Assembly (NCBI RefSeq): GCF_024362785.1
Contig: NZ_CP093301.1
Coordinates: forward strand, 4,278,001-4,342,000
Reading direction: 5' to 3'
Source: Evansella sp. LMS18
GTDB lineage: Bacteria > Bacillota > Bacilli > Bacillales > Salisediminibacteriaceae
DNA length: 64,000 nt
Shown: piece after piece, positions 1 to 64,000 of the stretch
How positions within the stretch are numbered: the stretch's first letter is position 1
Layout of the letters: each line of letters opens with the position of its first letter
Made by a program: the position numbers and the translations under genes
Notes under the pieces: generated by a model
What the model was told of the DNA's origin: nothing
What the model saw: only the letters and a program-made list of their open reading frames with translations
Database searches by the model: none

Positions 1-50
1 CGAGTACGGATAACATTCAGACGGATGTTTTATAATATCGAACTCTACAG

Positions 51-99
51 CTCGAAGTACATGCTTTTTACATAGTAAAGCGTGTGCTTCGAGTTTTTT
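51..99 (+). terminator. Rho-independent terminator or attenuator upstream of the adenine deaminase gene
   Basis: A 14-bp stem with G-U pairs (CTCGAAGTACATGC with GCGTGTGCTTCGAG), a 15-nt loop and six T residues form a typical intrinsic terminator. It ends about 75 bp before the adenine-deaminase-like gene. It either ends a transcript entering from the left or attenuates the deaminase transcript. The window starts too close to see whether a purine riboswitch aptamer lies upstream. Confidence 0.7.
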
Positions 100-172
100 C
101 GTAGATTACATGAAAGATACATGGTTAGTGGGTACTATAATTATTCTATACATAGAAGGAAGGAAGTAAAAA

Positions 173-1978
173 ATGGCTTATAAACGTACACCGCAATATG
201 AAACTTTACGAGATTTGAATGCCACGGCACGTGGTGATCAACATGCAACACTCGTTATTCAGCGAGCAAAATTAGTAAATGTGACAACAGGTGAAATCCT
301 TCAGAATGTAGACATTGCCGTTCAGGGTGCGAGAATTGCTTATGTTGGAAAAGATGCTGGTCACACCATTGGAAGAAAAACAAATGTCATTGATGCAGCT
401 GGCCGATATGTAACTCCAGGATTTCTTGATGGTCATTGCCATATTGAAAGCAGTCAGATTACTCCAGTACAATTTGCCAGAGCTGTGCTGCCAAAGGGAA
501 CAACCGGGGGATTCTTTGATCCCCATGAAATCATCAATGTATTAGGGATGGATGGATTAAAACTGATGCTGGAAGAGGCACGTACAACACCAATGGCAGC
601 CTATATGCAAATTGCATCCTCTGTGCCTTCCACGAGTGATGAATTTGAAACGAATGGTGCTTCTATCGGACCAAAAGAAGTTGCAGAAGCATTTACATTG
701 GGAGAAGATGTCATTGCATTAGGTGAAGTAATGAATTTTCCAGGGGTTGTCTATGGGGACGAGAAGATGCTTAGTGAAATAGAAGAGACTTTGAAAGCTA
801 AAAGGATCGTCGATGGACACTATACGTGGCCAGCCGATGATGACGCTAAGCTCTCTGCTTATGTGGCTGCTGGTGTAAGTGGAGATCATGAGGTAACGAG
901 TGTGGAAGATGTAGTGAACCGGCTGCGATTAGGACAATATGTAAAGATGCGAAGAGGTTCTGCCTGGCATGATGTTGCAGAAACGATTAAAGCTTATACA
1001 GAGTTAAAACTTGATACGAGAAGAATGATTTTAGTAACCGATGATCGCAGTCCTGAATCGTTAGTGGATGAAGGTCACATGGATTTTGTCATTCGCCACG
1101 CTATATCACAAGGGGTTCCTCCCATGGTTGCGATTCAAATGGCAACGATTAATACAGCGGAACGATTCGGGCTCTCCAATGATATCGGTATGATTGCACC
1201 AGGCCGGTTTGCGGATATTGTCATTTTGGAGGGGCCGTTAGTTGATATCAAAGTTGGGATGACTATTGCAGCCGGGGAAGTTGTTGCTGCGGATGGTGCG
1301 ATGAAAGTGGAGTTACCAAAGTTTCAGTACCCCAAGTCAGCAGTTGAATCAGTGCACATAGACCGTAAAATTTCTCCAAAAGATTTTGTCATAGAGGGAC
1401 CAGTGGAAAAGGGTACAGCCGAGGCCAGAGTGATTGAAGTAAGGGAAAACCATGTAGGCACCGTGGAAAAACATGTTCCAGTAAAGTGTCTGTATGGCCA
1501 CGTCCAGCTGGAGGATGGCCTGTCAAAAATGGTAGTGTTCGAGCGCCACGGTAGAAATGGAAACATTGGGCAAGGGTTATTATCAGGCGTTGGTTTTACA
1601 AAGCCAGCAGCAATGGCTACCACGGTAGGGCATGATAGCCATAACTTAATGGTGATCGGAAATGATGATGCTTTAATGGCACAAGCAGCAAATCGAATTA
1701 TGAATATGCAAGGCGGGATTGTTGTCGTTACGAAAGAGGAAGTGACAGAACTCCCATTGCCGATTGCCGGCTTAATATCAGAAGCTCCATTTGAAGAAGT
1801 GGCAGCAGGTTCTAAAGCAATTAGTAAAGCTCTGCTAGATGCCGGTTGTACAATGAATTATGCATTTATGACGTTATCCCTGTTGTCACTAGTTGTTATA
1901 CCCGAAATTCGTCTATCTGACAAAGGGTTAGTGCGAATTACGGACACAGGTTTTGAAATCGTACCGTTGTTTGTATAA
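173..1978 (+). CDS. Adenine deaminase family amidohydrolase
   Basis: 601-residue amidohydrolase of the Ade/AdeC family, which deaminates adenine to hypoxanthine in the cytoplasm for purine salvage. Visible metal-site motifs in order are GHCHIESS (about residue 88), GEVMNFPG, DGH, GDHE and VTDDRS, as in Ade enzymes. The ATG is preceded by an AGAAGGAAGGAAG ribosome binding site. The length is normal for the family. One difference stands out: the usual DGH(C/A)PG segment reads DGHYTWP, followed by an acidic stretch, so substrate preference may not be adenine. The gene stands alone, with a terminator-like hairpin upstream and a strong terminator downstream. The family call is firm; the exact substrate is inferred. 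Confidence 0.85.
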   Translation: MAYKRTPQYETLRDLNATARGDQHATLVIQRAKLVNVTTGEILQNVDIAVQGARIAYVGKDAGHTIGRKTNVIDAAGRYVTPGFLDGHCHIESSQITPVQFARAVLPKGTTGGFFDPHEIINVLGMDGLKLMLEEARTTPMAAYMQIASSVPSTSDEFETNGASIGPKEVAEAFTLGEDVIALGEVMNFPGVVYGDEKMLSEIEETLKAKRIVDGHYTWPADDDAKLSAYVAAGVSGDHEVTSVEDVVNRLRLGQYVKMRRGSAWHDVAETIKAYTELKLDTRRMILVTDDRSPESLVDEGHMDFVIRHAISQGVPPMVAIQMATINTAERFGLSNDIGMIAPGRFADIVILEGPLVDIKVGMTIAAGEVVAADGAMKVELPKFQYPKSAVESVHIDRKISPKDFVIEGPVEKGTAEARVIEVRENHVGTVEKHVPVKCLYGHVQLEDGLSKMVVFERHGRNGNIGQGLLSGVGFTKPAAMATTVGHDSHNLMVIGNDDALMAQAANRIMNMQGGIVVVTKEEVTELPLPIAGLISEAPFEEVAAGSKAISKALLDAGCTMNYAFMTLSLLSLVVIPEIRLSDKGLVRITDTGFEIVPLFV

Positions 1979-2049
1979 ACCTTGCATCTGCCAGAATTAG
2001 ATTTTAATCACATTAAACAATGTATTCATTTACTGGATATAGAAACAAA

Positions 2050-2088
2050 GAGTTTTCCGGAAAGCTAATTTTCTGGAAAGCTCTTTTT
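2050..2088 (+). terminator. Terminator after the adenine deaminase gene
   Basis: Stem GAGTTTTCCGGAA/TTCTGGAAAGCTC with an 8-nt loop, followed by TTTTT. It lies about 70 bp after the deaminase stop codon and closes that single-gene transcript. Confidence 0.8.
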
Positions 2089-2228
2089 GTTATTTCGCGA
2101 AGCAGATGGACGTCTATAAAAGTCCTATCCAAAGTCCAGCAGTTAACTGAAAAAAAGCTTAAGAAATCAGAACAGCAGCTGATAAAGTGGAGTATCTTAC
2201 ATCAGCTAAACCATAACTATATATAATT

Positions 2229-2268
2229 AATACACCCTTTTGCAATTTGAATTGCAAAAGGGTGTATT
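2229..2268. promoter_or_regulatory. Perfect 19-bp inverted repeat upstream of the sorbitol operon
   Basis: AATACACCCTTTTGCAATT, a 2-nt spacer, then its exact reverse complement. No T-run follows on either strand, which argues against a plain terminator. It ends 73 bp before srlD and abuts the likely -35 area, so it could be the site for the PRD regulator encoded two genes downstream. The operator role is an inference from symmetry and position. Confidence 0.5.
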
Positions 2269-2307
2269 AATGTATCCGCTTACTACTTTTATACTATAAC
2301 TATCTTA

Positions 2308-2321
2308 TGAAAGTGATTACA
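2308..2321 (+). promoter_or_regulatory. Candidate cre (CcpA) site before srlD
   Basis: TGAAAGTGATTACA fits the CcpA consensus TGWNANCGNTNWCA at every defined position except one (T instead of C in the central CG). It lies between a TATACT -10-like hexamer (2290-2295) and the srlD start. That placement suits carbon catabolite repression of a sugar operon by blocking transcription. Confidence 0.55.
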
Positions 2322-2341
2322 AAAAAGGCAGGGAAAGCGAA

Positions 2342-3142
2342 ATGAATACTTCATGGTTAGGTCTGGAAAACAAAGTAGCAATCGTCACGGGTGGAGCATC
2401 CGGGATTGGCTTAAGTATCGTTAAAGAACTGCAAAATAATGGTGCAACCGTGGTTGTAGCAGATTTAAGTGTAGAAGATGGTGAACAAGAGGACGGAACA
2501 TATGCTTTAAAATGTGATGTAACCAGTAAGAAGAATGTTGATGAGACGGTAGAAAAAACTGTAGAATTATTCGGGTCTGTCGATATTCTCGTTAATAACG
2601 CTGGAGTGAACTTACCAAGACTATTAGTTGATGACAAAGGTGAACGTCCAGAATATGAATTGAGTGAAAAAGACTTTGACTTTATGGTTGCGATTAATCA
2701 AAAAGGACCTTATTTGTTTGCCCAGGCTGCAGCGAAGCAAATGTTAAAACAAGATAAAGGGGTTATCATTAATGTTTCCTCTGAAGCTGGACAAGAAGGT
2801 TCTGCAGGGCAAAGTTGTTACTCAGCAACAAAAGGCGCAGTAATCTCATTTACACGTGCATGGGCAAAAGAACTGGGTAAGCATAATATCCGTGTTGTCG
2901 GTATCGCTCCTGGAATTTTAGAAGAAACTGGGTTAAGAACAGATAGTTACAATGAAGCTTTAGCGTATACAAGAGGTGTTACAGTGGAAGGATTAACTAC
3001 AGATTACAGCAAGTCAATTCCACTTGGCCGAGAAGGAAACCTAAATGAAGTTGGTGACCTGGTAGCGTACTTATCCTCCGAACGCTCAAGCTATATTACG
3101 GGAACGACTTTAAATATATCCGGCGGTAAATCACGAGGGTAA
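2342..3142 (+). CDS. srlD: Sorbitol-6-phosphate 2-dehydrogenase (SDR family)
   Basis: 266-residue classical short-chain dehydrogenase that should oxidise sorbitol 6-phosphate to fructose 6-phosphate with NAD. It has the Rossmann motif TGGASGIG near residue 17, the NNAG motif, a catalytic Ser, and YSATKGA (Tyr and Lys). The C-terminal ISGG is typical. The identity comes from family resemblance to lactobacillar gutF/sorF and from the gut-type operon that follows. It is the first gene of the operon, preceded by a candidate cre site and a large palindrome. About 235 bp separate it from the regulator gene. The exact substrate rests mainly on context. Confidence 0.85.
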   Translation: MNTSWLGLENKVAIVTGGASGIGLSIVKELQNNGATVVVADLSVEDGEQEDGTYALKCDVTSKKNVDETVEKTVELFGSVDILVNNAGVNLPRLLVDDKGERPEYELSEKDFDFMVAINQKGPYLFAQAAAKQMLKQDKGVIINVSSEAGQEGSAGQSCYSATKGAVISFTRAWAKELGKHNIRVVGIAPGILEETGLRTDSYNEALAYTRGVTVEGLTTDYSKSIPLGREGNLNEVGDLVAYLSSERSSYITGTTLNISGGKSRG

Positions 3143-3377
3143 ATCATAAAAGTATCTTACGTACGACGGCAAAACTGTTCATGAAAAATAATAAACGAAT
3201 ACGATAAACGAGCAAATGATGCTATAGTAATAAACCTTTACATTAGTTTGCTTTATATGTATGATTAGGCACGTGTTTTTTTATACTATAAAAAATTTTT
3301 ATTTATTAAAAAACGCCAACGAAAGTATTCGTCATGAGAACTTGGCAATAAGCCAGGTTTTGTTAGAGGGTGGTAAT

Positions 3378-5294
3378 GTGTTTAACTATTCGTTAGACGA
3401 TCGGATCGTCCAAATAATCAATATTGCAAGAAAAAAACCACATACTTCAATTGATTACCTGGCCTCGACATTAGGTGTCAGCACGAGATCTATTCGTAAT
3501 GATATAAAGCAGCTAAATAGTGAATTAAACGGCATAGCAATGCTTGTTAATGAAAAAGGTAAAGGTTTTTATTTACAAGTGAAAAATGAGCAAAAATTTG
3601 CAAGTTTGATGGAGAACATGGAAGCAGAGAGCAAATCTTCTGATACACCGAAAGGCAGAATCGCATATATTTTTGACCGCTTATTGCATAAAGAAAATCA
3701 GATAACAATGGATGATCTCGCTCACGAAATGAATATTGGCAGGAGTACGCTAGTCAATGAATTGAAGAAAGCCAAGGTATCTCTGGAAGCATATAACTTG
3801 TCGATTGTAGGAAAACAAAGTCATGGGATTTTTCTGGATGGAAATGAAATTAATTTACGTTTCTTTATTTTGGACAATATATACGACTATTTGTTCGAAG
3901 ATTTTGCATTAGACGATGATGTGAAAAACGAAATTGTGAGGATTTCCAATGAGTTTGATCTAGAATCAACAACGCAAAAAGCATTACTGCAATTTGTTAA
4001 TGTGATGCTGGACCGTATGCTGAAAGATCACCCACTCATTGAGCTAAGTGACAAACATAAAGAATTAATAGATACGAATGATTTCAAAATCGCTAAAAGG
4101 ATTGCAGAAATGATTGAGGCAAAGTTGCCAATTAAAATACCAGAGTATGAAATCTTGTTTATAACAATACCAATTGCTGGCCGGCGAACGCCTACAAATA
4201 ATCGTACAATGGCTGAAATTACTATCCCGGAAGATGTAACTCGGTTGTTAAATAACATTGTTGAGCAATTAGGTTTCAATAAACAAGTAATTCAGGAGAA
4301 TCAAACAATTTTTGAAGATTTGCAATATCATCTTACCTTTATGCTGAATCGGCTTCTTTATGGCTTACGTCTGAAAAATCCATTATTAGCTGAAGTGAAA
4401 GAGAAATATCCACTTGCTTTTAAATTGGCACAACTTGCTGGTGACGTTATCGAAAGAGAATATAAAGTTAAAGTTTCTGATGATGAACTCGGTTATATCG
4501 CATTTTATTTTGGGGTTTTTATCGCTAAAAGTGAGAGCGAAGTTAAAAAGATTAATAAAGCAGCGGTAGTTTGCGGTACTGGAAGAGGAACATCCAAATT
4601 AGTATCTATGCAACTTGAAAGAGTACTGAAGCAAAATACTGAAATAGATTTATATTCCGATGTGGATATTTCAAAAGAGCTGTTAAGTGAGTATGACATC
4701 ATTTTTTCTACTGTTAAGTTAGCAGTCAAAACAGAAACGCCAATTGTTATGATCAATGAAATATTCGATGAGCACAGTGTTGCAAAAAAAATAGAAGAAG
4801 TGATGTACGTGCATCACCTTCCGTTTAATAATAACGATGTCCATTCCTCATTTATTAAAAAATTAGTAGATAAGGATAAGTTTTTTGTATTAAACAGTGA
4901 GAAAAGTTATAAAGAAAATGTCTATGATATGGTTCATGCATTAATCAGCAAAGGGATTTTTGACAGCGGTTACCATCAACGATTAATTGAGCGTGAGAAA
5001 AAAGGGTCGTTGGTTTTCGATAACTATATCGCTTTCCCACACACCCATAACACGTTGTCGAGTAAAATAGAGCTCGCTATCGGAGTCTTTCCTAAGGCAG
5101 TCACTGCGGATAACAAAAAAGTTAAAATCGTTTTTCTATTAGGTGTACCAGAGCAGGAGTCAATAAATACAGAACATTTACTAGTCAAGATATATGATGA
5201 GATCATTCGAATTGCAAACGACAAGGCATTATTGAGTAATTTGATAAAGAGTACTGATTATGATGACTTTATGGAACATTATGAAAAAGGTTAA
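3378..5294 (+). CDS. gutR: PRD-containing PTS-controlled transcriptional activator of the sorbitol operon
   Basis: 638-residue BglG/MtlR-type regulator. In order it has an N-terminal helix-turn-helix, a second HTH region, two PRD domains (roughly residues 180-400), an EIIB-like domain with VCGTGRGTS (Cys near residue 399) and a C-terminal EIIA-like domain with AFPHTHN (His near 555). Phosphorylation by HPr and by the sorbitol EIIB would set its activity. The GTG at 3378 is chosen because AGAGGG sits 7 nt upstream and the HTH begins soon after. The open frame extends upstream to 3261, but that stretch lacks a ribosome binding site and looks unlike the family. The order regulator-gutM-EIIC-EIIB-EIIA matches lactobacillar gutRMCBA. 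Confidence 0.85.
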   Translation: MFNYSLDDRIVQIINIARKKPHTSIDYLASTLGVSTRSIRNDIKQLNSELNGIAMLVNEKGKGFYLQVKNEQKFASLMENMEAESKSSDTPKGRIAYIFDRLLHKENQITMDDLAHEMNIGRSTLVNELKKAKVSLEAYNLSIVGKQSHGIFLDGNEINLRFFILDNIYDYLFEDFALDDDVKNEIVRISNEFDLESTTQKALLQFVNVMLDRMLKDHPLIELSDKHKELIDTNDFKIAKRIAEMIEAKLPIKIPEYEILFITIPIAGRRTPTNNRTMAEITIPEDVTRLLNNIVEQLGFNKQVIQENQTIFEDLQYHLTFMLNRLLYGLRLKNPLLAEVKEKYPLAFKLAQLAGDVIEREYKVKVSDDELGYIAFYFGVFIAKSESEVKKINKAAVVCGTGRGTSKLVSMQLERVLKQNTEIDLYSDVDISKELLSEYDIIFSTVKLAVKTETPIVMINEIFDEHSVAKKIEEVMYVHHLPFNNNDVHSSFIKKLVDKDKFFVLNSEKSYKENVYDMVHALISKGIFDSGYHQRLIEREKKGSLVFDNYIAFPHTHNTLSSKIELAIGVFPKAVTADNKKVKIVFLLGVPEQESINTEHLLVKIYDEIIRIANDKALLSNLIKSTDYDDFMEHYEKG

Positions 5295-5356
5295 TAACTA
5301 ATCAAGCATTTCTGTATGTCTTTTGATTACTTAGGAAAGAGAAAAGGGTGTCGAGT

Positions 5357-5791
5357 ATGGAAGTCATTTTATTACTAGGTGGTTTAATGGCACTGGCATG
5401 GCTGGTGCAAAGCGTATTTGGTTTTTTTCAAATTAAAAACTTCAACCAAAATTATATTGAAATGAGAGCAAAAGGCAGAGTGGCAATTGGAAGACGGAAA
5501 GGGATGTTAACTGCCGGTACAGTAGTTATGCTGGCGATCAATAAAAAAAATGAAATAATCGATGCCAGAAAAATGGAAGGGCTTACTGTGTTAGCTCGTG
5601 TAAAACCGATGAAAGGCTTAGAAGATAAGCATTTACTTAAATTGAAACAAGAAGACTTAAATCAGTTTCACCGATTAACCGCTGCAGCCATTCAAGATGC
5701 GGTAGCGAGTTATGACATTATTTCTAAAGGAGGTGAATTAAAGGCAAAGAAAACTTTATTTGAAAAAATCATATCAAAGTTTAAAAAATAA
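5357..5791 (+). CDS. gutM: Glucitol operon activator protein GutM
   Basis: 144-residue small protein of the GutM/SrlM family, with one N-terminal membrane segment (about residues 3-22) followed by a charged cytoplasmic part. In relatives it helps activate sorbitol operon transcription together with the PRD regulator. The ATG at 5357 is preferred over an in-frame GTG at 5348, because GutM proteins start just before the hydrophobic segment and AAGGG lies 8 nt upstream. It sits between the regulator and the permease genes, with short gaps on both sides, so it is part of the same operon. Confidence 0.85.
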
Positions 5792-5811
5792 GAGATAGAG
5801 GAGGAACAAAA

Positions 5812-6357
5812 GTGAACTTTTTAACAGATTTAGCATCCGGCTTTATGGGTATGTTTGAGCAGGGTGGAGAAGTGTTTATGGATTTAGTAACTGGGATTGT
5901 GCCATTATTAATCTGTTTATTAGTTGCCATGAATGCAATCGTTAAGTTAGTAGGTACAAAGCGAGTAGAGAAATTAGCGAAAAAATCAGGGAAGAATCCT
6001 TTTACAAGATATTTTGTATTACCAGTTGTTGGTACTTTCTTCTTCGCAAATCCAATGACATTATCTTTAGGCAGGTTCCTGCCGGAAAAATATAAGCCAA
6101 GCTACTACGCCTCAGCATCTTTTTCCTGTCACACTCATAATGGGCTTTTCCCTCACGTCAATCCAGGAGAACTATTTGTTTTCTTAGGAGTGGCGGCTGG
6201 GATAACTACATTAGGTCTGCCAGTAGCTGAATTAGCATTATTTTATTTCATAGTTGGTATTATTACTAACTTTTTCAGAGGATGGGTTACAGATTTCACA
6301 ACTGCCTATGTTGCAAAACAACAAGGAGTTACATTAAAAGATAAAGTTGAACTATAA
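5812..6357 (+). CDS. srlA: PTS glucitol/sorbitol transporter subunit IIC
   Basis: 181-residue integral membrane protein of the glucitol EIIC (EIIC2) family, with several hydrophobic helices and the conserved [17 protein letters not shown] stretch. With the EIIBC protein it forms the membrane channel that imports sorbitol while it is phosphorylated. It starts with GTG at 5812 after GAGGAGG. The gene begins 20 bp after gutM and is followed 12 bp later by the EIIBC gene, so translation is probably coordinated. Confidence 0.9.
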
Positions 6358-6369
6358 GGAGGGAGCAAA

Positions 6370-7416
6370 ATGTCAGCAACAGTAGAAACGTTTCAATCAG
6401 CAGTTGTTCATGCAGGTTCTGGCGGGTTTGGCGGACCACTTGTCATCAGTCCGAATGAGACGAAAAATAAAATCGTTTATATAACTGGAGGAAGTAAGCC
6501 TGGTATTGCAACAAAGCTTGCAAACTTAACAGGCGCAGAGTTAGTAGATGGGTTTAAAACAAAGGTTCCGGAAGAAGAGATTGCTTGTGTCATTATTGAT
6601 TGCGGGGGCACATTGCGATGCGGTATTTACCCACAGAAGCGTATTAAGACGATCAATATCATGCAAACAGGGCAAAGTGGACCTTTAGCTAAGTATATTA
6701 CAGAAGATATTTATGTTTCCGGGGTTAAAGAAGAAAATATTATGTTGCACGAAGGTGCGGCAACACCTGTGCAACATAATGAAGAAGAAAATAAATCAGA
6801 ATCAGCATCTTTAGTAGAAACTGAAGGTACATCTAAGCAAAAGTATAGCACAAACAAAAAAATAAGTGAACAAACAGAGCCAAAAGGGTTAATGGTTAAA
6901 GTCGGCATGTTCATGGGGAACATCGTTAACACTCTTTTCCAGGCAGGACGAGAAACTATTGATACCGTTGTAAAAACGATACTGCCATTTATGGCTTTCG
7001 TTGCAATGTTAATCGGTGTTATCTTGTATTCCGGGATCGGTGATTTATTTGCAACTTTCTTATCGCCGTTAGCTGGCTCTTTACCAGGGTTATTACTTAT
7101 TGCGTTAGTATGTTCATTCCCGTTACTATCCCCGTTCTTAGGACCTGGTGCAGTTATCGCACAAGTTGTAGGAACATTAATTGGTGTGCAAATTGGACAA
7201 GGTAATATCCCGCCACAACTGGCATTACCTGCTTTGTTTGCAATTAACTCACAAGCTGCTGCGGACTTTATCCCAGTTGGTTTAGGCTTAGCGGAAGCAG
7301 AAACTGAAACAGTAGAAGTCGGGGTGCCGTCTGTTCTGTACTCCAGGTTCCTCACCGGGGCGCCTACCGTCTTTGTTGCCTGGCTCGCAAGCTTCATGTT
7401 ATTTACTGATTATTAA
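6370..7416 (+). CDS. srlE: PTS glucitol/sorbitol transporter subunit IIBC
   Basis: 348-residue EIIBC protein. The N-terminal EIIB part (about residues 1-130) carries [15 protein letters not shown], with the cysteine expected to be phosphorylated. A charged linker rich in Glu, Ser and Lys follows (about 135-175). The C-terminal EIIC part has several membrane helices, including a Gly/Pro-rich segment around [12 protein letters not shown]. The linker is the least conserved part. The gene follows srlA after 12 bp, with GGAGGGAG before its ATG. The family match is strong over the full length. Confidence 0.9.
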
Positions 7417-7487
7417 AAGATATAGATATAACCTTTATACATGAGGTTACATCTGCTATAAAAATATTTATGAAGGAGTGACTATAT

Positions 7488-7853
7488 ATGACTACAATTT
7501 ATGAAACGAACGTCTCAAAAGTTGGCCCATTAGTTGAAGAATTTTATGGGGAAAAAATGGTGATTTTGTTTAAAGAAGGTGCTCCGGAAGAATTGCAGGA
7601 ATATTGTGTTCTTCATGCTAAAAACCAATTGGACGGAGAAATTCAGGCAGGAGACAGCTTATTCCTGAATGAAAAAGAATATAAAGTTACTGCAGTAGGT
7701 GATGCAGTGAATAAAAACCTTCAGGATTTAGGACATATTACTCTTAAGTTTAATGGGGAAAGCAGTGCAGATTTGCCTGGAACGCTAGTTTTAGAGGATC
7801 AGCCAATTGAGCCCATAAACGAAGGGGCAACAATTTCAATTATTAGAAATTAA
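7488..7853 (+). CDS. srlB: PTS glucitol/sorbitol transporter subunit IIA
   Basis: 121-residue soluble EIIA of the glucitol family. It takes phosphate from HPr and passes it to the EIIB domain of SrlE. The motif EYCVLHAKNQL holds the likely phospho-histidine, matching EYCFIHCH in the enterobacterial protein. VTAVGDAVNKNLQDLGHITL is also typical. The gene starts 71 bp after srlE with AAGGAGTG before its ATG, and a terminator follows 30 bp after its stop. That makes it the last gene of the core sorbitol operon. Confidence 0.9.
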   Translation: MTTIYETNVSKVGPLVEEFYGEKMVILFKEGAPEELQEYCVLHAKNQLDGEIQAGDSLFLNEKEYKVTAVGDAVNKNLQDLGHITLKFNGESSADLPGTLVLEDQPIEPINEGATISIIRN

Positions 7854-7884
7854 TATGTTTGTCGTATTGTTTGTATGAAAAATG

Positions 7885-7918
7885 AAGCAGTGGAGGAGTC
7901 CTTCACTGCTTATTTTTA
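7885..7918 (+). terminator. Terminator after srlB
   Basis: AAGCAGTG/CACTGCTT stem with an 11-nt loop and a T-rich tail. It separates the core sorbitol operon from the transaldolase-family gene. Read-through is possible because no clear promoter is visible before the next gene. Confidence 0.7.
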
Positions 7919-7961
7919 TAAGATTAATTATATAAACTTATGAAAAAGAAGGGAGCTAACA

Positions 7962-8639
7962 ATGGAAATACTCATAGACAGTGCAAATATTAAAGAGATA
8001 AGCAGGTTGATTGATCTTTATCCGATCGACGGGGTTACAACGAATCCCACTATCATTGCGAAAGAAAAAGAAACCTTTCTGCCTCTCGTTCAAGAGATTA
8101 AGGGTCATATTGGAAATGAAAAAACGCTCCATGTTCAAACGTTATCCACGAAAGCAAATGATATTGTTAATGAAGCACTGATTTTAACTGATCAATTAGA
8201 TGGAAATGTTTACGTGAAAATTCCTGTAATCCCTGAGGGAATTAAAGCGATGAAAACACTTCATCAAGAAGGAGTGAAGTTGACTGCAACAGCTGTCATA
8301 ACCCCGTTACAAGCATTGATGGCAGCAAAGGCTGGCGCTGATTACGTGGCACCATATGTCAATCGAGTAAGTAACCTTTCTGCAGATGGAACACAAGTAG
8401 TGGGGGAGATTGTCAACATATTTAACAACTATCAGCTCTCAACAAAAGTATTGGGTGCCAGCTTCAAAAACGTTGACCAAATCAAACAAGTTGCCTTAAA
8501 TGGAAGTCATGCAATTACAGCAAGCCCGGATATGATTGACGCAATTCAAGAACATTTACTGACTGAATGGAGCGTGAACCAATTCAGTTCAGATTGGAAG
8601 AATGCATTTGGGGAAAATTCAGTTCCATTTTCTAAATAG
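7962..8639 (+). CDS. Transaldolase-family protein, fructose-6-phosphate aldolase-like
   Basis: 225-residue small transaldolase of the FSA/TalC type. Motifs are LIDSANI at the N-terminus, DGVTTNPTI near residue 24, and VYVKIPV near residue 85 with the Schiff-base lysine, followed by TATAVI and ADYVAPYVNR. It forms or cleaves C6/C7 sugar phosphates at dihydroxyacetone-type carbons. Directly after a sorbitol PTS operon that makes fructose 6-phosphate, aldolase action on that product is a reasonable guess. Plain transaldolase activity is equally possible from sequence. A good ribosome binding site (AAGAAGGGAG) precedes the ATG. Confidence 0.85.
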   Translation: MEILIDSANIKEISRLIDLYPIDGVTTNPTIIAKEKETFLPLVQEIKGHIGNEKTLHVQTLSTKANDIVNEALILTDQLDGNVYVKIPVIPEGIKAMKTLHQEGVKLTATAVITPLQALMAAKAGADYVAPYVNRVSNLSADGTQVVGEIVNIFNNYQLSTKVLGASFKNVDQIKQVALNGSHAITASPDMIDAIQEHLLTEWSVNQFSSDWKNAFGENSVPFSK

Positions 8640-8700
8640 TCGTATTGATATTAAATAAAATAATCAATGTTATTTGAAGATAGGATAGGAGAGGAATAAA

Positions 8701-9366
8701 ATGATAAAGGCACTTATATTTGATTGTGATGGCTTATTAATTGATACAGAGACAGTACAGTATCATGCTTTCTGTGAAATTTATGAATCCCATGGACTCG
8801 ATTTACCGTTAGATTTATATGTTCAGTGTGTTGGGAGTTCGTTTGCTGATTTTGATCCTTATAACCATTTGAAGATAAATTCAGCTAAAAACGTAGACCT
8901 TGATGAAATGCAGGCAGAGTTGACTGCCAAAATAACTGAAGCTATGAAAAAAGAAAAATTACGCAATGGTGTACAAGAATACTTAGAAACCGCAAAGGAA
9001 AAAGGCTTAAAAATTGGATTAGCTTCGAGTTCCGGCAGAGAGTGGGTATTAGGACATTTAGAGAAATTTGATATCATTAAGTACTTTGACATTATTCACA
9101 CAAGAGAGGACGTAGAAAAGGTAAAACCTGATCCTGAGCTATACAATAAAACATTATCTTATCTTGGTGTTAATGCAAACGAGACTATTATCTTTGAAGA
9201 CTCTTTAAACGGCTTAAAGGCAGCAAAAGCAGCTGGTGCTTCCTGTGTCATCGTCCCTAATAAAGTAACAGCTAAGTTACCTTTTGAAAATCATGATATT
9301 AAACTAGATTCTATGTCGGATAGAAATTTAGACGAATTAATAAAAGAAGTCGTGGAAGTTTTATAA
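8701..9366 (+). CDS. HAD-superfamily sugar phosphatase / beta-phosphoglucomutase-like hydrolase
   Basis: 221-residue HAD hydrolase with a helical cap. Motif I is FDCDGLLIDTE at residue 7, motif II is LASSSGRE, motif III is the lysine in EKVKPDPELY, and motif IV is IIFEDSLNG. The family dephosphorylates small sugar phosphates or phosphoglycolate-like compounds, and B. subtilis YhcW is a likely relative. It lies 61 bp after the transaldolase-like gene with a GGAGAGG ribosome binding site, so it probably shares its transcript. A role in removing side products of sorbitol catabolism is inference only. Confidence 0.8.
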   Translation: MIKALIFDCDGLLIDTETVQYHAFCEIYESHGLDLPLDLYVQCVGSSFADFDPYNHLKINSAKNVDLDEMQAELTAKITEAMKKEKLRNGVQEYLETAKEKGLKIGLASSSGREWVLGHLEKFDIIKYFDIIHTREDVEKVKPDPELYNKTLSYLGVNANETIIFEDSLNGLKAAKAAGASCVIVPNKVTAKLPFENHDIKLDSMSDRNLDELIKEVVEVL

Positions 9367-9387
9367 TTCATAGTTTGAAATACTTAA

Positions 9388-9480
9388 GCTGAAAGATAAT
9401 GTAATTGAGCGGGTGAGAGGTAAGGGAAAGGATACTGAAAGCAGGTGTACCAAATGGCTGAGGGTGGCCAGTGACAGGCA
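9388..9480 (+). repeat. Dispersed repeat family B, copy 1
   Basis: Begins GCTGAAAGATAATGTAATT and continues with GGATACTGAAAGCAGGTGTACC and GGTGGCCAGTG. Related copies lie at 21058 and 25485. It runs straight into a family A element at 9484. It is noncoding. Confidence 0.7.
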
Positions 9481-9483
9481 CCG

Positions 9484-9570
9484 TGATAAGAAGATAAGTT
9501 ACCCAGTTTGAGTACGTACTCATTTTGGGAACTTATCTTTTTTCATAGATATATAATATGGCTACTTGTT
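9484..9570 (+). repeat. Dispersed repeat family A (GATAAG hairpin element), copy 1
   Basis: Contains AAGATAAGTT...AACTTATCTT as a long hairpin with a T-run, followed by AATATGGCTACTTG. Four further copies in the same orientation lie near 26703, 41955, 60341 and 61562. The hairpin could work as a terminator for the HAD gene. Confidence 0.75.
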
Positions 9571-9748
9571 CAGTGCTGCATTTTTGCTTTTAGGAAGCAG
9601 AAGGAGAATTTCCTGATTCGTCTGCTATAATAGATGGAAGATACTAGAGGAAAGTGTGTATGAAGAGCCAGATTCAGTTAAACAGAATACTCTATTTAGA
9701 AAAGAAAACAGTAAATTAAGTGGAATATCGTTTAATTATGGGGGATTT

Positions 9749-10462
9749 ATGAAAAAAATAATTAAAATTTGCAGCATAACCATCATAATACTGATTGCTG
9801 TAAGTTATTTATTAAATGAATTATCTCAATCAAGAACGTTCCAATTCTTTGGTGGTTTAGTTACCAGTGTAGAAACAGACGAGAAAGTTGTAGCTTTAAC
9901 GTTTGACGATGGGCCTGGGGTAAATACACATGAAATATTAGATATATTAAGAAAACATGATGTGAAAGGCACTTTCTACTTAACAGGATATGAGATTGAA
10001 AAATATTTAGATGATGCGAGTAAAATAGTGGATGAAGGACACGAAATTGGTAACCATTCTTATTCTCATCAAAGAATGGTTTTTAAATCTCCATCTTTCA
10101 TTAAAGAGGAAATAGAGAGAACGGATGAATTAATAAGGCAAATCGGTTATGAGGGAGAAATCACTTTCCGTCCGCCTTATGGAAGAAGGTTAGTTTTGCT
10201 GCCGTATTATCTATCCATGCAAGACAGGGATACGATTTTTATGAATCTAGAGCCTGAATCTTATCCTGAAGTTGCTGATGATGCTGATGAAATCGTAAAC
10301 CATGTAGCAGAAAAAATAAAACCTGGTTCAATCATTTTGTTGCATGTCATGTATGAAAGCAGAAGAGAATCTCTCAATTCAGTAGAAGGTGTTATTACTA
10401 CTTTAAAAGAGGAAGGGTATACATTTGTAACAATTTCAGAACTCTTAGAATATGGACTTTAA
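9749..10462 (+). CDS. Polysaccharide deacetylase family protein, membrane-anchored
   Basis: 237-residue NodB-homology protein with an N-terminal membrane anchor or signal (about residues 5-22), so it acts outside the membrane. Deacetylase motifs are TFDDGP, HEIGNHSYSH with the metal-binding HxxxH, RPPYGRR, and ILLHVM near the C-terminus. Such enzymes remove acetyl groups from chitin-like or peptidoglycan glycans. The ATG at 9749 is preferred because it immediately precedes the hydrophobic anchor. The frame stays open upstream to 9656, adding 31 hydrophilic residues without a good ribosome binding site. It stands alone, with a terminator after it. Confidence 0.85.
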   Translation: MKKIIKICSITIIILIAVSYLLNELSQSRTFQFFGGLVTSVETDEKVVALTFDDGPGVNTHEILDILRKHDVKGTFYLTGYEIEKYLDDASKIVDEGHEIGNHSYSHQRMVFKSPSFIKEEIERTDELIRQIGYEGEITFRPPYGRRLVLLPYYLSMQDRDTIFMNLEPESYPEVADDADEIVNHVAEKIKPGSIILLHVMYESRRESLNSVEGVITTLKEEGYTFVTISELLEYGL

Positions 10463-10490
10463 GAAAGATTTTAACTTCTTGTAGTGAATG

Positions 10491-10522
10491 CGTTCCTGTC
10501 ATGAAAAGGAACGTTTTTCTTT
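10491..10522 (+). terminator. Terminator after the polysaccharide deacetylase gene
   Basis: CGTTCCT/AGGAACG stem with a 9-nt loop, followed by TTTTTCTTTTTT. Confidence 0.75.
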
Positions 10523-10614
10523 TTTCAGATGAAAAGAATTCAATGATAAGGTTTTAAACACTTTGCTTTGACTAACAGCGGCAATGATTGATTGATTATA
10601 TACTTTCTCAAAAT

Positions 10615-10648
10615 AGCATTGATCTAAAGAAGGATTAATGCTTTTTTT
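10615..10648 (+). terminator. Terminator-like hairpin in the ilvD upstream region
   Basis: AGCATTGATC/GATTAATGCT stem, 8-nt loop and seven T residues, 134 bp before ilvD. I see no T-box motif and no obvious leader peptide, so I cannot say whether it attenuates ilvD or is a second terminator for the upstream gene. The rest of 10523-10781 shows nothing I can name. Confidence 0.65.
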
Positions 10649-10781
10649 GTTGAAGTATGTTGTATGATGAATTAATATTCTTAATTTTTGAATAAAATCT
10701 TACAAAACTTCAGTATCTTTTCAAGTTGAGGGGTTGTTTTTTCGTTTTTAAAATTATAAAGATGAAGGAGAATGTGTTCAA

Positions 10782-12452
10782 ATGAGTAAAAATATTTCAA
10801 AAAGCCGTAGTTCCGTTTTTAACGATATTAACCGTGCCCCAAATCGTGCAATGATCAGGGCAATGGGGATTAATGATGAGGACTTTAATAAACCCTTTGT
10901 AGGAATTGCTAGCACATGGAGTGAAGTTACACCGTGTAACATGCATATTGATAAGTTAGCTCTAAAGACAAAGGAAGGAACTTTAGAGAATGGGGGAACT
11001 CCTTTTATTTTCAATACGATTACAGTATCAGATGGTATCTCTATGGGAACTGAAGGGATGCGTTATTCATTACCGAGTCGGGAAGTCATAGCGGATTCTA
11101 TTGAAACAGTAATCGGTGCTCAAAATTATGACGGTGTTGTAGCTATTGGTGGATGCGATAAAAATATGCCAGGATGTATGATTGCGATAGGACGTTTAAA
11201 TTTGCCGTCTGTATTTGTGTATGGGGGAACAATTCGACCCGGAAAAGCAGATGGGAAAGACATAGATATTGTTTCTGCGTTTGAGGCAGTCGGAAAATAC
11301 AATAATGGAGATATAGACCGTGATGAACTACATAAAATTGAGTGTCAGGCCTGTCCGGGAGCTGGGTCATGTGGCGGGATGTATACAGCAAATACAATGG
11401 CCTCGGCCATCGAAGCAATGGGAATGAGTCTGCCAGGAAGTTCTTCCAATCCAGCTGAAACGAAAGAAAAATTAACAGATTGTGCAGAAGCAGGCAAAGC
11501 AGTGATGAATTTACTGGATAAAGGGATTACTCCAAAGGATATTATGACTAAACAAGCGTTTGAGAATGCAATCACAGTTGTAATGGCTCTTGGTGGATCT
11601 ACTAACGCAGTACTCCATTTACTTGCTATTGCTCATACAGTTGATGTTGACCTTGACTTAGATGATTTTGAGCGGATCAGAGAGCGTGTGCCGCATATTG
11701 CAGATCTTAAACCAAGCGGGCGATATGTTATGGAAGACTTGTCAGAAATTGGAGGCGTGCCGGGAGTAATGAAATTACTTCTTGAAAAGGGGCTTCTTCA
11801 CGGTGATTGTATGACAGTTACTGGGAAAACACTCGAACAAAATCTTGCGGAAGTGGAACCATTAAGAGAAGGTCAGGAAATTATCTCTTTTGAAAATCCT
11901 AAGCGCAAAACAGGGCCTTTAGTTATTTTGAAAGGAAACTTGGCACCTGAGGGAGCTTTAGCAAAAATGTCCGGATTAAAAATAAAAGAAATAACCGGCC
12001 CTGCTCGTGTGTTTAATACAGAAGCAGATGCTACTGAAGCTGTGTTAAACAATGAGATTAATTCAGGAGATATTATAGTGATCCGCTATGTAGGTCCTAA
12101 GGGTGGCCCAGGGATGGCTGAAATGCTGTCTATTACTGCCATCGTAGTCGGAAAAGGTTTAGGCGAAAAGGTCGGTTTAATAACTGATGGTAGATTTTCA
12201 GGAGGTACACATGGATTAGTCGTTGGTCATATTTCTCCTGAAGCACAGGTCGGTGGACCAATAGCATTAATTAAAGAAGGAGATATGATAACGATCAATA
12301 GTGAGACTCAGGAACTCCAGGTCGATATTTCACCAGAAGAATTTGAGGTAAGAGCAAAGGAATGGTCTGCTCCACAACAAAATTTAAAAGGGTATCTTTC
12401 TAAATACGCACGTTTAGTTTCCTCGGCATCGAAAGGGGCAATAACTGATTAG
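10782..12452 (+). CDS. ilvD: Dihydroxy-acid dehydratase
   Basis: 556-residue IlvD. It dehydrates 2,3-dihydroxy-isovalerate and its methyl homologue to the keto acids of valine, isoleucine and leucine synthesis. Iron-sulfur ligand motifs are CDKNMPGC and [19 protein letters not shown], and the C-terminal half has GRFSGGTHG. Length and full-span conservation fit a functional enzyme. No other ilv or leu biosynthetic gene is adjacent. The ATG at 10782 follows GAAGGAG at a slightly long spacing of about 12 nt. Two hairpins follow the gene. Confidence 0.95.
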
Positions 12453-12550
12453 CACATTATCCACAGTATATAAATAGCATAATGTGGAGCAACAACCTTT
12501 TAACAGGAGAAAAATAAAATGATAAGTAAGAGAAAGAAACAATAAAAAAA

Positions 12551-12620
12551 GCCTTTGCGCTCTGGCCAGTAACAAAGGCTTCATGCAGAAAAAACCACCC
12601 GTTATTTACGGGTGGTTTTG
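12551..12620 (+). terminator. Two successive hairpins after ilvD
   Basis: The first is GCCTTTG/CAAAGGC (12551-12579), preceded by an A-run, so it would serve as a terminator on the minus strand. The second is AAACCACCCGT/ACGGGTGGTTTT (12592-12619), ending in T residues. Together they separate ilvD from helD. The remaining 12621-12870 shows no clear gene. Confidence 0.65.
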
Positions 12621-12875
12621 GTTATTATAAAAGAGGTTTTAGACATCACTGATAAAACCGTGAAGCAATTATTAAAAGAACTAGAATAATCGTGGATCTT
12701 TTAATCCTATAATCCCACATAAATATATTGAAAAGAGTGGGGTTGTATGGTAAATTATATAAGTATGTGTTTGCATGTATGGATTTAAGCATACTTTTCC
12801 TACTATAACTATACATTACTATCGGTGTGTTAGTCAACCCTTTTTATCAATTTTTTTTTACGAGGAGTGCTTGCC

Positions 12876-15212
12876 TTGAATTTTGAACTTCAGCAGGAGC
12901 AAAAGCGAGTAGAAAGTGTAATGAAAACAATCACGGATGAAATCAACAGATTGGAAGAGGAAACTTCCAGGCGTAAGAATGAAGTGATACAAATCCGCAA
13001 GCACTTTTGGGATGAAGTCAAAGTGAATACGGATACCTTTGATGATTACCTTGAGACCGTTATCGGCTTGCGGCAAGAAGCTCAAGCTCTGTCTGTTAGC
13101 CAAAGTACTCATAGACATGCTTCAAAACGCTTATCAACACTAAGGCGAATGGAGGAGATTCCTTATTTTGGCCGGATCGACTTTGTCGAAGAAGGGGATT
13201 TAACTGAGGATCAATTCTATATTGGCCTTTCCTCGCTTAAGGATCATAATGGAGAAAATTTCCTGGTCTACGACTGGAGGGCTCCGGTCTCGAGTGTCTA
13301 CTACGATTATCAGCCTGGTCCGGCTAAGTATGAAACACCTGGTGGTACAATCGAAGGCAAATTGGAGAAAAAATGGCAATATCTTATCCGCGAGGGCGTT
13401 CTTCAATCGATGTTCGATACGAGCCTCACCATTAGAGACGAGGTTTTACAGCAGGTTCTCGGTAAAGGTACTGACAAACAGATGCACAATATCGTAGCGA
13501 CCATTCAACAGGAGCAAAACCGGATTATTCGCCATGACCGCGGGAGGCTGCTGATTGTTCACGGTGCAGCAGGCAGTGGCAAGACATCAGCCGCCCTGCA
13601 ACGAATTGCTTATTTACTCTACAAATACCGAAATCGGCTGAATGCTGATCAAATCCTTCTTTTTTCGCCTAATTCAATGTTTAGCAGTTACGTGTCCAAT
13701 GTGCTGCCAGAACTTGGTGAAGAGAATATGCAACAGGTCACATTTCAGGAATACTTGAATCGTCGTCTGAGTAATGAGTTTCAAGTTGAAAATCCATATG
13801 AGCTATTGGAGTATGTTTTAACTAAGGCGAATACTCCTTCGTACAGATCAAGACTTGAAAGTACCCGTTTTAAAGCGTCTACCCGATTTTTTGATGCGAT
13901 TCAATTATATAGACAGTCACTGGAATTATCAGGAATGAGATTTAAGGACATTACCTTCAGTGGAAAACCAATTGTAACTGCTCAACAAATAACAGAATGG
14001 TTTTACAGTAATGATACTTCACTCCGCTTTCATAACAGACTTGAAAAATTGGTGGAATGGCTGCTTAAAGAAATAAAAGAGGTCCAAAGGGTCGAATGGA
14101 AAAAGGCGTGGGTACAGGAGGAAATCGAGCTCCTTAGCAACGAGGAATACCATAGGGCGCATCGTTACTTAGCAGAAAAACGAGGCTTTAAAAGGGAAGC
14201 GATTGCCGACTATGAGATGGAGCCAAAAGCACTTGCCCAATTGATTGTTCACCAAAAATTGAAGCCGTTAAAAAAACGAGTCCGAGCGTTTCGTTTCATT
14301 GATTTTAAGGCAATTTACAAGCAACTTTTTGCAGATCCTAAGCAAATCGAGCGTTGGATGGAAGGGGAAACACCGGTACAATGGACGGATATTTGCCAAG
14401 TGACGCTGAAAATGCTGGATGAAAATAAATTATTATATGAGGATGCAACTCCATTTTTACTTTTGAAAGAGCTGATACAAGGCTTTCAGAGCAACAGCTC
14501 AATCAAACAGATTGTTGTTGATGAGGCTCAGGATTATTCACCATTTCAATTTGAGTTTTTGAAACGATTGTTTCCGGCGGCAAGGATGACAGTACTTGGC
14601 GACTTTAATCAGGCGATATTCGCCCATGCCAGCGAAAGAGCTGATTTCAACACACTAACAAGCCTTTACGGAGCAGATGAAACGGAATTGATCAATATCA
14701 CACGAAGTTACCGTTCTACGAAACCGATTATTGAATTTACTCGAAGACTCGTTCCTAATGGAGATAAGATTGTTCCATTTGAACGAAAAGGTGAGAAACC
14801 TGTGCTGAAACAAGTGACAGATCACGCAGAACTGCACAGCTGCATTGCAGCCAAAGTTGCAGAATATCGAAGTCTTGGACTAAATAGCATTGCAATCATA
14901 TGCAAATCTGCTGAGGAAAGTGCACGTGCATATGAATCCCTGACTGGTATTGATGAGATTAAACTTTTAAAGAGCAGCTCGATTGAATATGAGCAAGGAG
15001 TTGTTGTAGTGCCATCGTATTTGTCCAAGGGAATTGAATTCGATGCCGTCATCATTTATGATGCATCAGTGCATGTATACAGTGATGAGAGTCTGCGCAG
15101 AGTTTTCTACACTGCCTGCACAAGAGCGATGCATTATTTGCTGCTTTACAGCGTAGGTGAACCTAGCCCGTTAATACAAAATGTCTTACGAGAAGGTTTC
15201 ATCCAAGCTTGA
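12876..15212 (+). CDS. helD: RNA polymerase recycling motor HelD (UvrD/Rep-like helicase)
   Basis: 778-residue superfamily 1 ATPase of the HelD family, which binds RNA polymerase and helps release stalled complexes. It has an N-terminal coiled-coil arm (about residues 1-95), Walker A GAAGSGKTSAA near residue 230, the DEAQD motif II near 548, GDFNQAI, SYRSTKPI, and YLSKGIEFDAV with TACTRAM at the C-terminus. The TTG at 12876 is chosen because GAGGAG lies 8 nt upstream. An in-frame GTG at 12867 overlaps that ribosome binding site. Length and motif order match the Bacillus protein. It is a single gene. Confidence 0.9.
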   Translation: MNFELQQEQKRVESVMKTITDEINRLEEETSRRKNEVIQIRKHFWDEVKVNTDTFDDYLETVIGLRQEAQALSVSQSTHRHASKRLSTLRRMEEIPYFGRIDFVEEGDLTEDQFYIGLSSLKDHNGENFLVYDWRAPVSSVYYDYQPGPAKYETPGGTIEGKLEKKWQYLIREGVLQSMFDTSLTIRDEVLQQVLGKGTDKQMHNIVATIQQEQNRIIRHDRGRLLIVHGAAGSGKTSAALQRIAYLLYKYRNRLNADQILLFSPNSMFSSYVSNVLPELGEENMQQVTFQEYLNRRLSNEFQVENPYELLEYVLTKANTPSYRSRLESTRFKASTRFFDAIQLYRQSLELSGMRFKDITFSGKPIVTAQQITEWFYSNDTSLRFHNRLEKLVEWLLKEIKEVQRVEWKKAWVQEEIELLSNEEYHRAHRYLAEKRGFKREAIADYEMEPKALAQLIVHQKLKPLKKRVRAFRFIDFKAIYKQLFADPKQIERWMEGETPVQWTDICQVTLKMLDENKLLYEDATPFLLLKELIQGFQSNSSIKQIVVDEAQDYSPFQFEFLKRLFPAARMTVLGDFNQAIFAHASERADFNTLTSLYGADETELINITRSYRSTKPIIEFTRRLVPNGDKIVPFERKGEKPVLKQVTDHAELHSCIAAKVAEYRSLGLNSIAIICKSAEESARAYESLTGIDEIKLLKSSSIEYEQGVVVVPSYLSKGIEFDAVIIYDASVHVYSDESLRRVFYTACTRAMHYLLLYSVGEPSPLIQNVLREGFIQA

Positions 15213-15346
15213 CTTAAATGGATGGTTAATATAATTGTCCAGAGTCGGCTAATCTGTTACTTTATAGTCGTTAAGGTCGACAATTCTGGTTGCATAAGCT
15301 GGCCCGGATAACAGTGTGTTTTCGGTAAAATGGGTAGGCAGACCAG

Positions 15347-16110
15347 AATGATGGAGGATTGGCGAGTTAGTCAACATGTCCCCAAGGTTCCTGGAACCAT
15401 CGTTCCTGGAACCAAAGTGCCAGGTTAAATGAGCGAGTAAACGGGAGAATGAAGGAGGATTGGCGAGCTAGTCAACATGTCCCCGAGGTTCCTGGAACCA
15501 GCGTTCCTGGAACCAAAGTGCCAGGTTGAACGAGTGAGCGTACGGGAGAATAATGGAGAATTAGCGAGTTAGTCAACATGTCCCCAAGGTTCCTGGAACC
15601 ATCGTTCCTGGAACCAAAGTGCCAGGTTAAATGAGCGAGTAAACGGGAATGAAGGAGGATTGGCGAGTTAGTCAACATGTCCCCAAGGTTCCTGGAACCA
15701 TCGTTCCTGAAACCAAAGTGCCAGGTTGAACGAGTGAGCGTACGGGAGAATGAAGGAGGATTGGTGAGCTAGTCAACATGTCCCCAAGGTTCCTGGAACC
15801 GGCGTTCCTGGAACCAAAGTGCCAGGTTAAATGAGTGAGTAAACGGGAGAATGAAGGAGGATTGGCGAGTTAGTCAACATGTCCCCAAGGTTCCTGGAAC
15901 CAGCGTTCCTGGAACCAAAGTGCCAGGTTGAACGAGTGAGCGTACGGGAGAATGATGGAGGATTGGTAAGCTAGTCAACATGTCCCCAAGGTTCCTGGAA
16001 CCGGCGTTCCTGGAACCAAAGTGCCAGGTTAAATGAGCGAGTAAACGGGAGAATGATGGAGGATTGGTGAGCTAGTCAACATGTCTCCGAGGTTCCTGGA
16101 ACCAGCGTTC
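15347..16110. repeat. Tandem array of eight 101-bp repeats with A/B alternation
   Basis: The phrase TCAACATGTC recurs at 15371, 15472, 15573, 15672, 15773, 15874, 15975 and 16076, a period of 101 bp (once 99). Each unit holds the near-palindromes GGTTCCTGGAACC and GTTCCTGGAAC, then AAAGTGCCAGGTT. The following segment alternates between TAAATGAGCGAGTAAACGGG (units 1, 3, 5, 7) and TGAACGAGTGAGCGTACGGG (units 2, 4, 6), so the real period is about 202 bp. The eighth unit is cut off where a xylanase remnant begins. No reading frame runs through it convincingly. Confidence 0.95.
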
Positions 16111-16325
16111 TAATACTTCTTCTAATTTTTCGCGCCCACAATATCCTTGATGCTGGTGTGTCTGAACACCGATTGCATCCATCTGAACACCTGCGTTCAG
16201 ACAGCCGTCAATCAAAATTTCATAGTTAGCGGATGTATTGAAGTCATTCAAAAAGGAGAGTGGCACCAGCATTTGATTCCTGTGCCCTAGTGAACATTTC
16301 ATTAATATCTGTTAAGTATTTGGGC
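16107..16325 (-). pseudogene. Remnant of a GH10 endo-xylanase, middle part
   Basis: Minus-strand reading gives NDFNTSANYEILIDGC, then AGVQMDAIGVQTHQHQGY and GREKLEEVLER, which is the central part of GH10 xylanases. The frame upstream of NDF is shifted: the preceding homologous residues (YLTDINEMFTRAQ, then ESNAGATLLF) are found in another frame, joined at a CTTTTTG run. The fragment is broken on its C-terminal side by the 101-bp repeat array and lacks the N-terminal half. It is not functional. A second fragment with the C-terminal part lies at 19917-20285. Confidence 0.8.
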
Positions 16326-16356
16326 GAATATATAAAGAGCAAAGGGGGTAAATGAC

Positions 16357-16800
16357 TTGAGTAATTATGAAGAAAGAACAGATTTACCTGCGAATTTTGA
16401 TGAGCTGAAAAAGTCCATCAACAGAACAGCAAATTGGCGGGAACGACTGGATGCGGTAGAAGAGTTAGGGAACTGGAAAGCAAGAGAGACGATTGAACTG
16501 TTGAAATATAGTATGGCAGGTGATTCTGTCTTTAAAGTTCGGGAAGCTGCATACCGTCAGCTTCTGGCCTTAGGAGAAAATGTATCGAAGCCGGAACCTA
16601 AGGAAGAAGATGCCGTTAAAAATACAAAAAAGATTCTTGTACGCATAAAAAAGAGCCTTCCTAAGGATCACTCTTATGAAGAATTTAAAGAAAAACTGAA
16701 AAAGATGAGAATTGATGTGTATGATACTTATGAAGGAAATAAAGGTGCGGAATTTGATAAGTGGCTTGAGCAGTTGTGGTCTGAATTAAGGACAAGGTAG
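16357..16800 (+). CDS. HEAT-repeat domain protein
   Basis: 147-residue soluble protein. Residues about 20-75 look like HEAT repeats ([20 protein letters not shown], then [13 protein letters not shown]), usually a protein-binding helical scaffold. The C-terminal half is lysine-rich and helical. The TTG at 16357 is chosen because AAAGGGGGT lies 8 nt upstream; an ATG five bases earlier is out of frame and stops at once. It precedes the RNA helicase gene by 79 bp and may be co-transcribed with it. I do not recognise a specific function. Confidence 0.65.
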
Positions 16801-16879
16801 TCTAAAGACTCCACCTGGAGAGCAAGTTTCTGAAGCAAAAGCCAACATTAACAATCACTATAAAAAATGGGGTTACGGT

Positions 16880-18325
16880 ATGAGTGAACAAAGTTTTGAT
16901 AAGTATCAGTTAAGTGAGGAAATCAATCGGGCACTTTCATTAATGAAATATGAAAAGCCCACAGAGGTTCAAGAGAAAGTCATCCCTTTAGCCATAAATA
17001 AGGAAGATCTGGTAGTCAAATCTCAAACGGGCAGCGGAAAGACGGCAGCATTTGGCATCCCTATATGTGAAATGATGGATTGGGAGGAAAGAAAACCTCA
17101 GGCGTTAATACTTACACCAACGAGGGAACTTGCCGCCCAGGTTAGTGAGGATATCGCTAATATTGGGAGATTTAAGCGGATTAAAACTACTGCTGTTTAT
17201 GGAAAAGAGCCATTCGCGAAACAAAAAGAGGAAATGAAACAAAGGAATCATGTTGTAGTTGGGACACCTGGCCGGGTACTGGACCATATTGAAAGAGAAA
17301 CATTAGCATTGGAGAAAATAAAGTACCTCGTTATTGATGAAGCAGATGAGATGCTGAATATGGGATTTATCAACGATATGGAAGCGATTATTAAGGCACT
17401 TCCTGCTGGCAGGGTGACGATGGTGTTTTCCGCGACGCTGCCAAAAGATGTGGAAAATCTCTGTCATAAATATATGGAAAGTCCCCAGCATATTGAGATA
17501 GCGTCTTCAGGGAAAACTACCGCTTCGATTGAACATCATTTGATTAAGGTTAACCCAAAAGAAAAGTTAACACTCCTTAATGATTTAAGCGTAGTGGAGA
17601 ATCCGGACAGCTGTATTGTTTTCTGCAATACGAAAGAGAATGTGGATGCGGTGTTTTCCGAACTGGAGAGTGCTAATTACTCTTGTGAAAAACTTCATGG
17701 CGGATTAGAGCAGGAAGACCGTTTTTCCGTAATGGATGGTTTTAAGAGGGGAAATTTCCGATATCTTATAGCGACGGATGTTGCTGCCAGGGGAATTGAT
17801 GTGGACAATGTATCGTTAGTCATCAACTATGACGTACCCATGGAAAGAGAAGGCTATGTTCACCGGACAGGAAGAACGGGCCGATCCGGTAACAAAGGAA
17901 AAGCGATTACGCTGGCAACACCGAACGATGGAAAATACCTTAAAGGGATCGAAAAGTACATTGGTTTTTCTATACCAGTCATGGAGGCACCACTTAAAGA
18001 GGATGTTTCCAAAGGAAAAGCTGCTTTTGAGGAAAAAATGAGCGGCCGTCGAGTCGTCAGAAATAATAAAACAGCAAGGGTAAATAAAGATATTATGAAG
18101 CTTCATTTTAGTGGCGGGAAAAAGAAGAAGCTTCGGCCAGTTGATTTTGTTGGAACGATTGCTAATATTGAAGGGGTGACTGCAGAGGATATTGGGATTA
18201 TCACTATCCAGGATGCGTTAACCTACGTTGATATTCATAATGGAAAAGGTTCGTTAGTGTTAGAAGCAATGCAAAATACAACGGTCAAAGGTAAAAAACT
18301 GAAGGTTAGTGCAGCCAGAAAATAG
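16880..18325 (+). CDS. dbpA: DEAD-box ATP-dependent RNA helicase DbpA/YxiN
   Basis: 481-residue DEAD-box helicase. Motifs are the Q motif ([10 protein letters not shown]), [29 protein letters not shown] in [23 protein letters not shown] and [10 protein letters not shown]. The C-terminal about 75 residues ([20 protein letters not shown]) match the DbpA RNA-binding domain that recognises hairpin 92 of 23S rRNA, so a role in large-subunit assembly is expected. Length matches B. subtilis YxiN. The ATG follows a weak GGGG ribosome binding site. Upstream is the HEAT-repeat gene. Confidence 0.93.
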
Positions 18326-18548
18326 TTGAAACAAATGGGGAATTGCTGTAAAGGTTAAAGATTATAGTGAATGAGCTCGACTTATTTTTAAATAAATTTG
18401 ACTTTATGAATACTAACTGTTATTCTAAAGAAGAATTATTTTTGTTCGTGTCTTTAAGGAAAGAATTAGTATATATGCTTTTCTCCTTTGAAAACTGAGC
18501 AATAATAGTATTAAAAAGTGGAAAAGATCCACACAGGAGGAAACAAAC

Positions 18549-18749
18549 ATGCAACAAGGTACAGTAAAATGGTTTAACGCAGATAAGGGATTTGGATTCA
18601 TCGAGGTTGAAGGTGGAGACGATGTATTCGTACATTTCTCAGCTATTCAAGGCGAAGGATTCAAAACTTTAGAAGAAGGCCAAACAGTTACTTTTGACGT
18701 AGAGCAAGGTCAACGCGGACCACAAGCTACTAACGTAAACAAGGCATAA
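18549..18749 (+). CDS. Cold-shock protein, CspA family
   Basis: 66-residue single cold-shock domain that binds single-stranded RNA and DNA. RNP1 KGFGFIEV and RNP2 VFVHFSAI are both intact. It begins [14 protein letters not shown] and ends [10 protein letters not shown], as Bacillus Csp proteins do. The ribosome binding site is strong (CACAGGAGGAAACAAAC). The untranslated region upstream is long and AT-rich, as is common for csp genes. A tight terminator follows seven bases after the stop. Which csp paralogue it is cannot be told from sequence alone. Confidence 0.95.
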
Positions 18750-18756
18750 TTATTAA

Positions 18757-18784
18757 AGGACTCTTTTATAGAGTCCTTTTTGTT
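18757..18784 (+). terminator. Terminator after the cold-shock gene
   Basis: AGGACTC/GAGTCCT stem with a 7-nt loop and a T-rich tail. Confidence 0.85.
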
Positions 18785-18870
18785 TTCTTATTGAGAATGT
18801 CCGCCGCAAGCTGAATCTTTAGAATATATGTATGAATTTAATATATAGATTAGACTTTGCATAAAAAAAG

Positions 18871-19046
18871 ACGAACATACTTTTCGATTGCAGCGGAAGA
18901 CGGCGACTCGTGCGGGAACAGCGCGAGCTGAAAATCCATTTTTGACGGCGTTTAGCCGTCAAAAATTAGTTGAAGCCGTGCCCGCAGAACGCGTCCGTCT
19001 GAAGCGTAAATCGAACACCAAAGTAACATTTTAAGATAATGTTCGT
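18871..19046 (+). repeat. Dispersed 176-bp repeat family C, copy 1
   Basis: Bounded by the terminal inverted repeats ACGAACAT and ATGTTCGT. Inside are an imperfect second pair (CGATTGCAGCGGAAGACGG facing CCGTCTGAAGCGTAAATCG) and a GACGGCGTTTAGCCGTC hairpin. A second copy, about 90 percent identical by eye, lies inverted at 30825-31000. It is GC-rich compared with its surroundings and noncoding. It looks like a MITE-type or structured-RNA repeat. The rest of 18785-19489 holds only weak hairpins (for example ATAGACC/GGTCTAT, 19137-19163). Confidence 0.85.
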
Positions 19047-19489
19047 ATTAATTATGAATATCTTGAATTATGAAATTGATTCATATGTATCAAAAAAGCT
19101 GACTAATTAATGCCGAACCCTGATTAAAACTTAAAAATAGACCAAAGGTAAGAAAAGGTCTATATTTTCGTAATTAATGGATTAGACATTTTAGCCAGCC
19201 TCAGAAACCAAAATATGATACAGGTGTTAAAATGGTTAGATAGAGCATACCATATTTTCGTCAAAAAACCTAATAAATTTTAAGTGACCCAATTTTGAAA
19301 AGCTATAGGCCCAAATGGGATCACCTTAAGCTTTAAGGCATTCTATTTTGATTAAAGTAATGAAATGGATACCATTCGGCGATGAATTACTTTACTAAGT
19401 TTTTTAATAATAAGGTTTACTTCAGTAAAATAATGTATATTATATTTGTTAAATATTTTTTTTAAAGACAAGAAAAGTAGGTGAACAAA

Positions 19490-19639
19490 ATGGGAAAATA
19501 CCAATTGGATGCTAAAAGTCAGGCTGCTGTAACAAAATTTCATGAAAAACAGAAACCTGCCCAATTTGATAAAAAGCAGAAACTTGAAAAATTACGTGCG
19601 GAGTATTTGAAAAAGAAACAAAAACAAACAGATAAATAA
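19490..19639 (+). CDS. Small lysine-rich hypothetical protein
   Basis: 49-residue protein, MGKYQLDAKSQAAVTKFHEK and onward, very rich in Lys and Gln, probably helical and possibly nucleic-acid binding. It has a plausible ribosome binding site (AAGTAGGTG) 7 nt before its ATG and a terminator right after it, so it is a believable small gene. I recall similar short lysine-rich proteins in Bacillus but cannot name a family. Confidence 0.6.
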   Translation: MGKYQLDAKSQAAVTKFHEKQKPAQFDKKQKLEKLRAEYLKKKQKQTDK

Positions 19640-19648
19640 GACGAACGA

Positions 19649-19684
19649 AAACATAGGAAGAATTAAATCTCCCTATGTTTTTCT
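19649..19684 (+). terminator. Terminator after the small lysine-rich gene
   Basis: ACATAGG...CCTATGT stem extended by AGA/TCT, followed by TTTTTCTTATT. The stretch 19685-19916 shows nothing else I can name. Confidence 0.7.
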
Positions 19685-19916
19685 TATTCGAAGTTCTTTT
19701 TTCAATTGATGATAGAGTTATTTTTCCCATGAATTCAGAGTCGGTGACAAAAAATCGGCATCAGATATTCATACCTTACTAAAGATTTCAGCAGCAGAAG
19801 CAATTGACTACCCGTTATTTTAATTTCACAGTAATCTCCTGCAGAAAACTCAAAATATTGTTAAGAAAAAATCTTGCAAGTTCCACTTTTACTATTTTTT
19901 GCTATGGCATTAATTC

Positions 19917-20285
19917 TTAGATCACCATCCGCACAGTTTCACCCTCTTTATCCAGATGGAAGCTTACTTTTTTATCCCCACAGATGAGTTCATAATCACC
20001 AAGGAATCCTTCAAATGAGACTTTTCCGCTGTCATCTGTCTGGCGTGTCACGTTCGTATACCAATCTCCTTTGATCAGTTTCTTTAATACTTCATAAGAT
20101 GGTTTTGGACTGTTGTCTTTTCGGATGAATCCAGAAGGCTCATTAATCCAGGCCCCATCATCACTGAATTCCCAGGAGGAGATGGCTTCTACTAAAGGAT
20201 GTTCAAATAGTATCGTGTACATTTCTTCTACTTCTTTTGCCTGGCGATGTTCAGGAGTTGACGGCCAGTTTGTTACTTCCCCCTT
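19917..20285 (-). pseudogene. Remnant of a GH10 endo-xylanase, C-terminal part
   Basis: Minus-strand translation from about 20285 reads GEVTNWPSTPEHRQAKEVEE, then MYTILFEHPLVEAISSWEFS, DDGAWINEPSGFIRKD, NSPKPSYEVLKKLIKGDW and a terminal beta domain. This is the C-terminal third of a GH10 xylanase, ending at a natural stop. The catalytic N-terminal and middle regions are absent here. The middle region sits at 16107-16325 on the same strand but downstream, so the pieces are in the wrong order for one simple gene. The ATG within the fragment (20222) is not a real start. Confidence 0.8.
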
Positions 20286-20345
20286 TTTTCGAGGATCTCA
20301 GTACATATATTGTGAAAGGCAAAAAAATCAGAGGAGGTTTTTGTT

Positions 20346-21055
20346 ATGGAAGTTGTGAAACGGCGTGAGATCAGGGAGGAACTGCTGGCCTTGACGGGGG
20401 ATTATAAGCTTGCGATTGTACTTAATGAGATGATGTACAATTGATTGTCTGCTGCGGCAGGCGGTATTGAAAGTGAGAATGTGAGCGGTGAAGGGGAGAG
20501 ACAGGGTTTTGGCGGCTGTATGTTGAACCCTGCAACCAAATTGAGCCAGGAAACGGGAATGAACAGTTCAGTAAAAACGATTTGGTATTACTTGAATATT
20601 CTTGTGAATTCCCGATGGATTGAAAAAAGAAAGACGCCCGTACCAGGATGGATCACACAATGGAATACAAGGTCATTTTCGATAGAATACTTACTGACCT
20701 CGGGGAAATCAGTTTTAGAATTGAATGGTACAGGCTTGGGGTGGAGGAACAGGAAGGAAAAAGAATTTCAGGATGCTTTAATATTTATCACCATCTCATT
20801 GAAGAAGGGCTTACTTTTAAGGACAGGGAAATGGATGTTAGCGGGAAGAGGTGTGACCATCTTTTTCAGGACAAGGAAGGAAAGGATCGGTATATAGAGG
20901 TAAAACTGAAGGCGTCTTTCAGTGCAGGAGGCCAGTTAGGGTGTTATCGTAATCTTGTAAAAGAACCAAGCAAGCTGTACTTCCAGCAACTGGACCAGAT
21001 TGAAGAAATGAAGAATATGAACAATCGCATAGATTACCTCATAGCTGGATTTTGA
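20346..21055 (+). pseudogene. Broken DNA-binding/PD-(D/E)XK nuclease-like gene
   Basis: GAGGAGG precedes an ATG at 20346 (MEVVKRREIREELLALTGDY). The frame is stopped by TGA at 20442, continues in the same frame as a helix-turn-helix-like segment (LSQETGMNSSVKTIWYYL, then SRWIEKRKT), and near 20650 shifts frame to DHTMEYKVIFDRILTDL. The last part, LIEEGLTFKDREMDVSGKRC then DKEGKDRYIEVKLK, aligns by eye with the intact NucS-like protein at 26875. The N-terminal architecture resembles phage or plasmid replication-type proteins. At least one stop and one frameshift make it a pseudogene unless the reading is wrong. Confidence 0.65.
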
Positions 21056-21057
21056 GA

Positions 21058-21125
21058 AGCTGAAAGATAATGTGAATTGTGCGGGAGAAGATTATGGATT
21101 GGACAGGGCAGTTTGTCCCTGTTTA
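21058..21125 (+). repeat. Dispersed repeat family B, copy 2
   Basis: Starts GCTGAAAGATAATGTGAATTG right after the stop of the broken nuclease gene and contains GGACAGGGCAGTTTGTCCCTG. It is shared with 9388 and 25485. The remainder of the gap up to 21401 contains a CATAATA sequence at 21339-21345 that resembles a sigma-G -10 element, without a convincing -35. Confidence 0.65.
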
Positions 21126-21401
21126 CCATGTTTCAATATTTATTTTTAAACGGTGTTGTATAGTTTACTAACGCTATTCTCTCAGGCCCCTACATTCTTA
21201 ATTCTGCACATCTGGCTACTACTAAGCCAGCCATTATGACCCCAGAATATCATACTTTCTTTGAAAATAAAAATGAGAAACAAATTTCTTAAGGTGGATT
21301 TTCTCATCTTTGCCTTTAGCTTTTTTATGGGAATAATACATAATAGCGCGGGACAAACTACTCATAATTTATCAGTACATGTGAGGGAGGAGTTTGTGTA
21401 A

Positions 21402-22898
21402 ATGAATACTGAAGAGTCTAATTTTCAGTATGACTGCCGGCTGTCTTCATCCTTAAGTGATAATTTAAACGAAATTTTGTCCTGCCTCGGTAATAGTGAT
21501 GATATTGAACAGAGCAGATATATGGAAGCAAAAATTCCTTTTACAGTGTTATACCTATCCGGCTTGGTTGATGAACAGCAGGTAAATGACTATATTATAG
21601 CTCCTTTGCTTAGAGAACAGCATATTATTAGTCAAGATTATAAAATCAATTCTTTAATTGAGAAAATGTATGGAGTAAAGTCTTTTCCTTTAAAAACTTG
21701 TTCTTCGGTATTAAAAGCCATCATAAATGGTGAGACAGTAGTTTTGTTTGATGGATTTAACGAAGCAGTTAGTATGGCGGGGATGAAGAGTAAAGCGAGA
21801 ACAGTAGAGGAGCCCTCAACCCAGACGGTAATCCAAGGACCAAAAGAAGCCTTTGTGGAGACACTGTCAATTAATACATCTTTAATCCGAAGAAGGATTA
21901 AGAATCCTAACCTTCGCATGAAAAATTATGTTATTGGCATGGATACACAAACTACTATAACCCTTTGCTATATAGATGAAAAAGTTGATAAAGACGTTTT
22001 AGATGAATTGCATAAACGTCTGTCTCAACTTGAAACGAAAGAAATTTATGATAGTGGAATGTTGAATGAACACCTGGAAAAATTCGGAATTAAAAACCGC
22101 TGGTACAGCCCGTTTCCCGTAAATATGTCAACTGAGCGTCCTGACACCATTGCCTCTTCTGTCAATGAAGGAAGAGTAGCACTTATTGTGGACGGATCAC
22201 CTTTCGTTAGCATTTATCCTGTGAGTTTCTGGACATTTTTCCAGGCAGCGGAAGATTATTATCAGAGATTTGACTTTTCTTCATTTATCAGGGTAATTCG
22301 TATTATTTCATTTTTGATTTCTCTTTACCTGCCATCTCTATATATTAGTGTTACAACTTTTCATCCGGAACTGATTGCTACTGATTTATTGATTAACATT
22401 GCAGCCCAAAGAGAAGGGGTGCCTTTCCCTGCCTTCTTTGAAGCCATTCTAATGGAACTAATCTTTGAAATATTAAGAGAAGGCGGCATAAGAATGCCAA
22501 GGGCCATCGGACCTGCTATTTCCATTGTTGGTGCTATTGTGCTTGGAGATTCTATTGTACGAGCTGGCCTGGTATCTCCAGTTATAGTAATAATTGTAGC
22601 TCTTACCGCCATAGCTAGTTTTGTTTCACCGGCATACAATTTCTCCATTACAGCCAGGTTACTTCGCTTTGTAATGATGGCTTTTGCTGCAACTACCGGA
22701 CTGTTTGGTGTTTTGTTCTTCAGCTCAGTTTTGATTATTCATTTATGCTCACTTGAATCTATGAGTAAACCGTATTTTTATCCATTCGCACCGTTTCATA
22801 TAAAGTCTCAACAGGATACTATCTTCAGATTACCACTCTGGATTAATGAATCGAAGCTTTTTAATAAATTTATTTCACTCACTAGTAATAAGGAGTAA
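21402..22898 (+). CDS. Spore germination protein, GerA family (A subunit)
   Basis: 498-residue germinant-receptor A subunit. The N-terminal soluble domain (about 1-280) contains the conserved VQGPKEAFVE-like stretch (here IQGPKEAFVETLSINTSLIR) and TERPD. The C-terminal membrane domain has several helices, with LPSLYISVTTFHPELIP-like and EGGIRMPRAIG segments. A subunits work with B and C subunits in the spore inner membrane to trigger ion release. It heads a four-gene operon and starts after GTGAGGGAGG. A CATAATA box 57 bp upstream may be sigma-G. Confidence 0.92.
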   Translation: MNTEESNFQYDCRLSSSLSDNLNEILSCLGNSDDIEQSRYMEAKIPFTVLYLSGLVDEQQVNDYIIAPLLREQHIISQDYKINSLIEKMYGVKSFPLKTCSSVLKAIINGETVVLFDGFNEAVSMAGMKSKARTVEEPSTQTVIQGPKEAFVETLSINTSLIRRRIKNPNLRMKNYVIGMDTQTTITLCYIDEKVDKDVLDELHKRLSQLETKEIYDSGMLNEHLEKFGIKNRWYSPFPVNMSTERPDTIASSVNEGRVALIVDGSPFVSIYPVSFWTFFQAAEDYYQRFDFSSFIRVIRIISFLISLYLPSLYISVTTFHPELIATDLLINIAAQREGVPFPAFFEAILMELIFEILREGGIRMPRAIGPAISIVGAIVLGDSIVRAGLVSPVIVIIVALTAIASFVSPAYNFSITARLLRFVMMAFAATTGLFGVLFFSSVLIIHLCSLESMSKPYFYPFAPFHIKSQQDTIFRLPLWINESKLFNKFISLTSNKE

Positions 22899-22902
22899 TC
22901 TA

Positions 22903-24105
22903 ATGAAATTCAGAATGGCCAGACTTGTTGTTATCATCTTAATATTAATGCTGTTAACCGGATGTAAAGGAAAGGTTGAGCTTGATGAAAGAGCAATAGT
23001 CTCTTCCATGGGGATAGATAAAGTGGATGATAAATATCTTTTGACGGTTCAAGTCATCAACCCTAAAGGGCTTGCAAGTGCAGATGGCGGAGGTGGAGGA
23101 GATAAAGCTCCGGTATATAACCTTACAACAGAAGGGCACTCTATTTCGGAAGCTCTCGACAAAGCCAAAAATCATTCACCTAGAAAATTATTTTTATCCC
23201 ACATTTACTATATAGTGATCGGAGAAACATTTGCGAGAGAAAATGGAATGAAATCTGTTTTGGATTTTATCGAAAGAGATGTGCAAATGAGAATGCAGTT
23301 CAATTTATTTATTGCAAAAGATGGAACTGCAAAGAATATCCTTTCAATATTCACACAATTTAGTGATAATCCAGGAAAAGCAATTCAGGACAGAATCGAA
23401 ACAGCTTCGATAGGCAGTTTAGGAATTGACAAAGATATGAGTACAGTTGACATATTTCGAGCAATTTTGGATGAGGGTGACCATCCTGTTGTATTAGGAA
23501 TTGAGGATGTTTCTTCACCAGGAAGTGATGAAGTGGATGTGCTTAAAAATATTTCAGGTCACTCATTTGATATAAAGCAGGTTGGAATATTTCGTGAGGA
23601 CAAACTTGAAGGCTGGTATAACGAACAGGAAACCAGGGGATTTATCTTTCTCAATAACATTCTGGGCGAAAGATCAATTTTTCATATCCAGTGCCCTGGA
23701 GGAAATGCCGCGGGAAGGTTGTATAATTCTTCCACAAAGATTGATTCTTCGTTTCGAAATAATATCCTTACCTTTAATATAAAAGTTAACGGAAAAGCTA
23801 ATTTAATCGAATCCTCTTGTGATCTTGATCTTTCTGCCCCTGAAGAAATAGATAAATTGAAAAAAGAGCTAAATAATCAAATTGAAAATGAGATAAGAAG
23901 TACAGTGGATAAAATAAAAGAAATAAAGTATGATGCGGTGGGACTTGGACAGTATTTTCAGATGCAGCATCCCTCAGAGTGGGAGAAACAAAAGAAAAGC
24001 TGGAATGAAATGATAGAGGGAGCAGAATTCCATTATGAAATTAATATAGATATTGATCGGATAGGAATGAGGTTTGAATCTGCTGATGAAAAAGACACAC
24101 CATAA
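22903..24105 (+). CDS. Spore germination lipoprotein, Ger(x)C family (C subunit)
   Basis: 400-residue Ger(x)C lipoprotein. The signal peptide ends in the lipobox LLTGC (Cys near residue 19), followed by KGKVELDERAIVSSMGID, a hallmark opening. The protein sits on the outer face of the spore inner membrane as the C subunit of the receptor. The ATG at 22903 is preferred because AAGGAG lies just upstream and the signal peptide starts there. The open frame begins earlier, inside gerA. Spacing to gerA is only 4 bp. The last 20 bp overlap the next small gene. Confidence 0.92.
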   Translation: MKFRMARLVVIILILMLLTGCKGKVELDERAIVSSMGIDKVDDKYLLTVQVINPKGLASADGGGGGDKAPVYNLTTEGHSISEALDKAKNHSPRKLFLSHIYYIVIGETFARENGMKSVLDFIERDVQMRMQFNLFIAKDGTAKNILSIFTQFSDNPGKAIQDRIETASIGSLGIDKDMSTVDIFRAILDEGDHPVVLGIEDVSSPGSDEVDVLKNISGHSFDIKQVGIFREDKLEGWYNEQETRGFIFLNNILGERSIFHIQCPGGNAAGRLYNSSTKIDSSFRNNILTFNIKVNGKANLIESSCDLDLSAPEEIDKLKKELNNQIENEIRSTVDKIKEIKYDAVGLGQYFQMQHPSEWEKQKKSWNEMIEGAEFHYEINIDIDRIGMRFESADEKDTP

Positions 24106-24256
24106 AAAAACTAATCTGGTACTTCCCCTCTTCTGGCTGTTTACATGTATATATGTGTTAAGTTATTTAATCGGTTATCAATGGATTCCAATTACTTCCT
24201 TCATGAGAAGTTTATATGAACCTCTTTATAAATTTTTAATTTCAGGAGGAACTTAA
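24086..24256 (+). CDS. Small membrane protein within the germination operon, possible D subunit
   Basis: 56-residue protein starting MKKTHHKKTN with one clear membrane segment (about residues 12-32). It overlaps the end of gerC by 20 bp, and its last codons carry the GGAGGA that serves the gerB gene starting one base after its stop. Small membrane D subunits occur in some germinant receptor operons and modulate receptor activity. Those usually have two helices, so that assignment is inference from position. No clear ribosome binding site is visible for this ATG, so it may be translated by coupling. Confidence 0.6.
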   Translation: MKKTHHKKTNLVLPLFWLFTCIYVLSYLIGYQWIPITSFMRSLYEPLYKFLISGGT

Positions 24257-24257
24257 A

Positions 24258-25346
24258 ATGAATCACGGTATCAGCAGCACACAGATGTATCTGATGGTAG
24301 TTAATTTTACTGTTGGCAGTTCTTTACTTATGGCTGCAGGTCTGACTCTGCCTCTTGCTGACCGGAATGCATGGTTAGCTATGGGTACAGCGTTAACAGC
24401 TGGTATTCTTCTGAACCTAATTATGCTTTACCTCTTAAAAAAATATAATTTTTCTTCTGTTTATGTAATTTTTGACCATGTAGCTGGAAAATGGGGCGGC
24501 TTAATAATAAGTATAATTTTTATATTTTCTGCTCTCTATTTATGCTCCCTTATAATAATGAACTTAACTTTTTTTCTAACTCTGGTCGCTATCCCTGAAA
24601 TGCCCGGGCATGTATTCCAAATAATGAGCTTAATTCTTGTTATTTACTCTGCGAGTAAAGGCCTGCAAAACTTAGGTCGGGTTAGTGAAGCCAGTACACC
24701 ATTCATCTTAGTCATCATTTTTTTAACTTTTATATTCATATTAAATAAATTTAATTTAGATCTACTTCGTCCTGTTCTGAATGAAGGGATTATTCCTGTA
24801 TTTCAGGCTTCCTATAGTGTTATTGGTTTCCCATTTATCGAACTAATCTTGCTATATGCGCTTTTTCCTTATGTAACCCGGAAAAAAAGGCTGATTCCTA
24901 TTTTTTTATCAGGGATGATACTCGCAGGATTCACGTTGATAATAGCTATAATATTTACAATAGGCGTAGAAGGCTCAGTTATTGCCGGCAGACAGCCCTA
25001 TGCTACATATTCTATGGCCAGGCATATTGAAATAGGTGAGTTATTTCAGCGAGTCGAGGCTGCAATTGGAATAGTATGGATACTATCTTTAATTATAAAA
25101 ATTTTAATAGCCTTTATGGTTGCTTTGTTTGGCCTGCAGCATATTAGCAGGAAAACATCCTATACTTCATTCATCCTCCCAGCCTCCATAATAATCTGGG
25201 CTATGAGCAATCATTTACATACTGATATAGTAGACTTTGCAGAATTTGTAGCTGTAAACTGGACCTTTTACTGGATGACAATTTACATAATAGTATTGAT
25301 GGTTTTAGTTAGCGGGGTAATTTTCAAAAAACATCATGAATTATAA
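24258..25346 (+). CDS. Spore germination protein, GerB family (B subunit)
   Basis: 362-residue integral membrane protein with about ten helices, of the APC-type transporter fold used by GerB germinant-binding subunits. It starts MNHGISSTQMYLMVVNFTVG, typical of the family, and contains VSEASTPFILVII and HIEIGELFQRVEA-like stretches. GGAGGA lies 7 nt before the ATG, inside the previous gene. It ends the operon, whose order is A-C-small protein-B, which differs from the more common A-B-C order seen at 33309. Confidence 0.92.
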   Translation: MNHGISSTQMYLMVVNFTVGSSLLMAAGLTLPLADRNAWLAMGTALTAGILLNLIMLYLLKKYNFSSVYVIFDHVAGKWGGLIISIIFIFSALYLCSLIIMNLTFFLTLVAIPEMPGHVFQIMSLILVIYSASKGLQNLGRVSEASTPFILVIIFLTFIFILNKFNLDLLRPVLNEGIIPVFQASYSVIGFPFIELILLYALFPYVTRKKRLIPIFLSGMILAGFTLIIAIIFTIGVEGSVIAGRQPYATYSMARHIEIGELFQRVEAAIGIVWILSLIIKILIAFMVALFGLQHISRKTSYTSFILPASIIIWAMSNHLHTDIVDFAEFVAVNWTFYWMTIYIIVLMVLVSGVIFKKHHEL

Positions 25347-25484
25347 GGTAACTATAAATTGTTTTTTACTTTCAACGTCGTTTAAACGGTTGATTAATTG
25401 AGAGAGCAGATAAGCTGATTTCCACTTTATTTCTATCCTATAGTGTTGCGTATGACCGACCTAACTTCTCTCAGCCGCTGAAAC

Positions 25485-25615
25485 TGTTGAAAGATAAGGT
25501 GAATTGTGCAGAAGAAGGTTAAGGATGGGGCAGAGGGACAGGTCCCTCGTCCCACTGAGAAAGGGTACTGAAAGCAGTTGTGCCAGAGGGCTGATGAAAG
25601 GTGGCCGGTGGTGAG
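25485..25615 (+). repeat. Dispersed repeat family B, copy 3, with a GGGACAG palindrome
   Basis: Contains TTGAAAGATAAGGTGAATTG, then GGGACAGGTCCCTCGTCCC, then GGGTACTGAAAGCAGTTGTGCC and GGTGGCCGGTG. It matches copy 1 over two separate blocks, so the full element is about 100-130 bp. It occupies much of the gap between gerB and the next gene. Confidence 0.7.
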
Positions 25616-25693
25616 GCTGCTTTTTGTGTATTTTTTGTTTTATACTCACTAATGATATAATGAATTATTAAATTAGAATTATTTGGAGGAACT

Positions 25694-26197
25694 ATGCTTA
25701 CATTTGATCAAAAACTTGAAATTATCGAGTCTTTCCCAGAATTAGAACGCCGCGATGTATCGCTAAATCGTGTTAATTTTCATTATGTGGGAGGCGACAG
25801 TGATAAAAAAAATGTCGTATACCATTTGCACCCAAACGGAAATGGTTTTGTTTATGCTGCAACACTTAAAGTGCCGAAAAAAGATTCTAAAGGGATGGTT
25901 AATATCCGTGATTATTCAGAAGAGGAATTACGTTCGATCATTCAACGCTCCATTGAGTCTCTGCAATCAAACGCAGTCAGCGAAGTAGAGGAAACTCTTC
26001 AAAATATTGATGAAATATGGATGGACAAGGAAGGGCATAAGCTTAACATTATTGTTGAAGAAGACATGTGGAACGTCTATGCAGGTGAACAACTGGACGG
26101 AACGTTTCCATCGTATAATGAAGCGAAGCAATATTTACTTGAAGAAGGATTTAAGCCGAAGCGGAAGTTTGATAAAAAAACGAAAAAAAAATATTAA
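25694..26197 (+). CDS. Conserved hypothetical soluble protein
   Basis: 167-residue protein with no signal peptide and no membrane segment. The N-terminal half (about 1-90) is mixed alpha/beta (FPELERRDVSLNRVNFHYVG). The C-terminal half carries an acidic region and a very basic tail (KPKRKFDKKTKKKY). I do not recognise a family. GGAGG lies close before the ATG and a terminator follows immediately, so it is a monocistronic gene. Confidence 0.7.
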   Translation: MLTFDQKLEIIESFPELERRDVSLNRVNFHYVGGDSDKKNVVYHLHPNGNGFVYAATLKVPKKDSKGMVNIRDYSEEELRSIIQRSIESLQSNAVSEVEETLQNIDEIWMDKEGHKLNIIVEEDMWNVYAGEQLDGTFPSYNEAKQYLLEEGFKPKRKFDKKTKKKY

Positions 26198-26203
26198 CAA
26201 GGA

Positions 26204-26235
26204 AGAGATGCCCAGCAATGTGAGCATCTCTTTCG
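26204..26235 (+). terminator. Terminator after the hypothetical gene at 25694
   Basis: AGAGATGC/GCATCTCT stem with a 12-nt loop, followed by TTCG. The T-run is short. Confidence 0.65.
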
Positions 26236-26310
26236 TCCTTAGATTTTCGCTTTGTTCTTAATGAACAGTAGACTTTAAATGCGTAGTAAAGAAAGCAGGA
26301 TTCATCAGTG

Positions 26311-26344
26311 ATAAAAATAAAAAAGAGGCGATGAAGTCATCGCC
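26311..26344 (-). terminator. Minus-strand terminator for the small membrane protein gene
   Basis: On the minus strand the perfect stem GGCGATGA/TCATCGCC is followed by TCTTTTTTATTTTTAT. It lies five bases after the stop of the small gene at 26349-26498 and supports that gene being real. Confidence 0.8.
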
Positions 26345-26348
26345 AAAT

Positions 26349-26498
26349 TTAAGCGTCGTTATTTGAACGTTCCTGGTGATAAATATAATCAACTCGTTCT
26401 TTAGTCTTCATAAGTAGTGAAACTAAAATTGCAGTGTAAATAGATGTTAAAAGAATTGCAAATATTCCAACACCAAACAAATTATTATTACTATTCAT
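26349..26498 (-). CDS. Small single-pass membrane protein
   Basis: 49 residues, MNSNNNLFGVGIFAILLTSI and onward, with one membrane helix (about 7-30) and a charged C-terminal tail containing KERVDYIYHQERS. The minus-strand ribosome binding site AAAAAGGTGGTGG lies 6-8 nt upstream of the ATG, and a strong terminator follows. Together these make it a convincing small gene. I do not know its function. Confidence 0.7.
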   Translation of the reverse strand: MNSNNNLFGVGIFAILLTSIYTAILVSLLMKTKERVDYIYHQERSNNDA

Positions 26499-26702
26499 TG
26501 GTACCACCACCTTTTTAATGCTGCAACAATATTTTGCTCTTGGAACTTATTTTTATTCAAAAAAATAAAGGAATTGTCACAGTACAACGATACTGCTCAC
26601 TAAATAAGAAATATCACTTTTGGGGAGATTCGAAAGACTAGTGCTAATTCCTCGGTAAGGATAAGGAAGCTTTTTTATTTCGAAAATTAAATATGAACGA
26701 CA

Positions 26703-26790
26703 GGTACCAAAGGGGACTGGCGCAGAGATAAGAAGATAAGGTTCGCCATTTTTGAACCGAGAACTCATACTGGGAACTTATCTTTTTTTG
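26703..26790 (+). repeat. Dispersed repeat family A, copy 2
   Basis: Contains AAAGGGGACTGGCGCAGAGA, AGAAGATAAGGTTCGCC, and AACTTATCTTTTTTT as the closing hairpin arm. It lacks the AATATGGCTAC tail of the other copies. It precedes the NucS-like gene by about 85 bp. Confidence 0.7.
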
Positions 26791-26874
26791 CTGAGAAAAA
26801 AAATCATCCCCTCCTTCTTACCTCTAAACATGTACATAGATAGTGAAAGATACATTTAAGAGGGGAGTTAGGAA

Positions 26875-27300
26875 ATGAAGGATGATAAGCGGATGGAGGA
26901 TAATATTCATGATACATTAATGGCGCTGCCTGCCTTGATTGAGAGTGGGCTTACTTTTAAAAAGCATGAGGTGGTTATGGGGCCGGAAGCCAGATGCGAC
27001 CTTCACTTTATTGACAGCCTTGGAAGGGATTTGTATGTGGAGGTAAAGCAGGAAGCTGGAGATCAGGCGGTCGGACAGATCCTAAAATACAGGGTGGCTA
27101 AAGGGCCAAGCTCATCTGCCCGATACATGGTCGCAGCTCCTGTTTTCGAACGATATACAATAGAGATTTTAGAGTCTCTTGGAATTGAACATTGTCTCCT
27201 TCAGGAAGACAATGTAGAAGAGGTACTTGTAAAGACGCTGATCGAGGAATTGAAAAACAAAAATATAGCGAAAGCGGCTGAAATGTTTGGAGCAATTTAG
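26875..27300 (+). CDS. NucS/DUF91-like PD-(D/E)XK nuclease domain protein
   Basis: 141-residue protein made of little more than a nuclease-like core. EARCDLHFIDSLGRDLYVEV then KQEAGDQAVGQILKYR matches the pattern RxDLxFxD...xVEVKx...GQxLxY of EndoMS/NucS and related PD-(D/E)XK domains, with catalytic Asp, Glu and Lys visible. It lacks the N-terminal DNA-binding domain of full NucS, so it may act with a partner. A degenerate relative with an added DNA-binding region lies at 20346-21055. GGGGAG precedes the ATG. The function is inferred. Confidence 0.7.
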   Translation: MKDDKRMEDNIHDTLMALPALIESGLTFKKHEVVMGPEARCDLHFIDSLGRDLYVEVKQEAGDQAVGQILKYRVAKGPSSSARYMVAAPVFERYTIEILESLGIEHCLLQEDNVEEVLVKTLIEELKNKNIAKAAEMFGAI

Positions 27301-27356
27301 AGGACTTATTAAATTTGTATTTAACGTCACTCTAAAAGGATGTATCCGGCAGATAT

Positions 27357-27393
27357 AAATAAACCCCAGTGAGAAATCACGGGGGTTTATTTT
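27357..27393. terminator. Bidirectional terminator between the nuclease gene and brnQ
   Basis: AAATAAACCCC/GGGGTTTATTT stem with T-rich flanks on both strands. It serves the plus-strand nuclease gene and the minus-strand brnQ, which converge here. Confidence 0.8.
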
Positions 27394-27401
27394 GTATATT
27401 A

Positions 27402-28775
27402 CTATTGTTGTGTCATCATTCTTTTACGGACTGTCGGTTTGGTCTGTCTTGCCGGCCAGATATAACCGATAAGAGCACCTGCTACAGCTGGTAAAATCCA
27501 GCCAAGACCGAGGTGGTAAAGAGGTAAATAATCAATGTAGAATAATTTAACTGCTTCAAGTAATGAGACAGTGGCTCCAGGTAAACTATCGGATAACGCA
27601 CTGTAACCGTCTATAATACTGACGAAAAAGGTCAGGAACATCGACACGGCATAAACACTTTGCTTATGAGAAAATAATGGTGAGCAGAGTGCTGTTAAAA
27701 TAAGAACTATAGCCAGCGGGTACAGGAGCATTAAGACCGGTACCGCGAATTGGATGATATTATTTAAGCCAAAGTTAGCAATTGTAAATGATACAAAGCT
27801 CAGGATGAACACGAATGATTTATAGCTGACTTTAGGTAATAATTTATGGAAAAATTCACTGCAGGCGGTAATAAGTCCGATGCTCGTTTTCAGACATGCA
27901 AGTATTATAATAATTCCTAATAAGATTGCCCCGAATGAACCAAAAAAGTGTTGAGAAACTGCAGAGAAAATCTGGCCGCCGTTTTCAAATGTGCCGATTG
28001 CCGTTACACTCGATGCTCCCATATACGTGATAAGGCTGTATATAAGCATCATCAGTCCCATCGCAAAAATGCCCGACTTTAATGTGGCTTTTGAAATGTC
28101 TTTCGTATCGGTAATACCCTGCCTCTTGATTGCATTGATCACAACAATACCGAAGGCAAGGGAAGCAAGAGCATCCATTGTATTATAACCTTCTTTAAAG
28201 CCCGTCATAAATGCCATCTGAGTGTAGTCACCTGACGGATCACCAAAGCTGCCCATTGGCTTAATTAAGGCAATTCCTATTAAACAGAATAAAAATACTA
28301 AAAATGCTGGTGTTAAATATTTGCCTATATAGTCCATAACTTTCGCAGGATTCAGTGAAAAATAATAGACTATGAGAAAAAATAGAAAGCTAAAGACTCC
28401 CAGCCATAAACTAACTTGTTCTGGATGGATAAATGGCTCAAACCCTACTACAAATGGGACTGTCGCTGTACGTGGAATGGCGAAAAAGGGACCAATTGTT
28501 AAGTAGAGAGTCACTGCAAATATACCGCCGAATACAGGATGTACCCGACTGGCCAAATCACGAAGTCCGCTGCTTCCAGAAAGTCCAATGGCTAAAATTC
28601 CTAAAAAAGGCAGACCGATCGCCGTTACTAAGAAACCTATTAATGCTGGCCAGAAGTTCGTACCGGCAAGCTGTCCCAGCTGAATAGGGAAAATTAAGTT
28701 GCCAGCCCCGAAATACATACCAAACAGCATGGTGCCAATGATTGCATATGTTGAAAATGGTATTTTATTTTGCAT
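27402..28775 (-). CDS. brnQ: Branched-chain amino acid transport system II carrier protein
   Basis: 457-residue LIVCS-family permease with about twelve membrane helices that imports Leu, Ile and Val with sodium or protons. The N-terminal MLFGMYFGAGNLIFPIQLGQ, and LASLAFGIVVINAI further on, are family hallmarks. The ATG at 28775 is preferred over one eight codons upstream, because AAGGAG lies in that intervening stretch at the right distance. It has no operon partner, and a TrmB-type regulator lies upstream on the same strand. Confidence 0.92.
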   Translation of the reverse strand: MQNKIPFSTYAIIGTMLFGMYFGAGNLIFPIQLGQLAGTNFWPALIGFLVTAIGLPFLGILAIGLSGSSGLRDLASRVHPVFGGIFAVTLYLTIGPFFAIPRTATVPFVVGFEPFIHPEQVSLWLGVFSFLFFLIVYYFSLNPAKVMDYIGKYLTPAFLVFLFCLIGIALIKPMGSFGDPSGDYTQMAFMTGFKEGYNTMDALASLAFGIVVINAIKRQGITDTKDISKATLKSGIFAMGLMMLIYSLITYMGASSVTAIGTFENGGQIFSAVSQHFFGSFGAILLGIIIILACLKTSIGLITACSEFFHKLLPKVSYKSFVFILSFVSFTIANFGLNNIIQFAVPVLMLLYPLAIVLILTALCSPLFSHKQSVYAVSMFLTFFVSIIDGYSALSDSLPGATVSLLEAVKLFYIDYLPLYHLGLGWILPAVAGALIGYIWPARQTKPTVRKRMMTQQ

Positions 28776-28923
28776 AAATATATTGTGCTCCTTTGTCATG
28801 GTGTAGTGATTTCTGTTTCAAAAGCAATATCAAATTTGTATAAAGACAAATAATAAAGAATAGCTGATTTTCCAACCGTTGCAGCTAATTTACTTAGAAG
28901 TTATTAGGCTAATGACTATTAAA

Positions 28924-28960
28924 ATAAAAAAAGAAAACACGGTTCTTTTAATCGAACCGC
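28924..28960 (-). terminator. Terminator overlapping the stop codon of the TrmB-family gene
   Basis: On the minus strand CGGTTC and GAACCG pair around a loop that contains the TAA stop, followed by TGTTTTCTTTTTTT. The last three codons of the gene are therefore part of the terminator stem. Confidence 0.75.
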
Positions 28961-29757
28961 TTACCTGTTACAACATAAAATAGCTCATGATTATTTTTCC
29001 ATAATGACTCAACCTGATCGGCTCCAACCTTCTTTGTCAGTTCACCAAAGGCGATATCATGCCTGATATATTCAATCGCCACTAATACTAATGCCGGATC
29101 CTCGGTTTTAACTGCCCATGCTGGAGTATCCGGGTCAAAATTGGCGATTAACACCTCTTTTTTATCGCGGGCAATAATAGTAAGGCGCCCGCCCATGCGT
29201 TTTTCGGTAATCTCAGGTGGCATATAATTATGGTGGTAGGTAACACCAAGTTGTGAATCCTGTTTGGAAAACAGCATCGAATAAACCTTTATTCCCTCAT
29301 TTATCCGCTTCGAGACCGCTTCTTCAATAAACTCAACCTGAGGACTCCAGACGGATAACCAGATTTCTTCTTCCGCTTTTTCAATCATACCAGTAATTTC
29401 TGCTATAACGTGTTCATCACTGTTTACTCTCCAAATCACATCTGTTTCCCGCTCATTTTCAAGATTAACTAAATTTTTCTCAAGGAAATCAAAGGACTTG
29501 CTAAAGCTTCTCCGAAGTCTTTTAACCAGCTCTTTGGCAGGGAGGGGAACGTATTTAACTGGATCTGAAGGTACTGTATGTATGGCCCCTTTATCAAGGA
29601 GCTTACCTAATACCTCATAGATCATGGAGCGAGGCACCCCTGATCTTTTGCTAACCTCATAGCCTGTTACTGGAGAATTTTTCAATAACCCAACATATGC
29701 CTTACATTCGTACTGGGAAAAACCAAGCTTTTGAAGCTCCTTATAAATTTCTTCCAT
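28948..29757 (-). CDS. TrmB family transcriptional regulator
   Basis: 269-residue regulator. The N-terminal winged helix (about 1-70) reads LGFSQYECKAYVGLL and SGVPRSMIYEVLGKLLDKGA, typical of TrmB sugar-responsive regulators. A coiled-coil linker (about 85-105) and a TrmB C-terminal effector domain follow. The ATG at 29757 fits best because GAGGAT lies 6 nt upstream; an earlier in-frame ATG at 29793 lacks a site. The target is unknown. It stands between brnQ on the same strand and a divergent lipoprotein gene. Confidence 0.85.
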   Translation of the reverse strand: MEEIYKELQKLGFSQYECKAYVGLLKNSPVTGYEVSKRSGVPRSMIYEVLGKLLDKGAIHTVPSDPVKYVPLPAKELVKRLRRSFSKSFDFLEKNLVNLENERETDVIWRVNSDEHVIAEITGMIEKAEEEIWLSVWSPQVEFIEEAVSKRINEGIKVYSMLFSKQDSQLGVTYHHNYMPPEITEKRMGGRLTIIARDKKEVLIANFDPDTPAWAVKTEDPALVLVAIEYIRHDIAFGELTKKVGADQVESLWKNNHELFYVVTGKRFD

Positions 29758-30064
29758 TTTATCATCCTCGTTAGTAGTTATATTACTAATCACTATAAAT
29801 TATTATCGTCAGATGTCAACAGCTATCTGGCAGTATGCAGTATTTTCTGCATGAGAATCTTACAGCTTAGCACACTCTAAATTACTTTTCCGCTCCTTTT
29901 TTCTTTTTATATTAAAGTCGTTAAAAGGGATTTTATGGTAAAATTAGAATTAGTGAAACTGCGTATCATGCAAAAGGGGAGAGGAGTTGAATGAAAAACT
30001 ATTAGTGGGTGCTGGATTAATGCAATTACATAAAAATCTTTACTATGCAGGGGATGAAAACATT

Positions 30065-30757
30065 ATGAAAAACAATAAGAAAAATATATTTTTGATTTTT
30101 ACGGTAGTAGTTATGCTTTTACTAACGGCCTGTAATAACTTATCTGCAGAGTCAAGTGCTGCGTTGGACGACGACTCACAAAATAATAATTCAACAAACG
30201 AAATTGACGATACTTCTGATATTAATTCAATACAAAACGACCTAAACTCAAACAATAAAGCTGAAACATTCGAAACAAACGAGGAGAACGGAAAAGAAGA
30301 AGAGGACAATTCAAACGATGTATCTGCAAAAGAGGAAGAAGAGGAACCTTCAAACAATATAGCTGAGAAAGAAGAGGATTCATCCACTAGTAATGCTGAG
30401 GCAAGTCGGAAGGAAGAGTATTTGAAAAAATTAAGTGCTGCTAAAATAGCAACCGAAGAATTGGTGGCAACAGATTCATCTACATACGCATTGAAAGAAG
30501 TGGAGAACGATAGATGGGAAATCTGGGACGACTTACTGAATGAAATTTACGGCGTTTTGCAGGACCAACTGTCCCAGGAAGAGATGGACCAGCTGAGAGA
30601 GGAACAGCGGGAGTGGATTCAATATAGAGATAACAGTGCTGCAGAAGCATCAGAAAAATATAAAGGCGGCACACAGGAACACTTGGAATATGTGGCTGTG
30701 CTGGCAAACCTTACAGAAGAAAGAAGCTATGAGCTTGTAAACGATTATATGAGATAA
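30065..30757 (+). CDS. Lipoprotein with C-terminal LprI (DUF1311) domain
   Basis: 230-residue secreted lipoprotein. The signal peptide ends in LLLTAC (Cys near residue 23). A long low-complexity linker rich in Asn, Asp, Glu and Ser follows (about 25-115). The C-terminal domain (about 125-230) contains WDDLLNEIYGVLQDQLSQEE and EEQREWIQYRD, typical of LprI/DUF1311, a fold linked to lysozyme inhibition in some bacteria. The ATG at 30065 places the signal peptide correctly; the frame is open from 29987. Its role is unknown. Confidence 0.8.
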   Translation: MKNNKKNIFLIFTVVVMLLLTACNNLSAESSAALDDDSQNNNSTNEIDDTSDINSIQNDLNSNNKAETFETNEENGKEEEDNSNDVSAKEEEEEPSNNIAEKEEDSSTSNAEASRKEEYLKKLSAAKIATEELVATDSSTYALKEVENDRWEIWDDLLNEIYGVLQDQLSQEEMDQLREEQREWIQYRDNSAAEASEKYKGGTQEHLEYVAVLANLTEERSYELVNDYMR

Positions 30758-30824
30758 AACATAACTAGAGGAAATTGTTAAATATAAGAGTCAATTTCAT
30801 AATTTAAGATTTTCATTTTAATAT

Positions 30825-31000
30825 GAACATTACCTTATAATGTTACTTTATTGTCCGATTTACGCTTCAGACGGACGCGTTCTGCGGGTACGGCTTCAAC
30901 TAATTTTTGACGGCTGAACGCCGGAAAAAATGGATTTTCAGCTCGCGCTCTTCCCGCAAGAGTCGCCGTCTTACGCTGCAATCGAAAAGTAAGGTTCGTC
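30825..31000 (-). repeat. Dispersed 176-bp repeat family C, copy 2 (inverted)
   Basis: Reverse complement reads CGAACCTTACTTTTCGATTG, CAGCGTAAGACGGCGACTC, and on through CGCGTCCGTCTGAAGCGTAAA, closely matching 18871-19046. One terminal repeat is weakened (GAACAT instead of ACGAACAT). It lies between the lipoprotein gene and the TetR gene. Confidence 0.85.
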
Positions 31001-31054
31001 TTTTTTTATGTAATATATGAAACTCATACATATAATAATGCACTTATTATGAGA

Positions 31055-31090
31055 TAGAAAAGCCCGAAGTTCAGGGCTTTTCTATTTTAT
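31055..31090. terminator. Terminator-like hairpin between the repeat and the TetR gene
   Basis: TAGAAAAGCCC/GGGCTTTTCTA stem with an 8-nt loop and a T-rich tail on the plus strand. It may serve the lipoprotein gene or the converging tetR gene. Confidence 0.7.
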
Positions 31091-31214
31091 TTTGAAGCAC
31101 AAAAAATGGTTGAGAATTCATACGGGTAGGATCGCTTTTTTATTTGGCTTCTTCAACTTATAGCCGCGCTACTATAATAAGTTCTGATAAATTATCTTTC
31201 CTATGACTGTTTTG

Positions 31215-31808
31215 TCAGTTGATTCCTATCCCATTGATGACAGTATCTATGGCTTTTTTATAAAGAAGCTCTTTATCTTCCTGGGTGGTGAACGCTAATA
31301 GCGCTGTATCAAATAATCCGGAAATTAGTGCTAATAGAATGACACTTGCTTCTTCAACATTTAAGTCCGGATTAAACTCTCCATTATCGATACCCTCTTG
31401 AATAATCCCGGAAAGGACATCCATTTCAGGTCTGAAAAATTCTGTGGCAAAAGATTTTTCTTTGTTTGTTGAGATTATATATTCGGAAACTGTATTGATT
31501 AATGGGTTGTGGAACTCCAAACTGCATAAATGCGCCCACAAGTATAATTTATCAGTAGCGCCTTCTTCTTTTACCAACAGTTTTTCCCACTCGTTAATAA
31601 ATCTGTTTAATGCTTGTTTTATACAAAATAAATAAAGCTCTTCCTTATTTTTAAAATGGTAATAAATGGTTCCTTTACTTAATTGAGTTTCCGTTTTTAT
31701 ATCGGCCATGGATGTCGCTGCGTAGCCTTTAAGTTCAAACAATTTGGTTGCTTTATCCTCAATTAACTTCTTGGTATCTTCACTATTAATTCCAGTTGGT
31801 CTGCTCAT
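31215..31808 (-). CDS. TetR/AcrR family transcriptional repressor
   Basis: 197-residue TetR regulator. The N-terminal helix-turn-helix reads ATSMADIKTETQLSKGTIYY then HFKNKEELY. The rest is the helical ligand-binding and dimer domain. The ATG at 31808 has GGAGG 5 nt upstream. It is divergent from an FAD monooxygenase gene, the usual arrangement for a repressor that controls its neighbour in response to an aromatic or toxic ligand. The shared 200-bp gap contains a TTGACC-like -35 at 31921 for the oxygenase gene. Confidence 0.88.
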   Translation of the reverse strand: MSRPTGINSEDTKKLIEDKATKLFELKGYAATSMADIKTETQLSKGTIYYHFKNKEELYLFCIKQALNRFINEWEKLLVKEEGATDKLYLWAHLCSLEFHNPLINTVSEYIISTNKEKSFATEFFRPEMDVLSGIIQEGIDNGEFNPDLNVEEASVILLALISGLFDTALLAFTTQEDKELLYKKAIDTVINGIGIN

Positions 31809-32010
31809 AAATCCTCCCACTTGCTTTGTAAATTATTTATAAAAAGACTATCGCTAAATAAATGTATAAAAATAATTTTAAACTACTTTTATTTTTTATC
31901 AAGCACTACGAAAAAATTAATTGACCGATTGTCCGAATAAATGATAGTATATTTTACGTAAGCTTATTCACTGTATTTTTACAGAAGTTTATTAAAAAGG
32001 AGTGTTTATT

Positions 32011-33132
32011 GTGGAGGAAAAAGTAATTATCATAGGAGCTGGTGCAGGGGGTCTTGCTACGGCTTTATTTTTAAAAAAGGCTGGAATAGAGAGTGAAGTA
32101 TTTGAAGGAGCTTCATTTGATAGAGAGAGCGGGGCAGGGTTTGTGCTCACACCAAATGGCCTGAATGTTCTTGAAACACTTGGTATAACTAAAATCTCAG
32201 AATATAGTTTTCCTTTGGAATCTGAGACCACATATACCAGTAACAATAAAGAACTGGCCAGCGCTACTGCTGTAGGAAATGATTTCTTTAGTAAAAGCTT
32301 CATAACGATCAGCAGACAAAATTTAATGGAACTGCTTTTAGAAAAGGCTGAGGAATATAAAGTACCAGTACATTACAATAAAAAACTGGTTAATTTCGAA
32401 GATAACTCTGACAGTATTACAGCTTTCTTCTCTGATGGTTCTAAAGTAAAGGGAGAAATATTAGTCGGGGCAGATGGTATTCATTCAAAAACAAGGGAGA
32501 TAATATTCCCTCAAGTTAAACCTGTTTATACTGGGTATTATGGAATTCACGGCCTGGTATCTTCTGCTAATGTGAAGCAATCTATTAATACTAAGGGGAA
32601 TGCCTACATTGATTTTGATAATTATTTAGGTACTTTTGTAAGTAAATGTTCACCTGGTTCAGATTCAGATATATTATGGCAATTTATTGGTAAAGAAGAG
32701 CGGAAGATTCCTGCAACAGAATTAGAGTTAGCTGACAATGAATTTATCAAGAATTGGTTATCAGAAAAAATTAGTGGGTGGGATAATCCATTTAAGGAAC
32801 TTCTGAATAACACAGAAAATATTACCTCCAGAAATATCTTTGAATTGGAAGAATTACCTCATTGGTATCATGGACGGGTCACTTTTGTTGGAGATGCCCT
32901 TCATGCCACCAACCCAATGCTGGGGATTGGGGCATCATGGGCTTTAGAGGATGGGATGTATTTAGCTAAAATGTTAAGAGAGCATGGATATAGAGACGCC
33001 TTTTATTATTTTGAGAATGACCGTAAGCCGCTTATTGATCCTGTAAGAAAGGCAGCCTCTAAAGCACTTGACCAAATAGTTGAACTAAAAAAAATGGCGA
33101 ACACCATTTATGACAATCGTATTGAATGGTAA
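32011..33132 (+). CDS. FAD-dependent monooxygenase
   Basis: 373-residue class A flavin monooxygenase. The N-terminal GAGAGG dinucleotide motif (residues 9-14), the GADGIHSKTR motif near 155 and VGDALHATNP near 290 define the family (PHBH/TetX/ubiquinone-type). It would hydroxylate an aromatic compound or inactivate a drug using NAD(P)H and oxygen. The GTG at 32011 is chosen because AAAAAGGAG precedes it; the earlier GTG at 32002 overlaps that site. The divergent TetR gene is its likely regulator. The substrate is unknown. Confidence 0.85.
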   Translation: MEEKVIIIGAGAGGLATALFLKKAGIESEVFEGASFDRESGAGFVLTPNGLNVLETLGITKISEYSFPLESETTYTSNNKELASATAVGNDFFSKSFITISRQNLMELLLEKAEEYKVPVHYNKKLVNFEDNSDSITAFFSDGSKVKGEILVGADGIHSKTREIIFPQVKPVYTGYYGIHGLVSSANVKQSINTKGNAYIDFDNYLGTFVSKCSPGSDSDILWQFIGKEERKIPATELELADNEFIKNWLSEKISGWDNPFKELLNNTENITSRNIFELEELPHWYHGRVTFVGDALHATNPMLGIGASWALEDGMYLAKMLREHGYRDAFYYFENDRKPLIDPVRKAASKALDQIVELKKMANTIYDNRIEW

Positions 33133-33151
33133 AAAATAAAAGCAAAGTAGA

Positions 33152-33180
33152 ACGGCAGGTGATGGAACCTGTCGTTTTCT
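33152..33180 (+). terminator. Terminator after the monooxygenase gene
   Basis: ACGGCAGGT/ACCTGTCGT stem, 6-nt loop, then TTTTC. Confidence 0.75.
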
Positions 33181-33229
33181 TATATCTTAGATTGACGTAC
33201 CCGTGTGATTTAGTTTGGAAATAACTGAC

Positions 33230-33259
33230 GCATAAAAACTAATTGGTTAACAAATATTA
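33230..33259 (+). promoter_or_regulatory. Candidate sigma-G promoter for germination operon 2
   Basis: GCATA, an 18-bp spacer, then AATATTA, close to the forespore sigma-G pattern (GMATR, 18 bp, CATWMTA) with one mismatch in the -10. It lies 50 bp before the gerA start, which suits expression in the forespore. Confidence 0.4.
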
Positions 33260-33308
33260 GAAATGTATAAAAGTTAAGATCTTTAGTTAATCCTGGGGTG
33301 GAATTTAC

Positions 33309-34838
33309 ATGAGAATCTTAAAAAAATTAAAAAGAAATAAAACCAACAGGACAGATGAAAAGCAAGCAGAAAGACAAGAGTCACGAGAAGAATATCCACC
33401 TACTGAGAACCTGAATGATTTTTTTAGCTATTATTTAAAGAATTTTTCTGACACACAGGATTTAAAGAAGCAAAGTTTATTCTTAGGTAACAGGAAAGCT
33501 CTTGTAATTTACATAGAAACACTGATTGACAAAGATAAGCTGTATGAAAAATTATCTGATATGTCAAAAATTGAGATAGAATCACAGCAATCAAAGAATT
33601 TAACGTATGCGCTGCGTAGTTTAGATTCCATTAAAGAGAGTTTTAATGCGTTACTGGAAGGAAAGTGCTTATTATTTATCGCAGATGAGGAAAATTTATA
33701 TGAATTTGAAATAAGAAAAACACATGATCGCAGTATTGAGGAGCCAATGAATGAGAAAGTGGTTCGGGGGGATCATGAAGGCTTTATTGAGAATATCAAT
33801 ACTAACATTAACCTTATTCGAAATAGAATTAAAAATAAAAATTTAGTCGTTCGTTACTACACGCTTGGCAGAGAATCTCAAACCAAAATCGCTATTGTTT
33901 ATCACAATAAAATTGTAAATGAGCATATCCTTAATGAAGTGGAGAGAAGAATCAATTCAATTGACGTTGATTTAATTATTAATCCTGGATCTACAGAAGA
34001 ATTAATTGAGGATAATGCATATAGTTTATTTCCACAAATGCTGAACACAGAAAGAGTAGACAGGGCAGCTGCAAATATTATGGAAGGGAGAATAGCCTTA
34101 TTATCAGATGGCGCACCTGATGCAATAATCTTACCGATTAATTTCTTTGCATTTTTCCAGTCTCCTGATGAATACAATAGCCGGTGGATAACGGGTTCTT
34201 TTTTTAGGATTTTGCGTATGATCAGCCTCTTAATTGCAGTGACACTACCTTCTATATATATATCTATCATCTCATTTCATTCAGAAATTATCCCAACTGA
34301 ATTAGTATTAACGATAAAAAGTTCAGTTGAAGAAATCCCCTATCCACCTTTAGTTGAAGCACTTTTGGTTGAATTAACAATCGAAATAATCAGAGAGGCA
34401 GGTATTCGTCTTCCCACTCCTATAGGCCAAACAATAGGTATCGTTGGAGGATTAGTAATTGGTGATGCCATTGTGCGTGCTGGGTTAGTCTCGAACGTAA
34501 TGATCATTGTAGTGGCCCTGACAGCAGTATCATCTTTTGTAGTTCCTTCCTATGATATGAGTAATACCATTAGACTTTTAAGATTTCCTGCCATGTTTTT
34601 TGCTGCTACTTTAGGCTTTTACGGTATGGTCATTTATTTTACATTAGTCGTAATTCATTTATGCAAACTGGAATCGTTTGGAACACCATATCTGAGCCCA
34701 ATATCTCCATTAAGATTTCAGGACTTAAAAGACAGCTTTTTCCGGGCGCCACTATGGATGATGAAAAAAAGACCAAAAGATAGTGGAGCAAGAAAGTCAA
34801 CCAGACAGGGTGGTTCAAGAGAGTGGAAAAGGAAATGA
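33309..34838 (+). CDS. Spore germination protein, GerA family (A subunit), second operon
   Basis: 509-residue germinant-receptor A subunit with a basic N-terminal tail (about 1-25), a soluble domain up to about 290 and a C-terminal membrane domain with LPSIYISIISFHSEIIPTEL and REAGIRLPTPIG. In the usual VRGPKEGFxE position it reads VRGDHEGFIE, a small deviation. The C-terminal tail is basic. It is the first gene of an A-B-C operon. The ATG follows TGGGGTGG. Confidence 0.92.
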   Translation: MRILKKLKRNKTNRTDEKQAERQESREEYPPTENLNDFFSYYLKNFSDTQDLKKQSLFLGNRKALVIYIETLIDKDKLYEKLSDMSKIEIESQQSKNLTYALRSLDSIKESFNALLEGKCLLFIADEENLYEFEIRKTHDRSIEEPMNEKVVRGDHEGFIENINTNINLIRNRIKNKNLVVRYYTLGRESQTKIAIVYHNKIVNEHILNEVERRINSIDVDLIINPGSTEELIEDNAYSLFPQMLNTERVDRAAANIMEGRIALLSDGAPDAIILPINFFAFFQSPDEYNSRWITGSFFRILRMISLLIAVTLPSIYISIISFHSEIIPTELVLTIKSSVEEIPYPPLVEALLVELTIEIIREAGIRLPTPIGQTIGIVGGLVIGDAIVRAGLVSNVMIIVVALTAVSSFVVPSYDMSNTIRLLRFPAMFFAATLGFYGMVIYFTLVVIHLCKLESFGTPYLSPISPLRFQDLKDSFFRAPLWMMKKRPKDSGARKSTRQGGSREWKRK

Positions 34839-35932
34839 ATAATAAAAAATCCTATTTAACACAAAGGCAGTTGCTATTTCTAATGATTCATACTCCAATA
34901 GGAGTTGGAATATTAGCTTTACCATATACTATTTTAGAAAAAGCGAGCACTGATGGCTGGATATCAATTATTATTGCGGGGGTCTTTGTTCAGATACTAT
35001 TAATAATATATCTATATATGTTTAAGTTAAATAAAGGCCTGAATATATACGATATTGGAGAAAAGTATTTAGGTAATATAATTGCATATATAATAAAAAC
35101 AGGGTATTTCCTCTATTTTACCTATACATGCATAGTTATGTTAGTTCTTTTCACGAATTTTATGACTATATGGTTGTTTCCAATTACTCCGAGATTTGCG
35201 ATCAATTTCAGTCTTATATTCGTATGTGTATATCTTGTCAGGGAAAGTATTATTACGATTGCAAGGTTTTTTGTACTGACATCCATAATATTTATTTTCT
35301 TTATCATTACCACTGTCATGGCATACACGAATGTTCATTTACTATATCTTCTCCCTATTGGACAAGCTGGTATCAAGAACATTTTGATGGGATCCTATGA
35401 GTCCACGATTGCTTTCCTCGGCTTTGAAATATTACTTATTGTACATCCGTTTATTCAGAAAGCGGCTGACAATAAAGCAAATACCACATTAAAAACGGTA
35501 AGCCTGGCACATCTTTTTATTGTATGTCTTTATTTATTTGTAGTTATCACAAGCTACACGTTTTTTAGTCCTGATGAACTTTTGCTGGTTCCTTACCCAA
35601 CTGTTTATATGCTCAAAGCATTTACATCACCAGTTATAGACAGAATTGATATCATCTTTATACCACTATGGTGTATTGCTGTTATGACTTCTTTTATGAG
35701 TTATTTATATTTAGCATCATTTACCTTAGCTAAATTCTTTAAAAACCAAGAGCACAAAAGATTTGTTCCAATTATTGGAGTAATAATATTGCTGCTTTCA
35801 TTTATTCCAGTGAATAATTTACTTATTACAAAACTAAGTAACATTTTGGGAATAGTAAGTATGATCTTCATCGGAGTTATTCCAATTATACTATTTCTAT
35901 GTTCAATAATTTGGAAAGATCGGAGAAATTAG
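34823..35932 (+). CDS. Spore germination protein, GerB family (B subunit), second operon
   Basis: 369-residue membrane protein with about ten helices (GerB/APC fold), beginning MEKEMNNKKSYLTQRQLLFL with GILALPY soon after. Two starts are possible: GTG at 34823, with AGGGTGG 9 nt upstream, or ATG at 34835, which overlaps the gerA stop as ATGA. The first is listed; the true start may be the second. It overlaps gerA and is followed two bases later by gerC, so the three are translationally linked. Confidence 0.9.
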   Translation: MEKEMNNKKSYLTQRQLLFLMIHTPIGVGILALPYTILEKASTDGWISIIIAGVFVQILLIIYLYMFKLNKGLNIYDIGEKYLGNIIAYIIKTGYFLYFTYTCIVMLVLFTNFMTIWLFPITPRFAINFSLIFVCVYLVRESIITIARFFVLTSIIFIFFIITTVMAYTNVHLLYLLPIGQAGIKNILMGSYESTIAFLGFEILLIVHPFIQKAADNKANTTLKTVSLAHLFIVCLYLFVVITSYTFFSPDELLLVPYPTVYMLKAFTSPVIDRIDIIFIPLWCIAVMTSFMSYLYLASFTLAKFFKNQEHKRFVPIIGVIILLLSFIPVNNLLITKLSNILGIVSMIFIGVIPIILFLCSIIWKDRRN

Positions 35933-35934
35933 TG

Positions 35935-37053
35935 ATGAAAGGACAAGCATTTTCAAAAAAGTGTTTCCTCATTTTAATAGCTCTTATTTTCTTATGTGGT
36001 TGTTGGGATCAACGTCTGCTTAAGGAGACGACATTATTAATGTCAGCAGGGTTTGATTTTACAGAGGATGGGAAATTATTAGGTACCGTTACTTCCCCTC
36101 AAATTTCAAAGGAAAATGTTGCTGATAAAGCATTATTTTATTCTGAACAAGGTTCTACTCCTAATCAAGTTAGAAATGCCTTAGACAGAAAAGTTGGAGA
36201 AGTTATCGATCCATCTAAGCTTAGAGTGATAATTCTTGGAAGTGAGCTAGCTGCTCAACCCATTTATCCAATTTTGGACCTTTACTACAGAGATCCAAGA
36301 AGTTCAATAAGTTCCAAATTAGTAGTAGTTGAAGGTACAGCAAAAGATGCAATGAGGGTTCCCATACTACATACTCTAAAACCATCAGAGTATATATTAG
36401 ATTTGTTGCTAAGTGCAGAAGAATCTACGACCGTACCAAATCTTAACCTCCAGACTATCTGTCCAATTATGTTTGATCCAGGCCAGGATTTTATGGTTCC
36501 TTATTTAAGTACTGTAAATGATGAACTAAATGTACAGGGTGTAGCTATGTTTAGTAATCAGGAGTTTACAGGAACCCTTGATACATCTGAGTCTACATTG
36601 TTTTTACTAATGGATGATAAGAAAGGCAGAGATGGAAGCTTAACTCTAAAAATATCCGACCACGAAAAACAGGAGATAAAAAATTACATTACATTTAGTA
36701 TCGAGCACACTAAAGTAAATAGAAAAACTCAGGTTTCTAAAGAAAATCAAGTAAAGGTAGATATTTCTTTAGTTATTAAGGCAGAAGTCAGTGATTATCC
36801 GCATGATCAACTAACAACAAGAGAAGAAGTTCTTAAATTGAATGATAAGTTATCAGTGCTGTTGACTGAAGAAGCACACACGGTAATGAAAAAGATGCAA
36901 GATGCCAATTGTGATGGTTTTGGCATAGGAAGAGAATTAATTGCACTTTATCCAGAAACATGGAAGTCATTAGACTGGGAAAAGGACTATTCAAACATAG
37001 AGTTTAACCCAACAGTCACAGTTGAAGTTATACAGCATGGTATTATTAATTAA
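35935..37053 (+). CDS. Spore germination lipoprotein, Ger(x)C family (C subunit), second operon
   Basis: 372-residue Ger(x)C lipoprotein. The signal peptide ends in the lipobox FLCGC, followed by WDQRLLKETTLLMSAGFD, the family opening. The ATG at 35935 is preferred because CGGAG lies 9 nt upstream and the signal peptide begins there; the frame is open from inside gerB. It closes the operon and no strong terminator is visible right after it. Confidence 0.92.
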   Translation: MKGQAFSKKCFLILIALIFLCGCWDQRLLKETTLLMSAGFDFTEDGKLLGTVTSPQISKENVADKALFYSEQGSTPNQVRNALDRKVGEVIDPSKLRVIILGSELAAQPIYPILDLYYRDPRSSISSKLVVVEGTAKDAMRVPILHTLKPSEYILDLLLSAEESTTVPNLNLQTICPIMFDPGQDFMVPYLSTVNDELNVQGVAMFSNQEFTGTLDTSESTLFLLMDDKKGRDGSLTLKISDHEKQEIKNYITFSIEHTKVNRKTQVSKENQVKVDISLVIKAEVSDYPHDQLTTREEVLKLNDKLSVLLTEEAHTVMKKMQDANCDGFGIGRELIALYPETWKSLDWEKDYSNIEFNPTVTVEVIQHGIIN

Positions 37054-37165
37054 TTAATTTAGTTCTCCCCCGTCAGCAAAAAAGATTTTAAGGGTTAGCG
37101 CTATTTGACGAATCGGTCTGTTATTATGTTAGACTAGCCTTAAATCACTATTGGGGGGTACTGGA

Positions 37166-37312
37166 ATGAAAATATTCATCACACTGCTTATTGTTGCTTC
37201 ACTTATTTCCTTTGTTATTGGAATGAAAAAGAAACATCGTAATATGACAATAATCTCTGGTGCAGCCACTGTGGGCTTTTTAGTATTGTATATGGTTTTA
37301 TTCCAGCTTTAA
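37166..37312 (+). CDS. Small two-helix membrane protein
   Basis: 48 residues, MKIFITLLIVASLISFVIG then MKKKHRNM, with two hydrophobic helices (about 3-19 and 29-47) separated by a basic loop. GGGGGG lies 7 nt before the ATG. It is too short to assign. Its placement right after germination operon 2 may or may not mean co-expression. Confidence 0.6.
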   Translation: MKIFITLLIVASLISFVIGMKKKHRNMTIISGAATVGFLVLYMVLFQL

Positions 37313-37462
37313 CTTGGGCTATGCTGGACGAAAATAATATTCTGAAGCAAGAAGACGTGTAGAGACATCATTATATTTCTTGTAATGGTGTTTTTTAATT
37401 TCCTGAAGACAATCAGTAGAGGAGACTAAGGAGGAACAGCTCAAAATGGATCTTTCTCGTTG

Positions 37463-37665
37463 CCACGGTTAAAAATAGACGGAAAAATTCCGGTTAAATC
37501 TTAATTCATATAAAAAAACACATAAATAGGCGGAGAGATTCCGCCTATTAACTCGAAAACTTCGAAAATGATCGACTTTAAGCTGCTTAACCGAAAAAAT
37601 TCCGCTTATATTCGCCGGAAACGAGGTCTAATCTGCATTTAACCGGAAAATCTCCGTTTATATAG
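37463..37665. repeat. Cluster of degenerate palindromic repeats (family E)
   Basis: Four variants of a short palindromic motif occur in 200 bp: GACGGAAAAATTCCGGTTAA, AATAGGCGGAGAGATTCCG (continuing CCTATT), TAACCGAAAAAATTCCGCTT, and TTAACCGGAAAATCTCCG. The last two are 51-52 bp apart. No reading frame is present. It fills the gap before cutC. Confidence 0.7.
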
Positions 37666-37791
37666 AAAGTGGATTCAATGATGATTTTTATAGTCATTAT
37701 AGAAATCAATTGAGCAAAGTAAGGAGGGACAGATCGCATCAAACCTATAGCTGTGTCCTTTCTATTGTTCTGAAAAGGGGTATGGATTCTT

Positions 37792-38499
37792 ATGATGGAG
37801 TGGATTGTTGAAAATAAACAGGATGCTGTTCAAGCAGAAAAGCTGGGGGCAGACCGGCTTGAATTGATAGCGAGTTATCCAGTGGGTGGTGTAACACCAA
37901 GTATCGGCCTAATCAGACAAGTCGTGGATGCTGTCACGATTCCTGTTCAAGTAATGGTTAGGCCGGATGCCTATTCTTTTGTTTACACGGAGGATTTAAA
38001 AAATGTGATACTGAATGATATCAAACTGCTCAAGAGTTATGGTTTGAACCGTATTGTATTGGGAGCCAATAAGGTAGACAGAACAATCGACAAAGATCTG
38101 GTTGAACGTGCGATAGAGCAAAATAACGAGATCAATATCACTTTTCATCGTGCTTTTGATGAACTTTCCGATTTACAAAAAGGATACAAGGATTTAATCC
38201 CTTACAAGGAACATGTAAAACGGATCTTAACATCCGGCGGTTCGGCAAACTGTACACAAGGACTACCCGTACTAAAAAAACTTGTTCAGTTACAAAGAGA
38301 GACAAACGGACCTGTTATTATGCCGGGAAGTGGCTTGAATGCTGAAACAATTGGTGATATTCATCAGGAAATCGATGCTGATGAATATCATTTCGGAACT
38401 GGTGTCCGAATTGGAGGTTCCATGACAGCTGGCTTTGACCCGGACCGAATCGAAAACATCAGAGATGTTTTGAAGAGCGACGGTAAGCATAAGGTATAA
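37792..38499 (+). CDS. cutC: Copper homeostasis protein CutC family
   Basis: 235-residue TIM-barrel protein of the CutC family. Conserved stretches include GADRLELIASYPVGGVTPS, VMVRPDA, RIVLGAN, FHRAFDE, RILTSGGS and IMPGSGLN. Its role in copper handling is debated and its true substrate is unknown. It stands alone between the family E repeats and a bidirectional terminator. Two adjacent ATGs (37792 and 37795) are possible. Confidence 0.9.
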   Translation: MMEWIVENKQDAVQAEKLGADRLELIASYPVGGVTPSIGLIRQVVDAVTIPVQVMVRPDAYSFVYTEDLKNVILNDIKLLKSYGLNRIVLGANKVDRTIDKDLVERAIEQNNEINITFHRAFDELSDLQKGYKDLIPYKEHVKRILTSGGSANCTQGLPVLKKLVQLQRETNGPVIMPGSGLNAETIGDIHQEIDADEYHFGTGVRIGGSMTAGFDPDRIENIRDVLKSDGKHKV

Positions 38500-38506
38500 C
38501 CTAAGT

Positions 38507-38532
38507 GAACCACCAGTTCACACTGGTGGTTC
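38507..38532. terminator. Bidirectional terminator between cutC and the carboxypeptidase gene
   Basis: Perfect GAACCACCAG/CTGGTGGTTC stem with a 6-nt loop, placed between the two converging genes. The T-tracts are weak on both sides. Confidence 0.7.
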
Positions 38533-38556
38533 TCGATTTATTTCACTCCCATAGTT

Positions 38557-40584
38557 TTAATAGATTTTATACTGGACCTCTAGGGTGTCCCAGAAACTCA
38601 CATCTGCTTCGTAGATGGAACGGTCAGCAGCTGCTTGCAGCACTGACTGCATGGCGATAACTCCCTGTTGAATCTGGTTTCCATTTCCTTTCTGTCCGGA
38701 AATGGAGGTGTGGTACGGGGAATTTGTAAATCCTCTCATCTCAACGAGGAGAGTAGGAACCCCGTAATTGAGCGGGAGGTGGTTTCTTGCATTTGATGTC
38801 GCTGTGCCCGAGCTGTCATACTGGGCAATATTCGTGTAACCCTTGTGTTCCAGGGCATGATAAAGGACGGAGCCAATTTGTTTCGACTGATGAAGCACCT
38901 CTTCACTTACGTCTGGATGAGTAGGGTGGAGGATCGCTCCTGATACTAATTCATTATCTCCTACAGCTCTGTCCGCTGTCTGGGTATGGAAGTCGATAGC
39001 AAAATCAATATCATAGACTTGCAAAATGTTTTCGTGCAGAGCACGGGTTTCAGGCTGTGACAGACTGTTATGCGTCCGGTTTAAGTCTATCCCGTTAGCG
39101 TTGTTTCTGGTAGGACCATCCGGATCCAGAAGATTGGAAGTGTCCCAGTTTACATCTCCAACTGCTCCGTCAGGGTTTAGCCGGGGAACGAGAAGGAGAT
39201 TGACCTGTTCGCTCAGCTGCCTTACTTCCTGGCTGTTGTTTGATAAATGCTGGACGAAACGCAGAGCAGACTCAGTAGGAAGCGCTTCATTGCCGTGCTT
39301 CTGGGTAATATACAGTACTGTCGGATTTTCCGGATTGCTTCCGAACTTCACCAAGTGAAGATCCCTGCCCTGAACAGACTGGCCGAAAACTTCCACCTCG
39401 ATTAAGTCTGACTGTCTGTCAGCCCTTTCCAGTTGGGCGGCTAAATCTTCATTGCTCGTAAACCGCTCGATTTTTACCGCCTGGTTTGCATTCATTTGCG
39501 GGCCGCTCAGCTGCACGTTTCTGTCAGCAGGGGACAGGTCCTCGAGGCTTAAGGTGTACTGTTCTTCGAGCGTGTCCCAGAAACTGATATCCGCATCATG
39601 AATTAAGCGGTCAGCAACAGCCTGTAAAACAGCCTCCATTGACGTGAAACCCTGTTCGATTAAGTATCCATTACTTTTCTGGCCGAGGATTGACTCTTTG
39701 TTAACTGCGTTTGTTAACCCTCGTAATTCCACAAGCAGGGTAGGGATGCCGTAATTAACGGGCAGATGATTTCTTGCGTTGGAAGTGACCGTATCACCAT
39801 TTTCATATTTAGCGAGTGTGGCATGGCCTTTGTCTTTCAGAGCGTCAAAAATGACAGACCCGATCTGCTTGGATTGATGAAGGACGTCCTCGTTTACCTG
39901 GGTATTTGTTGGGTAAAGCATGGAGGCTGAAACGAGCTCATCATCACCAACAGCACGGTTTGCTGACTGTGTATGAAAATCGATGGCAAAGTCGATGTCA
40001 TACTGTTGGAGAACATTCTCATGAAGGGCACGGGTTTCCGGCTGGGAAAGGCTGTTATGCGTCCGGTTGAGATCAATGCCGTTCGCGTTGTTTCTCGTCG
40101 GGCCGTTGGGATCTACAAGGTTTGAAGTGTCCCAGTCCACGTCACCTTCAGCGCCGTCAGGGTTCAGGCGGGGAACGATCAAAAGGTTCACCTTGTCGCT
40201 GAGCTCCCGGACTTCTTTGCTGTCCGTGGATAACTTCTGGATGAGCCTTAACACAGATTCGGTAGGCAGAGCCTCTGTCCCGTGTTTTTGGGTAATATAC
40301 AAAACGGTAGGGTTATCTGGATTATTGCCGAATTTCACAAGGTGAAGATTGCGGCCTTTGACAGACTGGCCAAACACTTCCACTTCAAGTAGCTCCGACT
40401 GTCCGTCTGCTTTCTCAAGGGCTGAGACAAGAGATTCATAGTCTGTAAACATCTCATTTTTCACCCTTTCATTGGAATTGGTATTCGGTCCGTTGCCTGC
40501 AGCAAGTACAGCCTGGGGAGCAAAAAGCAGCATTGCTGCCATGGTGATTGCTATTAGTTTAGCAAACTGTTTTTTTACATACAT
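38557..40584 (-). CDS. Secreted M14 zinc carboxypeptidase with two tandem catalytic domains
   Basis: 675-residue exported protein with a signal peptide (about 1-29, cleavage after AVLAA). Two M14 domains follow (about 45-330 and 375-660). Each has the zinc motif HGTE or HGNE, RLNPDGA, RNNANGIDLNRTHN, the zinc-binding IDFHTQ, and the catalytic glutamate in TLLVE. The domains are nearly identical in long stretches, so the gene arose by a recent internal duplication. The ATG at 40584 sits 8 nt after GAGGAGG; one two codons upstream is too close. It would trim C-terminal residues from peptides outside the cell. Confidence 0.9.
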   Translation of the reverse strand: MYVKKQFAKLIAITMAAMLLFAPQAVLAAGNGPNTNSNERVKNEMFTDYESLVSALEKADGQSELLEVEVFGQSVKGRNLHLVKFGNNPDNPTVLYITQKHGTEALPTESVLRLIQKLSTDSKEVRELSDKVNLLIVPRLNPDGAEGDVDWDTSNLVDPNGPTRNNANGIDLNRTHNSLSQPETRALHENVLQQYDIDFAIDFHTQSANRAVGDDELVSASMLYPTNTQVNEDVLHQSKQIGSVIFDALKDKGHATLAKYENGDTVTSNARNHLPVNYGIPTLLVELRGLTNAVNKESILGQKSNGYLIEQGFTSMEAVLQAVADRLIHDADISFWDTLEEQYTLSLEDLSPADRNVQLSGPQMNANQAVKIERFTSNEDLAAQLERADRQSDLIEVEVFGQSVQGRDLHLVKFGSNPENPTVLYITQKHGNEALPTESALRFVQHLSNNSQEVRQLSEQVNLLLVPRLNPDGAVGDVNWDTSNLLDPDGPTRNNANGIDLNRTHNSLSQPETRALHENILQVYDIDFAIDFHTQTADRAVGDNELVSGAILHPTHPDVSEEVLHQSKQIGSVLYHALEHKGYTNIAQYDSSGTATSNARNHLPLNYGVPTLLVEMRGFTNSPYHTSISGQKGNGNQIQQGVIAMQSVLQAAADRSIYEADVSFWDTLEVQYKIY

Positions 40585-40804
40585 ATGCATTCCTCCTCGT
40601 TAAAAATTCGATAGTTTTACATCCCTGAAGCTCCGTAAGGCAGAAAAAACGGAACTCTTAGCTTCACCTCCTGAAATAAAAAATAGAAAGGGAAGATCCC
40701 CTCTCTATTGATAATAAATTCTATATTTTTCAATGATTTCCTTGAGTCGAAAAGAACGGTACGAAAGAACTAACTAATTTGTGTTACTTAGTAATGTACT
40801 TATA

Positions 40805-40832
40805 TTGACATGAAACCAATTGGTGTTATATT
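40805..40832 (+). promoter_or_regulatory. Sigma-A promoter of the SRPBCC/ArsR operon
   Basis: TTGACA (40805-40810), a 16-bp spacer, then TATATT (40827-40832). It is one of the clearest promoters in the window. The first operator palindrome lies between the two boxes. Confidence 0.8.
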
Positions 40833-40859
40833 ATTAGGTAAAATGAAACCAAATGGTTT
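40813..40859. promoter_or_regulatory. Twin operator for the ArsR-type repressor
   Basis: ATGAAACCAATTGGTGTTATA and ATGAAACCAAATGGTTTTATA share the core ACCAAWTGGT. Centres are 33 bp apart, about three helical turns. One copy is inside the promoter and the other just downstream, so a bound ArsR dimer would block transcription. Autoregulation is inferred from position. Confidence 0.75.
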
Positions 40860-40890
40860 TATATTTATTATATGAAAAGGAGTAATGAAA

Positions 40891-41310
40891 ATGGAAACTC
40901 TGCATGATATTAAGCAAACAGTAGTATTCGAAGCACCTATACAAAAAGTATGGAAAGCAGTATCTACTTCCGAAGGGATTGAATCATGGTTTATGCCAAA
41001 TGATTTTGAACCTGAAGTTGGGCATGAATTCCATGTACAATCTCCATTTGGTCCATCTCCTTGTAAAGTTTTAGAAGTGGATGAACCGAACAAAATTTCT
41101 TTTTCATGGGATACAGATGGCTGGGTCGTTTCATTTCTGTTGAAAGACCTGGGTGAGAAAACGGAGTTTACACTTATTCATTCCGGCTGGAAATCTCCTG
41201 ATACCGTTCTTCCTAAAGCAAACGAGAAAAGTTCTGTTATTCGTGAAAGAATGGATAATGGCTGGGTTGGGATTGTTAATGAAGGACTTCGAAAGGTTGT
41301 TGAAGAATAA
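40891..41310 (+). CDS. SRPBCC (AHSA1/START-like) domain protein
   Basis: 139-residue single-domain protein of the AHSA1-like branch, with a hydrophobic cavity that binds unknown lipids or aromatic ligands. It begins [20 protein letters not shown], with [19 protein letters not shown] in the usual place. The ATG at 40891 lies 8 nt after AAAGGAG; an ATG two codons upstream is too close. It is directly followed by an ArsR regulator gene, a widespread pairing. Ligand and role are unknown. Confidence 0.85.
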
Positions 41311-41664
41311 ATGTCAGCAGCAAAGCATGATGTTTTTCAGGCTATTGCTGATCCAACCAGAAGAGAGGTTCTCCGTTTGCTTGCCAGGAACCAATTAGCA
41401 ATTTCTGAGATAACAACACATTTTTCAATAAGTCGCACAGCTATAGCAAAACACCTCCATATACTCTCAGAAGCAAATTTAGTCAGCGGAAAAAAAGTGG
41501 GCAGAGAAAAAATTTATCAACTGCACCCGGAACCGTTAACAGAAGTAAAGCAGTGGCTCTCTTATTATGAACAATTTTGGGATAATAAGTTGTCAATCCT
41601 TAAACATGTCGTTGAAAATGATAATGAAGGTCATTCTAAAGGCAGAAAAACGGACCGTGAATAA
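41311..41664 (+). CDS. ArsR family transcriptional regulator
   Basis: 117-residue winged-helix repressor. It begins MSAAKHDVFQAIADPTRREV, with LRLLARNQLAISEITTHF, ISRTAIAKHLHIL and GREKIYQLHPEPL, the SdpR/autorepressor branch of ArsR. No cysteine metal site is visible, so it is probably not a metal sensor. The ATG follows the previous stop with no gap, so translation is coupled. The twin ACCAAWTGGT sites upstream of the operon are its likely targets. Confidence 0.9.
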   Translation: MSAAKHDVFQAIADPTRREVLRLLARNQLAISEITTHFSISRTAIAKHLHILSEANLVSGKKVGREKIYQLHPEPLTEVKQWLSYYEQFWDNKLSILKHVVENDNEGHSKGRKTDRE

Positions 41665-41686
41665 TATCCTTCACGGTAATTAACAA

Positions 41687-41730
41687 GTGGTGTCTGGAAA
41701 GCGACATTTGCGCTTTTTAGACATCACTTT
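41687..41730 (+). terminator. Terminator after the ArsR gene
   Basis: Long imperfect stem GTGGTGTCTGGAAAGCG/CGCTTTTTAGACATCAC with a 7-nt loop, followed by TTT. A second imperfect hairpin lies at 41759-41791. Confidence 0.65.
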
Positions 41731-41894
41731 TGCATTTAGTCCAGCAAATATATATAAGGCTTCTCCTCACCCAGGCGGGTGGAGAAGAGGCTAAAGTTGC
41801 AGGTACCGTAAGAGGAGCGGGTTATTATAACATTACTTCTATCAGGTTAGTTTTCAGATTTTCAATTTTAGGTTATAATATAGACAAGAACACG

Positions 41895-41935
41895 GTATAA
41901 ATAAAAAGACCGTTAGTGCTGGTACACTAACGGCC
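41895..41935 (-). terminator. Minus-strand terminator of the interrupted small gene
   Basis: Perfect CCGTTAGTG/CACTAACGG stem; on the minus strand it is followed by TCTTTTTATTTATACC. The only minus-strand start upstream of it is the truncated small gene at 42138, separated from it by a family A repeat. Confidence 0.65.
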
Positions 41936-41954
41936 GCAACAGCTTAGATCCCTT

Positions 41955-42075
41955 CAAAGGGGACTGGCGCAGGGATAAGAAGATAAGTTACCCCATTTTG
42001 AGCCACCAACTAATTTTGGGGGCTTATCTTTTTTCATGGAAAGATAATATGGCTACTACAAGTAAACCGAACGAA
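41955..42075 (+). repeat. Dispersed repeat family A, copy 3
   Basis: Contains AAAGGGGACTGGCGCAGGGA, AAGATAAGTTACCCCATTTTG, GGGGGCTTATCTTTTTT and AATATGGCTACTACAAGTAA. It sits between the start and the terminator of a small minus-strand gene, as if inserted there. Confidence 0.8.
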
Positions 42076-42138
42076 ATTATTAAAACCCCACAAAGTCCCT
42101 ACACCAGCAGAAGTGAGCTTTAACTCTTCCTTGTCCAT
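42034..42138 (-). pseudogene. Small membrane protein gene interrupted by a family A repeat
   Basis: The minus-strand frame starts MDKEELKLTSAGVGTLWGF, with AGGTG before the ATG, and looks like the opening of a small membrane protein. After NNF the frame runs into the repeat (FVRFTCSSHIIFP) and stops. A minus-strand terminator remains at 41895-41935 on the far side of the repeat. The reading as an insertion is inferred. Confidence 0.5.
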
Positions 42139-42243
42139 ACAATCACCTCATAAGGTATAATTCACTAATTCACATGAAAATATAATTTTCCTGAGTAATT
42201 GTTGAGATTTAAATAAGCGGTAATTTAACTTGGAGTTAAAAAA

Positions 42244-42297
42244 ACAGAATTATCTGTTATTAGGTGGTATAATATTTCCAGCAGGAAAATAATTACA
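42244..42297 (+). promoter_or_regulatory. Duplicated extended -10 promoter block, copy 1
   Basis: CAGAATTATCTGTTATTAGG then TGGTATAATATTTCC and AGGAAAATAATTACAA. TATAAT at 42267-42272 with a TGG extension suits an extended -10 promoter. A closely similar block lies at 45809-45861. Each precedes a run of small membrane protein genes. Confidence 0.6.
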
Positions 42298-42356
42298 ATG
42301 AAGATTCGAAGCAGCTGGTTTAGATAGATTCCAGCTATTCTGAAGAGAGTGAGGGG

Positions 42357-42737
42357 TTGGCAAGAATAAAAGAAATACTTACTATATTTCTCGGTGCAGC
42401 AATGCTATTTTTCATAACTACAGCAACTAATTCCTTAGGGATTTACGCTGTAAAAGTATTCGGAAAAGGGTACTCAAAGGAACGTTTCTGGATACCTTAT
42501 GCAGTCTGCTGTCTATTAACAGGCGCTATGTTATTTTTCCTAAATAGAATTACTGTTGAGTATATGTTACTGGAGATAATAAGTTTCTCCATCCTGGTGT
42601 TTGGGCTTATCAGCCTTCTGTATTTAATTGCACTCTTAACATTGAAAAGAAAAAGGAGTAATTGGCATCAAAAGTTCTCGAAGCAGCTTGATCAGTGGGA
42701 AGCGGAGATGAGGGAGAATTTCAAGCACGGCCCCTAA
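42357..42737 (+). CDS. Small integral membrane protein
   Basis: About 126 residues with three hydrophobic helices (roughly 6-28, 44-60, 68-92) and a basic C-terminal tail with KRKRSNWHQKFSKQ. The start is uncertain: TTG at 42357 directly abuts the GAGGGG that would be its ribosome binding site, and no better start is near. It follows promoter block 1. I do not recognise the family. Confidence 0.5.
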   Translation: MARIKEILTIFLGAAMLFFITTATNSLGIYAVKVFGKGYSKERFWIPYAVCCLLTGAMLFFLNRITVEYMLLEIISFSILVFGLISLLYLIALLTLKRKRSNWHQKFSKQLDQWEAEMRENFKHGP

Positions 42738-42798
42738 TTATAATGGGTTATGTCCAGTACTTATCAAATTCATTAATATGAGGAGGAGGGTATTTCCT

Positions 42799-43098
42799 TT
42801 GACGAGTCTTCCAGGAGATTATATTGCAATAGTGATGACTGCCTTTACTATTCTGTTGATTCCCGCCACAATTGTTATAATTCAGAAGAAAAGAAAAGGT
42901 TTAAATAATGCCTATGGGTTGAAGAGTTATGTGACGCCAGCATGTTTTTTATTCATATCTATTATTGGCGTAATGGCTTACTGGTTTAATTTCATGGTGT
43001 TTTCCAGCTTGCTTCATTGGGGGATAAATTTAGTATTATTTTTTGCTGCAGTATATTTTACTAAGTTTCTCCCTGTACCTGAAGAAACATCTTCGTAA
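42799..43098 (+). CDS. Small integral membrane protein
   Basis: 99 residues with three hydrophobic helices (about 6-27, 45-65, 68-86) separated by KKRKGLNNAYGLKSY. The TTG at 42799 is chosen because AGGAGGAGGG lies 9 nt upstream. An ATG at 42778 would place that ribosome binding site inside the coding region. It is probably in the same transcript as the preceding membrane protein gene, 60 bp away. Function is unknown. Confidence 0.6.
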   Translation: MTSLPGDYIAIVMTAFTILLIPATIVIIQKKRKGLNNAYGLKSYVTPACFLFISIIGVMAYWFNFMVFSSLLHWGINLVLFFAAVYFTKFLPVPEETSS

Positions 43099-43271
43099 TT
43101 GTTAACAAACGGAGTAAGTTCGTTAAAGAGCTGTGATTTCATCGCATATAAAAGAGATAGAATTGTGGGTTGCGATGGATGTTGCAACTCTTTTTATGTA
43201 CGCTTGTACTGGGAAAAAATGCTAAGCTAAAGGGGGTATACTTCAGCAAAGAAATAAGGGAGTGATATGGT

Positions 43272-43487
43272 ATGAAAAGCAATAAAGAAACTCCTGAGCA
43301 GCGAAGGGAAAAAATGAGACAAGAGGAGCTAAGGAAAAATCCAACTGGAAATATGAGAGATGCTTCTCAGAGAGCTCAAACTGGAGGTCTTGTAGATTTA
43401 GTAAATAGCCTTGGATGGAAAGGGACAGGAGTTCTTATCCTGGTAATAATTATCGGATATATTATTGTCTCCCGGTTGTTGAACTAA
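43272..43487 (+). CDS. DUF6366-like small membrane protein
   Basis: 71 residues. The charged N-terminal part (ETPEQRREKMRQEELRKNPT, then GNMRDASQRAQ) and the C-terminal membrane helix (GWKGTGVLILVIIIGYIIV) are the pattern I recall for DUF6366 proteins of Bacillus. Function is unknown. GGGAGTG precedes the ATG. It stands between other small genes with no clear operon structure. Confidence 0.65.
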   Translation: MKSNKETPEQRREKMRQEELRKNPTGNMRDASQRAQTGGLVDLVNSLGWKGTGVLILVIIIGYIIVSRLLN

Positions 43488-43558
43488 AGGAAAGCATAGT
43501 TGAATAGAGGTTAAGTTGTTACACTCAAAATAAATCACCTGAGATTGGAGGGACTCTG

Positions 43559-44077
43559 ATGGAATTATGGGATCTATATGATATTAATCGAAGCAAAACA
43601 AATCGTACATGGGTTCGCGGTAAAGAGCTTGAACCAGGGGATTTTCACTTAGTTATTCATATATGTGTTTTTAATTCAAACGGTGAAATGCTCATTCAAC
43701 AAAGGCAGTCCTTCAAAGAGGGGTGGCCTAATCTGTGGGATCTCACTGCAGGAGGGAGTGCCATAACTGGGGATACTAGTCAAATTGCTGCGCAAAGAGA
43801 ATTGCATGAGGAGATTGGTTTGCAAATAGATTTTCAGCATATTCGTCCTCATCTAACAATTAACTTTGAGAATGGATTTGATGATATTTATTTAATCCAG
43901 GAGGATGTGGATTTACATACGCTCACTTTACAGTATGAAGAGGTTCAAAACGTAAAATGGGCAAGCAAGGAAGAAATTTTGACAATGATCAAAAATGAAG
44001 AATTTCTCCCGTATTACGAAAGTCTTATCGACTTACTATTTGATTGCCGAAACAAGCGTGGCACTCTTCAAAGGTAA
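43559..44077 (+). CDS. NUDIX hydrolase
   Basis: 172-residue NUDIX protein of the isopentenyl-diphosphate-isomerase-like or YfcD-like branch, which hydrolyses nucleoside diphosphate derivatives. The NUDIX box reads GSAITGDTSQIAAQ then RELHEEIGL. It fits GX5EX7REUXEEXGU except that the first glutamate is aspartate. The two glutamates of HEE that bind metal are intact, so it may still be active. GGAGGG lies before the ATG. Confidence 0.85.
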   Translation: MELWDLYDINRSKTNRTWVRGKELEPGDFHLVIHICVFNSNGEMLIQQRQSFKEGWPNLWDLTAGGSAITGDTSQIAAQRELHEEIGLQIDFQHIRPHLTINFENGFDDIYLIQEDVDLHTLTLQYEEVQNVKWASKEEILTMIKNEEFLPYYESLIDLLFDCRNKRGTLQR

Positions 44078-44185
44078 AGAAGAGCAATGGCTGAATAAGC
44101 AAACTTTGCCATTCAGTGGCTAACGGGAGTTCACCTCCGTACCAAAGAAATGTGTTTAGGGCGATTTAATTGAAAGGAGTTTAAT

Positions 44186-44293
44186 ATGGAGCAGTTTGAT
44201 TGGTTTGAGTTATTTTTTTCTTTGGTACTCTTATTTATTATTTTTTCACTCTTATATTTACAAATGCAGAGTAATAACCAACTTAGGGGATGA
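44186..44293 (+). CDS. Very small single-pass membrane protein
   Basis: 35 residues, MEQFDWFELFFSLVLLFIIF and onward, with one membrane helix and a short polar tail (QMQSNNQLRG). GAAAGGAG lies 7 nt upstream of the ATG, which is the main support. The family is unknown. It would be missed by a 60-residue cutoff. Confidence 0.55.
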   Translation: MEQFDWFELFFSLVLLFIIFSLLYLQMQSNNQLRG

Positions 44294-44469
44294 TCAGGAC
44301 TTTCAACATCTACATTGGCATATAGTTTCAGAAGAACCGTTGAGATAGTTATTAAAGTTACCCTTTAATAGCCTTCCAGCAAAAATTCCTTAGAAATAGG
44401 AATGTTCTGGGTGAATCTAATTAAGATGGAATCAGAAATTCCATAAATAAAGGGATCAGGGTGAAAGAA

Positions 44470-45021
44470 ATGGGGGTTCAGATGGATATTGGAAAAGAGT
44501 ATTTGAGGGTTATAATAGAAAGATTTTATAGTGTGAAAAACCTGGGAGATAAGACGTTGAATCAACTATCGGAAGAGGAAATACATTGGAATTACAATAG
44601 TGAATCCAATAGCGTAGCTATATTAGTAAAGCATTTAAGCGGAAATATGGTTTCAAGGTGGAGCGACTTTTTAACTTCTGATGGTGAAAAAGATTATAGA
44701 AATCGTGATGAAGAATTTATCGATGATATATCCACAAAAGCCGAGTTAATCACTGTCTGGGAAAAAGGCTGGAAGGTTCTTTTTGATACGCTAACTGATT
44801 TAAAAGAGCAGGATTTATTAAAAAGTATAAACATTCGAGGAGAACGTCATTTAGTTTTAGAAGCTATTGAAAGGCAAATGGCACATTACGCATATCATGT
44901 GGTACAAATTGTTTATATTGGAAAACAACTAAAAGATAAAGATTGGAAAAGTCTCAGTATTCCAAAAGGGAAATCTGAAGATTATTTAAAAGAAATGCTT
45001 GAAGAGCACCAGGGTAAATAA
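44470..45021 (+). CDS. DUF1572/DinB-superfamily protein
   Basis: 183-residue four-helix-bundle protein of the DinB/YfiT-like superfamily, closest in memory to DUF1572. Possible metal-binding histidines lie in VAILVKHLSGN near residue 54 and MAHYAYHVVQI near 142. Members are often thiol-dependent or metal-dependent enzymes, but this one is uncharacterised. The ATG at 44470 is chosen over GTG at 44461 and ATG at 44482, because AGGGTG precedes it at a workable distance. The start is not certain. Confidence 0.75.
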   Translation: MGVQMDIGKEYLRVIIERFYSVKNLGDKTLNQLSEEEIHWNYNSESNSVAILVKHLSGNMVSRWSDFLTSDGEKDYRNRDEEFIDDISTKAELITVWEKGWKVLFDTLTDLKEQDLLKSINIRGERHLVLEAIERQMAHYAYHVVQIVYIGKQLKDKDWKSLSIPKGKSEDYLKEMLEEHQGK

Positions 45022-45108
45022 GTTAACTGAGAGCGGGAGTTAAGCTGTAGCTGTCGGTGGGGTGTTAACGGGGAGAATACTTGAAGAAAAAATGACAAAG
45101 GTGATTTA

Positions 45109-45585
45109 ATGATAAGGACATTTAGATCAGACGATAAAGATTACTTAGTAAATTCTCACTATAATTTATATAAAAAAGAATTTGGATACGATTTAACTTT
45201 TCGAGATTTTATAGAAGAAAGTGTTAACGGGTTAATTGAGCGATCAGATACAGGTGAAATCATCTTCATTTTAGAATTAGATGAAAAACAAAGTGGTTCT
45301 GTAAGTATTAAAAAAGTTAATGACACTACTGCACAACTTGGTTTATTTCTTGTTGAACCTAATGTTCGAGGGACCGGGTATGGACAGAAGTTAATAGAGA
45401 AAGCTATTAGCTTCAGCAAAGATAGTGGATTTAAGACCATTATTCTATGGACTAATAGTGAACTTAAATCAGCAAGGCGAATCTACGAAAGAGTTGGATT
45501 TAAATTAAAGAAAACTCAAACTCAAATACTTTCCAATAAAGAACTTATCGAAGAAAAATGGGAGTTAATGTTAGTAGATAATTGA
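45109..45585 (+). CDS. GNAT family N-acetyltransferase
   Basis: 158-residue GNAT protein. The acetyl-CoA binding motif is LFLVEPNVRGTGYGQKLIEK (RGTGYG near residue 89), followed by ILWTNSELKSARRIYERVGF, typical of the C-terminal half. The N-terminal FRSDDKDYLV is common in GNAT enzymes. The substrate is unknown. AAAGGTG precedes the ATG. No operon partner is evident. Confidence 0.85.
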   Translation: MIRTFRSDDKDYLVNSHYNLYKKEFGYDLTFRDFIEESVNGLIERSDTGEIIFILELDEKQSGSVSIKKVNDTTAQLGLFLVEPNVRGTGYGQKLIEKAISFSKDSGFKTIILWTNSELKSARRIYERVGFKLKKTQTQILSNKELIEEKWELMLVDN

Positions 45586-45753
45586 AGGATATTGTTCGAG
45601 TAAGGGGCGAGAGATGCGATAGCTGTGACTTTTATCTATTTATGTTTAATTCAATGTTCAGAGACATTGAAGAATATAAATCCCATTAATTAAAACACCA
45701 AAATTTTCTAACGTTATTAGGTAGTCACAGTTAAAAACGAATATACATTTTCA

Positions 45754-45783
45754 GGACTTCCAAAATTATGGAAGTCCTTTTTC
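45754..45783 (+). terminator. Terminator before the second duplicated promoter block
   Basis: GGACTTCC/GGAAGTCC stem with an 8-nt loop, then TTTTTCTTT. Confidence 0.75.
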
Positions 45784-45808
45784 TTTGAACCTTAACTTAA
45801 AATACATC

Positions 45809-45861
45809 AGAATTATTAGTAATTAAGTGGTATAATATTTTTACCAGGAAAATAATTACAA
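45809..45861 (+). promoter_or_regulatory. Duplicated extended -10 promoter block, copy 2
   Basis: CAGAATTATTAGTAATTAAG then TGGTATAATATTTTTACC and AGGAAAATAATTACAA, closely similar to 42244-42297. TATAAT is at 45831-45836 with the TGG extension. It precedes the small secreted protein gene at 45985. Confidence 0.6.
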
Positions 45862-45984
45862 AAATTACTTGGGGTAAATAACAGATAAATATATAATGAT
45901 ATTCCACTAACGGGCTAGCGTTCTTGCCAGAACTTATTATTGAGTGCTCTAATAAAGAAGATATTTTTAATAAGGGGCCCTTAT

Positions 45985-46389
45985 ATGAAAAAGAAACTTA
46001 TTGGTCTATTTATTGTATTTCTTATTGGTTTTAGTTGGTTCATTTATTGTGGTTTACAGCCAAATGCTTGGGTTGGTGAGAGTGAAGATGGGAAATGGAA
46101 AGTCATATATGAACAGGAAGGGATAAAAGAAAGGTGGTTTGGAACATTACAGTGGAAAGCTGAAGGAGAACCAATAATAACTTATAGAGAATTTAAAATA
46201 AATGGTGTCCATAGTACTGGGGATGGTGGGCCAGGTGCCGTAAAGCAATCAAGGTCTGAAAGAGTAGAAGGAGACATTGAGTTTGCAGCATTTGGAGAAC
46301 AACCAGGCGACAAAGATACATTAGAGCTTATCTTGCTTTGGATCGAGGGCGAAACTGAATTTGAAGAAGTTATTATTCTACGACCTTAA
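45985..46389 (+). CDS. Small secreted or membrane-anchored hypothetical protein
   Basis: 134 residues with an N-terminal hydrophobic segment (about 4-22, MKKKLIGLFIVFLIGF), then a soluble domain of beta character (WVGESEDGKWKVIYEQEGI, and a Gly-rich TGDGGPG). IYCGL resembles a weak lipobox, so it may be a lipoprotein. The ATG at 45985 is preferred because the signal starts there and GGGG lies 8-10 nt upstream; the frame is open from 45940. The family is not recognised. Confidence 0.6.
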   Translation: MKKKLIGLFIVFLIGFSWFIYCGLQPNAWVGESEDGKWKVIYEQEGIKERWFGTLQWKAEGEPIITYREFKINGVHSTGDGGPGAVKQSRSERVEGDIEFAAFGEQPGDKDTLELILLWIEGETEFEEVIILRP

Positions 46390-46439
46390 ATTAAAAAAAT
46401 GGGAATCTTAACACCAATAGAGAAGGGGTCCTAATTCTT

Positions 46440-46742
46440 ATGAGTACTGTTAAATTTTTTCTTTATCAATTTCTCTTATTAACTGCACTCCTTCTTGTAA
46501 ACATTTATTCTGACCCTTATATCAGCAAACCATTTTCGATTGTTGATTTAATAGCAACAATTATAGTATTTCCTGTCTATTTTCTGCTAATCAGTATGTT
46601 TGTTAAGTTATATAGACGTTTCAATACCCGATCACGAAACAAAATAATAGTTATAACATTAGCTTTTGTGGCAGCAATTATATTATTAACTTTAACAGAG
46701 AATATTTGGTTTGAAATAAAAGGTGAGATGTTATTTAAATGA
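46440..46742 (+). CDS. Small integral membrane protein
   Basis: 100 residues with three hydrophobic helices (about 6-22, 34-56, 70-88), with LYRRFNTRSRNK as a basic loop. GAAGGGG lies before the ATG. It follows the small secreted protein gene by 50 bp and is probably co-transcribed with it from the promoter at 45831. Function is unknown. Confidence 0.55.
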   Translation: MSTVKFFLYQFLLLTALLLVNIYSDPYISKPFSIVDLIATIIVFPVYFLLISMFVKLYRRFNTRSRNKIIVITLAFVAAIILLTLTENIWFEIKGEMLFK

Positions 46743-46900
46743 AGCATTGCATAGCTTTCACGCGATGTTGTCTATATGCTAGAGAATGTAATTTCAAAGA
46801 ATGTAGAGGAGTTAAAATAATCAACATCTTCTTTTAAGTACGGAGAGAGATAACGAAAAGATTAGGAGAATATACAGATATAGTATCGGAGATGAAAGTA

Positions 46901-47386
46901 ATGAATAAAGAATTAGAGAAAGCAATCGATTTACGGAACAGGGGACATCACATAGAATCAAACGAATTACTAATGCGATTAGCAGAGGAGTTTCCTAATA
47001 ATGCCTTGATTAATTACCAATGTGCCTGGAGTCTGGACATTTTAGGAGAAGAATCTACAGCAATATCCTTTTATGAAAATGCTATTAAGATTGGATTGCC
47101 ACCCGCGGATCTGGAAGGGGCCTTATTGGGATTGGGTAGTACATACAGAACATTAGGAGATTATAAAAAGTCAAAAAGTACATTTCTGAAAGGAATTGAA
47201 CTATTCCCTGATAATAGAGCGATGCAAACGTTTTATTCGATGACTTTATATAATCTCAATGAACATACTAAAGCTATGGAGTTATTATTAAAGTGCTTAA
47301 TAGAGACGACGAAAGACCCTGAAATTTCCAAATACAAAAAAGCAATTGAATTCTATTCAGATAAATTAGATAAAGTTTGGAAGTAG
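46901..47386 (+). CDS. Tetratricopeptide repeat protein
   Basis: 161-residue soluble protein made of about four TPR units (for example YQCAWSLDILGEESTAISFY, GSTYRTLGDYKKSKSTFLKG, and YSMTLYNLNEHTKAMELLLK). TPRs form protein-binding scaffolds. The ATG at 46901 follows GGAGATG at about 8 nt; an ATG three codons upstream overlaps that site. No enzymatic domain is present and its partner is unknown. Confidence 0.8.
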   Translation: MNKELEKAIDLRNRGHHIESNELLMRLAEEFPNNALINYQCAWSLDILGEESTAISFYENAIKIGLPPADLEGALLGLGSTYRTLGDYKKSKSTFLKGIELFPDNRAMQTFYSMTLYNLNEHTKAMELLLKCLIETTKDPEISKYKKAIEFYSDKLDKVWK

Positions 47387-47454
47387 ATTGTTACAAGGGG
47401 TTTGATGAAAACGGCTTTGTAGAAATGAAAAAATGAACTCGTTTTTTTGAATGA

Positions 47455-47682
47455 TGTGATTCCAAAAAATATTTTTCAAAAGCTTCTGCCATCGATGTAT
47501 CTACTGAGGAAGAATTACATCAATATATTGAAAACACTGCTAAGAAATTAGCGGTCCCGGGAATGCAGGTTGCCATAGCTCATAAAGGTGAACACATATA
47601 CAGTGAAGCTTTTGGTGAGAATGTGGATCACAATAGCCGCTTTACTAAGATAGTTTGTTTAATAATAGAAAGCTTCTCATAA
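47455..47682 (+). pseudogene. N-terminal remnant of a beta-lactamase-family serine hydrolase
   Basis: The frame reads AIDVSTEEELHQYIENTAKK, then LAVPGMQVAIAHKGEHIYSE and AFGENVDHNSRFT. This is the start of class C beta-lactamase-like hydrolases just before the SxxK active site. It stops 14 codons later and the catalytic domain is gone. There is no start codon or ribosome binding site in frame, only a stop upstream. The stop codon lies inside a strong terminator hairpin. Confidence 0.7.
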
Positions 47683-47708
47683 GTTGTATACTTATGAGAA
47701 GCTTTAGT
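47669..47708 (+). terminator. Strong hairpin downstream of the serine hydrolase remnant
   Basis: Perfect 15-bp stem AAAGCTTCTCATAAG/CTTATGAGAAGCTTT with a 7-nt loop and AGTTTTATT following. It lies before the minus-strand end of the HMG-CoA-lyase-type gene. The rest of 47709-47873 shows nothing I can name. Confidence 0.75.
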
Positions 47709-47873
47709 TTTATTATCATTTTGTTCCTTGCGCCTCGATGTTTAGCTAACCATTGTTGTAATTAAGTATATAAAAACACAAAATAGTGCTTAAAGTCGGC
47801 AACTTTATTTGCAATAGAGATAGTATCATGAATGCTATTATAAGTATTAGTGAGGATATACGGCAAGGTAATC

Positions 47874-48764
47874 TTATACTTTTACACAGTCAGCTTTAGA
47901 TACCATTCCTGGAAGGGGGCGACCTATAATGTTTTCTATCCAATGTGATGTTTTTATTAATTCTTCGAGGTTTAAATTTGTGTCTGCCGACATCCGGTGA
48001 AACATATTTACCATATCTTCTGTACACACATTACCCACAGCTTTCGGTGCGAAAGGGCAGCCTCCCAGCCCTGCTATGGAAGAATCGAATGATTGTACTC
48101 CTGCCTGGTATGCTGCAAGGGTATTAGCCAGTCCTAACCCGCGTGTATTATGAAAATGAAGCCTCAGCTCAATTTCTTCACCAAATGCTTTAACAAATGA
48201 CTCCGTTACTTGCTTTACTTGCAGGGGGTTCGCCATACCGGTTGTGTCTGCAAGTACAATTTCTTTACAGCCTGCCTCGATAAACGAATTAGCAATACTA
48301 AACACTTTATCAATTGAAACAGAGCCCTCATATGGACATCCGAAAACCGTTCCTAGTACTCCTGCTGGTTTTCTGCCAGCCCTCTCTGTTTCCAAAATTA
48401 CTTCCACCAATTCTTCCTGTGATTGTTTTACAGATCTTCTTGCATTCTTAAGATTGAATTGTTCACTTACAGCCAGAACGACATTTACAGTATCGATTTT
48501 TGTATTCAAAGCCCGATCAAGACCTTTCCGGCTTAAAACCAGGCCAGAATAACTTACTTCCGGGTGGGAGGGGATACTATTCATTACTTGTTCTGCATCC
48601 GCCATTTGAGGTACGACTTTTGGATTGACGAAAGAAACTGCTTCAATTTTTTTAATGCCAGCCTTAATCAGCCTGTTAATGAGTTCAACTTTATCTGCAG
48701 TAGAAACAATCTCTTTCTCATTCTGCAGACCATCTCTGGGACCAACTTCACAAATATTAATCAT
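47874..48764 (-). CDS. Hydroxymethylglutaryl-CoA lyase family protein
   Basis: 296-residue DRE-TIM aldolase-type lyase. Motifs are VGPRDGLQNE near residue 7, HFHNTRGLGLAN near 200, and GLGGCPFAPKAVGNV with the catalytic cysteine near 233. The family cleaves HMG-CoA to acetyl-CoA and acetoacetate, or related 3-hydroxy-3-methyl acyl-CoAs. The ATG overlaps the stop of gntR (ATGA), so the two are co-translated. With the CoA-transferase across the divergent promoter it suggests CoA activation followed by carbon-carbon cleavage. The exact substrate is unknown. Confidence 0.88.
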   Translation of the reverse strand: MINICEVGPRDGLQNEKEIVSTADKVELINRLIKAGIKKIEAVSFVNPKVVPQMADAEQVMNSIPSHPEVSYSGLVLSRKGLDRALNTKIDTVNVVLAVSEQFNLKNARRSVKQSQEELVEVILETERAGRKPAGVLGTVFGCPYEGSVSIDKVFSIANSFIEAGCKEIVLADTTGMANPLQVKQVTESFVKAFGEEIELRLHFHNTRGLGLANTLAAYQAGVQSFDSSIAGLGGCPFAPKAVGNVCTEDMVNMFHRMSADTNLNLEELIKTSHWIENIIGRPLPGMVSKADCVKV

Positions 48765-49441
48765 AGTTTGCCCTCCTCTGTTTTATTATAAAGGTCATTT
48801 TCTTCAGTTAGCTTCAGCACATGGTCGCGACCTTGATAAATATGTTCTAACATTGCAGTTCTTGCTCTTTCATGATCCTGATTTAAGATTGCCTTTCTGA
48901 TAGTTTCATGCAGCTCATAGGAATGTTGTATTTGTCTATCGTTATACCAGTAGAAGGAACGAAACATAAGAGGTAGTACAGTTACATTAGTAATATGGAA
49001 ATGTAAATGTTCATTTTGCGATGCATCCAGCACAGCTTTATGAAAACTGCTGTTTACGTCCATAATCATCTTAATTTGATCAATATCTTTGTCGTTTTTG
49101 TTAAGTATTATTTCCTTAAAATCCTCGTTAGCAACTTTCATTCTCTTCAAGTGAATTTTATTTCTCCTGGAAGCAGCTTCTGCTGCGGCATACCCTTCAA
49201 GTAATGCTCTTAAATCATATATCTGCTTGATATCTTCTTTTGAGAACTTCCGAACGATTACTCCGCGTTTTAAGGGGGTAATAAGCCGTTCTGATTCTAA
49301 TCGCTTAATTGCTTCACGAATCGGTGTACGGCTGATTTGCAGTTCTTTTGCAAGATTTTGTTCTGTTAATCTTTCGCCTGGAGAATAATCCCCTAGTATT
49401 ATAGCTTTTTTAATGAATTCATAAGCGTCCATTTTTACCAC
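48761..49441 (-). CDS. GntR family (FCD subfamily) transcriptional regulator
   Basis: 226-residue regulator with an N-terminal winged helix (EQNLAKELQISRTPIREAIK, then RLESERLI) and a C-terminal FCD ligand-binding domain (DLRALLEGYAAAEAASRR, with metal-binding-type histidines in FHKAVLDAS and HEHLHFH-like positions). FCD regulators sense small organic acids. It is divergent from the catabolic operon and overlaps the lyase gene. Two perfect ATTGTATACAAT palindromes in the divergent gap are its likely operators. Confidence 0.9.
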   Translation of the reverse strand: MVKMDAYEFIKKAIILGDYSPGERLTEQNLAKELQISRTPIREAIKRLESERLITPLKRGVIVRKFSKEDIKQIYDLRALLEGYAAAEAASRRNKIHLKRMKVANEDFKEIILNKNDKDIDQIKMIMDVNSSFHKAVLDASQNEHLHFHITNVTVLPLMFRSFYWYNDRQIQHSYELHETIRKAILNQDHERARTAMLEHIYQGRDHVLKLTEENDLYNKTEEGKL

Positions 49442-49453
49442 CTCTCTGGAAAC

Positions 49454-49465
49454 ATTGTATACAAT
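49454..49465. promoter_or_regulatory. GntR operator palindrome 1
   Basis: Perfect ATTGTATACAAT, 13 bp upstream of the gntR start, so it should affect gntR-lyase expression. The sequence fits the TTGTATACAA-type sites of FCD GntR regulators. Confidence 0.75.
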
Positions 49466-49598
49466 AACAAAAATTTTAGCAATTAATAATAAATTTTAGA
49501 AAATTTAAACTCTACAAAAAAACACTAATGAAAGCTTTTATATCAATGTTAAACCAACATAATTGATAAATAGTAATGAATTTTTAAAATATTCTGTT

Positions 49599-49627
49599 TG
49601 ATTTATTGTATACAATAGTGGTATTAT
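49599..49627 (+). promoter_or_regulatory. Promoter of the CoA-transferase/hydantoinase operon with GntR operator 2
   Basis: TTGATT (49599-49604), a 17-bp spacer, then TATTAT (49622-49627). The second perfect ATTGTATACAAT (49605-49616) lies exactly between the boxes, so a bound GntR dimer would block RNA polymerase. The two palindromes are 151 bp apart centre to centre. Confidence 0.75.
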
Positions 49628-49657
49628 TTTTTTAACAAGTCATCGGAGGTGTAAACG

Positions 49658-50863
49658 TTGGAAGAAGAAAACCAATATCCATTACAAGGAGTAAGAGTAT
49701 TAGAATTAGGAACACTTCTGGCAGGCCCTTTTTCTGGAAGGCTACTTGCAGATTTCGGAGCAGAAGTAATTAAAGTAGAGCCTCCTGGAAAGTCTGATCC
49801 AATGAGAGACTGGGGTAAGAAGAAAGATGGAGTCGGCCTTTGGTGGCCTATCCAGTCACGAAACAAAAAGTCTGTAACATTAAATTTAAGGGAAGAGGCA
49901 GGGCAAAACCTTTTAAAAGATCTGGTAAAAGAATCAGATGTTATCATTGAAAACTTTCGACCAGGCACGATGGAGAAGTGGGGTTTGTCCTATGAGATTC
50001 TTTCTGAAATTAATCCGAAGATCATAATGGTTCGAACCTCAGGCTACGGGCAGACAGGACCGTATAAGAGCAGGGCAGGTTTTGGAAGTGTTGCTGAAGC
50101 GATGGGTGGGTTAAGGTATGTAACCGGCTTCCCTGACAGGCCTCCATCCAGGATAGGGATAAGTATTGGAGATACACTTGCAGCACTATTTGCAACAATT
50201 GGCTGCTTAACGGCTCTGCACGAACGTGAAAAGTCAGGTAAAGGACAAGTGGTTGATACTGCAATATATGAAGCTGTCTTTTCAGTAATGGAAAGCACAA
50301 TTCCTGATTACCTTCTGGCAGGGTATTTGAGAGAGAGGATGGGGAATATTCTTCCTGGTGTCTCACCTTCCAATATCTATTTAACGCAGGATGAAACTTA
50401 CATAGTTATCGGAGCGAATGCTGATGGGGTATTCAAAAGGCTTTGTCAGGCAATGGGACAGCCGGAACTGGCAGAAGAACCTGAATATGCTACTCATGAT
50501 GCCCGGGGTAAAAATATGAAAGAACTTGATGCTTTAATAGAACGATGGACGAAGTCTTTGCCTGCTAAAGATAGTCTTGCGTTATTGGAGGAATATGGTG
50601 TCCCTTCTGGTCTGATATACAGTACAAAAGAGATTGTTGATGATCCTCATTACAAAGAAAGAGAAATGATAATTAACGTGAATCACCCAGTTCTAGGTGA
50701 TTTTCCAATGCCTGGGATTGTACCAAAATTAAGTAGAACTCCTGGAAAAGTTTTAAGGCCTGGGCCTGAACACATGGGAAAAGATAATGAAGCCATATAT
50801 AAAGATCTTCTTAAACTTGATGAAGAAGAAATAATAGAACTAAAGGAAAAGAAAATTATATAA
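49658..50863 (+). CDS. CaiB/BaiF family (class III) CoA-transferase
   Basis: 401-residue family III CoA-transferase that moves CoA between acyl-CoA and a free carboxylic acid. The N-terminal VLELGTLLAGPFSGRLLADF then GAEVIKVEPPG is diagnostic. The catalytic aspartate is in GKGQVVDTAIYEAV near residue 190. The start is TTG at 49658, with GGAGGTG 7 nt upstream. It is the first gene of the right-hand operon. With the divergent HMG-CoA-lyase-type gene it suggests activation of a hydroxy-dicarboxylate such as HMG or citramalate, which is an inference. Confidence 0.88.
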   Translation: MEEENQYPLQGVRVLELGTLLAGPFSGRLLADFGAEVIKVEPPGKSDPMRDWGKKKDGVGLWWPIQSRNKKSVTLNLREEAGQNLLKDLVKESDVIIENFRPGTMEKWGLSYEILSEINPKIIMVRTSGYGQTGPYKSRAGFGSVAEAMGGLRYVTGFPDRPPSRIGISIGDTLAALFATIGCLTALHEREKSGKGQVVDTAIYEAVFSVMESTIPDYLLAGYLRERMGNILPGVSPSNIYLTQDETYIVIGANADGVFKRLCQAMGQPELAEEPEYATHDARGKNMKELDALIERWTKSLPAKDSLALLEEYGVPSGLIYSTKEIVDDPHYKEREMIINVNHPVLGDFPMPGIVPKLSRTPGKVLRPGPEHMGKDNEAIYKDLLKLDEEEIIELKEKKII

Positions 50864-50875
50864 GGGGATTTGCTT

Positions 50876-51484
50876 ATGCCAAAGGAGTTTGACGGGTTTG
50901 GGGAAAGATTAAGTTTTGGACAGAAGCCAGCTGTTCTAGTTGTAGATTTTATTAAAGGCTTTACAGACCCTGATTGTAAACTTGGATCTGAGCTAAGTAA
51001 AGAGGTACTAAATACATCAAAGCTGCTTGGGATTGCTAGAAATAAAGGGATTCCTGTTATTTTTACCACTGTAGTTTATGAGTCAAAAGAGGAGGGAGGT
51101 TACTTTATAGAAAAAATACCAGCATTAGAAGTACTGCAGCCTGAAAGCGAGTGGATTGAGGTAGATGAACGCCTGGAGAGGAGAAAATCCTCGGAACCTT
51201 TAATTACAAAGAAATTTGCCAGCTCTTTCTTTGGTACTAATTTGTCATCGATTCTTGCGTATCATCAGGCAGACACTTTAATTATTACCGGGTGTACAAC
51301 TTCAGGATGTGTACGTGCTACAGTAGTGGATGCCATCCAGCATGGTTATAAACCTGTTATACCAGAGGATTGTGTAGGTGATCGTTCAGCCGAGGCTCAT
51401 AATGCAAATATACATGACATCCAAACGAAGTATGGTGAAGTAGTTAAACTTGAATCTGTATGTGAGTTTTTAAAAAAGCTTTAA
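50876..51484 (+). CDS. Isochorismatase-fold amidase (N-carbamoylsarcosine/maleamate amidase-like)
   Basis: 202-residue cysteine hydrolase. The triad is visible as Asp in VLVVDFIKGF, Lys in ITKKFASSF and Cys in TTSGCVRATV. Members hydrolyse N-carbamoyl groups or short amides such as maleamate and N-carbamoylsarcosine. The ATG at 50876 has AAGGGG 8 nt upstream. It sits 12 bp after the CoA-transferase gene and just before hyuA. That is consistent with deamidating the ring-opened product of the HyuA/HyuB enzyme. Confidence 0.85.
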   Translation: MPKEFDGFGERLSFGQKPAVLVVDFIKGFTDPDCKLGSELSKEVLNTSKLLGIARNKGIPVIFTTVVYESKEEGGYFIEKIPALEVLQPESEWIEVDERLERRKSSEPLITKKFASSFFGTNLSSILAYHQADTLIITGCTTSGCVRATVVDAIQHGYKPVIPEDCVGDRSAEAHNANIHDIQTKYGEVVKLESVCEFLKKL

Positions 51485-51506
51485 TACCATTTGAGGAGGA
51501 AGCTAT

Positions 51507-53558
51507 ATGTATCGAATTGCCGTTGATGTAGGTGGAACATTTACAGATATTGTACTTCAAAATGAGTCGACAGGAGAGATTTATGGGACTAAAACTCCGT
51601 CTACTCCTGCTGATCAATCTATCGGGTTAATGACAGGGATAACAAAGATATGCGAGGAAAATAGTGTTGATATTGCTGAGGTGGAATCTATTATCCACGG
51701 AACCACTGTAGCGACTAATGCGGTGTTAGAAGGGAAAGGAGCTAAGGTAGGATTAATTACTACCGAAGGTTTTGAACAAGTCCTCCATGTGGCACGTTCC
51801 TGGACACCTGCTCCAATAAGTGCCTGGATGGGATTCCTCAAACCAGACCCCCTTGCAGATCTTATATACACACGTGGAGCTAAAGAAAGAATCACAGCTC
51901 AGGGAGATGTGTTAAAAGAATTGGATGAAGACCATATTCGTCGCGAGATTGAGTATTTATATGAAGAAGGCGTTCAAAGTTTAACTGTCAGTCTCATAAA
52001 CTCTTATGCTAATCCTGCTCATGAAGTGAGGATCAGAGAGATAGCTGAAGAGATTAATCCAGACATTCTTGTTACTATATCCTATGATATACTTCCTGAA
52101 TTCAGAGAGTACGAGCGGACATTAACCACAGTGATGAATTCCTATGTTCGGCCACCAATGCAAAAGTATTTAACTAATATTCAAAGTAAAATTGAAGAAC
52201 AGAAGCTTCAATGCCGAATCAGTATTGTACGCTCGGACGGTGGTTTAATGAGTATACCGGCTGCTTCATCACGACCAGTACATACAATGCTTTCCGGTCC
52301 ATCAGGCGGTGTGACTGCTTCTGCATCAATTGGAGCGCAAGCAGGTTACCGAAACGTCATCTCTTTTGATATGGGAGGAACTTCCACCGATGTTGCTCTA
52401 ACTTACGATGGGACTCCGAGGGTTGCAAGAGAAACAAAAGTGGGTGTCTTTCCTGTCAAATCACCATCACTGGAAGTGGTAAGTATAGGGGCTGGCGGTG
52501 GTTCCATCGCTCACGTTCCTCTAACTGGCGCACTCCGTGTTGGACCTCAAAGCGCCGGATCTGAACCTGGTCCTGCATGCTATGGACGAGGTGGAGAGGA
52601 GCCATCTGTAACAGATGCGAATGTTCTCCTTGGCTATCTTCCTCCAAGCCTTGTCGGCGGCGAAATGAAGTTAGATACAGAAGCCTCTAAAGTTGCAATG
52701 GAGAAAGTAGCTGAAAAGTTAAATACAGATGTTTATCGTGCAGCAAAGGGAGTTTATGACATTGTAAATGAAAATATGTATGGGGCTACCCGGGTAGTTT
52801 CCGTAGAAAAAGGATATGACCCACGGGAGTTTTCCTTAGTCGCACTTGGAGGCGCAGGACCACTTCATGCAAACGCGCTGGGTGAATTAACCGGATGTTT
52901 CCCTGTTATTGTTCCCCCAACGCCTGGAGTATTATCTGCCCTTGGTTTCCTGCAATCTGATATTAGAAACGAATATTCAAAAACATTTATCCATACCTTA
53001 AGCAATCTTTCCACAAAACAAATCGTTGATGAACTCTCAAGCTTGGGGGCCGAATGTGATAAATGGCTTGAAGATGAGAAGGTATCAGAAAAACAAAGGA
53101 CAATCAAATACGAAGTAGATGTACGTTATTTCAGGCAAGGTCATGAAATCCCAATGGAAGTTACGAGGGAGGAACTTGAACGGGACGGTTTAGTCAGCCT
53201 GAAGGAGCGTTTTGATTCCATTCATGAAAATAATTATGGATTTAAAATGGATACGGATGTTGAGGTAGTTAACATTAGAGCGGTGGCAGTAGGAAAAGTT
53301 CTTTCGCCAGCAATTCCACTCTCAGAACCAGGAGATACGGATTCTTCTCACGCCATCATTGATGAAAAACACCAGGCTTATTTCGATGGTAAATTTACAG
53401 ATACACCTATTTATGAACGAACTCTCTTAAAACCTAATAATGTTGTATACGGCCCTGCTGTAATAAGCCAGAAAGATACTACCACTCTAATTTTACCAGC
53501 ATATAAAGCGGAAATTGATAACTTTATGAACATTCTCATTCAGAAAGGAGATCTCTAA
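51507..53558 (+). CDS. hyuA: Hydantoinase/oxoprolinase family protein, subunit A
   Basis: 683-residue HyuA-type ATP-dependent subunit. The N-terminal VDVGGTFTDIVLQNE then HGTTVATNAVLEGKGAKVGL are diagnostic. DMGGTSTDVAL near residue 292 belongs to the nucleotide-binding fold, and GGAGPLHANAL is typical. Relatives open 5-oxoproline or N-methylhydantoin rings with ATP, or carboxylate ketones (acetone and acetophenone carboxylases). The ring-opening role is favoured because an amidase gene precedes it. It starts after TGAGGAGGAAG and overlaps hyuB by one base (TAATG). Confidence 0.88.
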   Translation: MYRIAVDVGGTFTDIVLQNESTGEIYGTKTPSTPADQSIGLMTGITKICEENSVDIAEVESIIHGTTVATNAVLEGKGAKVGLITTEGFEQVLHVARSWTPAPISAWMGFLKPDPLADLIYTRGAKERITAQGDVLKELDEDHIRREIEYLYEEGVQSLTVSLINSYANPAHEVRIREIAEEINPDILVTISYDILPEFREYERTLTTVMNSYVRPPMQKYLTNIQSKIEEQKLQCRISIVRSDGGLMSIPAASSRPVHTMLSGPSGGVTASASIGAQAGYRNVISFDMGGTSTDVALTYDGTPRVARETKVGVFPVKSPSLEVVSIGAGGGSIAHVPLTGALRVGPQSAGSEPGPACYGRGGEEPSVTDANVLLGYLPPSLVGGEMKLDTEASKVAMEKVAEKLNTDVYRAAKGVYDIVNENMYGATRVVSVEKGYDPREFSLVALGGAGPLHANALGELTGCFPVIVPPTPGVLSALGFLQSDIRNEYSKTFIHTLSNLSTKQIVDELSSLGAECDKWLEDEKVSEKQRTIKYEVDVRYFRQGHEIPMEVTREELERDGLVSLKERFDSIHENNYGFKMDTDVEVVNIRAVAVGKVLSPAIPLSEPGDTDSSHAIIDEKHQAYFDGKFTDTPIYERTLLKPNNVVYGPAVISQKDTTTLILPAYKAEIDNFMNILIQKGDL

Positions 53559-55327
53559 TGAAGAACATCGATTCTATTACTGTCGACATTATTGAGAACG
53601 CTATTAAAAATGTTAAAGAAGAAATGGATGTCACATTGTTTCGTTCCGCTATGTCTCCGGTAATCCGTGAACAGCATGATTGTTTCCCTATGATAACTGA
53701 CCGAGACGGGAAAATGGTAGTTGGTAATTTTGGATCTCATATTCCGGAAGTAATTAACCAGTTCCCGGAAGGTATCAATGAAGGTGATGTAATCTTTTTA
53801 AGCGACCCATACAGCTGTGGAGGTTCAATTTCACATATTAACGACTGGATGGTCATTATTCCTATTTTTCATGAAAAACAGTTAGTTGGCTATTCTTCTA
53901 TGTTTGGTCATGTGATAGACGTTGGGGGGCCGGTACCTTCAAGTATGCCTGTAACAGCACAAACAATATACGGTGAAGGGGTTCGTTTCCCTCCTGTTAA
54001 GCTCTTTGAAGAAGGAAAGCTTAATAAGGCGATTATTTCTATCATTAAAACAAATACGAGAACACCAGTTGAAAATTATAGCGATTTAATGGCAATTGTT
54101 GCTTCATGCCGCACGGCAGAAAAAAGAGTCCAGGAGATATGTGACAGATTCGGTAAAGAGGTATATTTTGAGGCTCTGGATGCACTGTTAGACAGAACAA
54201 ATGTAATGATGCGCCAGCTCATTCAGAATTTTCTGCCGGAAAAACCAGTTTCCTTTGAAGATTACATTGACGATGATGGACTGGGGAACGGGCCTTACAA
54301 AATGAAGCTTACGATTTGGCGAGAGGGAGATAACGCTTATTTTGACTGGGAGGGAACAGATAAACAATCACCAGGCCCGATAAACTATTATTTAAGTGAC
54401 AATATGTTCAAAATGTTTATCGGATCCTTCTTGATCTCTGTTTTTGATCCGGCAATTAACTTTAATGATGGGTTTTACGATGTATTGCATATCAAGACAC
54501 CTGAAGGTTCACTAATGAGACCAAAGCAGCCAGCTGCTCTTGGATGCCGCACACATGCTTTAAGCCGATTATTCGATGTACTTAGCGGAGCCTTATCAAT
54601 TAACACTCCTGAAAACAGTCCTGCTGCTGGTTATGGTACTAGTCCTTACTTTATCTATTCTGGTTACGATGATGAGGAGAAGTACTTTAATTTAATGGAG
54701 GTAATGTACGGAGGCTTGCCAGGAAGACCAATTGGCGATGGTCTGGATGGGCATTCCTGGTGGCCGGCTTTTGTAAATATACCAACGGAATATCTCGAAA
54801 CCTATTATCCGCTACTGGTGAATTACTACCGTACTGGAAAAGATTCAGGTGGGGCAGGGCTGCACAGGGGTGGAAACTGTAATGAAAAACTTTATACGTG
54901 CCTTGCTACAGGAACAGTTTCCATCCATGATGACCGGTCAACACTGCAGCCGTGGGGTATAAACGGTGGGGAACCTGGTTCGTCCTCTTCTAAAATGTTA
55001 ATTAAGAAGGATGGAACGAAAATCCCACTTGCCTCTAAGGTAGATAATGTTGAAGTAGAACGTGGAGACCAAATACTATTTATAACAGGAGGCAGCGGCG
55101 GCTGGGGTGATCCTTTAGAACGTGATCCTGAAAAAGTTCAGCTCGAAGTTGCCAGAGGACTTGTTTCTGCAGAAAAAGCTTATGAATCTTATGGTGTTGT
55201 GGTGAATACCGAAACATCCGAACTGGATACAGCTGCTACACTAAGTTTAAGAGAAAGGCTGAAAAACACCCGAGATCCTCTGGAAGCCTTTAATTTTGGG
55301 AAGCGAGAAGAAATTATTAAATCTTAA
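53558..55327 (+). CDS. hyuB: Hydantoinase/oxoprolinase family protein, subunit B
   Basis: 589-residue HyuB-type subunit, partner of HyuA. Characteristic stretches are FRSAMSPVIREQHDCFPMI, GDVIFLSDPYSCGGSISHIN then DWMVIIPIF, and GGSGGWGDPLERDPEKV at the C-terminus. It overlaps hyuA by one base, so the two are made in equal amounts. Length and motifs fit a functional subunit. A strong hairpin follows eight bases after its stop, before the enoyl-CoA hydratase gene. Confidence 0.88.
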   Translation: MKNIDSITVDIIENAIKNVKEEMDVTLFRSAMSPVIREQHDCFPMITDRDGKMVVGNFGSHIPEVINQFPEGINEGDVIFLSDPYSCGGSISHINDWMVIIPIFHEKQLVGYSSMFGHVIDVGGPVPSSMPVTAQTIYGEGVRFPPVKLFEEGKLNKAIISIIKTNTRTPVENYSDLMAIVASCRTAEKRVQEICDRFGKEVYFEALDALLDRTNVMMRQLIQNFLPEKPVSFEDYIDDDGLGNGPYKMKLTIWREGDNAYFDWEGTDKQSPGPINYYLSDNMFKMFIGSFLISVFDPAINFNDGFYDVLHIKTPEGSLMRPKQPAALGCRTHALSRLFDVLSGALSINTPENSPAAGYGTSPYFIYSGYDDEEKYFNLMEVMYGGLPGRPIGDGLDGHSWWPAFVNIPTEYLETYYPLLVNYYRTGKDSGGAGLHRGGNCNEKLYTCLATGTVSIHDDRSTLQPWGINGGEPGSSSSKMLIKKDGTKIPLASKVDNVEVERGDQILFITGGSGGWGDPLERDPEKVQLEVARGLVSAEKAYESYGVVVNTETSELDTAATLSLRERLKNTRDPLEAFNFGKREEIIKS

Positions 55328-55335
55328 TTAAAAAC

Positions 55336-55368
55336 AGAGGGGTGCTGCAATGGTTTGCAGCACCCTCT
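55336..55368 (+). other. Strong intra-operon hairpin between hyuB and the enoyl-CoA hydratase gene
   Basis: AGAGGGGTGCTGCA/TGCAGCACCCTCT stem (one bulged G) with a 6-nt loop. No T-run follows, so it is probably not a terminator. It may be an RNA-processing or stability element that sets different levels for the genes on either side. Confidence 0.6.
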
Positions 55369-55386
55369 ATATAGGTGGTGTCCCGA

Positions 55387-56169
55387 ATGGAGTATAAAAC
55401 TCTAAAAGTCGAAGTGTATAACAATGCGGCGAAAATAATTTTTGATCGACCAAGAGAAGGAAACAGTGTTTCACTGGAATTTGTTAAAGAGCTTGCGCAA
55501 ATTTCAGAAGTGCTCAAGAATGACCCCGAAATACGGCTGGTACTACTGACTGGCAATGGAAAGCATTTTTCCGTTGGCGGTGACTTAAAATCATTTGCAG
55601 CTGCTGGCGAAGAGATTTCCGCTCATCTTCGTGAGGTAACTCTTCACTTAAATGAGGCTGTATTAAATTTTGTGAGAATGAATAAACCAGTAGTTGCAGT
55701 TGTGAATGGAACTGTCGCAGGGGCAGGGATGGGATTGGTTTGTTCCGCAGACATTGTAATCGCCTCAGATAACTCACGATTTGTTATGGCTTATACAAAA
55801 GCTGGTTTGACTCCTGATGGGGGTACAAGTTATCTTCTGCCACGGTTAATTGGTTTAAGAAAATCAATGGAACTGGCTTTATTAAACAGAATGCTGACTG
55901 CAGAAGAAGCACTGGAATGGGGCCTAATAACCCGTACATGCAGCGAAACGGAGCTTGAAAGTACTGTTGATAGTTTAGTTGATACTATGGCAAGTGGTGC
56001 TGTTGAAGCTTTTGGAAAAACGAAAGACCTGCTATACAGCTCTTTGGAGGCTACTTTAGAAGATCATTTAGAGAAAGAGTCGCTCACTATTTCTGAGAAG
56101 GTATCCTCCCTTGAAGGAAAAGAAGGAATTACTGCGTTTTTAGAAAAGCGAAAGCCTAATTTCAACTAA
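55387..56169 (+). CDS. Enoyl-CoA hydratase/isomerase family protein, PaaG-like
   Basis: 260-residue crotonase-fold protein. The oxyanion hole motif [10 protein letters not shown] near residue 108 and the second catalytic position in [11 protein letters not shown] are visible. The Asp in place of the second glutamate is the PaaG-type arrangement, which favours isomerase over hydratase chemistry. The ATG at 55387 has AGGTGG 8 nt upstream; the GTG at 55375 overlaps it. It is followed 26 bp later by the LeuC-type gene in the same operon. Confidence 0.85.
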
Positions 56170-56195
56170 ATTGTAATGAAGGCAGGGATTCTTAT

Positions 56196-57617
56196 ATGGG
56201 TAAAACTCTATATGAAAAAATTTGGGATAAACATGTAGTAAGTCAGAGGGAAAATCAACCATCCTTACTCTATATAGATCTCCATCTTATTCATGAAGTA
56301 ACATCTCCACAGGCCTTTTCAGGTCTGCGTGAAAAAGGAAGAAAAGTACGCAGACCTGACTTAACATTAGCCACAATGGATCATAGTGTTCCAACATTAA
56401 ACAGGCAGTACCCTTTTGCTGACCCTGTCGCACAATTGCAGGTCGAAACGCTAAAAGGAAATTGCCAGGAATTTGGAATTAAACTCTATGATCTTGATAG
56501 CGATATGCAAGGGATTGTCCATGTTATCGCACCTGAATTGGGACTTACATTACCTGGACAGACAATGGTATGTGGTGATAGCCATACTTCTACTCATGGT
56601 GCTTTCGGAGCGTTGGCCTTTGGAATTGGGACAAGCGAAGTAGAGCATGTTTTTGCCACCCAATGTTTGAAACAGTATCCTTCTAAAACGTTAGCAGTAA
56701 AAGTAGAAGGCACTCTTTCTGAGGGTGTAACTGCAAAAGATTTAATCTTATCAATAATCGGGAAGTACGGTCATGATTTTGCTACCGGGCACATTATCGA
56801 ATACCAGGGAGAAGCCATAAGCTCTCTTTCTATGGAACAGCGGATGACTGTCTGCAATATGTCTATTGAATTTGGTGCGAGAGCTGGTTTGATTGCACCT
56901 GATCAAGTTACATTTGATTACTTAAAGGATAAAAAATTCGCCCCTAAAGGGGAAAGATGGGAAGAAGCAATAGAGGAATGGAAATTATTGTACAGTGATG
57001 GGGATGCGATATTTAATCGTGCTATAAATATTAATGCCAGTGAAGTGACACCACTGGTAACCTGGGGAACCAATCCGGGTCTGGTAGCTCCAGTTAATGA
57101 AAGCGTACCTGATCCCTTAACACTTCCAAGAGAAAAACAATCACTCGCTGCCAGTTCTCTTAAATATATGGACTTACAGCCAGGTACTTATATAGAAGAT
57201 ATACCAATTGATGTTGTTTTTATCGGTTCATGCACAAACAGCCGGATAGAAGATTTACGACTGGCGGCCAGAGTGGTAAATGGTTATAAAATAGCGGATA
57301 ATGTCCGGGGATTAGTAGTGCCAGGGTCTCAGCAAGTTAAAATGCAGGCTGAAAAGGAAGGATTAGATAAGATTTTTCTGGAAGCTGGTTTTGAATGGAG
57401 GAATTCAGGCTGCAGCATGTGTCTTGGGATGAATGACGATATTGTTCTTCCAGGCGAGCGCTGCGCCTCCACTTCAAACAGAAATTTCGAAGGCCGGCAG
57501 GGGAAGAATTCCAGGACACACCTGGTCAGCCCGTCTATGGCTGCTGCTGCTGCAATTAAGGGACACTTTTTTGATATACGGAAATGGGACTATAGAAAAA
57601 TGGAGCTGGTTAAATGA
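56196..57617 (+). CDS. 3-isopropylmalate dehydratase large subunit family (LeuC-like)
   Basis: 473-residue aconitase-family large subunit. It begins [15 protein letters not shown], with [36 protein letters not shown], and the iron-sulfur cysteines in [12 protein letters not shown] and [10 protein letters not shown]. Similarity to true LeuC is strong over the full length, and no leuA or leuB is adjacent. In this operon it may hydrate a different unsaturated dicarboxylate, as related maleate and citraconate hydratases do. AGGCAGGG precedes the ATG. It overlaps the small-subunit gene as ATGA. Confidence 0.85.
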
Positions 57618-58234
57618 AACCTTTCTCTATACATAAAGGGACAGTAGCACCTCTAAAGAGGGCGAATATAGATACTGGTGCTATCCTTCCAAAACAATAT
57701 TTAAAAAGAGTAGAAAAAAAGGGCTTTGGTCAATTTTTATTTCACAACTGGCGATTCCTTGATAACGGAGAAGATAACCCAGATTTTGTTTTGAATCAAC
57801 ATCCATACAGAGAAGCTTCCATTTTATTAACGCTTCAGAATTTTGGTTGTGGTTCATCAAGGGAACATGCTCCATGGGCTCTTGAAGACTTTGGCTTCCG
57901 AGTATTAATAGCACCCTCTTTTGCTGATATATTTTACAATAACTGTTTCAAAAATGGCATATTGCCAATTGAACTTCCACATAATCTGGTAAACGAGTTA
58001 TTCGAGATAGAAAGTAATGTAAGTATTTTTCATCTGGAGATTGATCTTGAAAAACAGATGATAACTGATGAAAAAGGGTTTACCGCAGAATTTAATGTTA
58101 ATCCTTTTCGAAAAGAGATGTTGTTAAAAGGCTGGGATGACATAAGTATCACTCTGAAAGATGCAAATGCTATTGAGGAATACGAGAGTACTCATCAAGT
58201 TTTTTATAATTTGAATACTTATTCGGAAAAATAA
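57614..58234 (+). CDS. 3-isopropylmalate dehydratase small subunit family (LeuD-like)
   Basis: 206-residue swivelling small subunit that completes the aconitase-type active site. The [19 protein letters not shown] motif is intact. In the N-terminal substrate region the usual NxDTDxIxPKQ reads [11 protein letters not shown], so a normally acidic residue is glycine, which could alter specificity. It overlaps leuC by 4 bases and ends the operon. No clear terminator follows before the T-box region, though 58235-58350 is AT-rich. The biochemical role is inferred. Confidence 0.85.
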
Positions 58235-58355
58235 CAGGTGTAATTTCCAGGGAAGTGTTTGGGCTTTAAAATCTTAGAGAAAAAGAGTGACGAGTGTTAT
58301 TTAATGTAAGTATAGAAGATTCAAAAAGATAAATTAAGTTTTTTATAATTATACA

Positions 58356-58384
58356 TTGCCATCCACTCACCATTGTTGTAAGAT
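58356..58384 (+). promoter_or_regulatory. Candidate promoter for the tandem T-box transcript
   Basis: TTGCCA (58356-58361), a 17-bp spacer, then TAAGAT (58379-58384). This places the transcript start just before the first T-box stem I. Confidence 0.5.
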
Positions 58385-58394
58385 ATAGAATAAT

Positions 58395-58652
58395 TAAACA
58401 ATTTAGCAAAAGCAATGATGAGGTCATGAATTATTTTTACGGTATCCAGAGAGGGAAGGTATGCTGCGAACTTCCTTGCTTAGGAAAATAATTTACCCCC
58501 TCTGAGCTGCATTGGGGAACATGAAGTATCCAATGCCGTTGAACAACGTTACACAACCTTGAGCCGGTAAACCACTGTGTTTATTGGGAATTTGGGTGGA
58601 ACCACGAGTATAACGCGCTCGTCCCTTTAGCAGGGATGAGTGCGTTTTTTAT
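58395..58652 (+). promoter_or_regulatory. T-box riboswitch 1 (tRNA-sensing leader)
   Basis: It holds AGAGAGGGAAGG in the stem I region, a 9-bp stem AATTATTTT/AAAATAATT, the T-box core GGGTGGAACCACG (58594-58606) and a terminator, CGCGCTCGTCCCT/AGGGATGAGTGCG with T6 (58614-58650). Uncharged tRNA pairing with the T-box would favour antitermination. The specifier codon lies in TTTACCCCCTCTGAG. By spacing to GAG, ACC (Thr) is the best guess, with UAC (Tyr) one base away as an alternative, so I do not assign it. Confidence 0.9.
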
Positions 58653-58664
58653 TTGTAAATAGAA

Positions 58665-58912
58665 AAGCGATGAAGAGGACATGAGTTATTTTTACGGTAT
58701 CCAGAGAGGGAAGCGACTGCTGAGAGCTTCCTTACTTAGGAAAATAATTTACCGCCTCCAAGCTGTATTGGTGAACTGTAGTATCCAGTACCGTTTATGC
58801 CGCGTTAGAGCACCAGAGCCATAAGAAGATTATCCTCTTCTTATGGAAAGTTGGGTGGAACCACGGGTAAAAACACACTCGTCCCTTTCAGAGGGATGCG
58901 TGTGTTTTTTAT
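58665..58912 (+). promoter_or_regulatory. T-box riboswitch 2 (tRNA-sensing leader), tandem to the first
   Basis: A second complete T-box: AGAGAGGGAAGCG, the same stem I helix, the specifier area TTTACCGCCTCC, the core GGGTGGAACCACGG (58853-58866), and a terminator ACACACTCGTCCCT/AGGGATGCGTGTGT (58873-58905) with a long T-run. It is similar to the first over most of its length, so the pair arose by duplication and should sense the same tRNA. The two in series give tighter control of the gene at 58950. Confidence 0.9.
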
Positions 58913-58949
58913 TTTGCTTACGAGAATTAATAAAAGGAGAGTGATAAGC

Positions 58950-59840
58950 ATGGCACAGGTAAAAGAAGTTGTAAGGAAACAGGCAAATGCCGGTGATGGT
59001 ACAGCTATTAAAAAGGTCTCATCTCTAGGCCGGTTTATTGCAGATCCTGCTATAAAATTTAACGAAAAATCTGCCTTCGCAGCCCAATTCACAGAGCTAT
59101 TCGGCTATGAAGATAGTGGGATACGTAAACAAAGGAAAGTATATTTAACGGATTTTCCAGGTGATAAGGCTTTGAAAAGATTTATAGAAGAAAGTAATGA
59201 GGGAGATGCTCTGTTTATTGAAAAGCTGCCAGTGAAGAACAGCGGAATTTCATACGAGGCAAAAACACCTGAACCAATACCGGATATGAACGCTTATGCG
59301 GAGAAAATAAAGGAGAAAAAGCTCTCTGTATACTCCTGTCAAATTCCTTTTATAACCCTTAGCCCACTAAGCGTAAGTCTTGCTGTGGCAGAAAGAATAA
59401 ATGGCAAAGTGACAAGGGGCTGTGTTTTCAACGATAAAAAAGACAATATTTCACTCATTATTTGCGAATTGGATAACATAGCCGCTGACGGTGTAGGGTT
59501 TGGGCCGGAAGCCTTAGAAGAGGTCCTTGAGCCAGCAGACAGCTGTGTTAAAAAAATTAAAAAAGCAGCAATTGCAGCAGGACCCAGCTGTAACAAAGTT
59601 AAATGGAAGGAAGAGGCCGAAAAAAGAGGGGCGGATATCTATATTTCAGTTGAATTTCAAGATCGAAAAGGAACTGACTCTGAAAATCAGAGTGACACTA
59701 TTGCAGCTGAGTCTGTTTCATATATTTCTTTACCGTGTTTGAATCTGCCTATTAATGAAGCAGATTATATTCTTAAGAAGCAACTTATGAAAAAATGGGT
59801 GGAAGATAATCTTGGAATCCCTGTAGTTTTGATTCCTTAA
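58950..59840 (+). CDS. Unidentified protein under tandem T-box control
   Basis: 296-residue protein of no family I recognise. It begins MAQVKEVVRKQANAGDGTAI, with no signal peptide or obvious membrane helix. Later stretches include VYSCQIPFITLSPLSVSLAV, TRGCVFNDKKDN and AAGPSCNKVKW. It has several scattered cysteines but no clear metal motif. It is the only gene after the two T-boxes, so its level should follow charging of one tRNA species. An aminoacyl-tRNA, amino-acid uptake or amino-acid metabolism role would be expected, but none is visible in the sequence. AAAAGGAGAG precedes the ATG at about 9 nt. Confidence 0.75.
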   Translation: MAQVKEVVRKQANAGDGTAIKKVSSLGRFIADPAIKFNEKSAFAAQFTELFGYEDSGIRKQRKVYLTDFPGDKALKRFIEESNEGDALFIEKLPVKNSGISYEAKTPEPIPDMNAYAEKIKEKKLSVYSCQIPFITLSPLSVSLAVAERINGKVTRGCVFNDKKDNISLIICELDNIAADGVGFGPEALEEVLEPADSCVKKIKKAAIAAGPSCNKVKWKEEAEKRGADIYISVEFQDRKGTDSENQSDTIAAESVSYISLPCLNLPINEADYILKKQLMKKWVEDNLGIPVVLIP

Positions 59841-59984
59841 CAAAGTCATTTATTTTTCCTGTGAAGACAAAGCGCTTCATTCTTTACAGCCGACTTAAAA
59901 AACACGTTTTTCAGAATATTTATTCGGTTATAGGTAAGCAGAGGCTGAGGCCTGAATTTTTAAAGGAGTGATGCCATAACAAGA

Positions 59985-60113
59985 AGATTATTAGGTCTAT
60001 GGAAAATTCCAAAAAAATAAGGGCCTGTTACAAAGGAAAAGATAACCGTTCTTTTTGAGTTGACAGAAGCTTTGGACGAGAGATTTAAGGCAAGTCAGGC
60101 TATGGCTGAATAA
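59985..60113 (+). pseudogene. Degenerate short open frame before the small gene at 60138
   Basis: Following AAAGGAGTGATGCC, one frame reads TRRLLGLWKIPKK, a TAA, then GPVTKEKITVLFELTEALDE and ending FKASQAMAE. The stop after an A7 run suggests either a slippage error or a decayed small gene. No convincing intact start exists. I do not recognise it. Confidence 0.3.
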
Positions 60114-60137
60114 TAATCTTTGAAAGGGTGGTTATTT

Positions 60138-60335
60138 ATGAACCTTCACGTGAAAAAGATTAACTGGGCAGGCAGCACAACATATCAGGTAACGGGCAAG
60201 GGTGTTGATGTTAAAGTGGCCATGAGCAGGGGAGAGGAACTGGATGATGAATACTTAGTTGGCAAAGGAGCAAAGAAGCACAAACAGAAAATCTGGGAGG
60301 CAATAACCTTACATAGGGATCAGTTAGCGAGGTGA
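60138..60335 (+). CDS. Small hypothetical protein
   Basis: 65 residues, MNLHVKKINWAGSTTYQVTG and onward, mixed beta then helical, with a basic stretch (GKGAKKHKQKIWEAI). The ATG at 60138 has AAAGGGTGG upstream; an earlier in-frame ATG at 60120 lacks a site. No family is recognised. A family A repeat with a terminator-like hairpin begins right after it. Confidence 0.55.
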   Translation: MNLHVKKINWAGSTTYQVTGKGVDVKVAMSRGEELDDEYLVGKGAKKHKQKIWEAITLHRDQLAR

Positions 60336-60340
60336 TCAGC

Positions 60341-60460
60341 AGTGGACTGGCACTTCGGTAGGGAGATAAGTTACCCCATCTTGAGCATTGAGCTCATTTT
60401 GGGGGCCTTATCTTTTTTTGTGGTCAGATAATATGGCTGCTATAAGCAGACCAGACGAAC
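60341..60460 (+). repeat. Dispersed repeat family A, copy 4
   Basis: Contains GTGGACTGGCACTTCGG, AGATAAGTTACCCCATCTTG, GGGGGCCTTATCTTTTTTT and AATATGGCTGCTATAAGC. It immediately follows the small gene at 60138, and the hairpin could act as its terminator. Confidence 0.8.
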
Positions 60461-60523
60461 TTGCTCAAAGGGAAACAGGTTAGTAGTCTTGGAGAGATTT
60501 TTTTTTGGGGAGGGGGGACACCG

Positions 60524-60541
60524 ACTGTCCCTGTGTCCCTA
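60524..60541. repeat. Short GGGACA palindromic repeat (family F), copy at the end of the UPF0316 gene
   Basis: GGGGACACCGACTGTCCC followed by TGTGTCCCTAG. The family also occurs inside the B elements (21099, 25532) and at 63151. The minus-strand stop of the UPF0316 gene (CTAG on the plus strand) touches this copy. Confidence 0.6.
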
Positions 60542-61072
60542 GTCAGCCGATTTTCTTTTAGTTTTTTTCATAGCCTTTAATAAATATCCTCCCTTAAATT
60601 TTCGAGGCTCATAAGAAATAATGAAGGCATGCGGTTCGTATTCCTCAATCATCTTCATCAATTTTTCTTCCATGCTCCTTTTAGTCAAAATTTGGAGCTG
60701 ATAACGAACACTATCTTTTCCCATCCCTTCAAAAACTGTCACTCCAAATCCTTCGTTTCGAAGAGTTGAAACCAGTTCAGTATTATTATGCATCAAGTTA
60801 ACAGTAAGGTTTGTATAACCTAAAGCCATTTTATTTTCGATATAATTTCCTAAATAAATACCAGCAGCAAAGCCTAACGCATATACAAGCATCTCAGCGA
60901 TACTTTGCTCCCCGCTAAGAACAATGGATAATCCGAACACATAGATCAACGCTTCCAGAAATCCAAAAATAGAAGCAGGTATGCTCATGTTCTTAACGAC
61001 AAAAATAATTCGAAGAGATAAGACAGGCACCAATATAAGCTGTAATAAAAAAATCAAAAGGATGTTGGACAT
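60539..61072 (-). CDS. UPF0316 (DUF2179/DUF5698) membrane protein, YebE-like
   Basis: 177-residue membrane protein with three N-terminal helices (about 3-24, 35-55, 60-78) followed by a DUF2179 domain with TNLTVNLMHNNTELVSTLRN, GFGVTVFEGMGKDSVRYQL and HAFIISYEPRKFKGGYL. The family is common in Bacillus. Its role is unproved, perhaps in small-molecule sensing at the membrane. The ATG at 61072 has AGAGAG 7 nt upstream; the frame is open to 61150. Confidence 0.85.
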   Translation of the reverse strand: MSNILLIFLLQLILVPVLSLRIIFVVKNMSIPASIFGFLEALIYVFGLSIVLSGEQSIAEMLVYALGFAAGIYLGNYIENKMALGYTNLTVNLMHNNTELVSTLRNEGFGVTVFEGMGKDSVRYQLQILTKRSMEEKLMKMIEEYEPHAFIISYEPRKFKGGYLLKAMKKTKRKSAD

Positions 61073-61239
61073 AAGTAATCTCTCTTTCTGTATGAATTTT
61101 TTGAAAGGAATTTTTTTAAAACCAGTAAATGTTAATAAGCAAAGAAACATTTCACTGTACTAGAAGAATACATAGCTGCAGCAGGTGCTTTGATAGGCAG
61201 GGATTTAAAAAGTATATATTTGATTGTAACAAATGAAAG

Positions 61240-61504
61240 AAAAGGGAACCAAGTGGACGGCCCTATGGTTGATTTTTACATTCAAGTGGTGTCCATTAAT
61301 ACACCGCTTATGACTTGTTTTGCAATTATTATCGCATTTGCGCAAAAATATGATAAGAAGATGGGTATCGGGACACTTATTTCTGTTATGTTCCCATACA
61401 CGATCGTATTCACTATCGCCTGGACGATTATGCTGATTGTATGGATGTTCTTTGGCATCGACTTAGGACCTGGATCTCCAATCCATTACACACCGGCAGA
61501 GTAG
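61240..61504 (+). pseudogene. C-terminal remnant of an AbgT-type transporter
   Basis: The reading QVDGPMVDFYIQVVSINTPL then MTCFAIIIAFAQKYDKKMGI and ISVMFPYTIVFTIAWTIMLI matches the last two helices of AbgT (p-aminobenzoyl-glutamate type) transporters, including the natural C-terminal end LGPGSPI. More than 80 percent of the gene is missing. The open frame continues upstream to 61142 with unrelated-looking sequence (EEYIAAAGALIGRDLK). It is not functional. Confidence 0.7.
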
Positions 61505-61561
61505 TGATGTAAAACTAACAGCTACGGAAGTTTAGGTGCCTTATAAAGGAATTTAAGGCTG

Positions 61562-61660
61562 GATATGAAGATAAGCCCCATTATGAGCCGCTAACTCATT
61601 TTTGGGGGCTTAACTTTTTTTGTGGAAAGAAAGCATTACAACTATATAAAGAGCGAACGG
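61562..61660 (+). repeat. Dispersed repeat family A, copy 5 (degenerate)
   Basis: GAAGATAAGCCCCATTATG, then GGGGGCTTAACTTTTTTT, then GTGGAAAGAAAGCATTAC, the last a decayed form of the GGAAAGATAATATGGCTAC tail. It lies about 60 bp after the AbgT remnant. Confidence 0.65.
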
Positions 61661-61683
61661 ATTATGCGAACAAATAATGGGGC

Positions 61684-61726
61684 CCTCACCTAGACCAGAC
61701 AAAAACGGGGTGAGGTGATTTTTTTA
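61684..61726 (+). terminator. Terminator-like hairpin in the gap before the DUF2382 gene
   Basis: CCTCACC/GGTGAGG stem with an 18-nt loop, followed by TGATTTTTTT. I see no intact gene that it would serve; it may belong to a lost one. Confidence 0.6.
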
Positions 61727-61870
61727 ATCATCGGAGTTGGAACAGAGATGGCAGGGCTTTATACATAGTAAATTTAGCGACAAAATTAATTAGGTCAACA
61801 GTATAATTTCAATGATGCAGGTGATGATAATTATCGTGTCATCAATATATTATTCCTGGGAGGTCTTCTA

Positions 61871-62350
61871 ATGAGCTTTTTTAACTGGTTAAACGGTAAT
61901 GAAGAAACTCAAAAGGAAAGGCGAAAAGAGGTACGGGAAGCTGAGGGAAGAGTAGATACGGAGTTCGCTGCGGAAGAAGCACACCTTGACCTTCGGGAAG
62001 AAGAATTAGATATTCACAAAGACCGTGTGGAAACCGGCGACGTAGTTCTCCATAAAGATATCATCGAGGAAGAACAAACTGTCAATGTTCCTGTTTCCCA
62101 TGATCAAGTAATTATCGAAAGGCGAGAGGTCGACCACGAGCCTTCGGATGAACCAATAACTGAGGAAGAAACGGTTCATATACCAGTAACTGCTGAAACG
62201 GTGGATGTGGATAAGCATACTGTCGTAACAGGAGAAGTCTCTGCTCATAAGCGATCCGTTGAAGAAACAGAGCAAGTACGGGATGTTCTTCACAAAGAGG
62301 TCGCTGAAGTGGAAGAACATGGTGATACGGATATTGTTAGGGAAGACTAG
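61871..62350 (+). CDS. DUF2382 (YsnF/AvaK-type) domain protein
   Basis: 159-residue acidic soluble protein. Two copies of the DUF2382 motif are visible: LDLREEELDIHKDRVETGDV near residue 38, and VHIPVTAETVDVDKHTVVTG near 105, each followed by V/I-rich strands. The family is linked to general stress in Bacillus (YsnF), but its chemistry is unknown. GGGAGG lies before the ATG. A terminator follows, and a related membrane-anchored gene comes 156 bp later. Confidence 0.85.
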   Translation: MSFFNWLNGNEETQKERRKEVREAEGRVDTEFAAEEAHLDLREEELDIHKDRVETGDVVLHKDIIEEEQTVNVPVSHDQVIIERREVDHEPSDEPITEEETVHIPVTAETVDVDKHTVVTGEVSAHKRSVEETEQVRDVLHKEVAEVEEHGDTDIVRED

Positions 62351-62404
62351 CATGAAGTTCAATGAAGTATGCAGCTTGTTCTAAACAAGAATATCCAACA
62401 GGTT

Positions 62405-62441
62405 AGCCTGTTATGGGTAAGTCACTCATAACGGGCTTTTC
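62405..62441 (+). terminator. Terminator after the first DUF2382 gene
   Basis: AGCCTGTTATG/CATAACGGGCT stem with an 11-nt loop, then TTTTCTTTG. Confidence 0.75.
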
Positions 62442-62506
62442 TTTGTAAACCTGTCTTTATAAAAACTATTTAATGGGAACAATAAAAAAAAAATCAGGAG
62501 GTCATT

Positions 62507-63022
62507 ATGGTAAAGTATATTATTATTGGTATGATCATTGGTGGTATGCTTGGATGGGCCTTGGAACTTACATATTTAACCGGAATTATTACAGGGGCTG
62601 TCGCTGGTTTAATTATATATTTAATGTATGCAAAATGGAGCCATGAACGAATAGATAAAACAACTGAGTCCGGAAAACAAAAAATGCTGCTGCGAGAGGA
62701 GCAACTGGATATAACTAAAGAGCGTGTTCAAACAGGGGAGGTCAAGGTTCGTAAAGAAGTTGTAGAAGAACAGAAAACTTTCACCGTCCCTATTAAGCGG
62801 GAGGAAATGGTTATTGAAGCAGGTGATGAAGAAGCATACCGAATTCCTCTAAAAGAAGAGGAAGTACAAATAACTAAAAGTCCTGTCAAAGTGAATGAAG
62901 TTTCTGTATCCAAGCGGGAAGTGGAGGAAATAGAACAAGTAAAAGGAATGGTAAAAAAAGAAACCGTGGAAATGGAGATTAGCGGAGATGCAGATGTAAA
63001 AGAGAAAGGTAAACATCTATAA
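62507..63022 (+). CDS. Membrane-anchored DUF2382 domain protein
   Basis: 171 residues. Two N-terminal membrane helices (about 3-22 and 27-42, with GMIIGGMLGWALEL) are followed by a DUF2382 region (MLLREEQLDITKERVQTGEV near residue 61, then EEVQITKSPVKVNEVSVSKR). It is a paralogue of the neighbouring soluble gene with an added anchor, so the two may act at the same site. CAGGAGG lies before the ATG. Function is unknown. Confidence 0.85.
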   Translation: MVKYIIIGMIIGGMLGWALELTYLTGIITGAVAGLIIYLMYAKWSHERIDKTTESGKQKMLLREEQLDITKERVQTGEVKVRKEVVEEQKTFTVPIKREEMVIEAGDEEAYRIPLKEEEVQITKSPVKVNEVSVSKREVEEIEQVKGMVKKETVEMEISGDADVKEKGKHL

Positions 63023-63150
63023 TTCGTCTAATTGTATGGCATTAAATAGCTGTTTTCTCGTCCTTGTTAAAAACAGGGGTTTTTCATTTTCGGAGAGCCT
63101 GTGTTTCTGAAAATGTTCACAGGTATGATTCGTAAGGATTTTGAGAAAGT

Positions 63151-63176
63151 GGGACAGTGAACCTGTCCCTGTGTCC
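63151..63176. repeat. Short GGGACA palindromic repeat (family F), copy at the end of the aspartase gene
   Basis: GGGACAGTGAACCTGTCCC then TGTGTCC. It ends two bases from the stop codon of the minus-strand aspartase gene, as the 60524 copy does for the UPF0316 gene. Confidence 0.65.
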
Positions 63177-63177
63177 A

Positions 63178-64000
63178 TTACACCATAGTATCAGGGTCAA
63201 TTGCTCGCAGGTTATCCTCTGTGAGCATTCCTTTTTCCTGGAGGATTTGTTTAATGGATTTGTTTTGTTCATCTGCTTCATTGCCAATCTGTGCGGCTGT
63301 GTCGTAACCGTGCTTTGGGCTGAGGCCGGTTACGAGAGCCAAGCTGTCTTCCATCAGCTGCCGGCATGTCTGTTCATTTGCGGTAATTCCGTTTATACAT
63401 TTTGTTACCAGTGTTTTCATCGCATTTGCCATAATTTCAATCGATTCCAGGAGTGTAGAGGCGATTACAGGCATCATTACATTGATCTCCAGCTGGCCTG
63501 CCATTGCAGCGGCTGCCATCACTGTATCATTGCCAATGACCCGGCAGCAGACCATATGTGTCATTTCAAGAATCGCCGGATTTATTTTTCCTGGCATAAT
63601 TGTTGAGCCTGGCTGAACAGCTGGCAGGTTAATTTCAGCAAACCCGGTTCGCGGGCCGGAACTTAACAGCCTTAAATCGCTCGTTATTTTTATTAAATGT
63701 ATGGCAAGCTCCTTTAGTAAAGCCATCATTTGAATCGCTGCATTCCGGTTTTGCATGAAGCTGAACATACTGGCCGGGGAGCGGAAGGGGAGCTTTGTGC
63801 GCCGGCATATTTCTTCCAGCACATAGTGCTGATAATCTTTATGGGTGTTAATTGGTGTTCCTATAGCATTTCCACCCAGACCAATTTCATAGAAAGATTG
63901 AAGAATAGTTTCTGCCTGTTTATACAGAGTCTCAACAGTTCCGGAGTAACCTGCGAATTCCTGCCCCATTCTGATAGGCACAGCATCATGGAGATGAGTG
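63178..64000 (-). CDS. Aspartate ammonia-lyase, C-terminal part (runs off the window)
   Basis: Partial minus-strand gene of at least 274 residues, open to the window edge. It reads THLHDAVPIRMGQEFAGYS at the edge, then GLGGNAIGT, LPAVQPGSTIMPGKINP (the fumarase/aspartase signature loop) and NGITANEQTCRQLMEDSLAL. The last part matches aspartase better than fumarase. The usual GSSxMP serine pair reads GSTIMP, a mild change in the active-site loop. It converts aspartate to fumarate and ammonia. The start and any regulation lie outside the window. Confidence 0.85.
   Translation of the reverse strand, partial: THLHDAVPIRMGQEFAGYSGTVETLYKQAETILQSFYEIGLGGNAIGTPINTHKDYQHYVLEEICRRTKLPFRSPASMFSFMQNRNAAIQMMALLKELAIHLIKITSDLRLLSSGPRTGFAEINLPAVQPGSTIMPGKINPAILEMTHMVCCRVIGNDTVMAAAAMAGQLEINVMMPVIASTLLESIEIMANAMKTLVTKCINGITANEQTCRQLMEDSLALVTGLSPKHGYDTAAQIGNEADEQNKSIKQILQEKGMLTEDNLRAIDPDTMV

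Follow-up and report, generated by a model that had tools for sequence, protein, structure and literature searches.

Within the window, a 64,000-nucleotide stretch of the Evansella sp. LMS18 genome, all nine open reading frames of a locus arranged in two divergent units were found, and the family assignments previously made for the nine genes were upheld by Pfam and NCBIfam. The genes, together with two proposed operators, are as follows.

47874-48764, minus strand: lyase, HMG-CoA-lyase family; proposed (R)-2-alkylmalyl-CoA (citramalyl-CoA) lyase
48761-49441, minus strand: gntR, GntR-family (FCD) regulator of the cluster; PF00392 and PF07729
49454-49465, no strand: proposed operator 1, ATTGTATACAAT, near the gntR start
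49605-49616, no strand: proposed operator 2, ATTGTATACAAT, upstream of caiB
49658-50863, plus strand: caiB, type III CoA-transferase (CaiB/Frc), proposed succinyl-CoA:(R)-2-alkylmalate CoA-transferase; PF02515, 427.7 bits
50870-51484, plus strand: isochorismatase-fold amidase, PF00857; proposed alkylmaleamate amidohydrolase
51507-53558, plus strand: hyuA, ATP-binding subunit of an ATP-dependent cyclic amide/imide hydrolase; PF05378, PF01968 and PF19278
53558-55327, plus strand: hyuB, metal-site subunit of the HyuAB enzyme; PF02538, 481 bits
55375-56169, plus strand: crotonase-fold protein, PF00378; accessory, possibly an enoyl-CoA isomerase
56196-57617, plus strand: leuC, LeuC-type large subunit; proposed alkylmaleate (citraconate) hydratase; TIGR00170
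57614-58234, plus strand: leuD, LeuD-type small subunit of the LeuCD hydratase; TIGR00171

As the earlier note had described, gntR and the lyase gene overlap by 4 nt, as do leuC and leuD (ATGA in both cases), and hyuA and hyuB by 1 nt (TAATG); the remaining same-strand gaps measure 6, 22, 47 and 26 nt. The nine genes include no redox enzyme or oxidase, no transporter and no enzyme that removes an amino group.

Conservation of the gene order in a related genome had been set as a test by the earlier note, and we found the identical nine genes in identical order in G234, a genome from another family of the same order, which argues that the arrangement is not due to chance. The locus consists of two modules, a back end of GntR-lyase and divergent CaiB, often with LeuCD, and a front end of HyuA, HyuB and the isochorismatase-fold amidase. 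The back end occurs alone in many relatives and the front end in few: when we surveyed 40 loci within the order, selected by a lyase match with an E value of 1e-90 or better and at least 50% identity, GntR and CaiB accompanied the lyase in 35 (LeuCD as well in 18 of those), both were missing from 5, and HyuAB plus the amidase was present in 3, G234 being the fourth such case. Plasmids of other phyla share part of the locus as a module. Seven of the nine genes (all except the crotonase gene and gntR) are together on the Geobacillus plasmid pGYMC5201, in a different arrangement and interrupted by an IS element. The crotonase lies outside the conserved core of the cluster, since similar genes were found in G234 (63%) and in the genome G021 (43%) and no match appeared in the other 40 survey stretches, in the Geobacillus plasmid stretch or in the HyuAB loci G724, G744 and G805. 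Its description as PaaG-like stands as to the crotonase family, but the resemblance to PaaG is only loose (TIGR02280 scores 173.5 bits, with the cut-off at 345); the protein is accessory and possibly an enoyl-CoA isomerase.

Besides the window, 36 divergent loci were scored, and every one of them has the core palindrome TTGTATACAA in its gntR-caiB intergenic stretch; the palindrome was absent from the Acidiphilium, Rubrobacter, Peribacillus and Cupriavidus stretches and from those of the two Geobacillus plasmids. When one mismatch was tolerated, operator matches averaged 0.35 in shuffled windows, and two matches came up in 6 of 100 shuffles. Judging from its conservation, GntR may bind the two TTGTATACAA palindromes between the divergent units as putative operators, and TTGTATACAA in this position would offer a sequence tag for finding the regulon and screening for its inducer. 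In G021, the same palindrome is found between gntR and caiB-LeuCD and also ahead of an amidase operon that also encodes an alpha/beta-hydrolase, a protein of the AMDase/EutA family, the kin of maleate isomerase, and an FAD monooxygenase closest to HspB and PnpA. We read this operon as another way into a half-amide.

With a little less than even confidence, we propose that the locus serves the GntR-controlled catabolism of the cyclic imide of a 2-alkylmaleate, the simplest being citraconimide (2-methylmaleimide). HyuAB, spending ATP, would open the imide ring to an alkylmaleamate; the amidase, to judge by its family and active-site residues, would release ammonia from this half-amide and leave the alkylmaleate; LeuCD, which is paralogous to the isomerase of the leucine pathway, would hydrate the alkylmaleate to an (R)-2-alkylmalate, for example (R)-citramalate; CaiB, whose family fits the task, would load CoA on this acid, probably from succinyl-CoA; and the HMG-CoA-lyase-family enzyme would cleave the ester to acetyl-CoA and a 2-oxoacid, in the simplest case pyruvate. 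The last three reactions would be the first steps of leucine/citramalate synthesis in reverse. The chain of ring opening, deamidation, hydration, CoA activation and cleavage drawn in the earlier note is the best fit to the comparative data, with a lower half that is fairly firm; as its substrate we infer an imide. Cyclic imides such as maleimide are known to be degraded by a metal-dependent imidase and a half-amidase in a route that ends at fumarate or succinate; the proposed pathway has the same logic of imide, half-amide and dicarboxylate, but would employ the ATP-dependent HyuAB where the known route uses a cyclic amidohydrolase.

The Hydantoinase_A, Hydant_A_N and Hydantoinase_B domains were all found by Pfam in HyuAB of the window. 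HyuA carries the ATP motifs DVGGTFTD and DMGGTS, and Asp41, His93, Asp96 and His118 of HyuB align with Asp41, His99, Asp102 and His124 of CapB. Such ATP motifs and the Asp-His-Asp-His metal site are defined for HyuAB kin in the excerpted text of PMC8453981, where the substrates of the characterised members are lactams and hydantoins. The window enzyme shares these motifs, the metal site and the two-part ATP-dependent ring amide hydrolase design with CapAB caprolactamase and N-methylhydantoinase; however, it belongs to a separate clade and is linked to C-C lyases, not to amino acid release. Among solved structures, HyuA scores highest with N-methylhydantoinase 7hk5 (474 bits), next with caprolactamase (395 bits) and then with the carboxylases, and the caprolactamase equivalog scores of HyuA and HyuB (562 and 239 bits) did not reach the CapA and CapB cut-offs of 1000. 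In a tree with long reference branches and no oxoprolinase reference, 25 HyuA rows including the window formed one clade (100/100) apart from the characterised enzymes; acetone and acetophenone carboxylase were set off by a 100/99 branch, with the clade on the side of the hydrolases. The grouping with ketone carboxylases that the earlier note had named as a refuting result was therefore not what we found, and its main alternative, an acetone-carboxylase-like role, is not favoured. We consider a ketone carboxylase of the acetone/acetophenone type, beside which the amidase would be incidental, very improbable: the superfamily is common to both, but the carboxylases have a further small subunit that is missing among the nine genes, and the amidase is kept in 17 of the 25 HyuAB loci (missing in 8). 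The metal tetrad, for its part, is common to the carboxylases according to the excerpt of PMC8453981.

The use of ATP would fit a lactam, and HyuAB could accordingly open another nitrogen-ring product that has the oxidation state of an acid amide, such as a pyridone- or pyrrole-derived lactam, with the amidase and LeuCD acting later on a larger alkylmaleate side chain. Against our imide proposal, an ATP-dependent enzyme is unexpected because imide hydrolysis is thermodynamically cheap, and N-methylhydantoinase uses up ATP on some cyclic amides without hydrolysing them (excerpt of PMC8453981). Flavin oxidoreductases in the Rubrobacter, Acidiphilium and Neorhizobium stretches and the monooxygenase of the parallel G021 operon also point towards such a ring product, but the nine genes hold neither the oxidase nor an enzyme for the amine or aldehyde that would remain once a less oxidised lactam had been opened, and we regard this reading as distinctly unlikely.

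The closest solved chains of the amidase are 26st (N-carbamoylsarcosine amidohydrolase, the nearest), 4l07, which we take to be Ami, 4l08, 1nba and 3ot4/3uao, 3uao presumably being NicF, and its active-site residues Asp26, Lys114/115 and Cys147 are present. The 4l08 chain has an alanine at the position aligned with this cysteine. NicF/Ami and N-carbamoylsarcosine amidohydrolase have the isochorismatase subfamily and the Asp-Lys-Cys residues in common with the window amidase, which, unlike them, sits with HyuAB and LeuCD; in the amidase tree, Ami, NicF and both N-carbamoylsarcosine enzymes were interspersed, with no separate maleamate group. The main rival of our proposal, which we think unlikely, is that HyuAB opens a substituted hydantoin, the amidase takes off the carbamoyl group and the remaining enzymes degrade the carbon skeleton. 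The nearest solved relatives of HyuA and of the amidase speak for it, N-methylhydantoinase opening its hydantoin in creatinine breakdown, as does a hydantoin/allantoin-racemase-like gene in the HyuAB loci G744 and G805. Decarbamoylation would, however, give an amino acid, which no amino-group-removing enzyme among the nine could process, whereas LeuCD, CaiB and the lyase require a hydroxy-dicarboxylate; moreover, in G021 the palindrome is common to the amidase and to genes resembling those of pyridine degradation, a setting that suits a maleamate-like substrate better.

Returning to the alkylmaleimide proposal, its hydration step is assigned to a LeuCD pair that, like isopropylmalate isomerase, is full length and above the NCBI cut-offs (LeuC, TIGR00170, 781 bits against 560; LeuD, TIGR00171, 263 bits against 116), with the cysteine motifs SCTN and GCSMC in LeuC and the loop VEKKGFG in LeuD. 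In contrast to that isomerase, the pair is a second copy outside the ilvC-leuABCD operon and in a clade of its own: LeuC of the window and 20 kin grouped together (100/99), apart from the ilvC-leuABCD LeuC of the host, G021 and G234 (100/100), and the HyuAB-linked copies of the window, G234, G724 and G744 formed a subclade (97/96). The pair does not have the place of a leucine-biosynthetic LeuCD, as the host's ilvC-leuABCD copy lies elsewhere in the genome and in another clade. Of the earlier term "LeuC/LeuD-type dehydratase" the family holds, and a hydratase/isomerase of the isopropylmalate-isomerase type is the better description. LeuCD-type enzymes have malate-type acids as substrates, so that citramalate is to be preferred of the two hydroxyacids previously named, and neither hydroxymethylglutarate nor a methylglutaconimide-type substrate is favoured.

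The same point weighs against a methylglutaconimide route in which the lyase would be a true HMG-CoA lyase yielding acetoacetate, since HMG is not a malate-type acid. The lyase exceeds the HMG-CoA lyase cut-off (PRK05692, 330 bits against 246), and the solved chain 6nds, named HMG-CoA lyase, has the same HFHNT motif and falls on the window's side of the lyase tree. The human, B. subtilis and P. aeruginosa enzymes, however, branch apart from it (99/96) and have HxHDT where the window lyase has HFHNTRGLGLA, and the archaeal replacement lyase described below resembles LeuA. A dual use of the lyase is possible, since HMG-CoA and citramalyl-CoA can both serve as cleavage substrates for an enzyme from a different family (excerpt of PMC6689899); overall, we rate this route as very improbable.

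A further alternative, which we find quite improbable, starts from unsubstituted maleimide or maleamate and leads from maleate through D-malate and malyl-CoA to acetyl-CoA and glyoxylate. AMDase/EutA-family genes lie beside the module in G021 and Peribacillus, the latter also having an annotated tartrate dehydrogenase. Against it, HMG-CoA-lyase- and LeuA-family enzymes typically take tertiary alcohols, and an isomerase alone is enough to take plain maleate to fumarate, which would make LeuCD, CaiB and the lyase redundant. CoA-transferase work has reportedly been published for Chloroflexus, whose citramalyl-CoA lyase is said to be HMG-CoA-lyase-like. The excerpt of PMC8307300 names both succinyl-CoA:D-citramalate CoA-transferase and (R)-citramalyl-CoA lyase and records that EC 2.8.3.20 accepts (R)-malate too, in keeping with the unsubstituted route. 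These (R)-citramalate enzymes pair a type III CoA-transferase with the lyase as proposed for the window, which differs in that LeuCD and a front end for amide hydrolysis are joined to the pair under GntR. Itaconate degradation (Ict-Ich-Ccl) likewise turns a C5 dicarboxylate into acetyl-CoA and pyruvate, but it is (S)-specific and hydrates at the level of the CoA ester (excerpt of PMC9875883).

Among the 25 HyuA-clade loci, 21 contained at least one of three kinds of C-C lyase and 4 contained none of them. A CoA-transferase (CaiB match) was present in 13 of 13 loci with an HMG-CoA-lyase- or LeuA-family lyase and in none of the 8 with only an isocitrate-lyase/PEP-mutase-family lyase, a match that rests on three supported independent switches (p 0.25 in a sign test; four switches if the best tree is taken). 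Novosphingobium THN1, one of the 13, carries both lyase kinds, and its weakly similar lyase (39%) and CaiB (33%) lie about 3-5 kb from hyuA; LeuC and LeuD were both within the stretch read for only 6 of the 25 loci. In the haloarchaea, the lyases are similar to isopropylmalate/citramalate synthases (NF002085, 266 and 245 bits, below the cut-off of 517), which points to cleavage of a 2-alkylmalyl-CoA to acetyl-CoA and a 2-oxoacid.

In summary, we put forward as a possibility, held more tentatively than the function of the locus itself, a modular and mobile 2-alkylmaleimide pathway of bacteria and haloarchaea, in which a new HyuAB subfamily would act as an ATP-dependent imide hydrolase, a citramalate/isopropylmalate route of LeuCD, CoA-transferase and an HMG-CoA-lyase-type or LeuA-type lyase would run in reverse, and three C-C lyases would be interchangeable. 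As to natural substrates, we speculate on maleimides from the oxidative breakdown of tetrapyrroles or other N-heterocycles. If this is true, an uncharacterised HyuAB clade would gain a function, as would LeuCD and HMG-CoA-lyase copies whose present annotation is for leucine synthesis and HMG-CoA metabolism; the host's order would have a proposed route of citraconate/(R)-citramalate degradation; and a single ring-opening front end would be seen coupled, in bacteria as well as archaea, to C-C lyases of three different kinds.

The nine-gene locus is a real conserved unit. Profile matches upheld the family that the earlier note had assigned to each of the nine genes (47874-58234), which are present with the overlaps of 4 nt and 1 nt it described. 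The same note had let its reading hang on gene order in related genomes, and we found the nine genes in identical order in G234, a genome from another family of the order, at identities to the window of 84% for HyuA, 87% for HyuB, 87% for CaiB, 76% for LeuC and 75% for the lyase. By eye, the region 3' of the nine in G234 (3689-12000 of its fetched stretch L015) holds an SDR, a ketopantoate-reductase-like gene, a second GntR gene and an ABC transporter of the oligopeptide type, which may also belong to the pathway. In the window, positions 47480-47650 of the plus strand resemble, by eye, the beginning of a serine hydrolase with a beta-lactamase fold, which looks like a gene remnant. Among the matches listed, the closest plasmid relative was from Geobacillus (HyuB 80%). 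Plasmid pGYMC5201 of Geobacillus sp. Y412MC52 carries, downstream of a sigma-54 regulator, amidase, HyuA, HyuB, CaiB, lyase, an IS701 transposase, LeuC and LeuD, seven of the nine genes; crotonase and GntR had no match in the 27 of its 45 kb that were read. The host genome, a single contig of 4.9 Mb, holds two further HyuB-type genes and two more HMG-CoA-lyase-type genes (45% and 44%).

At a threshold of E 1e-90, the lyase was found at 42 places in 41 of 397 order genomes, host included. Apart from the window itself there are 41 such places; 40 of them were read (19.9 kb each, one 13.5 kb at a contig end), and the remaining one, the HyuAB locus of G234, was obtained separately. GntR and CaiB accompany the lyase in 35 of the 40 loci, LeuC and LeuD as well in 18 of these 35, and neither CaiB nor GntR is present in five. 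The HyuA-HyuB-amidase set occurs in only three of the 40 (genomes G724 and G744 with LeuCD, G805 without); G234 is a fourth case, and its second locus lacks HyuAB. Because of these counts, we regard the C-C-cleaving back end as common and the nitrogen-removing front end as an add-on. A sodium:solute symporter (28/40), an MFS protein (20/40) and a flavin-reductase-like protein (23/40), named from one scanned example per protein group, often follow the back end; the last (PF01613, scanned in two examples; e.g. 3586-4260 of locus L071) comes after the symporter and MFS genes among loci L055-L094. On another plasmid from Geobacillus, pBsrF30, of which 22.7 of 29.5 kb were read, the back end stands with an NMT1-type ABC transporter and no front end. 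At E 1e-150 or better, HyuB was found in two of 299 order-sample genomes, partly different from the 397, and in one of 398 phylum-sample genomes, the host being in both. Beside HyuAB in G744 (L103, 1098-2278) and G805 (L104, 16706-17893) lie SnoaL-like and Asp/Glu/hydantoin-racemase-family proteins, the former family scanned for G744 only.

The amidase scan of genome contigs gave one relative, in Arthrobacter, with no HyuAB found in 13 kb around it. In these 13 kb (L004, Arthrobacter sp. H16F315), two stretches are isochorismatase-like, and LeuC- and LeuD-like genes (56%, 33%) are present; LeuB-like, maleate-isomerase-like, old-yellow-enzyme-like and PEP-mutase/ICL-like genes were recognised by eye. 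The locus reads like a maleamate-to-D-malate route. Among phage records, only one of nine HyuA matches covers more than 80% of the query, a full-length match of 38% identity in MT835496.1 (116689-118749; 159 kb, human faeces).

Starting from HyuAB, we tabulated 25 loci by tblastn (E 1e-15), namely the window, four genomes and the best 20 of 926 plasmid records with a match, taking one HyuAB place per record with 6-14 kb of flank if the record was long enough; absences are therefore local. A lyase that would require a CoA ester is present in 13 loci (HMG-CoA-lyase family in 10, LeuA-like in three, all haloarchaeal), and in this set of the best 20 of 926 plasmid records plus five all 13 also have a type III CoA-transferase. 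Isocitrate-lyase/PEP-mutase kin cleave free acids; in eight loci such a protein is the only lyase, and a CoA-transferase match is absent from all eight. None of the three lyase kinds was seen in four loci, one of which, Rubrobacter, has a CoA-transferase. Lyase and CoA-transferase co-occur as the chemistry demands. The 25 include kin (eight Novosphingobium, seven haloarchaea) that are not independent; counted on the tree, the match amounts to three supported independent switches (four on the best tree), each of them in the direction expected (sign test, p 0.25). Strain THN1, one of the 13, carries lyases of both kinds: a PEP-mutase-like gene directly follows hyuB, and leuD-, lyase- and CaiB-like genes (39%, 39%, 33%) lie about 3-6 kb away from hyuA. 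In Haloterrigena and two Haladaptatus the HyuA-HyuB-amidase set stands alongside the CoA-transferase and a LeuA-like protein. The amidase is present in 17 of the 25 loci and LeuC with LeuD in six. From this table and the 40-locus survey, the crotonase was rejected as a core step.

In the HyuA tree the 12 cluster rows formed one clade (100/99), as did all 25 loci (100/100). The note's alternative of a carboxylase role for HyuAB was not borne out, both carboxylase references splitting off at 100/99; only the clade and carboxylase separations are used because these trees have long reference branches. Outside the clade, the more distant Neorhizobium HyuAB (HyuA 37%, HyuB 31%) neighbours MmgE/PrpD, a PrpB-like lyase, an isochorismatase-family hydrolase and a flavocytochrome-c/TcuA-like protein. 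The LeuC tree gave a clade of 21 rows (100/99), with the Geobacillus, Cupriavidus, Arthrobacter, Acidiphilium and Peribacillus copies outside it and the leucine-operon rows of three genomes, the host, G021 and G234, apart (100/100). Leucine synthesis was rejected for the window LeuCD on this separate clade and on the host's second LeuC, 65% identical, which sits in an ilvC-leuABCD operon. The LeuD loop reads VEKKGFG in the window, VEKKGYG in G234, MKKEGYG in G724 and G744 and VEKSGYG in G021, a genome of the host's genus, and RTGFG or RTGYG in both Geobacillus plasmids and in 12 of the 16 survey loci that have LeuD but lack HyuAB; judged from sequence, this difference may mark a different side chain. 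The draft assembly of G021 reads the cluster leuC in two frames (L008, contig C16, 10592-11988), by assembly error or damage.

The human, B. subtilis and P. aeruginosa HMG-CoA lyases (motif HxHDT) stand apart in the lyase tree (99/96), whereas the solved chain 6nds, although named HMG-CoA lyase, shares HFHNT with the window lyase and falls on its side. The Peribacillus lyase has HFHDT and adjoins the HMG-CoA lyases (99/93), though its gene lies beside CaiB and LeuCD. The note's hydroxymethylglutarate/methylglutaconimide version is disfavoured by this motif and tree, by LeuCD chemistry and by the LeuA-like archaeal lyases.

The palindrome TTGTATACAA was found in the gntR//caiB gap of all 36 divergent loci scored (34 of the 40 survey loci, G021 and G234), with at least two copies in 31, and in 28 of the 36 the stretch outside the gap has no further copy. 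Left out of this count were five loci without gntR or caiB, the non-divergent Rubrobacter locus and L082, where gntR and caiB are not adjacent and TTGTATACAA is present twice. The window has two copies:
49455, TTGTATACAA, first copy
49606, TTGTATACAA, second copy
Single copies mean little because genome-wide counts barely exceed the control: the decamer occurs nine times per strand in the host versus five for the reversed pattern, as often as that control in G234 and G724, and less often than it in G744. The case for a regulon therefore rests on position and not on abundance. The other seven host copies (1.5 kb each side, by eye) are scattered, several inside ORFs, and no further regulon member was recognised among them. 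G021 has an extra copy 181 nt upstream of an operon that encodes an amidase, a TAXI-TRAP transporter, an FAD monooxygenase (nearest solved relatives HspB, 161.5 bits, and PnpA, 160.3 bits), an AMDase/EutA-family protein, an alpha/beta-hydrolase and a crotonase, with HyuAB unmatched in the 15 kb read; this operon looks like an alternative, pyridine-degradation-like way into a similar amide. Novosphingobium capsulatum has one copy 39 nt ahead of its annotated gntR, and strain PP1Y has one ahead of the part of gntR that is conserved. No copy is present in the stretches read from Acidiphilium, Rubrobacter, Peribacillus, Cupriavidus and the two Geobacillus plasmids. Families, active-site residues, linkage and this shared palindrome are directly established.

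Every substrate of the pathway we infer. LeuA-family enzymes make a 2-alkylmalate from acetyl-CoA and a 2-oxoacid, and LeuCD converts 2-alkylmalate and alkylmaleate into each other. Run in reverse with a CoA-transferase, these steps would convert alkylmaleate via alkylmalate and alkylmalyl-CoA to acetyl-CoA and a 2-oxoacid, in the methyl case citraconate via (R)-citramalate and (R)-citramalyl-CoA to acetyl-CoA and pyruvate. An imide of the alkylmaleate is proposed as substrate because two C-N hydrolases lead and no redox enzyme is among the nine genes. Against the imide, its opening does not need ATP, and LeuCD adjoins HyuAB in a minority of loci, so that other loci may start from a hydroxylated imide or draw on the LeuCD of their own host. 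A hydantoin-type substrate for HyuAB and the amidase, unlikely as we judge it, keeps a small share because of these two points, the nearest solved relatives (named N-methylhydantoinase for HyuA and N-carbamoylsarcosine amidohydrolase for the amidase), the hydantoin/allantoin-racemase-like gene beside the module in G744 and G805 (nearest solved chain 3qvk, a putative hydantoin racemase) and an amidase tree that leaves maleamate and N-carbamoylsarcosine enzymes unseparated.

For the alkylmaleimide reading, a CoA-transferase and a lyase of the R series (citramalate) are both known (PMC8307300). The Pseudomonas itaconate genes are S-specific, and P. putida carrying them did not use citraconate or (R)-citramalate (PMC9875883), whereas the route proposed here would run through (R)-citramalate. 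CaiB, an HMG-CoA-lyase-family gene and LeuCD also stand together on a Peribacillus plasmid (L021) and on Cupriavidus necator N-1 pBB2 (L022), accompanied by an SLC13 permease or a tripartite tricarboxylate binding protein, and no gene nearby is annotated as amide-hydrolysing; both are candidate citraconate/citramalate utilisation loci. The host has a second dicarboxylate-type locus with a PrpB/PEP-mutase-family lyase (L009, about 1530000-1545000 of G000:C1), where TctABC-like transporter, IclR regulator, homoaconitase-type LeuC/LeuD (30%, 36%), amidohydrolase, MFS, isochorismatase paralogue (42%) and TAXI-TRAP genes were read by eye; it may encode a pathway resembling that for dimethylmaleate. 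Another route to pyruvate, that of riboflavin, was also compared, and the main text of its paper names neither hydantoinase nor isochorismatase. Among the titles and abstract openings listed for open-licence PMC papers, none reports the nine-gene set. Each enzyme family is already known; no description of the combination, of the HyuAB clade or of the regulon turned up in the open-licence papers searched. On our analysis, the locus would join amide-ring catabolism to a reversed citramalate route.
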